Of a stretch of DNA of 64,000 nt, positions 1 through 64,000 are shown piece by piece. The number at the start of each line of letters is the position of its first letter. Positions within the stretch are counted from its first letter, which is position 1. The stretch is from NCBI RefSeq assembly GCF_000226095.1, contig NC_016476.1, positions 3,968,001 through 4,032,000 on the forward strand, written 5' to 3'. The position numbers were made by a program, and so were the translations under genes. The notes under the pieces are model-generated. The model searched no databases. It saw only the letters and a list, made by a program, of their open reading frames with translations, and was not told where the DNA came from. This DNA is from Thermothelomyces thermophilus ATCC 42464. Lineage: Eukaryota; Ascomycota; Sordariomycetes; Sordariales; Chaetomiaceae.

Positions 1-1323
1 CGTGGGAGGGCCAGATTACACCTGTACCACAGGAATGTGTCACCGACCGACCCCAGCGTACGCAGGCCGTCGGCGAGGAGGACATTTTCCTCGTCGCATT
101 TCCGGCCGACATATATCTGGCGGCCAAGGCCTTCTGGCAGCACACCGGCTTCGGCATCTCCAGCAGGCGTGCCGCGTATTGGCTCGAAACTGCGCCCTTT
201 CTCGTTCCAACCACGGCCCCAAAGGCCCTGATTTCGCCCACCGAGAGAGCGAGACAGCTCGGTGAGGGTTTAGACGCACTCAGAACGCGAATCGCCGCCG
301 GGCAGTCGTCGCCCCCAGACAATCTCCATGTCGACCTATCCGACGTCTTCCTCTTCCCCACAGGCATGACGGCGATTGCCGAGACTGCCGCTACGATCAA
401 GTCTCTCCGTCCGACGGATTCTTCCTCTCCTCCTCGTGTCGCAGTATTCGGGTAAGTTCTTCTTTCCCGGTCTCTTCCTCTCTCCACGGTGTTTTCTAAA
501 CACGGCGACCATAACCGATGCTACCAGGTTCCTCTACGTCGACACGAACAAGGTCCTCTCCCGCATTCTAGGTTTCGAGGCAGTGCAGTACCACTCAACG
601 TCGGCCTCGCTCTCAGTGCTCGAAGCCGACCTCGAGGGCTCGCCAACGACGACGGATCAGACAGCGACAGCGAAGCGGCTCGACCTCCTGGTGACCGAAT
701 TCCCGGGAAACCCGCTGCTGCAGGCGCCGGACCTGGAACGACTGGGCCGGTTGGCGCGCACCCACGGATTCGCCCTCGTCGTCGACGACACGGTCGGCAC
801 CCACGTCAACCTTGCCTTACTTGCTCATTGCGATGTGATCTGCACCAGCCTGACGAAGATGTTCAGCGGCGCCTGCGACGTCATGGGCGGCAGCGCCGTG
901 CTGAACCCTGCCTCGCCGTACCGGGACCGGCTGGCGCGGGCGCTGGGCCGCGGCCGGGCCGGGCCGGAGGAGCGGGCATGGTTCTGGGAGGACGTGGTAC
1001 GCATGGAGCGCAACAGCCGCGACTTTGGCGAGCGGGTGCGCCGCGCGAGCGAGAACGCCCGGCGGGTGGCCGGGATGCTGCGGCTGAGCGGCTCCGTGAG
1101 CGAGGTGTACTACCCGCTCGGGAGCCCCACCCAGAGCTGGTACGATCGGTATCGGAGGGAAGGCGCCGGATACGGCTACTTGTTGTCGATCAAGTTCAAG
1201 ACACCGGCGCGAGCGGTGGCCTTTTACGACGCCCTGGATGTGGCCAAGGGGCCGAGCTTGGGCACCAACTTCACTTTGTGCTGCGCTTACACTCTGCTGG
1301 CGCACTATAAGGAGCTGGAATAG
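1..1323 (+). CDS. Cystathionine gamma-synthase-like PLP enzyme, 5'-partial, with in-frame stop
   Basis: This encodes the C-terminal part of a fungal cystathionine gamma-synthase-type, PLP-dependent transsulfuration enzyme, which joins an O-acylhomoserine and cysteine on the way to methionine. The first exon enters from the left edge (frame starting at base 3) and ends at 451. A 76-bp intron (452-527, GTAAGT..CAG) follows, and the second exon runs to a TAG at 1321-1323. Visible motifs are FLFPTGMTAI before the intron, VVDDTVGTH, and the PLP-lysine segment TSLTKMFSGACDVMGG (Lys codon 856-858). The long N-terminal part before FLFPTGMTAI fits the fungal (STR2/met-7-like) branch. The frame continues past the TAG as AAEYGVVEDLVRISVGLEE to a TGA at 1450-1452, which is the usual C-terminus of the family. 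The TAG therefore truncates a once longer protein. Family is sure; exact substrate is inferred. Confidence 0.8.
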
Positions 1324-1452
1324 GCGGCAGAGTATGGGGTCGTCGAGGATTTAGTGAGGATCAGTGTTGGTTTGGAGGAGAGCGAGTGGCTGGAGGAGAG
1401 GGTCGGGAGGGCGTTGATGGTTGCGGAGAGGCTCCAAGAGCGAAGAGGGTGA
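1324..1452 (+). pseudogene. Orphaned C-terminal codons of the cystathionine gamma-synthase-like gene
   Basis: The same frame as the upstream exon stays open for 42 codons after the TAG at 1321-1323 and ends at TGA 1450-1452. The residues (YGVVEDLVRISVGLEE) match the conserved end of Cys/Met-metabolism PLP enzymes. The block must have been translated before the nonsense change. A Trp codon TGG is the likely ancestor of the TAG. Confidence 0.7.
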
Positions 1453-1767
1453 GGGCAGGCACTAGGAGTGAGTGCCCTAATAGCTGACATATGGGCTTGG
1501 ATACAAAACAAGCCAAAAGAAGGTGTTCTGAGGACCCATTTATGCGATCGGGGGTGAGAGCCGGAACACTCGGGGCAGAGGACTAATTAAGGGGCAGCAC
1601 AACAAAAACCGCCTTTCGTCCGCGCTCCCGCTTCCTCGGCTCAAGCTTAAGTAAGGAAACCACAATTGTCTCGGGACCCATCTGTTGTGAGACATTTTGT
1701 ACTGTTCTTTCCCAGGAGCTATCCATCTTTGCTGGCTGCTTCCGACGAAAGGGTTCCCGGTGCGTTG
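1453..1767. other. Transition zone, no gene
   Basis: No supported reading frame. Base composition falls from GC-rich coding sequence towards the AT-rich transposon island. Confidence 0.5.
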
Positions 1768-1866
1768 TACCCGGTGGTTAGTTGCTGACTAATTAGTTCA
1801 GGACTACCACCTATCTCCCGACAGGTAGGGCCAAAACCCCCGGACATGCCAATATAGCCGGATACA
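1768..1866 (+). repeat. Inverted repeat, left copy, with internal hairpin
   Basis: About 80-100 bp that reappear inverted at 15141-15222 with roughly 85% identity over the core by eye. It contains the hairpin ACCTATC-TCCC-GACAGGT, whose arms are perfect in the other copy (ACCTGTC/GACAGGT). Confidence 0.75.
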
Positions 1867-2417
1867 TCGCCACCAAATTTCCCATACAATCGCGTCTTTA
1901 CAAAAGGTACCATTAAGTTCAATTCAAGTTCAATTACCATTGTAATAATAGCCTTAAATAGCTATAAATAGTTTAATTGTAAACTAGGCTCTAAAAAGCT
2001 TAAAAACGTAGTAAAATTTAATTCTACTTGATTATAACTAGTTAAATAATAGGTTATATAACTTGCCTTCGTCTCTCTCTCTCTTTACATTATACCCCCT
2101 ATCCCTATTACTTTTAACGCTCTTAATTATAGTAATATCTTCTCTTATACCTTCTCTTTTAGCCTCCTAGTAATAGTTATTATCTTCTATCCCTAGTATT
2201 ACTATTATAGACTTATAGGCTTATTACTTCTTAAATGTCCTAATGTCCTTAATAATAGCTATATATAGAGACTCCTTCTTAACCTTAGATAGAGATAGTA
2301 ACTTAATATTCTCTTCTTACCTATCTTTACTATCTATAAAGTTAAATCTATTATTATTACTATCGTTAATTAACATTATAGTTATACTACTAATCTATAT
2401 CTTAAGACATTTAGGGG

Positions 2418-3044
2418 ATTATTATTATTATTATTATTATTAGTCCTACGCCATTATGCTAATAAGCATGCCAGAGCCTCTCTAGTTATATATAAAGGAA
2501 ACCGTGCCTAATAGGCTAGATAAAAACCTCTGTCCCTCCTTTAACGCCTGATCCAGAATACTAATATACTACAAAGAAAAGGAGAAGTGGCTAGAATAGC
2601 CCTAAAGAGGCCTTTCTTCCTAGTCTAGCCTCCTTATAAGGCGGTATTCCGGGAGCCTCCCTAGGTCCATTAGCCACCGTAGAACCCTCCTTGCCAAACG
2701 GTGGTTATAGGCCCCTATACCCCGTAAAACGAGGTCCAGGTCCCTTTGCGACTATATTTCCCAGGATTCCCACGTTCGGCTTCTTAGTAGGTTCAGGCAC
2801 CATACGACTAGGTGCTCCACGGTTTCCCTCCCCTAGCTATAGGCATAGTAGGGGGTACTGACTCCTAGGACTTGAACCCTAAAAAGGAAGTCATAGAGGC
2901 CAATAGCCCCTATATAGGCCTGTACCAGTAGGGAGCTCTAGGCCTTTGTTAGGCTCTAGTGCCTTTATAGGCCTTCCCCTATAAAAACTAGGCACGGGGG
3001 GTCCTTGTCTAACACGCGCTATATCTTCCTGCCGGCTTGGTCGG
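2418..3044 (-). mobile_element. Tad-like LINE, 3' fragment (ORF2 C-terminus and (ATT)n tail)
   Basis: On the minus strand this encodes the C-terminus of a non-LTR retrotransposon ORF2, including GAIGLYDFLFRV, GRETVEHLVVWC and RDLDLVLRGIGAYNHRLAR. This is the Cys/His-containing tail typical of fungal Tad/CgT1 elements, with Trp and Arg codons turned to stops. The element ends in an (ATT)8 repeat at 2418-2441, that is a (TAA)n tail on its own strand. The 5' side is cut at 3044 by the Gypsy insertion, and the frame resumes across the insertion at 10669. Confidence 0.8.
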
Positions 3045-3500
3045 TGTCACGAGCCAACTATATACCGCGACCTGGTGGGGTGTAGCAGGCTAAATGAGCC
3101 ACCAATCAAGAAGGGCACGAAGCGAGACTAATACGGGATCGCTAGGGAGCGCAGGCTACCACAGGCAAATAATTGCCAAAAAGGGAAAGATAGTAGAGGA
3201 TAGCTAGCTACTAAAGGCAATCTAAGGACAGGATAGAAGAGGACTATAAACGATCGACAGAAGTATATATACATATAAATAGTCACTTATTATAGTAGAC
3301 TCTAAGAGTTTACTAGTAATAGTAACTTACAATTATAATACTTATACTAAGTATCGTTATTAACTACCATAAGAGATAACTCTAGTGTTATTATAAACCC
3401 TTTAGCTTTACCAAATCCCTTAGACGACCTGCCTACTTATCCTACTCAATCTACCTTTATCTGAACCCTTTTAGAAGAAATCTGAGTTAGGTTTGTCATA
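3045..3500 (+). repeat. Gypsy 5' LTR
   Basis: 456 bp, starts TGTCACGAGCC and ends GTTTGTCATA (CACA in the other copy). Preceded by target duplication GTCGG. Its left half keeps more CpA/TpG than its right half. Confidence 0.9.
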
Positions 3501-3566
3501 CGTTGCTATCACTCCCTTTGTTCTATTATAGTTTAGAACGGAGGTAACTTCGACCTCGACATCGAC

Positions 3567-4725
3567 ATGGCTACTAACGTTATAGCCGAATAGCTACTTA
3601 CCTAGCTTAGTTAACTCTATTAGCAAATCTAAGAGTTAGACTAGAGAGATAAGGCTACTTAAGCTTGAATCAAGGAACTCGAGAATGGTAAAAAGCATTT
3701 ATAGAAACTGGTTAACGAGGCCTATACTAAAATCAAGACACTTAAAGGCGCTAAAGCGAGCCGTATTAAAATCGAATTACCTAGTAAATATAGAGGAACT
3801 AAGGAAGACCTTATAGGATTCCTAATAAACCTCTGATCCTACTTCCGGCTTAATAATGATAAGTTTCTAGATAATAAAGCTAAAGTCTTCTATATAGCTA
3901 TAAGACTAGAGGGTAAGGTACTTAGATAGTTTAAGCCTATATAGAACGATTATCTTACTAAGGAAGACAAAGATGACTAAGACACATTTATATAAGTAGT
4001 CTTTTAATCCTATAACTATTTCAAAGAAGAGCTTTAAAAGGTTTTTAGTAATAAAGATAGGAAGATTTATATATAAGAAAGACTTATTAATCTCTAATAG
4101 ACTAAGTTAGTAGCCTCCTATATTATATAGTTTAGATAGGATATACTTAAGTCTTAGCTTAACGATAAGGTATTAATATAATTATTCTATAATAGCTTAA
4201 AGAAAAAGATTAAAGATAAGCTATATAAGTACGATTAGCCTAAGACTCTAGATAAATATATTATATAGGCTATTAGAATTAATAACTAACTCTATATATA
4301 AGAGTAGTAGAAACGAGGTCAAATAAATAGAACTATAGTTAAGGCTAATAATAAAAGAAAGTAAGTATATATTAGTACCTCGTATAGGACGTACCCTAGA
4401 GCTATAGATATAGATATAATATAGAAGTAGGACTAGAAGAAGACGACCAAGGACAAGTCTAATGTTACCTATTATAACTACAGAAAGAAAGGGCACTATA
4501 AGCAAGAATGTCGAAGCCCGAAGAAAGAGTAGAAGACAGTCCCTAGAAAGGAAATTATAGTTATCGACAAAACCACTAAGGATATCATTAAAGTAGCGGC
4601 CACGGGCTATGAAGACAGGGGCAGTGATATAGATAGTCCCGAATACGATGGTAATAATAAAGACAAACAAGTACTATACTCCGAATTGGTCACTATAGAC
4701 CTGGAAATAGGTCTTGCCGAATAGG
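3567..4725 (+). pseudogene. Gypsy gag relic
   Basis: Reading from ATG 3567 (MATNVIAE) with stops skipped, the frame shows a retrotransposon capsid-like region (IELPSKYRGTKEDLIGFL) and a nucleocapsid zinc knuckle at 4470-4511. The CX2CX4HX4C pattern survives in spacing, but the first two Cys codons are now TAT and TAC (Tyr), both explained by G-to-A (RIP on the other strand). His (4494) and the last Cys (4509) are intact. Confidence 0.8.
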
Positions 4726-5939
4726 ATATAGTAGGAGAGTATATACCGCCAATTTCGATTCTCCTAGCCTTGAGGTAGTAAGGTTTTATAGTTATATAGA
4801 GGTAGGATAGATCGTAGATAACTAATACCTAAGGAATTAAAAGACTAGGACCTAATGTTTTATTCCTCTAGGAACGAATCGAATAATACTATAATGAAGT
4901 TTTCTAGCTTAACACGGAACTACGCAAACGGGATAGACGCTTAATTCGACTCGTCTAGTAAAGCGATAAGATAAGGGACGAGACAAGGGAACTCTAACAT
5001 ATCGTAGAAACCATTAAAGGAAGACAGCCTATGATATATAATAGGCCTAATAGCTATACTAAGTACTTTAATGACTAGTAACTTAGTAATAATATATGGA
5101 ACCTAGAATACTAGTTTATACGTATAAACCGCAGAAAAGACAAGCGTATATAGGAAAGCTACTAGAAGAAACATTCCTACCTTAGTGTTAGGGTACCTAT
5201 AGTCTATATATAATAGGAAAGATTTAGGAAAGAATTCTAATACCTCCTAGGCAACGCTATATAACTATATCCTTGATACAAGGCATATACGCAAGTGCCC
5301 TAGTTCTAATATATAGCATATAGATACTAATACTACTTCCGCGATAAATTCGAAAATAATCACTAGCCGACCTAACAAGGAAATAAGGACAGAAGCCTCC
5401 GCCCTGTGGAATAGGTCCATAATATAGGAAACAGAGCAGCCGAATTGCTCTAGAAGATCGAAGCCTACGATCTAGAAGGCATTATAATAGTTCTAAAACA
5501 AGCCTAGCCTAGGTACTATAGAATAGGACGAGATATATAAGACTCGTGCTAGAGTAATGACTACCTCTATTATATGGACGAAAAGGAATTGTAAATTTAG
5601 GAGCTTTAGATAAAGCTATAGTATATATAACGAAAAGCAGAATAGACTTAATAGTAGGAAGCCGCAAGCACTTAATAGCTTATAGAAATAAGTATAATTA
5701 ATAAAGCTACTATTAGCCGAATAACTAAAGAGGTTAGCACTAACCTAGAAAACGGGTCAAGGCCCTTCGAGGGACCTAGAAACTATTAACGCCTATATAG
5801 TAGTAAGTAGTAGCGTAGTATAGGAGGAACTAGCACAAAAGACTACTATATCGAGACCTCCTAACAGAAATATAGGAAATTGCTATAATCTTTAGATAAT
5901 AATGGTAAGATAAGCGACTATAGATAATAGTATAATAGA

Positions 5940-8900
5940 AATGGTATAAAATGCTCATACTAGTAGATAGTAAAGTAGAGATAAACCTAATTTCGCCGAC
6001 ACTTATAAATTAGCTATAGATACCCTAGAGAATAAAGCAGAAGTATAATATAGTCAAAGGGCCATTTCCGATACAATAGATATATAGGGAAACCGAACTA
6101 ATTGATATTACCATAGTAAAGAAGACCATAATAGTCGTATTTAGCATTATAGATATAGGTAACGACAAAGATATAATATTAGGGTTATTATAGTATAAAG
6201 ATTATAACCTAGATATTAGCTAGAAGAATAATAGCTACCTATAACCCTAAATAGAGTTATATTCGACTAATAAGATAGGGAGTATATAAGGATCGTAAGC
6301 AGACAATACTTAGGGGAAGGCATATTCTATAGATCTACCATAAGAGACAGACAGTAATAGGCAGATTACTATAGACTCTAGAAGAAGCGGTATAACAACA
6401 CCAACGTTACGATAGGAAGAACGAGCTAAACCACCAATAGCTGTTCTCTCTGTTAATAAATGCGGAGCACTGTAATTAGAGTAGTAGGTTAAGACAGGAG
6501 AAATCGCTAGCATTGCCATAGACGGAACCAAGTTTATATATTATTAGAAAACCGAGAGACAAGACAAGACTAGGGAAGTACTAAAGGAATATAAAGGACA
6601 CCTAGCATTTAAACTAAAACATCCAGAAGGACTACTAGAATATAGCCTATAGGATTACAAGATCAAGCTTAAGGAAGGAGCACGACTAAAGTTCTTTAAG
6701 ATTTACTATATAAGCTAGATATAGAACGAAGAACTTAAACGATATTTAGAGGAGAACCTTCGAAGAGGATATATCTACCTATTAATATTGCTAGTAGGCT
6801 ACCTAATTCCATTTATACCTAAGAAAGATAGAAAGCTATAATTATATATTAACTATTGGTAACTTAACGAACAGACTGTAAAAAACCGATACCTGTTACT
6901 ACTAATCTTATAGCTCCGAGATTAGTTAGCAGGAGCCTAATATTTTATACGTCTTGACTTGCTATCGGCCTATAACTATATATAGATTAAAGAAGGTAAT
7001 AAGTGGAAAACGGCCTTTAAGATACCTTATAGCTACTATAAGTACCTTGTCATGCTATTCGGACTTACAAACGCGCCGGCAACGTTCTAAGCCCTAATTG
7101 ATCAAGCTATCTAACCCTTTCTCGACAAATTTGCGATATATTATCTTAACGATATACTTATCTTCTCTAAGACGATAGACAAATACCGGAAGTACGTAAA
7201 AGTAGTGCTAGACACGCTATACGTATATAAACTATTAGTTAATAAGGAAAAGAGCGAATTCTATATTAGGAAAATAGTGTTTTTAAGATATAAGATATCC
7301 CTAGGACAAATTCGGATAGAACCTTCAAAGGTTAAAGCTATTAAGAATTGGCTATAACCGATATTAGTTATAGAAGTATAAAGCTTTATTAGATTTATAA
7401 ACTTCTACCGGATATTCATTAGAAATTTCGGAGCGATTATACGACCTTTATACGAACTTACTAGGAAGAACGCTAAATTCCAATGGAAAGAATAGTACAA
7501 GTAAGCATTTATATAGATCTATAACGCTATTACTAAAGATCTAGTACTAGTATTACTAAATCCTAAGAAGCCATTTAAGGTAAAAACGGACGCTTTAGAT
7601 TACGCTATTAGAGGATAATTAGGATAATAAGACGAATAAAGAAAGCTATATCCTATAGCCTTCTTTTTAAAGAAGCTCGATAGACTATATCTTAATTATC
7701 TAATCTATAACAAGGAACTACTTACAATTATTAAAGCTTTTAAAGAATAGCGATTATACCTTGGTAGTACGATTAAACCAGTATAAGTATATATAGATTA
7801 TAAGAATTTACAATACTTTACGATAATAAAGGAGCTTAACAGACAACAAATATAATAGGTAGAATTCCTTATAGAATTTAACTTTAAGATCCGCTACAAG
7901 AAGGGCAAAGAGAACATACGAACAGACATCTTAAGCCGACGAACGGATTATATAGAAGGACAAACGGAAACAATACTACCATTATTCAAGGAACGAACGG
8001 ACAGAACGCTATATTATGAAATGTAAATACCTATAGAAGATAATCTACTTAACTTGTTCCTAGAATATTACGTAATCCTTCGAGAAGAAAGGATTAACGA
8101 GATATAGTATCAAGTAGTACCTAGACTAGTAGTACCTAACGGAGTAAAAGAAAGAGATAGGAAACTCTGGTATTGAGGCAAAGCATATATCTATGATAGA
8201 GATCAATAGCTACAAATAATTCGAGAACTCTACAAGTCGAAACTTAGAGGACACAAAGGAGTTACAAAGACTATTACACAAGTTAGGAAACACTATAACT
8301 TTCTATAGTTAACGGTATAAGTTAAAGAAGTTATATAGAACTACGACATTTATAATCGAAGCAAAACGGTACGACATAAGCTATATAGGCTACTTTAGCT
8401 ACTATTAATAGCTAACAAACTATAGAGTTTAATTATAATAAACTTTATTACAAAGCTACTAAAATCTAAGGATACGGCTATAGGAGTAATCTATAATAGT
8501 ATTCTCACTATAGTAGATTGCCTAACTAAATAGATATATTTCTTTCCCTATAAAGAGTCCTAGATAGTAGAATAGTTAGTAGATGTAATCTATTGGCAAG
8601 TTATATTAGTATATGCTTAGCTATAAGAATAGATTATTAATAGAGATACCAAGTTCGTATTAAAGTTCTAGTAAGCATTACTATAACGATTAAGCGTTAA
8701 TAGTAAGCTATTAATAGCATATTACCTATAGACTAATAGATAAACAGAGCGACTAAACTAAGTTATTAAGCAATACCTCTATTCTTATATTAACTACTAG
8801 CAAGACGACTAGGTTATACTATTACTAATAGTATAACTCGCTTACAATATAACGCTAATAGAGACAACTAAAGTTATACCGTTCTTCGCAAACTATAGAT

Positions 8901-9460
8901 ATAAAGCAGACCTTAGGCAAGGACTAGAAGTTATAGTGCCAAGAGCAGTAGTCAAAGCGGAACAAATATACGTACTATATAAAAAGCTTAAAAAGGAACT
9001 CGAGTTTGTCAAGACCAGAATAAAGAACTACTATGACAAACATAGGCTCGAGGGACCTTGCCTAGAGAGGGAAGACAAAGTCTACCTAATCGTACGAAAC
9101 TTATAAACCAAACGACTAAGCATAAAGCTAGACTTTAAGAAGGTCAGACCCTTTATTATTAAAGGACGAATTTCGATATCTAACTACCGACTATCGTTAC
9201 TATTATCTATATAACTATAGATAGATATTTTTTATATTTTACTTCTTAAACTAGTACTAAAGAATACTAAGGTTACTATATATATTAAAGTAAAGGATAA
9301 AGAGGAAGAATAGGATATCAAAGAAATTCTAGATTTACGTATTATTAATAGAGAACTATAGTACCTAGTTAAATAACTTGATTTCGGACTAGAAGATAAC
9401 TTATAAAAACCTATTAAGAACCTAAATTACCCTAAGAAACTAAAGTAATTCTACTAGCAG
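5940..9460 (+). pseudogene. Gypsy pol relic (PR-RT-RNase H-IN-chromodomain)
   Basis: Motifs in order: protease VDSKVEINLIS near 5,963 (from a DSGAE-type site); reverse transcriptase with GLTNAPATF and YYLNDILIFS at 7139-7168, where the YLDD Asp is now Asn; the end of RNase H (KGKENIRTDILSRR, about 7,900); an integrase with LRGHKGVTKTI and VDCLTK (about 8,240-8,530); and a chromodomain (EILDLRIINREL.YLVK.LDFG..DN, about 9,310-9,420). The chromodomain places it among chromoviruses, whose integrases target methylated-H3K9 chromatin. Stops in every domain rule out activity. Confidence 0.88.
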
Positions 9461-10202
9461 AATCTTAACTAGCTATAAGAACCGGCTCTAAAGCCTATTC
9501 CCTAATAGAAAAAGAAGGGAACCTACTAGAATTAGGACTAAGATCTAACCTAATCGACTCCTAATCAAGCACGTTAAAAGCACCTAACGCTTAAGCCTAA
9601 CCCGTAAGGGTCTATATCTCCGATATCGGCAAAGGAGTATCTAGCTCTTCCTCCTCCTCTAGACGAGCTACGCCACGACAAAAAACTTCGGTACTATAAT
9701 CGTACAGGGATTGCTATAAATAATGTAATCGACTTAAATAGCTTAATGTCGAAGTAAGTAACGCCTTGGTCTTAGTAATCTCCCTCGAAACCTTCTCCTA
9801 CTCTGACAAATTTGAAAGGACTAAGATAGTTAGTAACCTAAGATTATAAAGAAAAATAACAAGGAACCTATAGGCATCTATAACGTTTAGATTACTATAT
9901 TTCTTACCTATACGAATATAGTTTTGACACTTATTTAAACCTTCTATCATTATATAACGCTTTCGTAGCTTTATATTCTAATAATACTTGTAAGGTATAG
10001 CGACTTTGTAACCCTCTTGCTTAATCTTAATCGTAATAGCGTGTCGTTCGCGTTTAAGATTATAACGATTCCTAGGAATACGATTAGCTATAGTAAAAGG
10101 AAGTTAGTAAAAGAAGGACATTACCTACTAGGAAAAGGGGGTATTAGTAGTACTTAAAACAAGTTATAAGAAGCTTTCGGGTTAAAAGCCCTAAAGAGGG
10201 GG

Positions 10203-10663
10203 TATCGTATTACAAGCTAACCATATACTACGACCTAGTGGGGTATAGCAGGCTAAATGAGCCACCAATCAAGAAGGGCACGAAGCAAGACTAACACGGG
10301 ATCACTAGGGAGCACAGGCTACTACAGGTAAACAATTACCAAAAAGGGAAAGATAACAGAGGATAGCTAGCTACCGAAGGCAATCTAAGGACAGGATAGA
10401 AGGGGACTATAAGCAATCGATAGAAGTATATATATATGTAAATAGTCACTCGTTATAGTGGACTCTAAGAGTTTACCAGTGATAGCAACTCACAATTATA
10501 GTACTTATACCAAGTATCGTTATTAACTACTGTAAGAGATAACTCTAGTGTTGTTGTGAACCCTTTGGCTTCACCGAATCCCTTAGACGACCTGCCTACT
10601 TGTCCTGCTCAATCTACCTTCGTCTGAACCCTTTTAGAAGAAGTCTGAGTTAGGTTTGTCACA
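10203..10663 (+). repeat. Gypsy 3' LTR
   Basis: 461 bp, starts TATCGTATTAC (TG turned to TA) just after the purine-rich AAAGAGGGGG, and ends GTTTGTCACA followed by GTCGG. Its right half is clearly less mutated than the matching half of the 5' LTR. Confidence 0.9.
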
Positions 10664-10668
10664 GTCGG

Positions 10669-13600
10669 CCCTCTAATGGTTACTCTAGCTAGCTAATATG
10701 GTAAGTTCTGTAGCCTATAGCCTTTTTTATAGGGTCTGTAGGGGGGGTCGACCCCTTTTATAGCCCTCCTAAACCTACTACTAGACCGTTAACCTTACTA
10801 CCTCTAGGGCTATAGGCTTCGGCTCCCGGCCCCTTGCCCTGGCCCTTCTCTTCCAGAACCTCTAGCTTAGCCTATTATAGGCCTGTTAGATAAGGGCCCT
10901 TGTGAGGACCTAGGAGGCCCCTAGACCTGCCCTAGTCTATAAGAGTAGTTAATCGAGTTTAGCTTTAAAGTTAGCTAGCCTCTTATTAAGATAGAGGTCG
11001 AGGGGTAGTACTTAGGCCTCTGTCTCGAGGCACCGGATAGGGGTGGCCTTGTAGGCCCTAGTAACTACTCAAAGGGCCTTATATTAGGCCTTTGATAGTT
11101 CCCTAGCAGGGCCTTCCGGCTTACCCCTTGGCTTAGTAGGCTTATAGAAGTTCGAGGCCCTATAAGCTAGGGCGCTATAGATATACTTGGTATAGACCTT
11201 GCGGGCCTGTAGGAGGCCGGGGCCCTAGGTCTTCGTAGCAAGTCTAGTTAGGGTAAACTCCCAGGTTTCTAGCTTCTTAGCTACCTTTACATAGTAGGGG
11301 CCCTACTATAGCCTTTAGTCTAGCTAGACCCTAAGGAATCTAGCTGACTTTGACAGGGCTATAGTGGTAGTACCCCCTCTAGGCTATAGGAGCTCTAGTG
11401 GTCGCGACTACTGTTTCCGGCCCCTATTAAAGTAGATAAGCTCGCACTTTTCTAAGGCAAAAGCTATACCCCGGGTTCTCGCCTACTAGAGGCAGGCCTT
11501 CTAGGCCCTCCGTAGCTGACCGTTATAGGCCTCCTTAGCCCTCCTAAAGGCTAGGAGGTTAGTATCGTTAGCAAAGCCTATCAAACTGACTATAGGGCTA
11601 GCCTAGCAAATGGCCTGGTAAAGGGAGGCTATATAGAGGATAAATAGTATAGGGGAGAGGGGTAACCCCTGTAGGACCCTAGCCCTTACTACTATATCCT
11701 CCGTTTCCTAGCTATCGAAGTAAATGATAGCTACCTTATCCTATAGCTACTCTCTGACCTAGACTACTAACTACCTTAGGAAGCCCTAGCTCTGTAAAGT
11801 GGCTAGTAGCTAGGTATAGTTAATAGTATCGAAAGCCCCTAAGATATTAAGCTATAAGAAGAAGGTAGCTGCTCTATACCTCTAGGCCTCCTAGACCTAA
11901 GCCGTAACAAGCTAGATAGCTAGTTCTATAGACCTATATTCCCGGTTACCTATCTATTTAGCTAGTGGAAGCCTATAGGCCTCTATAATAGCTATTACCT
12001 TCCGGGCGACTATAGCCTCTAGCACCTTACCTACTATTAGTAAAAGCGCTATAGGTCTATAGCCACCTAGGGTAAAGTAGGCCTATAGGGGTTTGCCAGG
12101 CTTACAGAGGACCACTGTCTTAGCCCTTTTAAACCGGACTAGGAAATAGCCGAGCTGTAGGCTTTCCGAGGCTAGTATAGCTAGTATCTAGTAGAGCGGC
12201 TGCCTATAGGCCTTTAATGGACCTATAGGGAGGAGGTCCTTCCCTAGGGCTTTCTATAGGGCTACCCTAGCTAGTACTACCTTAACTTTGCCTACTATAA
12301 CCTCTTAGCTTATTTCGAACTTTAGCTCCTAGTGGTCGTTTAGATCTAGGTCGTCAATATCCGACAGGTCTGCTTCTAGGTTCAGAAAGAACTTATCGGC
12401 TAGTGCTCTAGCCTTCTATTGGTAGGTTATAAGCCCTCCTTCGAAGGCCGGGAGCTTTAGAAGGTTAACTAGTAGGTAGCTTTGTAGCCTTGCCTACCGC
12501 TCTGGTCTCTATAATAGGTCCGGCTAGTTAGTTACCTCCCGTAACGTAGCCCTCTAGCTCTTGGTCTTCGCGGCCGTAATAGTCTTAGCCTGGTCCTATA
12601 GGGCCTGCCGAAGTGCTTCCTATATATAGGGGTTTAGGGTGCCCCTATAGGCCCTCTCTGCCTCCTTAGCCCTCTTTCGGGCCTCTCGAACCTCCTTTAT
12701 CTACTACCAAGCTCGTTTGCTACCCGTACTAGCCTCCTTTGCCAGGGCCGAGACCGTAGCTATCTCTTCAAGGGCCTCTATAAGCCTGTCGAAGGCCTAT
12801 AGAAGCTCCTCTAGGCCCCGGAAGATAGGCCCGGCCCGGGCCGATGCCTATCTACTAAGCCGGAGTAGGAGGTAGGCCGCCTTAGCCCGCGCGACCTCCT
12901 TGTCTAGGCTCTTCTAGTCCTACCCTTTACTAGCTAGCACAGGCCCGTTAGTCCCCTATAGGGAGACATTTAGGGCCTGTAGGTAGTGGTCGGATTTCCT
13001 ACGTTCCGCGATATCCCTATAGGTCGCTTCTAGCCCGGTCGAGGCCTAGAATAGGTCTATCGTAGAAGGCCGGCCGCGTTGGTCCCCCTAGGGGGCCCTA
13101 GTAACCTAGCCGTAGGGCGTATATAGGTTGAGGTCCTACTGGTCTGTAAGGCTAAAGAGGTCCCTAGCCCCTAGGCTAAGCCTGTCAAATAGGTCCTAGA
13201 CCGGGTGGTAAAGGTTAAAGTAACCTATAAGAACTAGGGGGTGGGTTGGCCGAGGTAGGGCTAGCAGGTCCTATAAGAGGGCCTGCTCCCCCTTGTTATT
13301 ATAGACTAACTAGAGCCCGAACCCCCTCTCTCCTAGGGCCGGAAAGGTTACCCTATACCAGTTCTCCTCTGCCGAATAGTCTTACTGGCTAACTAGGAAG
13401 CGCTTGGCCACTAGAATAGCCGCCTTGCCTTTAGGCTTGTAAACTAGGTGGTATTTCGAAGCCCGGGGGCAGTATATTGACCCTGTAAACCGGTTAATCT
13501 ACGGTTCCTAGATAGCTAGTAGGTCGTATTTGGCCTCCTCTAGTAGGACCTCGAGGGCCTGTTTGTTGCCTTAGGTGTTCTACTAAAGGATCTTAATTTG

Positions 13601-14118
13601 CATTCGAGGTAGCCAGGGCAGAGGATAAAGGTACGGTGGTGGTAGTAGGCTCTATAGCTATTACCCCCTTGGCTAGCTGCGAGAGGGAGGGGGTTCCGGG
13701 CTGCAGAAAGGAGATACGGGTCTGTCGGGCATCGAACAAGGCACTCCTGGCCGCCTGTTAGGCTAGGGTAGGCCTCCTACAGGGGCGTTTAGCCCCGGTT
13801 TGGTAGTGGTCGTCATCCTCCGGCTGGCTGTTGAACTCGAAGGCTACCTTCTGGTGTGGTTGCTCTGGCGGTTGGAAGGTCCGGGGTCTATATTGGTAGG
13901 CCTCCTTGGCTTTCTCCTAGGCTTCGACTTTCTTCAGGCAGCCTCTATACTAGGCTATATAGGGGCCCCTACAGGCCGTACACCTGCAAGGGAGTTGGTT
14001 AGAGTGGGTAGGGCACTGGGCCTCCCTAGCCTTTCCCCCCTCCTTGTGGGCTTTTGCGCTACAACGGCCATAACGGGCCGGCCGCTGGCAGTACCGCTAG
14101 GTATGGCCGAAAGTATTT
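10669..14118 (-). mobile_element. Tad-like LINE, 5' fragment (end of ORF1, endonuclease, reverse transcriptase)
   Basis: Minus-strand non-LTR retrotransposon. From its 5' side: the end of ORF1 with a CCHC-like knuckle (CTACRGPYIA..YRGC, near 13,950); ORF2 starting at ATG 13603-13601 with an AP-type endonuclease (KYDLLAI, FTGSIYCPRASKYHLVYKP, GYFNLYHP near 13,220); and a reverse transcriptase whose FADD box now reads FAND (11564-11575). Many Trp codons are TAG. The 5' end is truncated inside ORF1 near 14118, where composition switches abruptly to AT-rich. The 3' remainder is 2418-3044, beyond the Gypsy insertion. Confidence 0.85.
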
Positions 14119-15140
14119 ATTAAAATGTTATATCTAATCTATTATAATCTTAATATTATCAAATATTATCTCTAACTTATAGAATTATATCTCCTTATTA
14201 AGACCTTTAATATCCTAATCTTCTAATAGCCACTATTTAAAGATATAAAAGGCTAGAATAGTATTATTAATGGTATTTCTAATACTAATTATACTTATTA
14301 ACTCTTAATTATAAAGGTCTAAAATCTCTAGTTAATAAAATACTATAATTAGTATTCTAAACTAATACTTAGAAAAGAGGAAAATACTAACCTTCTTCTT
14401 CTTATCTATTTTAACTATTAAGATCTTAAACCACCTATTTAATATTATAAATATATATCCAGTCTTATCTGTATTCTAATAACTAGATATGGTAATTTTA
14501 AAGCTTTTAATAGTATCTTTAAGCTTATTAAAGAACATCTCTAGTTCTTCTATCTATTACTTAGCCAAGAGTTAGTTTACTTTAACTAGTTTAAGGAATA
14601 TTAGCTAAAACTATAGATTATTCTATTCCTAACGTAACTACTAGTACTTACTAATAGAAAGGTAAGGAGGATTATAATATACCTATAAGCGGTTAGTAGT
14701 ATCTTAGAGAAGATGTTTAGTAGTAAGAGAACTAGATTCGATAAGCTAGTATATATATCCTTTAAAGGCAGAATCTTTGTCGTTTCGAAGCGACTAATGT
14801 CTTCTAACTACGTTACTACTAGTAGCTAGAAGTCTAGTATCCTTTAACGACTTTAAGTGCTAGCTAACCTAGGTCTTTCTAGTCTTAAATAGTTAAGCTA
14901 TATACTATATACTAGGTTCCTTTCTATAAGGTAAACGGCTAGTTTGGTAGCAAGTTTAAGCGGCAAGGAGCTATTTGGTAGCCTGTATACTAGCCGGTTC
15001 CTAGATTTGGTCGATTAGAGGCATTGTATATAGGAAAGTAGGTTAAACTAGGCTTATAGCAATGGTTGTATCTTTAAGTATAGGGAGTTGGCTAGTAAAA
15101 TTGGACACGGGTTTAGACGCGTACCTGTCTGGCCGTATCT
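14119..15140 (-). other. AT-rich remnant, possibly inner part of the outer TIR element
   Basis: No intact frame. A minus-strand frame between about 14,160 and 14,600 is relatively stop-poor (KFKITISSYQNTDKTGY..) and could be a decayed transposase, but I cannot assign a family. Confidence 0.3.
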
Positions 15141-15222
15141 AGGCGTCCGGAGGTTTTGGTCTTACCTGTCGGGAGACAGGTAGTAGTCCTGAACTAATTA
15201 GTTAGTAACTAACCACCAGGTA
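15141..15222 (-). repeat. Inverted repeat, right copy, with internal hairpin
   Basis: Reverse complement of the 1768-1866 repeat, sharing CTAATTAGTTCAGGACTA and the hairpin ACCTGTC..GACAGGT. It lies at the right border of the AT-rich remnant, 335 bp left of the Copia 5' LTR. Confidence 0.75.
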
Positions 15223-15557
15223 TGTATAGATCAGTGTTAGGCTTGGCTTTGTAACGCGGGTTCCAGGATATAGGATTAGCACCTACCAATCACTTAGTAT
15301 GGAGCTTAGGTCAGTTTTACAGTTACTACATTAATCAATCAATGTTAGCGGCTAGTTTTAGTTATGTTTAGTAACATTTTGAACGTGTTTAGTCAAGTAT
15401 CAGTTTTACTTAAACAATATCCCCCTTTAATAAGCAATGGCCAGACCAAGTGCGAGGGGGTTAGACAGTTCATATACAAGTACTCCTTAGAGTAGCTGCT
15501 AGTGATTCTAGACACTGATTAATTACCTAGAAACAGAACTTCACACCAAAAGATAGA

Positions 15558-15769
15558 TGTCAGAAGCTATAGAGCTTCCAAACGTATTAGCCACGCATTT
15601 GCCACAGCTGTATAAGGCTGTTTAACGCATTGGCCAGTCCCTTTATCTATAAATACTACTCTTTTTGTCTCCTTTATAGATAGTTTCAACAAGGCACTCT
15701 TTTCCTTCGTATAGCCACCTACTACAGACTGCTTTTAACGCTCCCAGAAGCTTATCATTACATTCGGCA
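15558..15769 (+). repeat. Copia 5' LTR
   Basis: 212 bp from TGTCAGAAGC to CATTCGGCA. About 85-90% identical to the 3' LTR by eye; differences are mostly C/T and G/A. Confidence 0.92.
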
Positions 15770-15782
15770 GTTATAAGCCCAG
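15770..15782 (+). other. Copia primer-binding site, half-tRNA type
   Basis: GTTATAAGCCCAG directly follows the 5' LTR. It resembles the complement of the anticodon arm of initiator tRNA-Met (GTTATGAGCCCAG), with one G-to-A. This points to priming by an internal tRNA fragment, as in Drosophila copia, rather than a tRNA 3' end. Confidence 0.55.
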
Positions 15783-16129
15783 TGCCTTAACTACTCCTCT
15801 ACCGATGTATCTTTAATATTAGTGGTAGCTTTTTCTATTACGAACTCTCTTACCTTACTTTAATACGCTTTCAATGATGGATCTGTCTATTATATCTAAG
15901 ATCCTAGTCAAGACTTTTATATACCTTATAAGGCCTAGTTCCTAGAACTTGTAGTATATCGAACTATAATTATAGGCTAAATTCGCCAGTATATAAGGAT
16001 TTGTTAACCTTAATAGCGACTGTAAGCCAGATCTAGAAGTTCTGTAGCGCCTAACCTATAAGCAAGCTAGAGATAACCTTATCCTAGCTTCCTAGGAGTA
16101 ACTCCTAGAAGGATTGTCGTCCTCGATAT

Positions 16130-19100
16130 CTATAGATTTAATGCCTTCTAATGTAGCTATTATAGCCGAATTCGCGTGACTATAAGACTTTTTTTATGAA
16201 GATATCATATATACCATAGACGTTAGCAGGTAAATAGGATAGCTATAACGCTAGCTAGCGTATACCGTAGATTCTAAACTCCATAAAGCTATAAAAGCGT
16301 ATAAGAAGAAGGATATTAACCTTATTAGGGGGATTATCTAGGCGCTTTACTCTATACTTATACTATCCCTCATAACGCTCTATATGATAGTTACTATATA
16401 ATATATAGCTAGTCTTAATGTAGCTAAGCGTTTAGGAGTTAATCTATAGTACTAGATTCGTAACTTTAATGTTACCTTCTAACGAGCTATCTAATACGAC
16501 ATTCTGGAAGTATAGGATATGTAAGGACTTTACACCTTTCTTAATGTTATTGCTATATATATCTTACTAACCTAGGTAGCGAATAAGAGGATAAAAATCA
16601 AGCTTATTAATAGTATAGGATAGCTACTTCCGGAGCTTAATATCCTTATTACGATAGTTAAGATCCTAATTAATAACGACGTATAACCTAGAGTCTCTTA
16701 AAAGGATAGAATCTTCTTGACAACCTATATACTAATACTTCCTATAGCTTAGAAGAGTAGTAAAGAGAGAGGTAAAGACTTATATAGAGACTCTTGTAAC
16801 GGTTAGTAGCGTAATACGAGATATCCCTATAAGCGTCTAAGATATCTATAGGATCTAGTAGACTATTATATACTTAAGTAAGCTATCTATAGTAATAAGC
16901 AACGCTTATACCTTTCTAATAAGGAGTATAAAAGGATTTGCTAAGAGCTCGATAAGCCAAAGTAGGCTAGACTAAAAAACTAACTTATTGCTAAGTAAAG
17001 GGAGCTATGCTATTCTAGGTAGTTAGGGGTAGAATACCTTAGTTCCCTTAATACGTTAATTATTAGCCTTTAACTACTTAGTAAGCTCTTGACTTACTAT
17101 AGGACATTTAGTATAGTTGCTCTATAGCGCTATCTACTTTTGGAAAGCACTTTACTAGACTTATATAGTACGATCTACTTAGTTAATAATAAGAAGTTCC
17201 TTTTACCTAGGACGTTTATTAAGGTAGAAGATCCTAAGTTCGTTAAAATAGGTATAATAACCTTTCCTATTAGTAAGAGGGGCACTTAGGTAATGAAGAA
17301 CGTTCTAGATAGACTATATAGACTATATACTAAGAACCTAATACTTAAGGATATTGCTATCGTTAAAGGATTCTATATTAACATTATCTTAGAAGCTCCA
17401 TTACTTAAGGTAAGCGCTTAGTATTATAGCTTAGATTGCTCTCTATGTTTTAGAACACTAGAAAATAACATTATACTTTATAAGTTAGAACGTAAGTATA
17501 ATCTTACCTTCCTCGAATATAAGCCACTTTCTTACTACCTAAGCTTCCTAGACTATATCTTAATTAGTAAAGCAGGTATCATAAACGTTTATATATCCCT
17601 ATAGAACGTGTTTACCATATATAGTAGAAGGTCCCGGATATAAGCGTTACCTACTATAAGAGAGGATACCAAGGATCTTTAGCACTTAAGAGCTAGCTAC
17701 CTTGGACTAGAAGCATTAAAAGCACTTATTAATGATGCTAGAAATGTCTATATCAAAGGGACAGCGTACATTAAGTACAAGAGCTACACTTGTACTTATA
17801 TAAGCAAGGTCATCTCTAGGAAAACACTACCTAAGCAGAAGTCTATACGCCTATTCTAGCGAGTAGCCTAGGATCTATTTGACTATTCTAAAGCAATTAA
17901 TATATCGCGATAACTACTTATAATTATTAATAAGTATAGTAGGAAGCTCTTCCCTTTTCTCTTAATGATAAAGTCGCTAGACTAGATTATAGGAGTTATC
18001 TGGAACTTCGAGAGCTAGGTAAGACGCTAATATAGGCTTACTATCTATAAGATTAAGTAGGATAATGATATTATAATGATTAGTTTAGCAGGGTATATAT
18101 TAATATGTTATTAGACTTAGGCTATAGAAAGCGGTATTAATCTTAAACTCTTACCTTTATATACCTACGAGCTTAATAGACTAGCAAAGCGAGTAGGGCA
18201 AGAACTAATCTTACACTTAATTAAGATGCTTAATAGCGCGAATCTGCCCATAAAGCTCTAGTTAGAAAGTATATAAGTAGCGGCGTACTTATATATAATA
18301 AGCCTAAGCCGTGTTTACTTGTTTAGAACTCCTAACGAAGTACTCTATAGCTAGTTTAAATAGTATTTTCGCTAGTATAAACCTAGCTTGATAATTATAT
18401 CAACTAGTAACTTATATTTAGACTAAAGTAATATCTTTATATATAGATATTAGGTATATATTCTCTATAAGGATAAGAAAGCTAAGTAATATATAAAGAA
18501 CTTTAAGGTACTACTATATAGGCTAATAAGGTATCTTATAAGATATCATATATTTAATATCTATTGTATTTAGATACCTGAGCTTAATAGGGTTATTATA
18601 ACTTATAATATTTACTTCGATAAGAAGACTTTTTACTATCTAGGTAAAGAGCAGCCGATAGAGTTATTATTAGCGGTAGCAAGCTAGGAAGTTAATTAAT
18701 TTGATCTTGGCAAAGATTCCTAGGATATTAACCTTCTCTAGGAAGCGTTATAATAGACCTAGCAATTAGTAGAAGACTTTATTATAGTAACTTGGCCACC
18801 TCTATCGTAAGAGAGTCTAGCGGTAGACCGACCTCTCTAATAGGGTTAAGACTTAGGGATAAGAGAGCTCTCTAATATATAGCCTATAAGCGAGCAATTA
18901 GTTCTAGAGACTCTTATAGCAAAGATATAAGCAATAGACGAACTTACTAAATGGATAGAGAGCTTTAGAGGACTTTTAACCCCTAAATATATACCTAAGC
19001 CCTTGGTAACTTGTCTTATACCGGCTAGTAAAGGGGATGTCTACTAGGAAGTAAGAGGGTTTAAATCAGGGCCTTCCTAGTCGCTAGCTAGCTAACTAAA

Positions 19101-21190
19101 TGCTAGGGAGAGCAGGGGAGCCGTCAAATCTAACGGAGGAATACCTTCTATAGAAGAATCTAGCATATGTAATGACTAGATAGAAGAGCTAGGAGCTAGG
19201 GATAGTACTACTAATATATTATACCCTACTATAGAACGGGAGGAATAGAGCATTAAGCGAAGTCTAGATTAGCTAACGTATTCTCTAGAACGTAAGAGCA
19301 AAGGAGGAGTTACTTAGCAACCTCCTACAAGGAGAGGCAGAGGTAGGAAGAGGGCTTATAAGCCTAGGGACTCTATCTAGTTAAGTGAAAGGCTATAAAA
19401 TAAAGAGAAGATCAATTACTACTACTCCTTTATCTATATAATGAATGAACTCTGGTAATAGTTCTATAAGACTTACCTACCTAATTAATAGGAAGCTTAC
19501 CTAGGAGACTAGAGCTTTCGAACGATATATATAGTATTTATTACCACTATTTAATAGAAGGATACTATATGCCCTAGAGTAGCCCTAAATAAGTCGTATT
19601 AGTATATTAACGATCTCATTCGTGTTTCTAATAACTAGTAAGACCTATATAATTACCTATTAGAATAATAGTTTAAAGACACGGCTCGCGAGGAGATATA
19701 TAACTTAGAGAGTAGAGGAACGTAGAAGATTGTACTACGTAAGTAGGCAAAAGTATAACCTATCCTATTAAAATAGGTCTTCGCGTATAAATTTAATAAG
19801 AACGGTTTCTTAGAAAAGTATAAGGCAAGGATTTATATATAAGGTGATCTATAAGATATTAGCTTAGTAGAAAGTATATATATAGCTACTCTAGCCGCTT
19901 AATCATTCTATGTAATGATAGCGATCGCTATATACTTCGACTTAGAAGTTAAGTAGTTCGATATAATGTAAGCGTTCCTTAACGCTAAACGACTAGAAGA
20001 TAATTCTATCGTCTACAAATTACTAGAAGGATTTAAGTAGCTAGGGAAATATATAGAGTTATAGAGAGCTCTATATAGCTTAAGAGACTTGCTACTCTTA
20101 TAATATAAGGAGTTCTATAAAACGCTATTAGATCTAAGTATAGAACTATCAGGCAAAGAGAAGTACCTCTTCCTAAGCTATAATAAACGAATCATCCTAA
20201 TCTTCTATATCGACGACTTCTTAGTCTTTTTCTATAAAAGTAACGCTATAATAGCCGAGCGTATAATGAAAGGAATTAAAGCTCGATACGACGTCTATAA
20301 GCAGGATAATGTCAGTTAGTTCCTTAGCATTAGGGTAATTCGAGACTAATCCATATATAAGATATAGTTAGTCTACGACCAATATATTAGAAAGGTAGTA
20401 AGAAGATATAGGCTAGATATACCTAGTATATATAAGCTAACTCCCTTAAGCTATAAAGAACTTAAGAAGTTCGAAAGGAGCGCTATTAGTACGTAGATCA
20501 AAGAGTATTAGGAGCTTATCGGATTAATCCTATATTATATAGTTATACTATATCTAGACGTTATATATACCTATTTAGTACTCTCTTAATACCTGACTAA
20601 CCTAGGACTAGACTACTTATTAGAGGTATGGCAAGTAGTAAGATATCCATTTAAGAGCTCTTGCCTATTAATCTAGTATAAAGGCAAGCAAGCGCTAGGA
20701 AGTCCGATGCTTATAATTACTAGGGACGCTTTGTATATAGATAATCTAGATACACGATGTTTGTCATAGGGATATATCTTCTTCCTATTTAGAGATCCTA
20801 TTATATAGAAGGCGTCGTACTAGGATACTATTATAATATTAAGCATTAAAGCAGAACTTCTAATACTCTCCCTTATAATAAGAGAGGCTATAGCACTTGA
20901 AAGGCTATTTATAGACATAGATCTTAAGCTTAGGGAACCCTAGAACATCTACTATAATAATTAGCAAACGATTAGACTAGTAATAGCTAAGAACAAACGT
21001 ATTAATACTCACCTATGGTATATAGACATCTATAATATATAATTATACTAAGAAGTAGTAAAAGGAACGTTTAAAGCTATATATTTACTAACTAGTTAGA
21101 TGCTAATAGATAGGCTTACTAAACGACTTAGCTAATAAGCCTTTGAGCATTAGAGGGCTCTCTTTAATCTTTAAGATATTAGTTATAGGC
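16130..21190 (+). pseudogene. Copia gag-pol relic
   Basis: A stop-riddled polyprotein on the plus strand. The integrase region lies around 17,640-18,330 (AYLYIISLSR..RTPNEVLYS near its end). The reverse transcriptase has FNKNGFLEKYKARI, FDIM.AFLNAKR and an intact YIDD box (20206-20217). RNase H has SIKAELLILSL and REAIALERLF, and the frame ends DRLTKRLS. The catalytic YIDD survives because its codons lack CpA context, while many Trp and Gln codons are stops. Confidence 0.85.
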
Positions 21191-22344
21191 TTATATAACT
21201 AGGGGGTAGAAAATAAGTTAAATTCGCTAAATAAAATACCGCCTAATACTCCTTATCTATTACTATTAGCCGTTATTAGGATTAATAGCCTTGCCCTTAC
21301 CTTTATCCTAGCCAGGTAATGATATAGCGCCCAATATATCATTAGACATGCTAATATAAGTATTACGAGCCTCCTTAATCTTGCCTAACTAGTAGAAGAT
21401 ATTATATATAGAGTAGGCAATCTTTATAAAATATACAAGTTTAGCCTTATGAAGCTTATACTCCTCTATATTACCTATACTAGTATATTTAAGGTTATTC
21501 TAAAGAACTATATATAACTTCTTAAGATCCTATATATATCTATTAGCGATTTGCCTATATATTAAAGGTAGAGGTTTAGGATCCAAAGACTTATAAAAGC
21601 CTTAGCTCTACCTAGTAAAGCCTTTATTAAATCCTTTATTAACCTAACGTAAGAAGTAAGACTACTATTATAGTTAGTATAAGTATCGTAAGAGCTATTA
21701 GACATATAGGTAATTAGTATATATATCTTTACACTCATAGAAACTATAGGTATAATAGTAGTAGTAGGAGCTAGCGCTAGAATAATCGTAATATTTACTA
21801 AAAGAACGTCCTACTAGAGCTAACTATATATATATTCTATAAGGTACCTTACAAAGCTTACTAGCTATAATATTACTATATTTAGTTAGCTTAAACGATC
21901 TTAATATAACTAGTAAAGCGCTAGAAAACTATAAAACTAGTATAAAATCAATCGAATAAAGATAATAGAAATACTTATAGTTCAGAAGCTTTAATATACT
22001 TATACTTTTAAGGTATTATAAGAGTAGAAGTCGACTTACTAGTAATTATAATATTCATAATAGGTATACCTAATAAGTTATCTATTAATTTAAATATGAA
22101 AGGCATTATCTTATTATTACTATAATTAAAACTAGGAATACTATTACTACTATAGTTATAATAGCTATATTTAATCTATAGCTTTAAAGGAATTACTCTA
22201 CTATACTTAACTCTTTTAGACTTCCAAATACAGAAGGTAGGCCCTCAAAGGAGCTATCAAGGTAAGAGCGATAAAAGACATAATACTAAGAATAATATTA
22301 CTATAAAGCGTAGTTAAACGACTACCACGTTTAACTAGGGGGTA

Positions 22345-22556
22345 TGTCGGAAGCTATAGAGCTTCTAAACGTATTAGCTACGCGTTTGCTATAGCTATAT
22401 GAGGCTGTTTAACGCATTGGCTAGTCCCTTTGTCCATAAATACCACTCTTTTTGTCTCCTTTGTAGATAGTTTTAACAAGGCACTCTTTTCCTTTATACA
22501 GCCACCTACTACAGACTGCTTTCAACGCTCCCGGAAGCTTATCACTACGTTCGGCA
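22345..22556 (+). repeat. Copia 3' LTR
   Basis: 212 bp from TGTCGGAAGC to GTTCGGCA, followed by ATGGA. It forms the right edge of the RIP island; its right half is less mutated than the 5' LTR. Confidence 0.92.
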
Positions 22557-22771
22557 ATGGACCAAGCAAAAGATATCAAATACGAGTAGTTATTCGCATT
22601 CTCGTACTCCTTGTTTCGTTCATTGAAGCTTCAACCTCTTACCACCAAAACACATAGCTCCGCGAAGCCTGCAACAGGTACAGTAAACCGCGGCGCCGAC
22701 TGCCTGTTGACAGACGCCCTCTCCTTGACACCAACACTTACCCGAGGATCCGCATTAGTCGCTTTTCCTAA

Positions 22772-23924
22772 ATGACGCGGCTTCGCCGCGCTCACACAGA
22801 ATCCCGGAACGGGTGTAAGGAGTGCAAGCGCCGGAAGGTCAAGGTATGTAGGTGTCCTAATTAAGCCTGAGAAGAAAAGCGAAAAGATCTGCCGAGCTAG
22901 GCGTGCTAATCATCGGGTCTCCTTCCAGTGGGACGAGATCCGCCCATCCTGCTTCAACTGTAGCAGATATTATGGCGTGTTGTGTAGCTTCGGAACTGAT
23001 GATCTCCGCTCGTCAACAGTGTCTGGCTGTGGTTCCGCTAGACCCCCCCCAACCTGATTCGTACGTCGTGTTACTATTTCTGCCCAAGATGTTTCGAAAG
23101 CTGAATCATCGTAATGTAGTAGTAAACCCTCCCTCAAGTATTCCCCTCTCCCAGACGACGTGTTCCGCGCACTCTCTCGTCTGGGCCGCTTCTTTGAGTA
23201 GGACGAGCTCCTCGACGTTTGGGCCACACAAGTTGCCTAACATTCCGACGTCAACATCGAGGTCGGCGCCGTCCTGCTATGGCCGTTTTTCATCCCTGGC
23301 AGCATCGTGGGTCGACCATTAGCATCGCACCTGGCCGGCACCACCACCACTCTCCCGACGGGGACGGAGCCGAGGAGAACCAGTGCGATTCCGTACGCCA
23401 GACCTCGCCGTGATGATGTGGCTATGGTAAAAAAACAAAAGGACCACACTCGACACGATAGCAAACTGGGCGCGCGAGGGAATCGCTGTGGCCGCTGACG
23501 TTCGGGCTGGCATGCTGCACTGCGCGGTGGAGATGATGCACCTGTTCGACGCCGCGGTACGACCAGGACCGGCCGGGCACCTTCTTCCGCGGGCGTCGCC
23601 GCGGCAGGCCGACGTGCTCATCGTCACCCGGCACGGTGACCAACAAAGATGGCGCCCGCGCTGCGCCAGGCGTGCGACCAGACATGCCGGACCCCCCGCT
23701 GGGTGATTCAGCATGGGCAGCTGCGCCAACGGCGGCGGCTGATTACTGACTACCACTACAGCTACAGCTACAGCGTCGTCCGCGGCTGCGACCGCATCGG
23801 CCCGCCGTCGACATATACGCCCCCGGCTGCCCGGCCACCGCCGAGGCGCTCATGTACGGCATGCTGCAGCTCAAACGCGAGGTTAGGAATACGAAGACGG
23901 CTCGTATGTGGTACCGCAAGTAGG
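22772..23924 (+). pseudogene. Decayed Zn2Cys6 fungal transcription factor
   Basis: From ATG 22772 a first exon gives a basic start and NGCKECKRRKVK. An 85-bp intron (22844-22928, GTATGT..CAG) interrupts the zinc cluster at a common fungal position, and the second exon gives DEIRPSCFNCSRYYGVLCSF. Of the six cluster cysteines the third (expected right after RKVK) is Trp (TGG at 22929), and the last loop has an extra Tyr. The frame reaches a stop at about 23,102. Further fragments compatible with such a protein (REGIAVAADVRAGMLHCAVEMMHL, 23,470-23,540; a C-terminal [14 protein letters not shown], 23,850-23,890) lie in other frames. It looks like a dead regulator beside the Copia element. Confidence 0.6.
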
Positions 23925-24554
23925 CTCCCATCGGATCGGCTCGATACCTTTATCAAATGGGTGGAATGATGGACTTATTACGGATGAATAGCCATGGACG
24001 CGGATAGATGAATCGATGTGGTTGAAGCTTAGGCTCCCGGCAATACCAAGCCCACGAACCTAGGTGCTTGACCTAATTAGTGGCAGCACAGTCCGAACGT
24101 CAATCCAGAAAAGCGGGCAATCACCATATTCTTCCCAGAGGGTGCAAAGCGTGTTCTGCATTGAGGACATGTCGTACGCCTCTATTCGTGACAAGAAATG
24201 CAACGCAAGCCCTGCTGGGGGCAGGGGCTAACAATAGGAGAGCTTCCCGTCATCTAACGACAGGAAGCGAAGCGAGCTCTATGTCCCATCCATGCTTGCG
24301 ACAGGCAAGCCGAGCCCCCCTCGTACCGGGCAGGCACATGTCATGCTCAAACCCTTCTTCATGCACGCAAGCTTTAAGTCATCGCTAAGAGAAGTAATAA
24401 AAAAAAAAAACCAAGGCGCTATTTCCCCAGCAACCCCCCAAAAAGAAACACCAACCGTCACCACGGGCGAGGATCCCACCAGCCTTAGCAGCAGAAAAGA
24501 AAAACAAACTACAATCTTGCTCTTCACCCGCCCAAGCCGCCGTGAGCGGGCCAG
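23925..24554. other. Intergenic, 3' side of TPS2
   Basis: No supported gene; includes the presumed 3' UTR of the minus-strand TPS2 gene. Confidence 0.4.
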
Positions 24555-27500
24555 TCACAGCGGATCGGGGATGTGGTCCTCGACGGCGCTCAGCGCTGCC
24601 AGGTTGACCTCGCCCATGCTCAGCACGCCACCATTGGTCGTACCCGTGCCACCTCCCCCGACCCCGGCAAGGAGCGCCACACACTCAATGACGTCCTCAG
24701 GCTCGAGTAGGTGCCAGCGGGCCAGCGTGACTTTGGTGCTCGCGCCCACCGTGACTGTGAAACATTGCTCCGTCTCCACCTCGGGCTCCGTCTGGCCCTT
24801 GGCGGGCTCGAGCAGCCCGTTGAGGGCGCGGAACATGTCCTCGTCGGTGAAGTCATCCCCCATACAGAGGACGAACTCGATCTTATTCGGAGGCGCGTCC
24901 TCGCCGGTGGCGGCTTCGCCTGCAGAAGCGGCTTTTCGGAGCTCCGCGTTGTACGTGTTGACGAGACGCTTGGCGATCTCCCCCTTGTTGATGAAGGTCG
25001 GACGAACCTCGAGATTAGCCTTGCCGGCCATGACCTCGACGTCCCACTTCCGGCCGACCGTATTGTCCAGCTCGTGGTGGCACTCGCGCGCCATGTGCAC
25101 TCCCTGCTCGGGGTCGGCCAGGCGGTAGTGCCAGGTGAGAGCGCACCGCTTCTGCTCGATAAAAGATCCTGCACCGCCGGTTAGCAAATCTGAAGGATTG
25201 TGGATAGATTTCCCCAATGGACAAAAAGGGCAAAGCATACCGGGCACCCTGTCGGTGTACTTCTGGAAAACTGCGAGCACCTCCTTCTGCCAGCCCATAT
25301 CAAACTTGTCGGCAAGGTTCTCCCACTCAGTGGCGCCTGGCTGCCTCATGAAGCTGCCGTGCTCTGCGCTGAAGCCAAGCTCCTTGATGTGACCAAGGTG
25401 TTGAGTAAGGAACTCCTGATCGCGGCCCGAGATGATCCAGACGGCATTTCGGGGATCCGCAGCCAGCGCCTTCAGGCTGGTGATGACGCGCTCCGAGGGA
25501 ATTGCGGCACTCGGCTCCCGGACTATGGGCGTCAGCGTGCCATCATAGTCGAACATGAACAGCCGTTTCTTGGCGGCGCGGTACTTGCGGAGCATGGCCG
25601 ACCGGTCAAGGAGAGGCGTGACGGTTACGCTCTTTCTGCTGCCGAGGATGGTGATCAAACGGCGCAGGAAGCCGGCAATCCAGAACTGCACATTCTTGCT
25701 GGTGACATGAGAGAGAAGGCTCTGCTCCATGGCCTGGCGCCTGTCCTGCGGCATGGTGAGGGCATTGTTGATCTGCTCGGCCACGGCAGTGAGGTTCCAG
25801 GGGTTGATGTGAATGGCGTCCTTCAGCGAGCCAGCAGTGCCGCTAAACTCGGAAAGAATGAGCGGGCCTGCGGACTGGCGCTGGCAAATCACGTATTCCA
25901 GAGACGTGGTGTTCATGCCATCCCGCACCGAGGTGATGAGGCCGATATCAGCCGCCCGCAGCAGGGCGAAGTACTCATCCTGGCTGATGTACTGGGGATA
26001 GTGCAGCACGGGAGAGAAGCCAAGAGAACCGTAGGCGCCGTTGATTTTCATGACCAGCTCGTTGACGCGGCTCGAGATCTTATTCTCGGCGTCCTCCTTC
26101 TCCTCTTCGATGTTGGTGGGAGAAGTGACCTGGATGAGAACCACCTTGTCACGCCACTCGGGGAACATCTCGAGGAATCGCTCAAACGCCATGAGCTTCT
26201 GTGCAACCCCCCGGACGCTGTCCAGACGATCGCGGCCGACAATGATCTTCTTGCCGGCGTACATCTTCTTGAGGGCCGCGTACTTCTCGGTGACCGAGTC
26301 GGTCCATGCGAGTCGGGCGACCTTGGTGGCGTCAATGCCAATGGGGAAGACGCCAACTTCAACGCGGGATCCGTAGGCGTCCACGCCGGTGCTATCGGAG
26401 GGGAAGCCGAGGACGCGCGTGCAGCAGCTGGCAAAGTGCCGGGAATAGCTGTAGCTCTGGAAGCCAACCAAGTTGGCGCCCAGGACGCCCTCCAGAACCT
26501 CCTTGCGCCGCGGGAGGCAGCGGAGGAACTCACTGCTGGGGAAGGGGCAGTGCAGGAAGAATGCGATGTACATGTGCGGGACGCGCTGCCGCAGCATGCT
26601 GGGGAGCAGCATCAAGTTGTAATCGTGAACGATGACAATGTCGCCCGGCTTGTAAATCTCGAGAATCTTGTTGGCAAACTTCTGGTTCATGCGGAAGTAA
26701 TCGGCCCACTGCACCCGCTCAGCGCGCCCGTCCGTCGGCTCATGTTGCTTGTAGTGGAAGAGAGTGTAGAGTTCGTGCTCGGCGTAGCGCCTCCATCGGG
26801 CCTGGTCCCTCAGCCGGATGCCGTCGTCGTGGCCCTCGGCATCGTCGGCGAGCCAGACGGGAACAGTCTTGATGTTCTTATTGTGCGACAGCTGGTTCTC
26901 CAGGCGCTGCATGTCCTCCTTTGGGATCCACAGGCCGTCCACCACGGGAGGCGTTGGGGGACGCTTGGCGTCCACATGGACGGGCACGGGCTTCGAGAGG
27001 ACATTGAGCGGGCGAACATTGAGCGTCGTGCTCGGCGGAGTGTCCGGCGGGGAGATCTCGGCCGACTGCTCGATTTCGCCAGTCCACGCAACAACCGTGT
27101 GGTTCCAGGGCGAATCGTCGGAGGAGAGGTACGAGAACGAATCAAATAAGGCCGATTGGCCCCGGCGCGGAGTCAATTCCTGGGGGAGAAACGATGACAT
27201 CAGCCCCACCATCGATCCAGGCTTGGCAAACGATTCCGTATCATTGAGGGGCACATGGGCCTATGGAGAACTGAAAGGAAAGGGACAGAACAGAAAAAAT
27301 AAACATACCCAGTCGGCACCCTTGCGATACTTGAGAGAGTGTGGAATATTGAATGTAGCCGAGATGATGTTCCCAGTGAGCGCCAAATCTGGGGAGATGG
27401 CTCGAATCTCGGCCAAGGTCTCCCTAGTGGGTGTGCTGAAAACGCCGTCCGGGGGATTGCTGGAGGAAGAAGGACCGTCGGCAGGCCCTCCCATGGCCGC

Positions 27501-27878
27501 AATGCTCACGCGACGCATATAGTTAGAGCCCTCTTGTCTGCCGACTTCGAGCTTGGTCTCGAAGGACTGGCCCTCTTGGTTCGTAGCATCGGGGGCGGGC
27601 GATTCCGCGATCGCATGGTCGACGTCGCGCCTCGAGAAGTAGCTGGCTTCCGGTTTACCACTCTCTCCGCCATCGGCGCCCGACTTGGCCCTCGTCTCGG
27701 CTTCGTAGGTCCCGTGCGCGATGCCAGGAGTGACGGGCACACCGACAACAGAAGGGCGAAGGTGCGGCGGAAGACCCGACTCGGTGCGTTCCGGAACCCC
27801 AGGGCGCGGGGCACTGGGCTCGGCGGGATCCGCGTTGCGGGCGCCTTCTGAGGCGCCTCCCTTTTGATCCATGCTCAC
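24555..27878 (-). CDS. TPS2: Trehalose-6-phosphate synthase/phosphatase (Tps2-type)
   Basis: This encodes the trehalose-6-phosphate phosphatase subunit of the trehalose synthase complex, which makes the stress protectant trehalose in the cytosol. Exons on the minus strand are 27878-27309, 27260-25241 and 25168-24555 (1067 residues). Introns are 48 bp (GTATGT..TAG) and 72 bp (GTATGC..CAG). The N-terminus is a disordered, Pro/Ser-rich region of about 190 residues. Next comes a GT20 synthase-like domain with HDYNLMLLP and FLHCPFPSSEF, around residues 380-430. The C-terminal HAD phosphatase has FDYDGTLTP (about residue 760), ISGRD and GDDFTDEDMF; all catalytic Asp residues are present, so the phosphatase should be active. 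It is homologous to yeast Tps2 and Aspergillus orlA. The start MSMDQKGG is the first ATG of the open frame. Confidence 0.93.
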
Positions 27879-27950
27879 GATGTTGGGAGAATTCTCGTCA
27901 AGTTCTGTGAGAGAGGGAGATCGGGAAGTGCGCCGCCAACGGAGATGCAG

Positions 27951-28310
27951 AGGGGAATGGCGCGGTAAATAAAGAGCGTGGTCGAGAATCCACGAACAAC
28001 GTCAGCGGGGCAGATTGTAGCGGGGACTTGGGCTGGCCAACTTGGCAGGATCGCAGAAATGACGGGCAACAACGGGGCACAACAAGTTGAAAAGGCCCAG
28101 GCCCGCGCGACCGGTGCCACAGAACGAGTGGGTCAACAACGTTTACCCCTCTGGTACCTGACCTTATGTTTTCGGTGGATTGGGCTGGGAGAATGGCACT
28201 TTTGATTGCTCAGCCTCTTGTATCTCAGAAGTCTCTCATATTTATAAAGACTAATGGACATGGATATATGATTGTCAATTGTTATCGTTATATAACGACA
28301 ACTTTCCCCT
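27951..28310 (-). promoter_or_regulatory. Possible stress-response elements upstream of TPS2
   Basis: Three STRE-like pentamers lie within 450 bp upstream of the TPS2 start: AGGGG at 27951-27955, CCCCT at 28146-28150 and CCCCT at 28306-28310. Yeast trehalose genes are controlled by Msn2/4 through this motif. The pentamer is short, so chance occurrence is possible. Confidence 0.3.
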
Positions 28311-30302
28311 CGAGGCTCAAAAACTTTACCCTTGCTGGCTGCATGCTGCCGCAATCGCAGGCAGAACATGGAGAGGTGGGCCAAACGGCGGGGCAGGCCA
28401 GCGCCGCCAACAGGGTGACGGTTTTCACCGCCTGCTTAACCATTGAACCGCCAGGTGCAGAGCTAGCAAGATCGCTCACAGGGGCAAGGATTCAAGCTTC
28501 GGCCTTTTCCCTGGCGCCTCGGGCACCCGTTTTTATCTACAGGAGGCTGGGGGTTGGGCTTGAACATGCCTCCATCATCGTCAAACAGTTCTTTCTAGTT
28601 CCAGCCGAATCGTACATATGTACAGTACAAAGGCCGGTTACATTCTGCCGCCACATTGCATGCATCGTCGCAAATCGACGCGAGCTGTTAAAATGATGCT
28701 TGGCACGGGTGACCCCGGGCCAAGGGCGGGATAACGGGCCTGAGCAGCGCCCTGGGAGTTTTGCGCAGTCAAGGTACTGTATGTACTCAGATCGATTTTT
28801 TGCATTTACCATCTCAACAGGCCACTTCTAAGAACCAGAGGCCAAGCTGACTTTTATTGCACCAGTGTTACTGCAGCACCAATGTGCTATGGCATTCATT
28901 ACAGTCAACCGCCTTCTGAAGCCGTATCCGGCATTGCAGTACGTACCTTTTGCACGTACGCCATACGAAATGAGTCTTCGATCCAAGCAGAAAACATGCT
29001 CGTGAGCGGATGCGCCATTTTTAGTCTTCACGGTCCTTCGCTTGTCCCTCATGTCGTCTCGGTCGCCAGTTGAGCCGACAAATTCGGCCGCAATTCCCCG
29101 ACGAAGATACTCGAAGCAGCCACTTACCACCTCTTGCAGCTGCACGTCAGGGTCTCTCGCGTGGCCAGATCCTGCGACCCGACTGGTTTTCTGCCGCGAT
29201 GCAACCCTGAGCCGCCCAGGGAAATGCAAGCCTCTTCCGTCCCTTGGTGTTCTCGTCGGTTGGTCGAGACGTCTAAGCTTTTCCCAATCTGACAGAAAGC
29301 GAAAGAGTTATTGGCAATTCTGGTGGAAGCCACAAAGGTTCGGAGGATTGCTTTGCCGTTCCACAGAAGTGACCTCTTACCTGACTGCTCCACCACATTT
29401 GCTGTGGCCGCCAAACGCCAAGTCCTCTCCAGCTGCAGCCAGAGGCCGCACCACCCCCCCAAATTTGACGGCCAGATAGAACCAGCAAGAAGCTCAACAA
29501 ACATTCAATACCCAACATCAACCCATACCCTGCACGAGCGTAACGCGCGTATAGATAACTATATAATTTAAGATATGTACATTCTAACTCTACTACTTAG
29601 TTAATGATGCGGGTAATGTACGTAAGGATATTGATAAAAGTTATACTTTTTAGGCTTTTTGAACCGAGGAGCACATTTGATGGGCTGCAGCGCGGTGTCA
29701 AAATGGCTCCTATGAAGATTGCAGCCCGCATGTGTAGCATCGTTTCCCAATTTTATATCTCGCCGCAACCTGGACAAGGTTGCTGCAAGCAACCAACCTC
29801 AGGGGGTTTAGAGTATAGTGCTGTACATACATACTAATTGGTATCCATACGTATAGGAGGCCCTAGAGGTTCGCTAGTAAGTGGTGTTATGTACAAACTT
29901 TACGATAGTCATAAGCATGACAGGGGATCCCTATCTGTAAAACTGTAAAAGCGACGCCGGAATTGCTGCTTCTAGCAATTGTACCTAAGTAGGTATTCTG
30001 ACACTATCTGAACCTGTCGATAATTAGAGAGAAAGGAGAAGAAGTAGGTCCACCAACATAGTTATTCAGTAGACTGTTGATGGTGCCGATGAGCCACGTA
30101 ACTTCAGCAGAACAGTACTCGTCGCGAGACGTTGGCTTCCTCCAAACCTCCCATTCCCTGACCTCCCAATGCGACTCCAGGAATGATCCCGTTTTGTCGT
30201 ATCCGTTTGCTTTAACCATTCCAGAACTGAGCAACAGAGCGTTCAAAATCCAAACAACAAGGGGTCGAAACTTTAATGATCCCATGACTGTACCCAGTCT
30301 CT
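28311..30302. other. Intergenic, TPS2 to O-methyltransferase
   Basis: About 2 kb without a gene I can support. Short open frames on both strands show no recognisable motif. Confidence 0.4.
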
Positions 30303-31872
30303 TCAAGCCCTGGCGCATTCAACAACGCAGTTCGAATCCCGCTCCCGCACAAAGTAACCCACGACCTTCAACCCAGCCGCGCTTGCAATCTTTCTAAACA
30401 TGGCCTCGTTCCGGAGCTTTCCTCCCAGGTTCAGCATCACGAGGTCGACGAGACTGTTGTGCGGCGCCGGGGTCTCCAGCAGCCTCTCCTCCATGATTAT
30501 GACCCTGGCCTTCGGGTTATCGGCGGGCAAGGCCTCAGCAAAACGCCGTAAGATGCCAATGGCAGGCGAGTCCGAGTAGTCGAGCAGAACCCTCCGGAGC
30601 ACGTAGACCAACGCACCTAGGTGACCAGCGGTCAGCCCGTCAGAAACCCTGAGAACACGGACGCCAGACCCCGGTAATCAACTTACCCTTTACCGGCTGC
30701 TCAGTATGGAAATCGTGCTCCATCATGACTACCCCTTCCAGGCCATCCCCCACCATCAGCCGCCGGGACTCCTCGATGACCTCGCTGCGATCCTGCAAGA
30801 CGCACTGCCCCGGCTTAATCCCCTTCACGTCGGCCAGGATATCCCGCACAAACTGGCCCAGCCCGCCCCCGACATCGACCACCAGTGGCTCCGCATGGCC
30901 CCTCGCCCTGGCCTCGGCCCCGACCCAGCCGAGATCGTAGAGCGCGTCCGGCCCGACGACGGTGGTGTTCCCGCCGACCATCTCGCGCGAGCGCATGCTC
31001 CGCGCGAACGCGCGGGCGTAGCTCGGATGCAGCGCCTTCACCTCCCACGGGGCCAGGTCCGGACGGCCCCAGGCGAAGCTGAAGGGGGTATGGGATGGGC
31101 CGGGGGCTTCGCGGCGGCCGTACGCTTCGAAGAAGGAGGGCCAGTGGGCGAAGGGCCTCATGGCGTTGCCGACGGCGACGGTGCACAGCGGCGAGGCCGG
31201 GTGGGCGGTACGGTAGACGGGGGAGACGCGGCTGTGGGCGACGGTGCCCGGGCGCGGACCCGGGCGGAGCTTATTGGTCGCCAGCAGGTGGGTTGCGATA
31301 CGGCCTGTTCCCGGAACAACGGCAAAGCGCGTAAGTGATCTGAATGCAGAATGGTGAAGTTTTTGTCGGGATTTTTTTGTGCGGTGCTGGTTTTTTTTTT
31401 TTTTTTTTTGTGGGGAGGGGGGGGCGAAGGGTTGGGTTGGAAAGGAAGGAACTTGTGCGAGAGGCTATAACTGACTGATGAGAGATTCCTCAGCATCGAT
31501 GGCGCGGGCGAGGTCCTTGATGGATATGTGCCCTTCGAGAGGGATGTGGTCAAATGCCCGCCACTCGATGAAGATGTTCCATGCTGCTACGTCTGCGAGC
31601 TGTGTGGGGGAAAGGTTAATCATTGTGTTGACGGGGAAGGGGCGAAGAGGTCATGGCATGAGAGTGCCTACCGCAACCCAGTCTCTCTTCACCACATCCA
31701 TTATCGGGGCCACTTCGAACGCGATCCTGTTGGCCGTTTCGGCGATGCTGCGCCTGCGTGCCACCTCATTCTCGTCGTCGTCACCGGGCTTGGTGGCAGC
31801 TGCCAGCCTCTTTGCATCCTCAAGAAGGGCCTTGGCGGCCTTGACCAAGTCGAACGCTGAATTCGATGCCAT
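30303..31872 (-). CDS. Family-2 O-methyltransferase (SAM-dependent)
   Basis: A fungal O-methyltransferase of the plant-like (Methyltransf_2) fold that methylates a hydroxyl group, usually of a secondary metabolite. Exons on the minus strand are 31872-31672, 31599-31476, 31304-30687 and 30616-30303 (418 residues), with introns of 72, 171 and 70 bp. The N-terminus (MASNSAFDLVKAAKALLEDA, then IKDLARAIDAEESLISRIATHLL) is the winged-helix/dimerisation part. SAM motif I is VVDVGGGLGQF. The late motif that normally contains the catalytic His (HDW/HDY-type) reads LRRVLLDYSDS here, with Leu in its place. The gene is divergent from the Gfa-type gene at 32689. Substrate unknown. Confidence 0.88.
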
Positions 31873-32688
31873 TTCAACTGGGACTTGCGAGAATTGCCTG
31901 GTCCATGAGCGGTTGGGGGAGTCGGTTGCACAGCAGGCTAATAAATGGCCAGTCACTCCATGCTGCAATCCAGAATACGGATATGCAATTGTGCAGCGCT
32001 GCATCTTTGATCACGCCGCCATCATCTCTTTTCCCGGACACGTTTTACATCCGAAACTGCTGTTTGCTGCCTTTGCATACTATCGGCTGATACTTTAACG
32101 GAGGTTCCCTGACCGCCACGTTGTAGTTCCTGAGACATGCAGGAGCCTCATTAGGCCGAGGCTTGTGCCCGAAAGACAACGAGCCGCGTCATCGGTGCGC
32201 CCAATGGTTTCGGCCCATGCTTCAACAGTTGTCCGGGGGGCCGGAGGTGGATTGGGGAAACCCATCATCTCCGTCGTACACCAGTGGCTTTGAAACAACT
32301 GAATTCCGGTGGAAGTGATGACGTCAATGGGCCACTCCATAACCTCCTCAACGTTTGCTCCAGCCAGCTAAGGACGAATTGCCATCGTGGCGACAAATCA
32401 ACTTCGATCTACACTAGGAGTAGCGTAGTAGAGCTGATAGTATGTACAAGCTTTACGGGGCTGTAGTCTGGCGAAGACGTAGTGCATTGATCAATCCCAT
32501 CTAAATTGGAAACTGCCCGCAACTTCCTCAAATGTGTCCGATATTCAAGGATTCCACGATAACACTTTGACATCGCAAAGCCTCGAGCAAAACGAAAGTG
32601 GTTATCGGCAATAATACTCAATCTTACTCATCCCTACGGTCAGAAGCAAACAGCGGAAAGTCAGTCCGCTATTACAGTGGATTATTTA
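31873..32688. promoter_or_regulatory. Shared upstream region of divergent OMT and Gfa-like genes
   Basis: An 816-bp interval between two start codons pointing away from each other. No further gene is supported; any promoter of either gene must lie here. Confidence 0.4.
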
Positions 32689-33514
32689 ATGCTACTTCCT
32701 CGTGCCAGACGCTGCATCCCAACCTTCGCGAAGCGGCCCAATCCGAACGTCGCCTTTTCGTTTCGTAGTCTAACAGCCTCAGCCACGCTCCACAAGATGA
32801 CAGAAGACAAGGACGGCAACAAACGCAGCGTCGGCGATGAACCTCATCAGTACCAGGCTGGCTCGACCACCCACCGCGAGGAAGACCAGTGGAAGCACCG
32901 GCCGCCATATCGCGTCCACGAAAAAGGCACGTTCGACGTGAAGTGGAGGGGGAAATGCCATTGTGGCGCCATCCAGTACGAGCTGAGTCGCGAGAAGCCG
33001 CTGGCCTCCAAATACTGTCATTGCACGACGTGCCAGCGGATGCACGGGGTAATAATTTGATCCCTTAATTAATTACCCGTCTCACGGAGACTCCATCCCG
33101 AGTGATAATTAACCATGCTAACCGGGCCAGGCTCCATTCCAATGGGCTGCCATCTTCCACAAAACCGACATCAACTTTACCAGCGGCCACCACGATCTTG
33201 GCTGGTACGACCCGACCAGCAAGTCGACTACGCACCACCTTCCTTGCAAGGTCCAGTGTGCCTACTGCCGGTCGCCCATCATGGACGAGGGGAGGAACAT
33301 GATCCTGCTGTTTCCCACCCTCATCGAGGGTATCAAGACCCCTAGGGGGAGAGAGGCGTTCGAGGTGCAGTCTCACATGTTCTACCCGCAGCGGGTCGTC
33401 GACATCAAGGACGGGAAGCCCAAGTTTCAGGGCTTGGCCGACGAGAGCCCGCTGGTTGACGAAGACACCGGTGAGGTCATTCCTGGCACCGAGCCAAAGA
33501 AGGAAGATAAGTGA
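32689..33514 (+). CDS. Gfa/CENP-V family zinc-binding protein
   Basis: A member of the glutathione-dependent formaldehyde-activating enzyme (Gfa)/CENP-V fold, a small Zn-binding domain often linked to glutathione adduct chemistry. Two exons, 32689-33048 and 33131-33514, with an 82-bp intron (GTAATA..CAG), give 247 residues. Zinc ligands follow the family pattern: KCHCGAIQYEL, then YCHCTTCQRMHG, then CAYCRSP. The first ATG gives an Arg-rich, acid-free leader (MLLPRARRCIPTFAKRP..) that looks like a mitochondrial presequence. A second in-frame ATG at 32797 (MTEDKDGNKRS) would give a cytosolic form. The C-terminal tail is acidic and longer than the minimal domain. True substrate unknown. Confidence 0.85.
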
Positions 33515-36500
33515 GCGACGTAGGCGAGAGACAGAATATCTTCCAAATATCAGCCAGTCATCAGCGGAAATCTGATATTCTTTGCAACGAAATCAGATGC
33601 ATATCGAGATGCTTATCGAGATGATTGTTTTCCAGGTCTCGCGATATTTGATTAATAAGTGCTAGGGTGATTGGTTGTTTCAAGCCGGCGATTATGCACT
33701 TGATGGGGGTCGCTCACCGACAGCTGAATGAGTTCTTTAAGACGGGTGTTAGCAACTGAAACGGAACCAGTAGTTCCCGTTGACTTCCCTATTATCTTAA
33801 TGCTGCGGCTCTTGCATCTGTGCACCTTGTTTTGCAGCCGAGTTCTCTTCTTCATGAATGAAGACCTCGCAACTGCTTTAGCTTCCCTTTTGCTTCTCCT
33901 CTCTGTCCTCAATCGTTCTCTCCTCTTGAATCATTTTGATATCCAAGGTGCCAGCCATCTTCTGTTTTTCCCCAATAGTCAGCCACCATTTCGAACGCCA
34001 GCAGTACCGAACCGACCAAATGCGGCCGTTGGAACAACGTTATAATACCTGTTTCTCACCAGCCAACTAGTGCCACCCGCTATTTTGCACCCTCGGCGAC
34101 CCTGCGTACATCCCGACTGTTCCATAGTCACTACCACACATTTCAACCGGGCTGCTCTCCCCAACGTGCATCTCGACAAAGCCCCGACTAACGCATCCAG
34201 CTCCTACGGCATCCCCTCGGCCATCCCATCATCCGCCGCCGCCATGACCCCAGACTTGCCAGCTTCCGAGTAAGTCGATCGTTGCTGCTTGACTCCTCAT
34301 CCAGTACCACGTCCAGACGGCCGCTGCGACAAAGATGAGAGAGAAACATGGCAACATGAAGGAGGAGGAGGAGGAGAAAGGGCCTTGGGGGGGGGGGGGG
34401 GGGACGCACTAATCCAACACCGCTGCGGGCACACTGGACTGTCCGATGTCTGGTGCGTACGTGTCCCGCGCGGGAAGCCGACCTCACCGGATTGGCTCTG
34501 GTGGGCTGGAGATGAAGATCGTTTCCGTGTCGTGTTCTACGGCCACGTCGCCGACGCCTTTGTCCGGGACCAGGAGCCGCAATGGAGTCGCGCGGCCCCA
34601 TTCCAACGAGAGCAGCTAAAACAGTAACGCCGGCTGCCCCTAATCTTTTTTTTTTTTTTTCGTCCCAGTGAAGAACGCTGATCCTAGGCTTCTTCGTAGG
34701 AGAATGAGTACGAATTAGTAGCGTAGCACTAACCCCCAATGGGGACTCTGGCTTAGACCCACAGACCGCATGTGGTCTCTCAAGTACGGAGCACATACGT
34801 TGTATGTATGTATGTACTTATGTAGACTGTTAGCGTAGTGTGTAGGCTTAGCGGAGTCAACAGCATGATAGGGAGTATGTATGTATTAATTAAGTACGGA
34901 CCCGGTAGGGAGGTGCCGCCATGGGATAATATGGGCTCGGTTCCCATGGCAAGGGTTCATCTCCCGCAGGCAACGCTTTGCACACGTGAGCAGAACGGGA
35001 TGGGCATGGATAGATATGTGATCTACGTGCATCCCAGGTGTCCCAAAGCGATTTGAGTGTCAGGTATCTGGCCTGAACTACTTGGTACGACAGACGGCAA
35101 AAACGCCGTACTGGGTACTTCAAGTTACACGTATACGGAGCTACATACGCGCATCCCGCGATTCCCTTACACCACTTAACTAGTGACCTACTCAAAATTG
35201 TCAGCCAAGGCTTGGTGAGTGTGTGACGGCGGTCGCGTCATCAAGGCTATCCTGTTGCGGAAGCTGCAGATTTCTGCTCTGTCTATTTACCGCGTGATGC
35301 TGGCGGAGTTCCCTACCACAGTGTCAGCGCAACTCATCGAAAGGAACCATCAGATTCGCACCTCAAGCACACAAGATTCTGGATGCTGTTCAGGAGCGAG
35401 AAAGAACGCGGCTCCCTCCTCCCACCTACGCTCGGCAACACGAATGCTCCAGGGTTATGGGCAACAGAGAGCTACGTGAACCAAAGGAACGGAACCGTTT
35501 TGTGTGCTTGTGGTTTTCTACTCTCCAGGCCGTCAGCATCTCTTTGGAAACCCCCCCCCCCCGGCCCTCTCCATTCATCAACTCTGATTGGTGATTGCAG
35601 GTGAAGCAGCTCATTAGTCAGCTCAGGACATTACCTATGTAAATCACGCGATGGGGCTATGACTATTAAACCATACACCTACACCGTACATGTTGTACCT
35701 GCTGTGTTCAGAGATGGCCTGCTTTACTACAGGAATTTTTTACCTCTTTTTTTCCCTTTTTTTTTTACCCCTGACCGTTGAGTGGTAGGACAAAGTGGCA
35801 AGCAATGTACCGAGCTCCACAACTGCGACTGCAGGAACGAAACTGTGACTTGAAAGGGAAGAATCGCCCTCTTGTAAGCTCCTTCGTTGTAATCCGAGCG
35901 TGGCGGAGATTTTCCCTGGGTACGCGTCTATCCACACTAGGACGTATTTGTCAGTCGGCGTATTTACTTTCTTTAACTCGATGGAAGCACATGCAAGGCT
36001 TCAATGGGTTCTTGTGGCAAAGTCAGGGCGTGATCAATGTGGGGACCGGGTCGGCCCGACACAAAGCGAGGCTCTCGTCTGGATCCCCCCTGAAAGTGGA
36101 AAACTTTTTCTTCTGGGCATGAATGACGCCAAATCACGACATGAGCAAAGTCTCGCAGAACCCGAGCAAAATGACGTCTGATATGCTGCTTTTACGGCTT
36201 GGGCTCCATCCCACGCGCGCAACGGCCCACAGGTCTGCATGGGTTCAACTGATGCAAGCCCAGGATTCCTTGCGGCCTGCCTTTCTCGTCAACAAAGGGC
36301 GCCTGGACGCCCTGGGATTGGGTAAATCCCTGTTGATGAAGACTGGGTCTGGAACCGCCGTGGTGGTTGTTGAGAAGAAGTGAAAAACCTTCAAGGGCCG
36401 GCCTCTGTTGCGCGGTTGATCTTTGCCTTTGAGACATAATTACTTACATATCCAACATACCCTACCGCACTCTCTGACTCTTCCCCAAGTTGGCATGTTC

Positions 36501-36524
36501 GTGCGGTGAAGGTTTTGGTCCGCC
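33515..36524. other. Long intergenic region
   Basis: 3 kb with no supported gene. It contains a run of 17 G (34387-34403) and a TATG microsatellite near 34,800. Short frames on both strands lack recognisable domains. Confidence 0.4.
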
Positions 36525-38451
36525 ATGTCCAAGTTGTTTTCAACCCGGGTCAGGCCCGCGAATGGAGACGGGGACGGAGACAACAAGGGTGTTGTTCTCT
36601 CGGATGACCAAGAGAGCCAGATTGGTAAGTTAAATATTTAAGTTAAACCACGGGATGGGGGGTCCTGCTCCCCAAACCAGAGCCTCGGCCCCCCTACGTC
36701 TGTCTACATATAGACACTGACTGACGCGGTCGTGGACAGGTCACCTCCAGGCGGCACGGGACGCTAAGCGGCAGATCGGCATCGTCTCTGCCTCTTTTCT
36801 AATCGTTAACCGCGTCATCGGCACCGGCATCTTTGCCACTCCCGGCTCGATCCTGACGCTTTCCGGCAGTGTCGGCCTGTCCCTGTTCATCTGGGTTGCC
36901 GGCATCCTCATAGCGGCCGCTGGCACGGCCGTCTACCTGGAGTTCGGCACTGCCATCCCCAAAAACGGAGGCGAGAAGAACTACCTGGAATACGTCTATC
37001 GCAAGCCGAAGTTTCTCGTTACCGGCTTGTACACGGGATATGTGATTCTGCTCGGTTGGGCCAGCAGCAACTCGGTCATTTTTGGGTACGTTGTGTGACG
37101 TTCGCCGCTCGCATTCGCTGCACTCCAGATGTTCCCAGCTAGATTCCAGGTGGTGATTCATCAGAGCGGACCAACAAGCTAACCAGAATGGCGTGCTCTG
37201 ATAGCGAATACATCCTCCACGCCGCCCAGGTCGAGGTCGACCGCTGGAATCAGCGTGGCATCGGCCTTGCCTGCATCACCGCCGCCTTCCTCATCCACGG
37301 GACGGCGTTGAGATGGGGCATCCGCCTCCAGAACGTTCTCGGCACTATCAAGGTCATCGTCATCTTGATCATCGTCGTCTCCGGCTGGGTCGCCCTCTCC
37401 GGCCGTCTCAAGCTGCCCGAGGATGAGCGGCCACACAACTTCACCAACGCCTTCGAGGGCACCACCGGCAGCGCCTACGGCGTCGTGACGGCCCTCTACA
37501 ACGTCATCTGGAGCTTTATCGGCTTCTCCAATGCCAACTACGCCCTGAGCGAGACCAAGAATCCCGTCCGGACGCTCAAGATCGCCGCCCCGCTGGCCAT
37601 CGGAACCATCTCGCTCCTCTACATGCTGGTCAACATCGCCTACTTCGCGGCCGTGCCCAAGGAGGAGATCCTGGCCGCCCGGCGGCTCGTCGCGGCCTCG
37701 CTCTTCCGCAATGTCTTTGGCGGCGCCGCGGAGCGCGCCCTGTCCGTCTTTGTCGCCCTCTCGGCCTTTGGCAACGTCCTCAGCGTCATCTTCTCTCAGG
37801 GCCGCCTCGTGCAGGAGCTCGGCCGCGAGGGCATCCTCCCATTTTCCCGCTTCTGGGCGAGCAACCGGCCCTTCAACGCGCCCCTCGCCGGCCTCTTTGA
37901 GCACTGGGTCGTCTCTGTCATCATAATGCTCGCCCCTCCCCCTGGCGACGCCTATGATTTTATTCTGAAGTGAGTTTGTTATCATCTTAGTTTCTCTCTC
38001 TTGCTCCCTTCTCCTCTGGGCGCCTCCACTAACCTCGCGGTCCTTTAAATACAGCGTGATTTCCTACCCTCTCGCCATCGTGAACGCCGCGGTTGCCGGA
38101 GGGCTCATCTATCTGTACCTGAACCGCAAGTCCTGGGGCTGGAACCCGCCCATCCGCGCGACTCTCCCCGTCGTCATCTTCTTCTTCCTCAGCAACATCT
38201 ATCTCGTAATCGCGCCCTTTGTGCCGCCCGCCGAAGGCCAGAACATCTACAGCTCGCTCCCGTACTGGATCCACTGCGTCGTTGGTTTCGGCATCATCTT
38301 TGCGGGCGGTGTCTACTGGCTGCTCTGGGCCGTCGTCCTGCCCAGGATCGGTGGCTATGAGCTGGTGCGGGAGACGGTCGTGGATGACATTGACGGCTGG
38401 GAACGCACCGTCTTCTTCCGGCGACCCATTGAGAGCTCGTCGAGCAAATGA
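36525..38451 (+). CDS. High-affinity methionine permease, MUP1-like (APC superfamily)
   Basis: A plasma-membrane amino-acid permease of the LAT/MUP1 branch, importing methionine (and probably cysteine) with protons. Four exons (36525-36624, 36740-37085, 37205-37969, 38055-38451) give 535 residues. The start is ATG 36525 (MSKLFSTRVRP) and introns are 115, 119 and 85 bp. The first membrane segment has NRVIGTGIFATPGSI, the unwound helix-1 substrate site of APC transporters. Later conserved blocks are PKNGGEKNYLEYVYRKP, WSFIGFSNANYALSETKNP and FSQGRLVQELGREG. About 12 membrane segments are visible. Family assignment is firm; methionine specificity is inferred from similarity to Mup1. Confidence 0.9.
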
Positions 38452-41280
38452 GCTTCAACACGCTGTTTTATACCCCGGTGCTTTGCTTTTTTTGTTCCAT
38501 GGGAGTTGGGATTGAAGCATCTTGGACGATGTTTTAATATCGGCTGTAATAATATGGACCCAATGAATAATTATACCCCTCAAGACTAGGTTCTTTCTGC
38601 ACAGCTCAACCTTGTTAGCGTCAATTGTCGCGGAACACAGCGAATTACCACGAACTCTGGTGGTTGGTGTGATCAAATCCCCTCAGGGTTCGAAAACGGT
38701 TAGTTAAAACAGTCCTACACATTGACTATCCTATGCTGCCCCAAATCGCCAAGCATTCTCCTGCTGGGTCCCCCCTTTCTCAACTGCCCACTTCTCAACG
38801 CTCTCCACCGCAAAAATTGTATCAAGCTTAGCAACCACAACGCCATCGTTGCCGGTAAAGACGCGTGCGAAAACTGGTGATCCACAAAGGCCTAAAGTCC
38901 CATGAAGCCGTGCTATGTGGGACTGGGAGGCAGACTGCAATGACGTGACAGGTTCCAGTTCTCTTGCTGTGATGAGAGATTTCAAGCGCCACACCTTGGC
39001 AGAGGCCGAGAGTTGCCTAGTGGTATCACTCCCGGCTTTCTGTAAAACCTCCCTTTTCATCAGCGTGTGGGCCTATTATAGTACGGCCTTCAGGTTTGTA
39101 TCCGCTGTCCTGATGCACGACTGGTGTACCGGATGATTATGATGGCAAACTCACTTTCCGCCCATGACGGACAGCAGAAGAAACCGAAAAAAAGAAAGGC
39201 ACCAGAGGGACGGCTTGATTTCCCTCTTGTTCCTGACCTCGTCCTGGCATTGAGTAACTTCCTGAACCCCTCGAAACCAAACTCGCTCAGTAACAGCTTA
39301 GAGCCAAATACCAACTTGAACCTAGAGATGTGCCAGTGTCCGTCAAGCTTCCTAAGGTAAGGAAGGTCCACAAGCGGACGTATCCCAGTATATTATAACC
39401 TTTCCTTCGAGAACTCAGCAAGACAACCCGGATGCCTGCCCAACACTCAACGGGCCGGCGAACACGAAAGCACCCCAAGGTAGGCGTGCCGTGATGGATC
39501 ATTGCTCAGACAAGCACAAACAGGAAACAAGTGAAGAAGTCGTAGAGACTGGAGCTCCGAGGCTCAGTATTACCTAAGGATTCGGGGCTTAGATAACGTA
39601 CATTTGCATGGATGGGATCAGACCCAGAATCAAATACCACAAGGGGCATGCACACCACTCTATGGCCCTCTATGCCCGGTACTTATTGCCGCCGTACAAT
39701 GCTGCTTGCGTTACTTGAAAGGCAGCTATGAAGATTTGAACCTTCCTCCCAATAGCGTCTTAGGGTTGGCCTCCGTCTTGGATCCATGTTCTCCCCGAGG
39801 ATGGCTTGGCATTCTATTAATAGTTATCCGTTTTAGACTGTTTGGAGGAGTACTGCACATCAAAATCCCGTGTAGAAGTTCTCGATTACAAGACATTTCG
39901 AAAGTGCGAGCTGTCCACTCACATAACGATAAAAGTCTGTTCCCCAGCTTGTCTTGAATCCTTCTCGGACACCTCTAGCCTGTTGCTTGATCAATGAGTC
40001 CCCAAAGGTACGGATCCTCTAAGCACATTAACATGGGTTGGCAACAACTGAGTGAGGAATGGACTAATTAATTAAGATATTTTTGCCTTCGTGTATACCA
40101 CGATTGGGGAAAGGACCCGATTTGGCAGAATGACGAACTGGTCATGAGCTGCACATGCTCAGGATCAGTTGCAGCCTCGTTCCCAATCGGTACGGGTTCT
40201 AATCTTCCGGGGAATGTTATATGAGAACTGACCATGTTGCAGACGAGAGATACATCAGCAACAAATATTAATTACGGAACGCTTGTGTGTATACAGTATT
40301 AATTGTCTAGTTCTCGGCTGATCAGCCAGTTACTTCTACATGGCCTAATTAACCCTTCCTCCTGTTCACCAGGGCAGTGAATGAGGTGTGAGGCATAATG
40401 TTTTGCTATCTAGCGTTACTGGGCTGGCTAATTATCTATGTAGGTCAACGGGCGCTTGGGTATCTCAATGTGTCGGAACCCAAAATGGAGAACCGGCTCC
40501 CGTTAGGGAACCATGATCAGGATAGTAGGTTATAAGGGCGCCTAAGCCGGCCTACACAATGTCATAAAGGTTTTTCGTAGATCGATAATTAGTTATGCTG
40601 TCCATTTGGTTTGTCCACCGAATGCGGTGAAAGAAAGTAAATAGATCGAGTGCTGACAGTAATTACTTGGTGCCGTTCCAGGTTATGACTGGGTAGTGGC
40701 CGTAAATCCGTACTGACCGGCGGTTGTGCGAGACAGAGCAGGCAAGAATGTTCCGGTTGACCTCCTTCCGGTGTATAGCACGGGAGAACTCGACAATGGA
40801 AATGGAGACGCAGAGGGAAAGACTCTTGCGTAGAGAGATAACTCTGTACAATATCGTCGGAAAATGGGGGGAAATAGGCCCAGGACTGTAGTAGCCTGAA
40901 TAACCAAAACATACAGTGCTCGTTCAACGTTGCAACTCCAGAAGTGGCGCGTTGCTTTGGGAAGTGGGGATCGCCTACTCCGTACGGAGTACGCCTAAGT
41001 TAATTAATTACGAATGCTGCTGCTCGGCGTGATTTTCAGAAAGATCCACCGCACACGCACTCCATGCATGAGGTTCGGACTTGCTCGGCGATGATGCCCT
41101 CCACCCTTAACTAAATCCGAGGGTTGGATGCGAATTCATGCATCCAATAACACCAGGTCTGTCCGCTCAACGTCAACCGAAAGCAAAGCAAAACTAATTA
41201 CGGCATTACCATTTCCATCGAATATAACAACACACTGATACCCCCATACAGACACATTAAATAATAAGTTCCACGCATTC
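38452..41280. other. Long intergenic region
   Basis: 2.8 kb without a supported gene. It includes a perfect 16-bp palindrome at 40976-40991. Open frames here (for example minus strand 38731-39060) show no domain I recognise. Confidence 0.4.
40976..40991. repeat. Perfect 16-bp palindrome
   Basis: TACTCCGTACGGAGTA is its own reverse complement. It lies about 290 bp upstream of the MFS gene at 41281 and could be a dimeric factor site or the tip of a small repeat; no function is shown. Confidence 0.6.
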
Positions 41281-42884
41281 ATGGCGACAGCGCAAGGCTC
41301 TTGGGCGCCCGGATCACTCGCAAAGCGCATCTTTTTCGAGCTCGGCCTGGCATCACTGGCGCGTTCGCCGCGCGATGTCAAGCTGCTGGTGGTGCAGCGC
41401 TTCGTGCGGTTCGTCGCGTACGGCAGCTCGACGCTGGTGCTCGTCTCGTTCCTGGGCGCCCTCGGCCACTCGCGGGCCCGCGCCGGGCTGTTCATGACGC
41501 TCACCCTCGTCGGCGACGTGCTCGTCTCGCTGCTGCTCTCCCTCAGCGCCGACCGCCTCCTCGGCCGCCGCGCCGTCCTCGTCCTCGGCGCCGCCCTCAT
41601 GGCCGCCTCGGGCCTCGTCTTCGCCGCCGCCCCGCCCTCCTTCTGGGTCCTGCTGGCCGCCGCCGTCCTCGGCGTCATCAGCCCCAGCGGCAACGAGGTC
41701 GGGCCCTTCCGCGCCGTCGAGGAGAGCATTGTCGCCCACCTCACCCCCGCCGCCGACCGCTCCGACGTCTACGCCTGGTCCACCCTCGCCGGCACCGCCG
41801 GCACCGCCGTCGGCGCAATGAGCTGCGGTTGGGCCGTCGAGGGCGCCAGCACCGCCCTGGGCTGGTCGCTCCTCGATGCCTACCGCGCCGTATTCTTGGC
41901 TTACGCCGGCTTGGGCCTGCTTAAGCTGGTCCTCGCCCTGGCGCTCTCCCCCGCCGTCGAGGAGGACGAGGAAATGTCTTCCGATTCCGGCAACCATCCC
42001 AGAGGTGCTCCGAATGCCACCACGCCGCTGCTTGGTTCCGAGGCCGCTTCCCAGCCCGAGGCCGGCAAGACCCGCTGGTGGGCAAAGCTGTTGCCGCGGC
42101 TCAGTCCCGAGAGCAGAGGCATCACGGCCATCTTCTGCCTACTGTTTGCCTTGGATTCCTTTGCCTCGGGTCTAGCCCCGTGGTAAGTCATGGCTCACAG
42201 ATGGGATCCCTATTAGCTGAACGGAGCGGCAGCTGACCGAGAACAGGTCCTGGGTTACATATTATTTCCGCTCTCAGTTTAGCCTTGAGGAGGGTCGGCT
42301 CGGGTCATTGTTCTTCACCACAAGCATTATCTCTGCTGTCTCGGTCGTCCTCGCCTCGTCCCTGGCCAAGCGCCTCGGGAATGTCAAAGTACGTCTTAGT
42401 TCTGTGCCCCACAGCTTTGGGGGAGATTTTTTGTTCTCTTTTTTTTTTTTTTTTTGGTCTTTTTCCCACCTCTAATATAGCAGCCACATGCTGACCTTGA
42501 TATCAGACAATGGTCTTCACTCACCTTCCATCCTCCATCTTCCTCGCCCTCATCGGAACTACCTCATCCCTGCCCTTGTCCATCCTCTTTCTCGTTCTCC
42601 GGGCTTGCACCCAAAATATGGACGCCGCCCCGCGCTCGGCATTCCTCGCCGCGGTACTCCTCCCCGGTGAGCGTACCGCCATCATGGGCGTCATCAATGT
42701 CGTCAAGACCACCGCGCAGAGTCTCGGCCCGTTCATCACCGGCGTCCTCGCCGGCAAGGGACTGTTTTGGGCCAGCTTCGTCTGCGCTGGCTCTCTCAAG
42801 GCCACCTATGACCTCGGCCTGCTGGCCGTCTTCAAGAACCACGCAAGAGCCAGGCAGGGGCCGCGCGAGGAGGAGCAGCCTTGA
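41281..42884 (+). CDS. MFS transporter, DHA1-like
   Basis: A major-facilitator membrane protein, probably exporting or importing a small molecule. Three exons (41281-42182, 42247-42388, 42507-42884; introns 64 and 118 bp) give 473 residues. The N-terminal half has about six membrane segments, with an MFS loop 2-3 motif degenerate as DRLLGRRAVLVLG. A charged cytosolic loop with PLLGSEAA separates it from the second half, which has APWSWVTYYFRSQF and RACTQNMDAAPRSAFLAAVL near its end. The Ala-rich, GC-rich coding is normal for this genome. No substrate can be named. It shares its direction with the permease upstream and the sugar porter downstream, but long gaps separate them. Confidence 0.85.
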
Positions 42885-44263
42885 AATCGTAGTCATTTCG
42901 GTAATTGGAATTTTACAAAGTCGCGGCATTATCCGAGTACGGAGAGCCGACCTCTCGCCCCAGCAATTGTGGATGACGGCATCGCCCTGCCATTAATAGT
43001 GGTTCTCTGTTTTCCGTTCCTGGCATTGGCAAGCGCTTTCATGCGCCAAATAAACAAACTGGGGCATGGTGGTATGACCGAATGGAGAGGGCAGACAGAA
43101 ACTAAGTGGCCCGGGGGAGCAAACTGCGAAACCCTACTCATAGTAGCTATGGAGCAGCTCTGGGGTCTCCCCCTCCCGATCCTGGCAGTGCCCCTGTTGG
43201 AAAGATTGAACATGGCCAACTTCTGTGTGCTTTCCTTTATCCGAGACGGCAACGGAGAGATGAGCCGGTACCCTATCTAGGCCGTCTACTAGTCTCGGTG
43301 TCGCCAGCTCGAACGAGGGGCCCCCAATGCCGTCAATTGGACGTGGAGTCTCTCGGCTGCCGCAAACGGGCTGGAGAAGATGAGGAAGACAGGGCCGGGC
43401 AGTTCCGAGATGAAAGGGCTGGTGCGGCAAGGCGGGGCAGCACGGCGCAGCGTGTGGCAGCAGGAGAGGACCGACCGGCGTTCCAGCTCTTCGCCCTCGT
43501 TCGATCTGCCATTTGATCCCGGGAGCGACGATGAGAGTAACCGAGGCTGAATGAGAAGCCACCATGCGCCCCTACGACCTCTGTTCACATAATTGAGGTG
43601 ATGCACATCTCTTTTGGTAATTACTTTCATGTTTCCTTTTCTGTGCTTTTCTTCTTCTCCATTCCTTCCCCCCCCCCTTTTTTTTTTTACTCCATTTGCG
43701 ACAGTTAATAGACGTCCTTATAGACCGCCGGGTGGCCGGCCGGGATCCTCCTTTCGCTGGTATTACCGCCCTCTGCCTTTGCGCCCTCGTCCATGTCCTC
43801 ATTGCTGTATTAATTAATAGGCCAAGAAGCCCAGCCAAGCAAACATGCAGATGCCGCGTGGGGAACACTCGACCCGAGGGCTTGGGTAATGGCTACCGTA
43901 TGCATGGGACTCCATTTCCCGAAAACCCGGGTTGGGACACCTGGCTCGAACAGTCGGTACCGACGCCCGCCCCCTTCTCCGCACGCTAGTTCCTTTGGGG
44001 CCCCGGACTAGACCGCCCCAACGCGTCGGCAGTTTGCACACCCCAGGGTCGCAGCGGGAATCGCGGGGCGCACGTGTGGACAAATAAAGACAGTGTTGAT
44101 CCCCTGCCGTTGCTGCCTGTCTATAATTAGTTAAGAGGCGTAAATTACTTCTTGTCCTGCGTGCATTCCCTTCTTCTCTCACTCCCAGGTTTGGCAAAGA
44201 TCTGAATTGTCATAATTATTAATATTCGCCACCGCAGGAGCAGCAGCAACAGTGGCAGCGCCA
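42885..44263. other. Intergenic
   Basis: 1.4 kb with no supported gene; a mixed C/T tract lies at 43,668-43,690. Confidence 0.4.
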
Positions 44264-46340
44264 ATGCCGTCCAATGAGCCATGGCTTACCAAGACCTTCC
44301 TCGCCTCCCTATTTCTGGGCATAGGAGGGTTTCTATACGGCTTGTGAGTTGAACGCGCCACCCTCACGCGACCAAGAGAGCCAAGCAGTGGATGCTGACT
44401 TCTGACTCTGCTCTCCTCAGCGACTCGGGCATCATCACCCCTAGTTTGGCCTTGGCGTCATTCTCGACCTACTTTGACAAGCCCAATGCGCCTCTCCGGG
44501 GCGCCATCGTATCGGTCTACCAAGCCGGAGGTCAGTATGCCGCCTGCCGCGACCTCTTCCCACGTCCAATTCTGACCAGTATTTAGCATGGCTCGGCAGC
44601 GCTTCGGTAGGCATCACCAGCGATAGATTGGGCAGGCGGAAGGCTATCGCCTTTGGGTGCGCTTGGGGAGTGTTGGGCGGAGCCTTGATGGCCGGTGCCG
44701 CACACGTGGCCATGCGTACGTGTCTTGCCCTCCGTATCCTCCTGGCCACCCAAGAAAGGAAACATGAGAGGACCACAGGCTGACGACATTGGTGTCACCT
44801 GCAGTCATTATCGGCCGCCTTCTCATCGGTTACGCTGTCGGTACCGTCACGGGTGTTGCTCCCGTCTTTGGAGCCGAGATTGCCAAGGTTGATACCATCC
44901 CCTCCCCCCTCTCCCCCTTTTTCCCACTCTGCGCCTCCTGAATCCGCGTTTCTGTCCCGCAAGCAGCTGATACCGGGACAGACCAACGAGCGTGCCAGGA
45001 TCACGGCCACGAACCAGATGAGTGAGTCTTCTTGAGGGTTTCTGCAATGTTCTTTATTTCTTCGACCATTCACTGACGAAACGACCTTGTCGCGCAGTGG
45101 TCGCCTGGGGATTCTTCGTTGCCCTCTGGACGGGCGTGGGCGAAGGAAAATGGTCTAACGCCAACCAGTGGCGGCTCGGCTTTGCGATCCAGGCGATTCC
45201 GGCCCTCCTTCTCGGGGTCGGCGTTCTGTTTATTGGGGAGTCCCCGAGGTGGCTCTGTCTCAAGGGCCGCTACGAGGAGGCCGAGAAGACTTTCCGGAGG
45301 TGGCATTACAACGGCAGAAACGACGAATGGTGCCGGACCGAGTTTGCCGCCATCCAGACGAGCATTGCCGAGGAGGTGCAAGCGCAGCACCGGCTCGGCT
45401 GGGGTGACCTCGTCCGCACCGCCCCGTTCCGCAGGCGGCTCTTCGTCGGGTCCTTCGTCTGGGCCGCTGCCATGCTTTCCGGTATCAGCTTCGTGCAGTA
45501 CTTCCAGACGGCTATCTATGCGACGCTGCAGTTCGACCAGGACCGGCAGCTGCTTGTCAGCGGTCTCTACGGCTGCGTGGCACCCGTTGCATGCATCCTC
45601 TCGCTCTTCTTCGTCGATCGCGTCGGCCGCAGGAAGATCCTGATCGGCAGCTCGGCTCTGTTGTCGATCTCCTACCTGATCATCACCGTACTCGCTGCCC
45701 TCTACCCGGCCATACCCGGCAAGCCAACCAACGAGGCGGCCCAGAAGGCCATCATCGCGTGCATATTCTTGGTGTCGGCCAACTACTCCGCACTGCTGGG
45801 GCCCATGACCTGGATCATTCCGTGAGTGACTCGACTCCGCAGGAGAGAATACTTCAGACAGGCTCTCAGACTAACGATATTCGCAGGCCTGAGGTCTTCA
45901 CGACCGAACTCCGTGCCAAAGCAAACGCGGTGGTCCAAGTCATCCACTACTCCATCAGCTTGATCATTACCCAATGTTCCCCGATCGCCCTCGAGAGGGT
46001 GGGCTGGAAGTACTATGTAACGAAACTCCCCCAGAAGCATACGCCGCTGCAGATTAGTCCTGCCGCTAACGAGAGGCACCAGATCCTCTTCATCCTCACA
46101 AACGCTCTGTGCACGCTCGTGTTTGCGGTTGCCTACCCAGAAACCCGAGGTATGCGAAACTCACGCCTGCTTGGCTCTCCGTCGTCCGTTAGCCGTGTTC
46201 TAACACCCGGTGCAGGCAAATCGCTCGAGCAGATCGACGAGATATTCGGCGACGTTCAAATTAAGCGTGACGTCGAATCTAGCCCTGAGAAGGAGGTCCT
46301 CGAGAAGGATGGTGTCTCGATTACCGAGGTGTCCAGATAA
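44264..46340 (+). CDS. MFS sugar porter (hexose/disaccharide transporter-like)
   Basis: A 12-segment sugar transporter of the plasma membrane. Nine exons fit one frame: 44264-44343, 44421-44530, 44587-44715, 44805-44887, 44967-45021, 45098-45821, 45887-46016, 46083-46149, 46216-46340 (500 residues). Family signatures are FDSGIITPSLA after helix 1, DRLGRRKA in loop 2-3, GESPRWL after helix 6, DRVGRRKIL in loop 8-9 and PETRGKSLEQID after helix 12. Introns are short (56-89 bp) except for their unusual number. The 66-bp intron 46017-46082 has no in-frame stop and is a multiple of three. The sugar cannot be told from sequence. Confidence 0.88.
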
Positions 46341-46824
46341 CGCGTCAAACCCAGCCTCCTAATAATTCACCCTCTATGGCACGGGCTCATCCGAAGTAAT
46401 AATGGACATATTAGAGTAATGGTATCCACTTTTTGATGGTGTAGAAATACATCATATCACTTTGTCTCGACCCTCGTCAGCTTCCAACGTAGACAAGGGA
46501 GGGGAGGAGCCTTCCATGAAGTTGGACACATAGGCTCTCATCTGCCTGCTACATGTACTCGCAAACAAGTTCGACCGATAAAGTACCAGTGCTAATTAAT
46601 TTGGGGACCCGAGCAACATCTCATCGAGAAGAATGTGCATTCGAAATGGCTCGCACCAAACGCACACATATAATAATTACTCCTCTTGGGCGACATACCC
46701 AAGACAAGAGAAACAAAGGGCTTGAAAATATCATGTTTCCAAGTTCCAAGGTACTTTTAGTGTTTTTAAACCCAATCAAACTCCAACAAAGCCCCAAGCC
46801 AGTTTTCTCGCCTCCTAACTCCTT
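46341..46824. other. Intergenic between convergent genes
   Basis: 484 bp between the stop codons of the sugar porter and the minus-strand VOC gene; contains both 3' ends, no gene seen. Confidence 0.4.
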
Positions 46825-47464
46825 TTACTCTGCAGTGATGGAGAGGACCTCGATGTTGTTGCCGGCCGGATCCAGCACGAAAGCGGCGTAGTAGTTCGGG
46901 GAATACTGTGCCCGGATGCCAGGCTCGCCATTGGACTTGCCGCCGGCGGCAACACCCGCCTTGTGGAAGGCGTCAACGGTCGCGCGATCTAGTACAGATA
47001 CAATCCACCCCCCCAATCCACGTGGTTAATTAGCCATAATTACATCCTGTTAATTACTCACTTGATCCCCCCCCCCCCCCCCCCCCCCGCGGGGCACAAG
47101 CGGCCGGACTCAACTCGGCAAAAGAGAGAAGGACAGAAGGAGCAAACCGAGAAAGAAGCATTAGAAGAACCCCAATGAGAGATGACGGCAACAGAAAAAA
47201 AAACAGCTCACCCTTTGCCAAGAAGCAAGTATGATTCGGCACAAATGCCCCCTCGGGCGGGGAGACAGGTTCCGGGGCGGCGGCAGACGAGGCGACCCAC
47301 CAATCGGCGATGCCCGCGGCGTTGTCCGAGAAGCCGACGACATTGCCGTCGCGGAGGACAACGGATTTCTTATAACCCAGCGGGGCGAGGGCGGCTTCGT
47401 ACCAGGCAACCACGGCCGGGTACTGGGAGGCGGGGACCTTGATACCGGTGTGTGCGATGGTCAT
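46825..47464 (-). CDS. Glyoxalase/VOC superfamily protein
   Basis: A small metalloenzyme fold of the vicinal-oxygen-chelate (glyoxalase/bleomycin-resistance/dioxygenase) superfamily. Two exons on the minus strand, 47464-47212 and 46988-46825, give 138 residues. The 223-bp intron is long for this region and holds a run of 22 C. Conserved positions: MTIAHTGIKVPA with an early His, then WYEAALAPLGYK; NHTCFLAK before the intron; and YYAAFVLDPAGNNIEVLS at the end, with the terminal Glu ligand. This is the pattern of fungal glyoxalase-like proteins of unknown substrate. It is convergent with the sugar porter. Confidence 0.85.
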
Positions 47465-48126
47465 TTTTTTCCTTTTCTTTTTTTTTTGTGGTTGCGTTTA
47501 AGGCGTGACTGATTCGTACAAGAGGGGGTTGTATGGCAACGCTGTGGTTGGGCTGAGGGGATGCTTGACTTCTTGAACAGAGAGAACTGAGATGATCGTG
47601 GGGATGACAAAGAGCACCAGGAGGCCGAAAGTTGACCCCTTTATCTATTAATTATCCAACGAGAAAAATCCTCAATATCTTCATGCGATAATGCCAAGGA
47701 GTCCAGCCCCAGGCTTCCACTGCCCCTTTCTGCGATGTTCTTGAGGATGCATAGATTACTGATCCGGCCATATCTGTCGGTTCTCGGGACGACCGGTGTC
47801 CGGTTCCCCCGTGAACGCGGGCATCGTGGTACCTTGCGGCGCGCGTCGCGTTGGATGATTGGGTGTGGAGCTGGGTCCCTGACGCGTGATTGACGCAAAA
47901 TCCCGTGCCACTGCAGCTTGGCTCACTAATAATTATGCGAGGACCGGAGTTGCTCGTCAGTAAGCTCTCAAGCTGACAAGAAAACCGAGCTCCGTCGATG
48001 ACCGACGAGCCCCGAGTACTTGCGTGAGTGCGGGGCAAGAATGGTAATTAAGCACCAACTCGGTTCGTCAGGTGACCGTTGCTCCAGAGCCACGGAGCAA
48101 AGGCTGAATGAACATACGGAAGAAAA

Positions 48127-48161
<35 letters not shown>

Positions 48162-48985
48162 GCTGAAAGACGCGACGGCTTGGCGGACAGAAAAGGAGAC
48201 AGGGAGGAGCGCGAACTGTTGGCGTCATTTGCGAAAAGGCAGAAACGGAGTTCCTTGTAGCGGGCAGCGAGTGGGGAAGGGCGAGGGGGAGGGGTTTTAT
48301 TGAGAGCGAAGTTGAAGCCTGGTTAGGATATACACACATAAATATCGGTCTTGCCTTGCGTGTTGAATGACGGTCATACGGAAATAGACCAAGGTTTTGC
48401 AGAGCCCTACCACATATGACCATAGACAGTAGAAAATACAGGATCCCGTCCGCTCTCCCATAGTCAAGCTACTGACCGCTACTTTGTCTAGAGGGTAAGA
48501 GAAAACGTCACGAAACGGCCTCAACCTTACCGTCGACTGTTAAGATAGCCGTTCTTATCGCCCCTTTCGGCGGCGCGATTGGCCTCTACTGTTTCGAGGC
48601 TACGGCCAGGTTAAAAAGCTGGGCCGCCCTCCCAGTCGGCGCCGCACGTTGGGTCGCCCTAACGCAAAATCCGCGACCGACCGCCCATCGTCTCTTGAAA
48701 AACTCGCATTCATCGGGCAAAGATGTCTCGCAAGCGCCGCGCTGTTGTTCTCAAGAAACCAGCCTGCTCGCGCGACCGTAACGAGCGACAACGAAAAGCG
48801 GAGTTGTCGAAAATGGCTGGTTACGAGCGTGCAGCATGAGACCCCGCCAGCGCTCGCGGCAGCTTGGCTTCTCGAACTTCTTCACAACATCACCCTTTTC
48901 CTCCTACACGGTAATTATTCTATTTGGCATCGTATCACAAACGGGCTGCACGCTCGCTGTCTAAAACCAGGCGGTAAGCGAATCG
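47465..48985. other. Intergenic with long poly-A tract
   Basis: 1.5 kb without a supported gene. A run of 33 A lies at 48128-48160. Confidence 0.45.
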
Positions 48986-51592
48986 ATGCCGCCAACTCGC
49001 CCTCAGCGGGCCAAAAGCCCTGAAGCAGCCCCGACCGGACCTTCCCGCCGGGCCCCCCGCGTAGATCGCCATTGCCGTGCATTGCACGAAGACGGTTCCG
49101 ATTGCCGCGCGCGCCTGCTCCACGCCAGCCACGTCTTTTGCCCCGCTCACCACCGAGAGTACAAACGGCTGTACGAGTCGTACAAGCGGACCGAGAAGCA
49201 CTACAGCGGCATCGAGTCAAAGGCTGACGGGGCCGACGATGTCAAGACAACGATCAAGGCCAAGGTGGCCGCCGGTAGAGAAACCCTGCGACTAAGGGAC
49301 CAGGTCAACCGTCGGTTTTTTAGTTTCTCGGTTCAGAACCGCGGTCATGTCAAGTGGATCATGAAGCTCCAATCCGAAGTCCTCGCTCTGGAGCGGGAGC
49401 TGGAGCGGGAGTTGGCGGCCCCGGAAGCCCCGGAAGCCAAGGGCTCTGCGAGTCCAAGACGGCCGCCGAAGCCGCAATCACTGTCACCACTTGATCCGGC
49501 AGTTCCATTGTCGGCGCTGGGTCACCTCCCTGTTAGCAGCCCTATCGTCGTCCTGAGACAAGCCTCCGACGCCATCTTGACTGCCAAGATCAAGGAACTC
49601 TACTCCATCTCGCCCGCACTGGATGACTCGTCATCCCTCGTCCTCGATGACGTCGACCCCGGCGTCACGAGGGAGCTAGACGACCGTGACTATATCATTC
49701 GCTTCTTCTTTCGCGAGCTTATCGCGCAGAAAGCCGACGCCGACGTGCTTGCCAGGGCCGCCCGAACCCAAAGTATCAACACTTTTCTCCGCGAGTCGTC
49801 AGCAGAGCATGTCGAGGGTTATATCCGATTCTTCCACGCTTTTCAAGAGGGACGCCATCACACGTTGCATATTTTGCGTGACGCTGTTTGCGACTATCTC
49901 TTAATAGATTCGAAATCGCCATCCACCACGATTCTGGGCGCCGGAATCGCCACAGATGACAGCCCACGGAGAATGACTTCTAGGGGCTGGGACCTATTAT
50001 GGACCAACTTCCACGACATTGTGGGGTGGTGGAACCTCGAGCTTTTTGCCGTTCAGTTCGACGACTTAGTCGCGGTTAAGGCCTTGACGGCGTGCCAACG
50101 CTACGGAACGGGAACCCCGAGCGAGGATGACGAGGATGACAAGGACAACGAGGACAACAGGGACGACGTCTCAAGCTGGTACGTGCCCAACGAAGACGTC
50201 TCTCAGGAAAGCGCGCTCGCTGTGTTACATGGCTTCATCGCCGTCACAAAGGGCTTCAGCGACCACGACTCGCCCCGCGTCGAAGCCGAGCCTGCCTTTG
50301 CCAAGGAAAGGCAGACACGCTGCTACCTTGTGGGACGGATGAGCAAGCAGGATCCCGTGGCCAGGCAGCTGGCGCAGGAGCTGGCCGAGAGGATAGCGAG
50401 CTTTGTCGTTTTGGTGTATGATCGAGAGAAGGAAGGAGAGGCGGCCTCCGCTCTGGTCTTACCAGCCCCCCCTGACGCAAACCCGTGGATCGGACGATCT
50501 CGCACGGCGCCCACAAACGAAGCGCTCGGCTCCCAACCTTGGACGGTGGAGTGGTCTTTGGCTGATGTCCTCAGCGACATTGGGCTTATCCACAGCCTGA
50601 GGGACAGGAACATGGCAAAGGACTATTACGAGTTCATCATCATCGATAGAACCCCGGGGAAGACATTCGATATTCTCGATGCCGTGGCAGATGCCTTGTC
50701 TAAGCTGAAGGGAGATTCGCCATTCGACCAGGTCTTCCGTCAGGTCATCGCGAAATACGTCCCAGCTGAGGAGCGAGACCAGTATCTGGAGGCCGTTGCG
50801 CAGATGGATTTTGGCCAACCTACACTGTCAGCACCTCCCCAGTATCTAGGCAACCGCGTCAGAAGCTGGGACATTCCCAACTCACTCCGTGCTATTCTTG
50901 GTGCTGCGCTGCAGGATTCGTCACGGGTCACCACCCTGCATGAGTCGCGGCTCATCTCCCACGTCGCGGCGGACCTCGAATCGCACGGTGTCACTGCGCG
51001 GATTACCGAGTACGAGGCATCTCACACCTGCCCAATCGCTGTGCGAGGCGTCGACGGGCTCGACGACCTCTACTTCCACTACGACATGGGGCCCATGAGC
51101 GAACGAGTCATCCGCGGGAGCGTGCTTGATTTCGATCCTTCCATCAACAGTCTCACCGAGTTCGCCGAAGCCTACCACCGTGCCCACCCCAACGCCGTCT
51201 TCGCCAAGGGGAGCATAAAGGTTCATTACTGCGCGTGGCCCATGCCCATGCTTGCCGGGCCGCGCTACTCTCGTCTCAACTTTCGTACGCCCGAAGGCCG
51301 CCTGTACAGGTGGAAGGCACTGCCGTTCGACATCCCCTTAGCCTCCCGCGTGTGGCAGGTGTTCGTCAATCACGAGCTCAACAGCAGACTGCCATTCGCT
51401 CGCCTCCAACAAACGACTTTGCTGATATGTGCCGAGAACCGAGATGACGCCGAGTCCAGTGCCAAGGCGTTGTCTGAGATTGGTGAGAAGCACGGATGGT
51501 CATTTTCGATTCCGCCACCGGCGTCGTGGCTGAGCGACGTAAAGGGGCTGGGTCTCGAGACTTTGTGGGAGGGAGTTCGTGCCGCTCTATAG
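48986..51592 (+). CDS. Large intronless protein of unknown family with N-terminal Cys/His cluster
   Basis: 868 residues in one open frame starting at ATG 48986. I do not recognise the family. A Pro/Arg-rich start is followed by a possible zinc site with Cys30, Cys40, Cys52 and His55/56 (C-x9-C-x11-C-x2-H), then a charged helical stretch rich in Glu/Lys/Arg (about residues 60-160). An acidic low-complexity run lies near residues 380-393. The C-terminal half reads like a globular domain (YFHYDMGPMSERVIRGSVLD, FAKGSIKVHYCAWPMP). There are no membrane segments and no signal peptide. Codon use and GC match real genes. Absence of introns is unusual next to its multi-intron neighbours. It ends about 390 bp before the virus-like insertion. 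Confidence 0.7.
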   Translation: MPPTRPQRAKSPEAAPTGPSRRAPRVDRHCRALHEDGSDCRARLLHASHVFCPAHHREYKRLYESYKRTEKHYSGIESKADGADDVKTTIKAKVAAGRETLRLRDQVNRRFFSFSVQNRGHVKWIMKLQSEVLALERELERELAAPEAPEAKGSASPRRPPKPQSLSPLDPAVPLSALGHLPVSSPIVVLRQASDAILTAKIKELYSISPALDDSSSLVLDDVDPGVTRELDDRDYIIRFFFRELIAQKADADVLARAARTQSINTFLRESSAEHVEGYIRFFHAFQEGRHHTLHILRDAVCDYLLIDSKSPSTTILGAGIATDDSPRRMTSRGWDLLWTNFHDIVGWWNLELFAVQFDDLVAVKALTACQRYGTGTPSEDDEDDKDNEDNRDDVSSWYVPNEDVSQESALAVLHGFIAVTKGFSDHDSPRVEAEPAFAKERQTRCYLVGRMSKQDPVARQLAQELAERIASFVVLVYDREKEGEAASALVLPAPPDANPWIGRSRTAPTNEALGSQPWTVEWSLADVLSDIGLIHSLRDRNMAKDYYEFIIIDRTPGKTFDILDAVADALSKLKGDSPFDQVFRQVIAKYVPAEERDQYLEAVAQMDFGQPTLSAPPQYLGNRVRSWDIPNSLRAILGAALQDSSRVTTLHESRLISHVAADLESHGVTARITEYEASHTCPIAVRGVDGLDDLYFHYDMGPMSERVIRGSVLDFDPSINSLTEFAEAYHRAHPNAVFAKGSIKVHYCAWPMPMLAGPRYSRLNFRTPEGRLYRWKALPFDIPLASRVWQVFVNHELNSRLPFARLQQTTLLICAENRDDAESSAKALSEIGEKHGWSFSIPPPASWLSDVKGLGLETLWEGVRAAL

Positions 51593-51979
51593 CTGAAGGC
51601 CTCTTCTCTCGATCACGGTTGGTCTGGCCAACAACTCGACAGGAGGAGAGGGTTGCCCATGCGGGCATGGATGGGCGAATAATTACACTGTCCACTGCGG
51701 TCGCCTCCAAGGTGATTTTTCAGCGGCAGGCAGACACGAGATCATGTGGACCTAGGCATCCAGGGGGCGGTGTTTACATCCTCTTCGCAGAAGTACCTGA
51801 AAAGGGGGAGGGGGGACGGGGTCAGCCCTTGGGGAATTCGAAATGTCTATTTAGGGGGCATTCTCGCCGCGATTACATGCGGAAGTGGTCTTTTGCTCCT
51901 CGTATTACTTTATCTTCATTTACCTTACCTTACCTATCTCTTTTATTAACTTATTTTCAACAAACCATGATTTTCAATC

Positions 51980-52561
51980 ATGGACAACTCAACAAATAAT
52001 CCAACCAAAGAGAGCGCCCTGGAACGCGGGCTCCTCTCTTCCATAACCGATCCTACTGGTAACATCCAGCAGATCGCCACTCGTCCGTACTCGGACGAGT
52101 TCAAGCGAGACACCGCGTACAATGCTTCGAGGAAGCAGGTGCGTGTCCGGGTCTACCTAACCACGGCAGATCGAAACTTTCTGTCGAACAAGGTCTATCA
52201 GCACCTCGACCTTGAATTCTCCGCCACTTCTGGTTCAGGCCATAGCCTAGCAAATGCCAGGCGGGCCATCGAGCAAGAGATTGTCGTCTCAAAATGCTCC
52301 AAACACCAAAATTTGGTGGACGTTGGAGGGAATTTCTTCACGTACATCACGATGTGCCGCGAGAAATTCCACTGCTGCTGCCCACTGCTCGATATCAGGG
52401 ACTCGGCGAGATTGTCGACACGCCTCTTCCAGCTCGACACATTGATCCGCGAGCAACTTACCGAGGATCCCGTTCCTAACCTGGATTACGAGACCGCGAA
52501 CCGGCGCAATGCAAAGAAGCAGCGAGCCAGGGCCGTGCAGCAGAACCCTGCCCAGTTCTAA
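51980..52561 (+). pseudogene. Viral-type methyltransferase core, stopped early
   Basis: 193 codons from ATG 51980. Diagnostic motifs of the alphavirus-like methyltransferase/guanylyltransferase appear in the correct order: the invariant His in GHSLANARRA (His codon 52241-52243, residue 88), then LVDVGGN, then HCCCPLLDIRD (52370-52402, residues 131-141). In RNA viruses this enzyme caps the viral mRNA on membranes. The frame ends at TAA 52559-52561, but the same frame continues for about 20 codons of plausible family sequence (DCYVRADVLLFL) before a frame change. The TAA is therefore a disabling mutation rather than the natural end. Confidence 0.65.
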
Positions 52562-52782
52562 TGTCGGAGAAGAGCGCAAGACTGCTACGTGCGTGCCGAC
52601 GTGCTGCTGTTCCTGGCTCGCTCTACGACATCCCCGTGGATGACATCGCCAAGATCATGTTTGCCCACAAGGCAACCAAGGGCTTCGGGTACATCATCTT
52701 TGAGCCCGAGATGCTGACCGACGACCGCGGATATATCCGGGGCTCGACTGCGAGTGGGAGAAGACGGTCAAGAACCCGCTGA
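52561..52782 (+). pseudogene. Methyltransferase continuation fragment (second frame)
   Basis: From 52618 this frame carries SLYDIPVDDIA and FEPEMLTDDRG, which in viral methyltransferases follow the HCC/D-x-RD region directly. The first 19 codons of the open frame are out of register with that family. Past about 52,745 the family resemblance moves into a third frame (CEWEKTVKNPL, EDSSWCYWHDFEN), so a second frame change lies there. Confidence 0.6.
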
Positions 52783-52784
52783 AG

Positions 52785-54872
52785 GTGGCGGGCGTGGTTG
52801 TCGGTGAGACCGAGTCTGTGATCATCGAGTACCGCTTCCGCGAGGACTCGTCCTGGTGCTACTGGCATGACTTCGAAAACTTGGTGCTCCTGGCATCCAA
52901 GCTGATGGTCAAGTACAAGGACCATCACTACGTCATCGAACGCGTGTACGGCCACGGCATCCTTCGCCTCGACATCACCGCCGTCGAGCCGGTATCGCTC
53001 CCTTCTACCCTGGCTTTCAGCTACTGGAAATCCGGGTACAAGAACAGGGTTGGTGTTCGCGTTTTCGATCTCGCGGGCCTGTCTCGATCGTCCACAACCA
53101 AGAACATTCGGTCCGAGATTGCGTGGGTGGACTCGGCACTGGTGCAACAGCTTGTCAGCTACTGCCTGCGGCTCAGCGACGAGAAATTCACGCCCAAGAC
53201 CGTGTACGACTACGCGGTCGGTGTAAACGCCCGCTTTACCGTCAACAGCGTCGATGTCACAGTTAAGGTGTGCACAGACACCATGCTGGCGTACGGCATC
53301 TCATTCTCGCTGTGGTGGATCGCCTTCTGCTTCAAGTTCGACCAGAGCTACATCCAGACGGTCTTGGTACGGCGCGAGATGGGGCGTCGCAATCTGCGCG
53401 TGGCCAGCGTGACGAAGTTCATGCTCATGCGCTTCACCGAGGCTGTCGCGAGTCCCAAGTGGTTGCCGACCCTGACGGGAGAGACGGGCTTGTTCACCAA
53501 CTTCGCCGACAGCTTGGTTCAGCACATGTCGCAGTCCCTGGAGGCAGGATACGACGTGCCGAACCCGGAAATCGTCGAGATCGATCCTCTCATCTCGTTT
53601 GAGGACGTGTTCGACGCCTTTAAGAGCAGTTTCCGGGTCAGAACCATCACGGTGGACGAGATGGACAACTGGACCAACTCGTACGACAAGTTGGTCGAGC
53701 CCATAACCATCATCAAAACGCTCGACCTGCTCGCCGATAGGATCCGGAGCACGTCGCCGGGAAAGTACCGCGAAGTGCTGGAGGACTGCACTAAGACGTT
53801 GCGACGTCGGCTCGCCATCCTGGACCCAGAGCGGCACGGGTGGATTACAGCCTCATGGTCTGCACGCCAAGACGTCCAACGCATTCTGGACAGCGTGCTT
53901 CCGCTCTCGGGTGGTCCGGTCGGCTCAAGCACAGAGCTGTCGGAGGCGAATGGCGGCGATGGCTGCGATAGCGTCACACCGTCGCAATCAGTGTCGATTG
54001 TGTGCGGTGCCGAGCCGTCTACGTTGCCGGCTACGATAGCATCTCGCGAAGACCCTGGCCATTCCGACGTACAAGGACTGCCCATGATCTCGTACAACAC
54101 GACGAGCACCTGCAGGACGGCCATGGCAAGCTTCCACGAGCTCTGCGGCGGTGTCTTCCACCTGGGCAAGGACGCGTACTGCGGATCCAACCAGTGTGCT
54201 GTCGGCGCACTGCTGGGAGCGCTCAACAGCGTCGGATACAAGCTCTCGAACCTCGAGGCAGTAGAAGCCTTGTACGGTGACGACGAGGGAAGGAACATTG
54301 TCAAAAGACTGGACGACGAGACGCTGAGGGCGACGCTTTTCCGCGAGCTGACTGCGAACGAAGTCCGCGAGGGGCTGGTCGAAGCGGCCAATGGGCAGAG
54401 GACGGACGAATTCGAGCACGCTGACATGCAAACGTATGCGGCCAAGCTCGGGTTCCAGCTTGGCATCGTCGTGATCGAGAAGGACTGCCTGGTCTTCATG
54501 GGGCCTAGCGATTGCGAAGCCTTTGGGCTCCCGGAAAACGCGCCGACGCTGTACATGGCGCACATCAACCGGAACCAATGGCAGAGCATTGTGGCGGGCG
54601 AGTCGGACAAGGTGAAGAACTATCGCTTCTTCATGGCCCCTCCCAGGGGAGGTGCTGATGCTGACGATGACTTCGAGAACAACGGCGTTGATCTGGAAGC
54701 GTTCCTGCGCGACGCCGGCCAGGTCATGGATGAATTGGACGACATCCGCCTGAGCGACGATGGCTCTGTTAACGAGGCCGCAGACGACGAGGCTGCCCTT
54801 TCAGACAAGGGCGTCTCTGCACTCGGCGAGCTCTGCCAACACTTGGGCCACAGCGGACTCTCAAGAAGATGA
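52785..54872 (+). pseudogene. Long virus-like ORF with possible OTU/papain-like protease
   Basis: 695 codons without a stop; no ATG start, since the frame is entered by a frame change (it opens with GTG). The first about 60 codons complete the methyltransferase extension (EDSSWCYWHDFENL). The middle (about residues 70-430) is unassigned. A candidate cysteine-protease site follows: GSNQCAVGALLGAL with Cys at residue 471 (codon 54195-54197), and a later AHINRNQW with His at residue 593 (54561-54563), a spacing and order compatible with OTU-type viral proteases. The end is acidic (DADDDFEN, DELDDIRLSDD). Retention of such a long open frame suggests a young insertion or continued selection. Confidence 0.55.
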
Positions 54873-54886
54873 CCCAGCCATGGCCG

Positions 54887-55632
54887 ACTCGACTGCCGAA
54901 GTGTTTGACTTTGAGGATGCGAAACCACGGGTGCGTATGCCATCAGGCAGCAAAACAGCCTCAGGCGAGGCACGCACTACCGACAAAGAGGCATCCGAGA
55001 AGACCATTCCGGCAAAGACACAGTCGACCAAGGCGAGGAAGGCAGCCAGGGCAACGCAAGCAGGCGCCAAATCCTCGAAAAAGGCTAAATCGGCCGACGA
55101 AGAGGCCAAGCGCACCGAGAGCGGCGAGACCAAGCAGGCCAAGAAGACCAAGGGGGCTACTCCCGGGCGAAGAAGCAGGCCAAGGTGGCAGAGACCAAGC
55201 CCAGCAAGCAGAGCCAAAAAAGCGCGAAGTCTCAAGTAAGCGACGGCGGTCGGAACAGCCAAGGTCCTCCCGCCCGCGAAGCGCGCTCTGCGCTACAGTG
55301 AGAGGGACCATGCCGGGAACGATGGCCCGTACGTAAATGGCTGGAAGACGATCGACCAGCGCCTGTCCGAGATTGCGGCTCGTGTGCAGCAAGACCAAGC
55401 GGGGGCCAATCTGCAGACACTCGCCAAGAAGGAGGTGTCGGGCGACAACCGGCCACTCTTCACGAGTAAGCCTGAAGACAAGACAGGCGACAAGGACGCA
55501 CCTTCTGACAGTAGCAATACGGATGGAGGTGACGCCAAACATGCGCCGCTGTCGCAGGTGGACAAGGAAAGGATCCTCGAAGAGCGAACCAGAGCTCTAG
55601 TCAGCTATCTCGTGTCACTCATTTTTAATTGA
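54887..55632 (+). pseudogene. Lys/Ala-rich tail of the virus-like element
   Basis: After a frame change near 54,850 the coding reads MADSTAEVFDFEDAKPR and then a low-complexity Lys/Ala/Thr segment up to a stop at 55237-55239. The frame then resumes (RALRYSERDHAGNDG, YVNGWKTIDQRLSEIAARVQQ) and ends at TGA 55630-55632. Such basic linkers occur in viral polyproteins and in host nuclear proteins alike. Its link to the upstream viral part is by contiguity. Confidence 0.4.
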
Positions 55633-55867
55633 AGTTTCTTTGTTTTGTTTAAAAGTGTGCCTTGACTACCCCTGAATTACGTGTTGTGCGTCATATGCAG
55701 ATCTCAGCTGACCAGAGGCCTTTACGGCTGAGCAGCTACTAGTAGACCCGGCCGATGATACCAAGAGCAACATCGCTGGTCCGCAGCGAAGATGGGAGAG
55801 ATAACAGCCGGTTCCCTCTGTTTCCATGTTTATTATCGTCGTAGTCATTATGGTCTCTACACTGTGA

Positions 55868-56403
55868 ATGGAATTCTCTGCAGGTGCTCGCCTTGATTCA
55901 CCGTATGGACTGCCTGGCTTTTCCCCACTCTCCAGTGGCATCGACGAATTCCCGGAAGGCGCTCGGGCTGCCCATCAGCTTCTCCAAATATTGCCTCTTG
56001 TCCGGGGTTCCTCCGATCCTAGGAGTCCCCAAGCCATGGCTACTGATGGTGTCCTGAAGTTGCCCTGTGGAATTCAAGGAAGTGCTTTTGTGAGGCCCGA
56101 GAAGCGGTGCCACGGAAGCACCGGATTGCCGCGGTGTTGTCGAGACCCCGACCCGGGTGTCCGGTTTAGCTAAAGCCAGGGCCTGTTGAAGTCCCCGGAC
56201 TGTTGAAGCCCCCGGAGGGCCTCGAGGGACTCGGCGTCGAGGTCGACCACTCCAGATGGGTGTAGCGAGGCCCAGACAGTGATTGGTTTGTCCGCGTCGT
56301 CGTGCCGGAAGACCGTAAATCCGTCCCCAATTCTTTTTGCATTTGTGAACCATCTGTGAAGACGACAAGATCCGAGCTCTGAAGGGTGCCCATTAGTCCT
56401 CAA
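55868..56403 (-). pseudogene. LINE RNase H/C-terminal relic
   Basis: On the minus strand, frames covering 56,170-56,400 give SSDLVVFTDGS followed by a small GTGFTVFRHDDADKPITVW-type segment, the start of the RNase H domain found in fungal Tad/CgT1-like non-LTR elements. The opposite end (about 55,900-56,000) has GTPDKRQYLEKLMG and FREFVDATGEW, resembling their C-termini. Stops and frame changes break it. It is not strongly RIP-affected. Confidence 0.45.
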
Positions 56404-56739
56404 AACGCGCCGCAGCTGTCTTCTTGTCTAGCATGCGGGTCCCCAGGGTTGAAATGGCGGCGGCGGAAAATGGGGAAACCTCGAGGGCCGCGCACTGAAG
56501 CCGGATTCGGGGCCGGGAGACTGTGGCTGCATTGCCCGTCTCTCAATCTCGTCTTTCAAGTCCTCCAACTCAGTCTCATTCGTTATCACTGGGAAGAGGG
56601 CGGGAAAATTCAAAGTCGATCGCAACGATCTTCTCGCCAACACGTAGAAAGTTGTGGAGCTGTGGATCCCCATGGACAACACCGTTTTAACTTTCGAAAG
56701 AGATTGTTTGACGCATTACCCCGGTTCAAAACTCAACCG

Positions 56740-57626
56740 ATGACCAACCGTACTCGCATACATTGTGCCGAGTTCAAGAAGATCGTCACCAAATGTGGAG
56801 CATACGCAGCTGAAGTTAAGAAGCTTAGTGTAACTGCAGTTCAACTTCTCGCCGTCTCGTCTTCTGCTCGTGTTCTTGGGTCCGACGTACCCTACTTCAA
56901 GGCGGAGTACGTTAATCTTTTCGTTAAGCGCGGCGAACTTCGGGGACGTACAAACGATGAAGTGGACAAGAAACTTCGAAATCCGAATGGGGCTGGAGGA
57001 GAATTCTCTAAAATATACAACGAGATTAAATCTCGTAGGTGCAAGACGCACTTCTCGTCGGATCCGTTCCAACGGCACCGTCCCATCCCGTTAACAACAG
57101 CCCGCAAGGCCGCGACGGGCTGACAACATCAAGCCGTCCAACTAAGCGACGAAGGACGGAACAACAGCAAGACGAACATCGTAGCAACAAATCTGGCGGA
57201 GTTTCGGCAGCCCAAGAGGGGTCACCCCTCGACTTGCTTGCTAATGCTCTTCATGAGGTCAAGCGTCACGCCGAAACAGTTTCTGAGAGGCTCAACGGAG
57301 ACTTTGTCACGGTGCTCTCCAAATATTGCAAGGGTCTTGACGCTGTCCAACGAGCTGCGGCTCTATTCGGTACGGCTTGCCACCCATCTGTCCATTTCCA
57401 GGCTAACATCGCAATGAAGAAGGCGCGATACATATTATGGAATCAGCCTCAATTCCTGCGCAAACGACCGCTGAGGAAAGGGAACAATGGGTCTCGGTTT
57501 CCTACGCACAGCTACGTTGGTTGTAACATTGTAACAGCAAGGCGAACGATGGAGACCTGCACCCTCGCAACACGTCAGTTGATGAGGGTGAACTTACGGC
57601 GATCATGGCCGATGTGGGCAAAGTAG
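56740..57626 (+). CDS. Hypothetical protein, tentative two-exon model
   Basis: I do not recognise this product. ATG 56740 opens MTNRTRIHCAEFKKIVTKCG and runs to 57038. A 62-bp intron (57039-57100, GTGCAA..CAG, with a TTAAC branch-like site) restores frame into 57101-57626, giving 274 residues. The second exon starts with a basic nuclear-localisation-like PTKRRRTEQQQ and has amphipathic helices (LLANALHEVKRHAETVSERL). Past about 57,370 the better-looking frame shifts (MESASIPAQTTAEEREQ, then MADVGKVEGIVGHFLHTGIK up to 57799), so either more introns exist or the gene is decayed. Confidence 0.35.
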
Positions 57627-57799
57627 AGGGCATTGTCGGGCACTTTCTACACACTGGTATCAAGACAAGTATAGTGAGGAGGAAAGAGAGAGGAAGAAGG
57701 TTGACCGAGGCCGTCTGCCTATACATGGCTCCGGAAACAGACGAGGACTTCAGGCTCGAAATTTGGATTGGGGTTTACGCTGGTCAAACGATATCATAA

Positions 57800-59663
57800 C
57801 TGATATCAACTGGTGACGACCTCCGGGACATTCTTGGTGATTACCTTCATGCGGCGACGGAATCTAGCAAGACCAAACCTTCGGTACGACTGACACGGAT
57901 AGATATGGATTACAAGTTGGATTTGATGTTGGGCTTTGTAAAGGGCTTCGAGATACTCTAGACTGTATTTCCTTACTAGGCATTTTTCGTCACCAATTTA
58001 ACTATTGCCTGCATCACTAACACTTTATTACCTCGAGGAACGGCAACATCCTCTTCGTCCGTATCCGTTTTCTGGGGCCTGCCTTTTTGAGCGGCGACGA
58101 GCACACTCCCTGTTCCAGCCTTCCATGATAACAACCTCTCATGCTCAACGGGGGGGAAAATGTGGTAGTCGATGTATTCGTAATCTCCGTTGTTGGTCTG
58201 ATCGCCCTGTTCATTCTAGTTAGTGAAGGACTGGTGTAGGAGCGCTAGTCGCTTACGTCGGGCATTGGCAAGAGAGCGCCGTGGCTCGGTCAATGGTCAA
58301 ATAGTGTTAGAAGAAAAGGTTGGTGAGAGTTAGAGGGGATCGCGTGTTAGATTTGGAGGTATTGGTGACCATCGATCAGATCAAAAGTTACGCTTCAACG
58401 AGGCCCGACTGCAAATGGCCTGGCGAGAGACTGCGGACGCGATGCAAAATTTCGGAGGGCCATAAGAGAGGGTCGCGTCGGGCGATGACGTGAAGGCCCA
58501 ACGGACAAGTGGCACTTTGCTGCGGGGTTGAGTTTCCCTTGTCACCCGACGCCCATCTGAAATTGAAAAGAACCGGAGGAGTCACGAAGGCATGTGGAGC
58601 GAGTGTGGTTCTTCCTGATTGGTTATAATACTTCGATTTTAATTGGCGAAAAAGAGAGAGGACGACGGTGCGTCTCTTGTGTTCGTGTGAACGGCATTAA
58701 CCACCCGTGCTACCTTAATATGGCTGAGGACACGCGATGACTGCGGGATCTTTGCCCACATTAATACGCCACCGTCCTTGGTCTTTCCGTGTTATTTCCC
58801 GAAGCCAATGACGGCCAATGAAATTCCATGGCAGGGACCCGCAACCCAAGCCGTTGTCTTTGATGCCGGTGGAAGCGCGGAGATAGTTAAGGAAAACCTA
58901 GTCTTTGGTCCAAACCCCGGGGCCGCCAGGTCCTCGAAGAGATGTTTCACTGTCAGCGATTGAACGAGGCCGGAGATTTATGTGGCCAAACCACTTGATC
59001 TGCTAATCCGCTCTGAACGGATTGACGGGTTTCGGCCGCCGCGCGTATGGCCTCGGCCCTACATACATTACTACAGTAGCTGGTGTTATCCCCGGCTACA
59101 GGCCAGGGATGCCTATCGGCGGCTTAATCCTCAAGAGACGGATTGGCGGATTGGAGGATAAGCGGTTTGGCGGCACGAATGGAACATCAGCACTATTGCA
59201 GTATAGGTCGGGGCTGCTATAGTCCCCGGTGTGAGACAGAAGCCACGAACGATTGCCCGTCGCCAGATCAACCCCTCATTGCAAACTGCAGGCGAGTTGC
59301 TCGCAGCGGACTGACAGGGCGGATCGTTTGGCTCGGCGCAAGGCGCCACATTTTGTGAACCTGCTCTATATCGACGGATGCAAGACCAAACAAGCCGAGC
59401 AAAAGAACCCGGCTCATGGCGGCCCCGGGATGTTGTAGAAGGCGAAACTCGGGAAAAAAGGGCGTGGGCGGGTGAGCAGCAGGTGTAACTGCAATTGACG
59501 CATTTTGGCGGCTTTTGAGGTTCTAGGTTTTTTTCTTTTTTTTTTTTTTTTTTTTCGAAACTAACAAAAGATCCCGGTATGAAATGTCGGCCAACTTTTA
59601 CACAGCAGATCGTTCAATGCTGTACACCCCGAGGCTGCATTTGAGCGGTGCCGCAGCCGTCAA
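57800..59663. other. Intergenic
   Basis: 1.9 kb with no supported gene; includes a run of 20 T (59536-59555). Confidence 0.4.
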
Positions 59664-60026
59664 CTAGTGCGCTGGAACCCCCCACTTTCTAGCGTAGCAA
59701 GCAAGGAGTTCCTCGAAAAGGCGAGGATTCCCTAGCTCCTCAGCTAGAAGATTGTGTAGCGACTCTCCTTCAACGTTTTCCAGAAGCATAGCTGGAATCG
59801 GCCGCTTGCTTATCTGGTATTTCGTCTGCTCGTGGTCGTAGCTGGCGACCTCGCCAAACATACGTGGGATGCAGTGGCCCTGGAGCTGTCGAAGGTGCTT
59901 GTATGTCGCTATTTCATTTTCGTAGCTATCGGCCTTCTGGGGGTTTCGCTCCTTTAGAATGACAGTTGCCAAGTAGCCCCTCATCTGATCATACAATCCG
60001 GTGTCCTCCGTCCTTGCCCCTTCCAC
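59664..60026 (-). pseudogene. Kinase-like (fungal APH/protein-kinase fold) fragment
   Basis: The minus-strand frame contains YLATVILKERNP, SYENEIATYKHLRQLQG and IPAMLLENVEGESLHNL. These resemble the N-lobe of fungal kinase-like phosphotransferases: a Lys-containing strand, a Glu-containing helix and a hinge. The frame ends with KWGVPAH at a stop, before the catalytic HxD loop, so the kinase is truncated. Upstream (60,030-60,190) a frame reading LCDVFGITAIHGGFITQWLR suggests the protein once continued from the gene at 60215-61193 through unresolved introns or a frame change. Confidence 0.45.
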
Positions 60027-60214
60027 CGCCTGGAATGCTGCCTTCCGTGGCGGCCCGCTCGAGCGCCGAGCCGTTTGTTAAAATCATCGTTGTTCTCAAC
60101 TGCTGGCATCTGCGCTTGCGGAGCCACTGTGTAATGAACCCGCCGTGGATTGCTGTGATCCCAAAGACGTCGCAGAGCCATGGCTCGGTACACGACGCTC
60201 CTCCCTCCGCGGCC

Positions 60215-61193
60215 TCAACGGTCTCTCATTTGGCTTCTCTGACTTGGGGCGGTCAGCGAATCAGACAGCCCGTCAGGGTTGAGAATCCACCACAAGATAG
60301 CCCAGACAGTGGCCTCTGAGCAAGTGGCAATCGCGCCTGTATCAAGAGTGTATGATCCTCGTAGTGTGACGACAAGAGCAGGCGTTGGTGACGAGGGATC
60401 GTATGAGGCCTGAATCACCCGGACTCGGGTATCTTCAAAAGAAACAACCGTGCTCTGGCGGGGCTAAGGATTAGCAATTCCAAGCGGAAGGGTAAAAGCC
60501 GCCCTAAGAAACCAACCTTGATAGGGCTGTTTCCGACACGGAGTCTCCAGCCTCTGAACTCGTCCTCCCATAGCGTGTCGTTGATCTCAAGGCGCATAAG
60601 GCACGCGCATGCGAGTAGCTCGCTTCGGAGGAGATACTTGTCCGCCCGGCTTCGGTTGAGACGCGGGTCCACCGGCGCTGTTTGGTCGGCGAGGATGCAG
60701 CCCCAGTGCGTGGCTGAGTGCTCAATTATAGCTTCCCCGGCCCACGATATATGGCCGCTCTCATGGATATTCGGTCCTGCGAGGCAATCCTCCTGAGGGT
60801 CGTGTCCTGAGAACCTGGCGGAGAGCGGCGTGTCAGTGCAGCGCAACATGGAGGTACTCCAAGAGGAAAACAACCGTACTCGCGAAGGAGCGGCACCGCT
60901 GCCTGCCGGCGCGAGAGAAAAGAGTGCGCGGCGCGGCGGAAAGCGGCGGCCCAATCAAATGCCGAAGGATAACGCTGAGGATCGACCGCAACGCGACAGG
61001 CCTTACGCGGCGGTCGTGGGCACGTCGGGACAGAGTCTGCATCGCTATACTCGCAGCGGATGTTGAACGCCTGGTCGATATAGGTACAAAGAAACGAGTC
61101 ATACTCCGTATTGCAGAGCTCGTCAATCAGGTCGACCAACTTGGCGTCGAGTTGCGCCCACGCGTTGGGTTCGGGAGGACTTGAAAGGGTCAT
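60215..61193 (-). CDS. Hypothetical fungal protein, three exons, probably N-terminal part of a kinase-like gene
   Basis: Exons on the minus strand 61193-60880, 60814-60517 and 60454-60215 join in frame (283 residues). Both introns are typical: 65 bp (GTACGG..CAG, with branch site CTGAC) and 62 bp (GTTGGT..CAG). Readable segments are WAQLDAKLVDLIDELCNTEYD, EDCLAGPNIHESGHISWAGE and QASYDPSSPTPALVVTLRGS; no catalytic motif is evident. The kinase-like fragment follows 190 bp downstream on the same strand, so this may be the front of one longer, now broken gene. Function unknown. Confidence 0.55.
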
Positions 61194-62399
61194 GGTGCCT
61201 CGAGGAAAAACAAGTGCTGGGGACGAAACTGATGGGCAACAAGGGTAGGCGGCTGATTGGGTAATCCGCCAAACCGCGTTGCTGGAGGGCCTGGAACTGA
61301 AGGCGGGGTACTACGGTGCCTTCCTTAACTCACGCAATGTCAACATCAACGCAACGTACTCTCAGTCCAACCTAGAACCAGCCAGCCGAGCTGAGCATCC
61401 CAGCAACGAGAATCAAGGGCAAGCCGGGCGCGGGATTACGGAAGTTTTCCCAATCGGCCCAAGAGCGGCTCGAGAGCGCCGTTGTTCATGGATTGGCTGT
61501 GCGCACCCTGGGCGATCTCTGTTGCCGTGGTACAGCCTCCTTCCGTTTCTTCTCCCCTTCTTTCTCTCTTTACGGCTTATTTGTACTTAGTCAAACGCAC
61601 TTTTGGCTTTAGGCTGACGACCCGCAATTCCTCCTCCAGGAGGCTTCTCTGCCTCTACCGTTCCCGTTGATTCACTCCTCACCATGAGGCCAGTGTGGCC
61701 TCCGAGATGACCACCGGTTGATGCAATGGAATGAATGCCATCTGGCGAACCCAGGAATTTTCACACGACGCCAAGTTAGGCAAGCACAGCGCATCTTACA
61801 GCAGAATCTTCTAGGCATGGATAAGTTAGAGACCCTCCTCGATCTTATCTGCCTCCCGTCGCCTACAGAGGCTCCTCGCACTCCCAAAAGGAGCGCCGGC
61901 AGCCTGGGGGAAACTCTTGGTGTATTCGCGCCCCGTGTCAGTTTATACAACCGATTGATGAAACAGCTGGCTGCCACGCCCACCCTCGAAGAAACACGGC
62001 CGTTGGTTGACGCCATGTGGCAAGGGAGTTTCGAGATGCCAGACCGGTCCGCGAAGCGGCCCGCAAAAGGAAGCCTGGAGGAACTGCTGTAGTGTATTAT
62101 AATTAGGCTGGCGAAGTGGATTTAAAATGGCATCATAACACTAGCAACGTCGCCTTACATGAGGTAACTGGGGAGAGAAGCAGCGTTGGGAAACGCGGAG
62201 AAGGGTCGGGTCTTTTCCGAGCGGCTTGCCGCGGGGTCACGTCCGACATGGAAGTGTTGAAGGCCCAGCTGCCACAGAACGGGAAACGCAACGAAGTGGC
62301 GCACCATACCCCCCCCCCCATCCTCTTCAAACAGATCTGGCATGCAAGCCCCCTGTCGCGGCATACCTGCATCGAACAAAAAACTGAAAACATCCATGC
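61194..62399. other. Region with one tentative small ORF
   Basis: A plus-strand frame 61718-62092 (124 codons, MMQWNECHLANPGIFTRRQV..) has balanced composition (FAPRVSLYNRLMKQLAATP) but no known domain and no clear upstream exon. Otherwise nothing is supported. Confidence 0.3.
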
Positions 62400-63967
62400 T
62401 TACTCATCATCTTCGCTATCTGCCTCCACTGGCACATCTCCCGCTGGCTCAAACTCGACTACCGTGTCCACCATGAGCGCCTTCCGGTTGCTGCCGATAA
62501 CTGGCATCCAGTTACACTCGTTCGTCCAAAGGTGATTTCTGGGTGCCTGAATCATCGGAAGGATGTCGCCCGTTTGCATGTCTTCAAAGTCGAACGACAG
62601 CAGCCGTTCCTTGTGGTTTCGAAGCCTCACAAAGGGACCGCCCACAATCCTTATGCGATCGTCTAACCTGTACTTGCACAGGCAATAGGCGCGGAACTCT
62701 CGCGACACGACCAAGCAAGTCTTCCAGGTATCATAGTCCACGAAATCCAGAATCCGGTGGTATAGTTCTGGAGGAAGAATGCCCGCTGACTTGGATGCTG
62801 CACGGCGGCTCGCGGCAACCTCGAAGAAGTTGACGAGCGACGCGAGTCCGGAGAAGTGGCGTCTTAGTCTTCGCGCGGTTCCCGTGCAGTTGGACCGCAT
62901 GATAAGCTGACCGTACTCATGCTTGATCTCCATCCCGGGCTTCAGCTCTGGCCGCTCTCGTGGATGTGTGCTCACACAATACTCAGCGCGCAGAGGCGAG
63001 AGGTAAATGGCTTCACTGACTGTAACGAATGGCTCGTCTTCGTCGTCGTCAAAGGACACTTCCGCAAAAGCCACTTCGAAGAGCGACAGAACGACCACCT
63101 GAAAGTTGGTCTGTCCCTGTTCGATGCCCCAACTAACGGCGTTGGTAATTGCCTCGCCGTCAACCACTAGTGTAAGGCTGACAAGCACGCCCTCGAGCCA
63201 GTACATCGTCTTTGTGGGCGACGCTCCTGGAGGCTCGCCCGGTCGATGCGACATGGAACCAAACTCCAGCAACGGAGCGTTATGGCCAACCCACTCTTCG
63301 CTAAGCCATCCTGGGGACTTTGGGAGGTGGTTCGACTGGCAGTTCCACCGGTAGCAAGTTCGAGGGTTGCATGGCTGTGCAGGGAAGGAGTGAAATGTAG
63401 CTTGGCTGGAGGCAATCGAGACGAGGGCAAAGGTGAGCTCGCGGAAAGGAAACGAGTCCGGGCTCCACTCCCTCCCAAATCGAATGATCTCGTTTTGGTA
63501 CTCGATAAGCGTCCTGGCCAAAACGTATGTAAGGAACGCCTTTCGCGCATCTCCGATGTCTGTCCTTGGAGATACGACGTGGAAGTCGTAACCGATCTCT
63601 TGGTTCCGTTTGGGAAGCTCCAAAGCCGGGGAGGCCATATGCTCTTCCGGGCAAATATCGAGAGAGATGGTGGGCTTATACCGATAGACGCTCTTTGCAA
63701 TCGCGCGGAGCCACAGGTTGTCCTGGCGCGGGATGTTTCCTAGCCGCCAATGAATGCTGAAGTTCATTGTGAGAATCTCACGGTCCAGGTCGATGATATA
63801 GAAAAATTCGGCGCCACTGTCGTCTAGCCGGGGCAACTCCGACGGTAACGACTCGAACTCGTCAAACTGCGAATAGTCGGGACTGGACCCGTCCCGGATC
63901 TCGTAGACATGTTGCTCGAGGTCGCGTTCCCTGGCTGTGTACTCCGCCCGCATCCGCTTGAGCCATT
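62400..63967 (-). CDS. F-box-like protein, 5'-partial
   Basis: A fungal F-box-type protein, expected to act as a substrate adaptor in an SCF ubiquitin ligase. The last exon runs from an acceptor (GATTCACAG, exon from 63967) to TAA at 62400; the start lies right of the window. The N-terminal part, SLPSELPRLDDSGAEFFYIIDLDREIL then FSIHWRLGNIPR, matches a fungal family in which the protein describes its own conserved opening. The F-box-like segment is ILPPELYHRILDFVDYDTWKTC, near the C-terminal third, followed by a short helical/beta tail and an acidic end (EADSEDDE). About 520 residues are visible. Confidence 0.75.
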
Positions 63968-64000
63968 CTGTGAATCGTCAGCAAATTAGATTCCATGTAT

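Follow-up and report, generated by a model that had tools for sequence, protein, structure and literature searches.

In fungi, an endogenous tobamo-like virus has been cited for Eutypa lata, where it is listed as a putative replicase readthrough protein. In plants, chromosomal copies of plus-strand RNA viruses have turned up far more rarely than copies of other RNA viruses, according to a study in cucumber (PMC3136472). The genome outlines given for tobamo-like mycoviruses place a methyltransferase and then a helicase in ORF1, with the polymerase in ORF2 (PMC12090730, PMC6655640, PMC8705367). In viruses of this type ORF2 is reached by UAG readthrough, ORF3 codes for a DEXDc protein and ORF4 for the coat protein.

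Our analysis of a 64,000-nucleotide stretch of the Thermothelomyces thermophilus genome (hereafter the window) reveals, from position 51980 to about 55611 of the forward strand, pieces of one protein lying in three frames. Judged by its sequence, the element is a non-retroviral endogenous viral element. It very probably represents the 5' portion of a positive-strand RNA virus replicase in DNA form; the copy presumably entered the genome once, through the reverse transcriptase of a retrotransposon, and has decayed since. The earlier note on this DNA had likewise proposed a copy of the methyltransferase-bearing 5' part of an alphavirus-like replicase in a fungal chromosome, and this is supported by the Pfam match, by colinear relatives (one of which carries a viral helicase) and by flanks that occur once each. 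However, the element is less singular than that note had thought, as the endogenous tobamo-like virus of Eutypa lata is already in print.

The element is located within a 4.34-Mb contig (chromosome contig C5) and is the sole copy found by profile and protein searches of the 38.7-Mb genome (38,744,216 bases in 7 contigs). Two long related proteins, P0004 and P0005, each gave six colinear matches in the genome, all of them at this locus, with identities by piece of 33–76% for P0004 and 40–77% for P0005. Two features expected of an endogenous viral element are present: homology to an RNA virus protein (PF01660 at 7.2e-15, and Viral_helicase1 in P0004) and a host chromosomal setting, the latter as given by the assembly (the size of the contig and the single occurrence of each flank).

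Piece 1 (51980..52558, + strand) begins with an ATG at 51980, has 193 codons and corresponds to the N-terminal portion of a viral capping methyltransferase. It contains GHSLANARR, LVDVGGN and HCCCPLLDIRD, and over its full length it is 54% identical to P0001 (a further relative), 69% to P0004 and 72% to P0005. An in-frame TAA follows at 52559..52561 (+), and the matches to P0004 and P0005 run on beyond it. Piece 2 (52615..52758, +) lies in another frame and covers the middle of the methyltransferase, from SLYDIPVDD to MLTDDRGYI (PF01660 at 9e-4; 73% identity to residues 210–257 of P0005). Piece 3 (52737..53984, +), in the third frame, holds the end of the methyltransferase together with the conserved region that follows (77% to P0005 251–667 and 76% to P0004 254–686), and sits inside an open frame at 52704–54869 (+). 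Next comes a candidate cysteine protease region (54072..54806, +; 61% to P0005 805–1070), then, in another frame, a Lys-rich linker (54811..55107, +; 40% to P0005 1065–1158, E 1.4e-4). The last homologous piece (55216..55617, +) is 54% identical to P0005 1414–1550 and 47% to P0004 1396–1547.

Relative to P0005, the element is broken by two in-frame TAA codons (52559 and 55237) and by three frame changes (near 52616, 52740 and 54808), in agreement with the stop and several frame changes noticed before. About 255 residues (P0005 1159–1413) are absent ahead of the last piece. A spliced host gene was considered and rejected, because no gap of intron size accompanies the frame changes, pieces 1, 2 and 3 adjoining or overlapping one another, and because the match is interrupted by a stop in frame. 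The 3' end had been put at 55632 but homology ends at about 55611, in a breakpoint region marked by CTATCTC (55605..55611, +) downstream of which tblastn finds no homology; the P0004 match could be extended to 55647 across a TGA. Homology stops at about residue 1550 of P0005, ahead of the helicase, and no helicase remnant was found when the P0004 and P0005 tails were searched by tblastn against 55600–64000 (best E 1.5), which bears out the statement that the viral genome is represented by its 5' part alone. The description of the element as GC-rich and free of RIP also holds: its GC is 0.59 and its RIP indices are of the coding-DNA type, with a TpA/ApT ratio of 0.54, while two AT-rich blocks have ratios of 1.57 and 1.68.

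Homology of the element to viral methyltransferases is evident from several searches. The four motifs quoted in the earlier note (GHSLANARRA, LVDVGGN, HCCCPLLDIRD and SLYDIPVDD) are present in the right order on the forward strand, and one finding that would have counted against a viral origin, a lack of any viral methyltransferase match, did not occur (PF01660 at 7.2e-15). In a search of the whole genome the PF01660 (Vmethyltransf) profile found a single place, this locus, at 1.4e-13, while none of 14 control genomes gave a match. Against the family cut-off of 27 bits, piece 2 scores below it at 18.9 bits. The conserved His, DxGG and HCxCP...RD motifs of the capping methyltransferase are all contained in 51980–52558, and the motifs of piece 1 are common to P0001, P0004 and P0005. 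A profile built from three sequences of piece 1 reaches the alphavirus capping enzyme weakly (E 0.018–0.023; residues 11–107 of the nsP1 chain). The domain does not occupy a single frame: three frames share it, and a stop interrupts it.

Searches with piece 1 identified four relatives. Among 69 candidate proteins of similar length two were found at E 1 (P0001 and P0002), and among 468 candidates, with longer proteins allowed, two more (P0004 and P0005); Pfam finds Vmethyltransf in all four. P0001, from Lophiostoma macrostomum, is named a Vmethyltransf-domain-containing protein; it lies on a 120,641-base contig and ends after 211 residues, its identity of 54% extending over all 193 residues of piece 1. 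P0002 is 59% identical over 48% of piece 1 and has in one frame what the window splits over three. P0004 (1969 aa; a frame of 5.9 kb) contains Vmethyltransf at residues 58–425 and Viral_helicase1 at 1674–1930 (6e-22), while P0005 (1748 aa) contains the methyltransferase and turns into unrelated sequence where the helicase should start. The layout in the relatives is a methyltransferase, a conserved region, a protease-like region, a Lys-rich linker, a hydrophobic region and a helicase.

The contigs carrying the four relatives are 17–121 kb in size, whereas genomes of 9–13 kb are given for tobamo-like mycoviruses (PMC12090730), and from this difference we infer that most of the four are chromosomal copies as well. 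The 17.3-kb contig of P0005 is no proof by its size, since endornavirus RNA genomes are stated to reach 13.8–17.5 kb (PMC6655640). No close free-virus relatives of the window pieces, P0002 or P0004 were found among the viral contigs of IMG/VR, and P0004 had no relatives in phage records or prokaryote genomes. Nor was a description of the present lineage found in the portions of the open-licence literature that were covered. Fungal DNA has probably been invaded more than once by the alphavirus-like lineage behind the element. A broader proposal, which we consider unlikely, is that one alphavirus-like replicase lineage (methyltransferase, unclassed protease region, hydrophobic region and helicase) entered fungal chromosomes repeatedly and was kept there as long open frames, some of which may serve the host, and that it has so far been seen as DNA copies and not as free virus.

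The protease-like region had been read as a candidate OTU-like protease. The proposed Cys and His are where they had been placed: the Cys of GSNQC at 54195–54197 is conserved in all three aligned sequences (window, P0004 and P0005), as is the His of AHIN at 54561–54563. However, no OTU profile matches the window piece, P0004 or P0005. In the OTU family, the catalytic Cys sits at the start of a helix, and the HW/HY motif contains a His before an aromatic residue. An NHW motif is present in P0004 and P0005, its His being replaced by Gln in the window copy, and by sequence it is this His of the relatives, rather than that of AHIN, that may be the OTU-like one. No solved structure was related to the region at better than E 1.3, and an AlphaFold2 model from the three sequences was too poor for use (mean pLDDT 34.9). 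Therefore, with no profile that names the region and no usable model, the OTU-like assignment is a lead and not a result, although a predicted cysteine protease within 54072..54806 is plausible.

With regard to the source virus, the best solved relatives of the P0004 helicase are chains named Replicase large subunit (3wrx and 3vkw, 5e-22), which we take to be from tomato mosaic virus. Solved helicases of the alphavirus type are far behind (6jim at 1.3e-6; 7y38, nsP2, at 3.2e-6). The ORF1 order of methyltransferase and helicase is present in P0004; the window copy stops before the helicase. The source most likely belonged to Martellivirales, in a lineage close to the tobamo-like mycoviruses. 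The tobamo-like placement itself, drawn from the helicase match and the domain layout, is our best guess, made with modest confidence. Elsewhere in the genome, the RdRP_2 profile gave no match, in a search made without a positive control, and the sole Viral_helicase1 place, on contig C6, was rejected as part of a virus because it belongs to a cellular helicase whose domains include AAA_11 and AAA_12. A polymycovirus methyltransferase was considered as well and was presumably not the source.

The source could also have been a segment of a multipartite virus of the vivivirus type rather than a tobamo-like virus, which would be compatible with a viral copy at this locus. In the vivivirus description, VP2 combines a methyltransferase with an SF1 helicase and the polymerase is in VP1 (PMC12282112), and P0004 carries both of the VP2-type domains. 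However, the segments reported there for FaVvV1 are 1,060–3,654 nt long, against a frame of 5.9 kb in P0004 alone, and we regard such a source as unlikely.

How the copy reached the chromosome can be approached from its edges and from the retrotransposons of the genome. Each flank is found once in the genome and no repeats were found at the flanks, both in a search that skips very common words; no poly(A) was seen at the 3' edge. The sequence CTATCTC of the 3' breakpoint recurs at 51934–51940, some 40 bases upstream of the first ATG. It is possible that the pair is a target-site repeat or a microhomology, and chance fits too. By a hand estimate about three 7-base matches between the two edges are expected by chance and one was seen, so the pair is not counted as evidence.

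RVT_1 was found at 150 scored places of 1117 candidates, 31 of them in stop-free frames of 1169–1287 codons. The one such frame examined contains aspartic protease, reverse transcriptase, RNase H and integrase domains, the order of Ty3-type elements. Copies on contigs C1, C2 and C3 are 99.9–100% identical over 3483 bases, and intact frames together with near-identical copies indicate that a recently active reverse transcriptase is at hand. It is therefore possible that these intact retrotransposons were the source of the reverse transcriptase for integration. None of the 150 scored RVT_1 places is in the window, and given this and the lack of poly(A) at the edge, we infer the link of the element to a retrotransposon. 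As the earlier note had reasoned, integration would have gone through a reverse transcriptase, and suitable elements are present in the genome. Viral RNA in the hyphae would have been copied by the reverse transcriptase of a retrotransposon, and the copy, truncated before the helicase, would have been joined once into contig C5. Stops, frame changes and a deletion would have gathered afterwards, and a working replicase would no longer be made.

The substitution pattern gives an indication of the age of the breaks. Unique changes were counted three ways over five aligned pieces with 957 shared columns (the Lys-rich piece left out and gapped columns dropped), and amount to 84 in the window, 110 in P0004 and 80 in P0005. 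Their mean BLOSUM scores are 0.32, 0.17 and 0.46 respectively (Mann-Whitney p 0.47 and 0.58). For random missense changes, calculated for four of the pieces, the expected mean is -0.53 to -0.41, with 52–47% of changes below zero; in the window 22 of 84 changes score below 0 (p 7e-5 against 47%). The changes on the window branch thus look as constrained as those of P0004 and P0005, although these two may be chromosomal copies themselves and would in that case be lenient yardsticks for constraint. Such constraint suggests that the breaks came late and are recent relative to the divergence. Over most of its length the window branch thus evolved under selection on the protein, as a virus or as a gene.

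This last point leaves room for a domesticated viral gene, that is, a methyltransferase-protease protein which fungi kept, for example against related viruses, and which broke recently here or is still used in part through the 193- and 722-codon frames. Constrained changes would also fit a host gene that was long kept and broken lately, and on other contigs the frames of P0004 and P0005 are long and open. The long frame of the element (52704–54869, +) measures 722 codons from stop to stop; it does stay open as had been noticed, and is somewhat longer than the 695 codons given. In 300 order-2 Markov shuffles of the element the longest of the six frames reached 524 codons at most, the median being 276. 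Codon use in the 722-codon frame resembles that of host frames: its correlation with four such frames in the window, all of them matched by Pfam, is 0.81, while the shifted frames give 0.24 and 0.11 and the antisense 0.66. However, five random breaks would leave an unbroken stretch of 2.07 kb with a probability of 0.09, so that selection is not required to explain the long open frame. Moreover, the window copy is interrupted by stops and three changes of frame, has lost its 3' part as well as an internal segment, and has Gln in place of the NHW His. The end points of the relatives also differ, with P0005 unrelated from the start of the helicase and P0001 ending after 211 residues. By itself, piece 3, which lies in the 722-codon frame, reached no Pfam family cut-off (its one weak hit was LcrR, at 0.019); it matched none of the solved structures at E 1 and, of 7990 candidate proteins scored, none at E 0.001. 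We consider domestication very unlikely and a decayed viral copy the better account of the locus.

The chance that cDNA or virus reads were misjoined into the chromosome during assembly is negligible, as the element is broken like a genomic relic, is embedded in a contig of 4.34 Mb between flanks that occur once each, and is accompanied by intact host frames, one of 875 codons adjacent to it on the upstream side (48965..51592, +; no Pfam match, host-like codon use) and one of 901 codons 25 kb away.

Together with its relatives on four other contigs, the element can be regarded as a fossil record of a mycovirus lineage for which the searches returned no free virus, and a set of long proteins is gained whose protease-like region is of no assigned class. 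The many intact retrotransposons of the genome make the capture of viral RNA testable at defined junctions.

Comparison with the known systems shows both likeness and difference. The Eutypa lata element, which could be compared by its description only, is likewise a tobamo-like replicase in a fungal genome; unlike that element as described, the one in the window is broken and truncated before the helicase. P0001 of Lophiostoma macrostomum is a fungal-genome protein similar to piece 1, but it comes from another fungus and is confined to its 211 residues. Among free viruses, the methyltransferase of NaTLV1 is given as starting at residue 54 (PMC12090730), and the match in the window protein begins at about residue 57. 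ORF1 is stated to span nucleotides 64–4,932 in NaTLV1 (PMC12090730) and to encode 1647 aa in WaTBLV (PMC8705367), compared with the 1969 aa of P0004. The protease-like and Lys-rich middle of the P0004-type proteins is not mentioned in the genome descriptions available to us for the tobamo-like mycoviruses NaTLV1, ArTlV1, MpTlV1 and WaTBLV (PMC12090730, PMC6655640, PMC8705367). Cucumber CsFRLS1, as portrayed in its report, is likewise a chromosomal copy of the 5' portion of a methyltransferase-bearing replicase from a plus-strand virus (PMC3136472). However, its host is a plant, its source is described as a betaflexivirus similar to citrus leaf blotch virus with AlkB in the replicase, and helicase-domain sequence is included (PMC3136472). 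Endogenous copies of RNA viruses are thus a known kind of element, and what is new at this locus is that it points to an uncharacterised alphavirus-like lineage behind the copy.

Two AT-rich blocks of the window (3000-9500 and 14000-22000) are strongly RIP-like, with TpA/ApT values of 1.57 and 1.68, respectively. The RVT_1 search of the whole genome places 31 of the 150 scored reverse transcriptase (RT) positions in intact long frames, and the three copies of an RT element that were compared, each located on a different contig, are 99.9-100% identical across 3483 bases. The presence of RIP-like blocks in the window beside intact, near-identical RT copies suggests either a recent burst which has escaped RIP or that RIP is now inactive.

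The sole match to Viral_helicase1 found genome-wide (G000:C6:2358899-2359216, on contig C6 of the host) was rejected as a viral helicase: the protein that contains it is a cellular helicase, presumably of the Upf1/Sen1 type, and carries the domains AAA_11 and AAA_12. Two intact open frames of the window, 875 codons (48965-51592) and 525 codons (62403-63977) in length, have no Pfam match.

At the edges of the virus-like element, the motif CTATCTC is present at 51934-51940, about 40 bases 5' of the first ATG, and again at the 3' breakpoint (55605-55611). This pair might be a target-site repeat, or might have arisen by chance.

P0001, the Lophiostoma macrostomum relative of the first piece of the element, ends just 18 residues beyond the position matching the first in-frame stop (52559). 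This closeness may be a coincidence because the search favoured proteins of such length. The same stop is overlapped by the ATG that starts the next frame (TAATG, 52559-52563), a layout found at stop-restart sites in some viruses. However, a single open frame runs through this position in three other relatives (P0002, P0004 and P0005), and therefore the overlap in the window copy is probably accidental.
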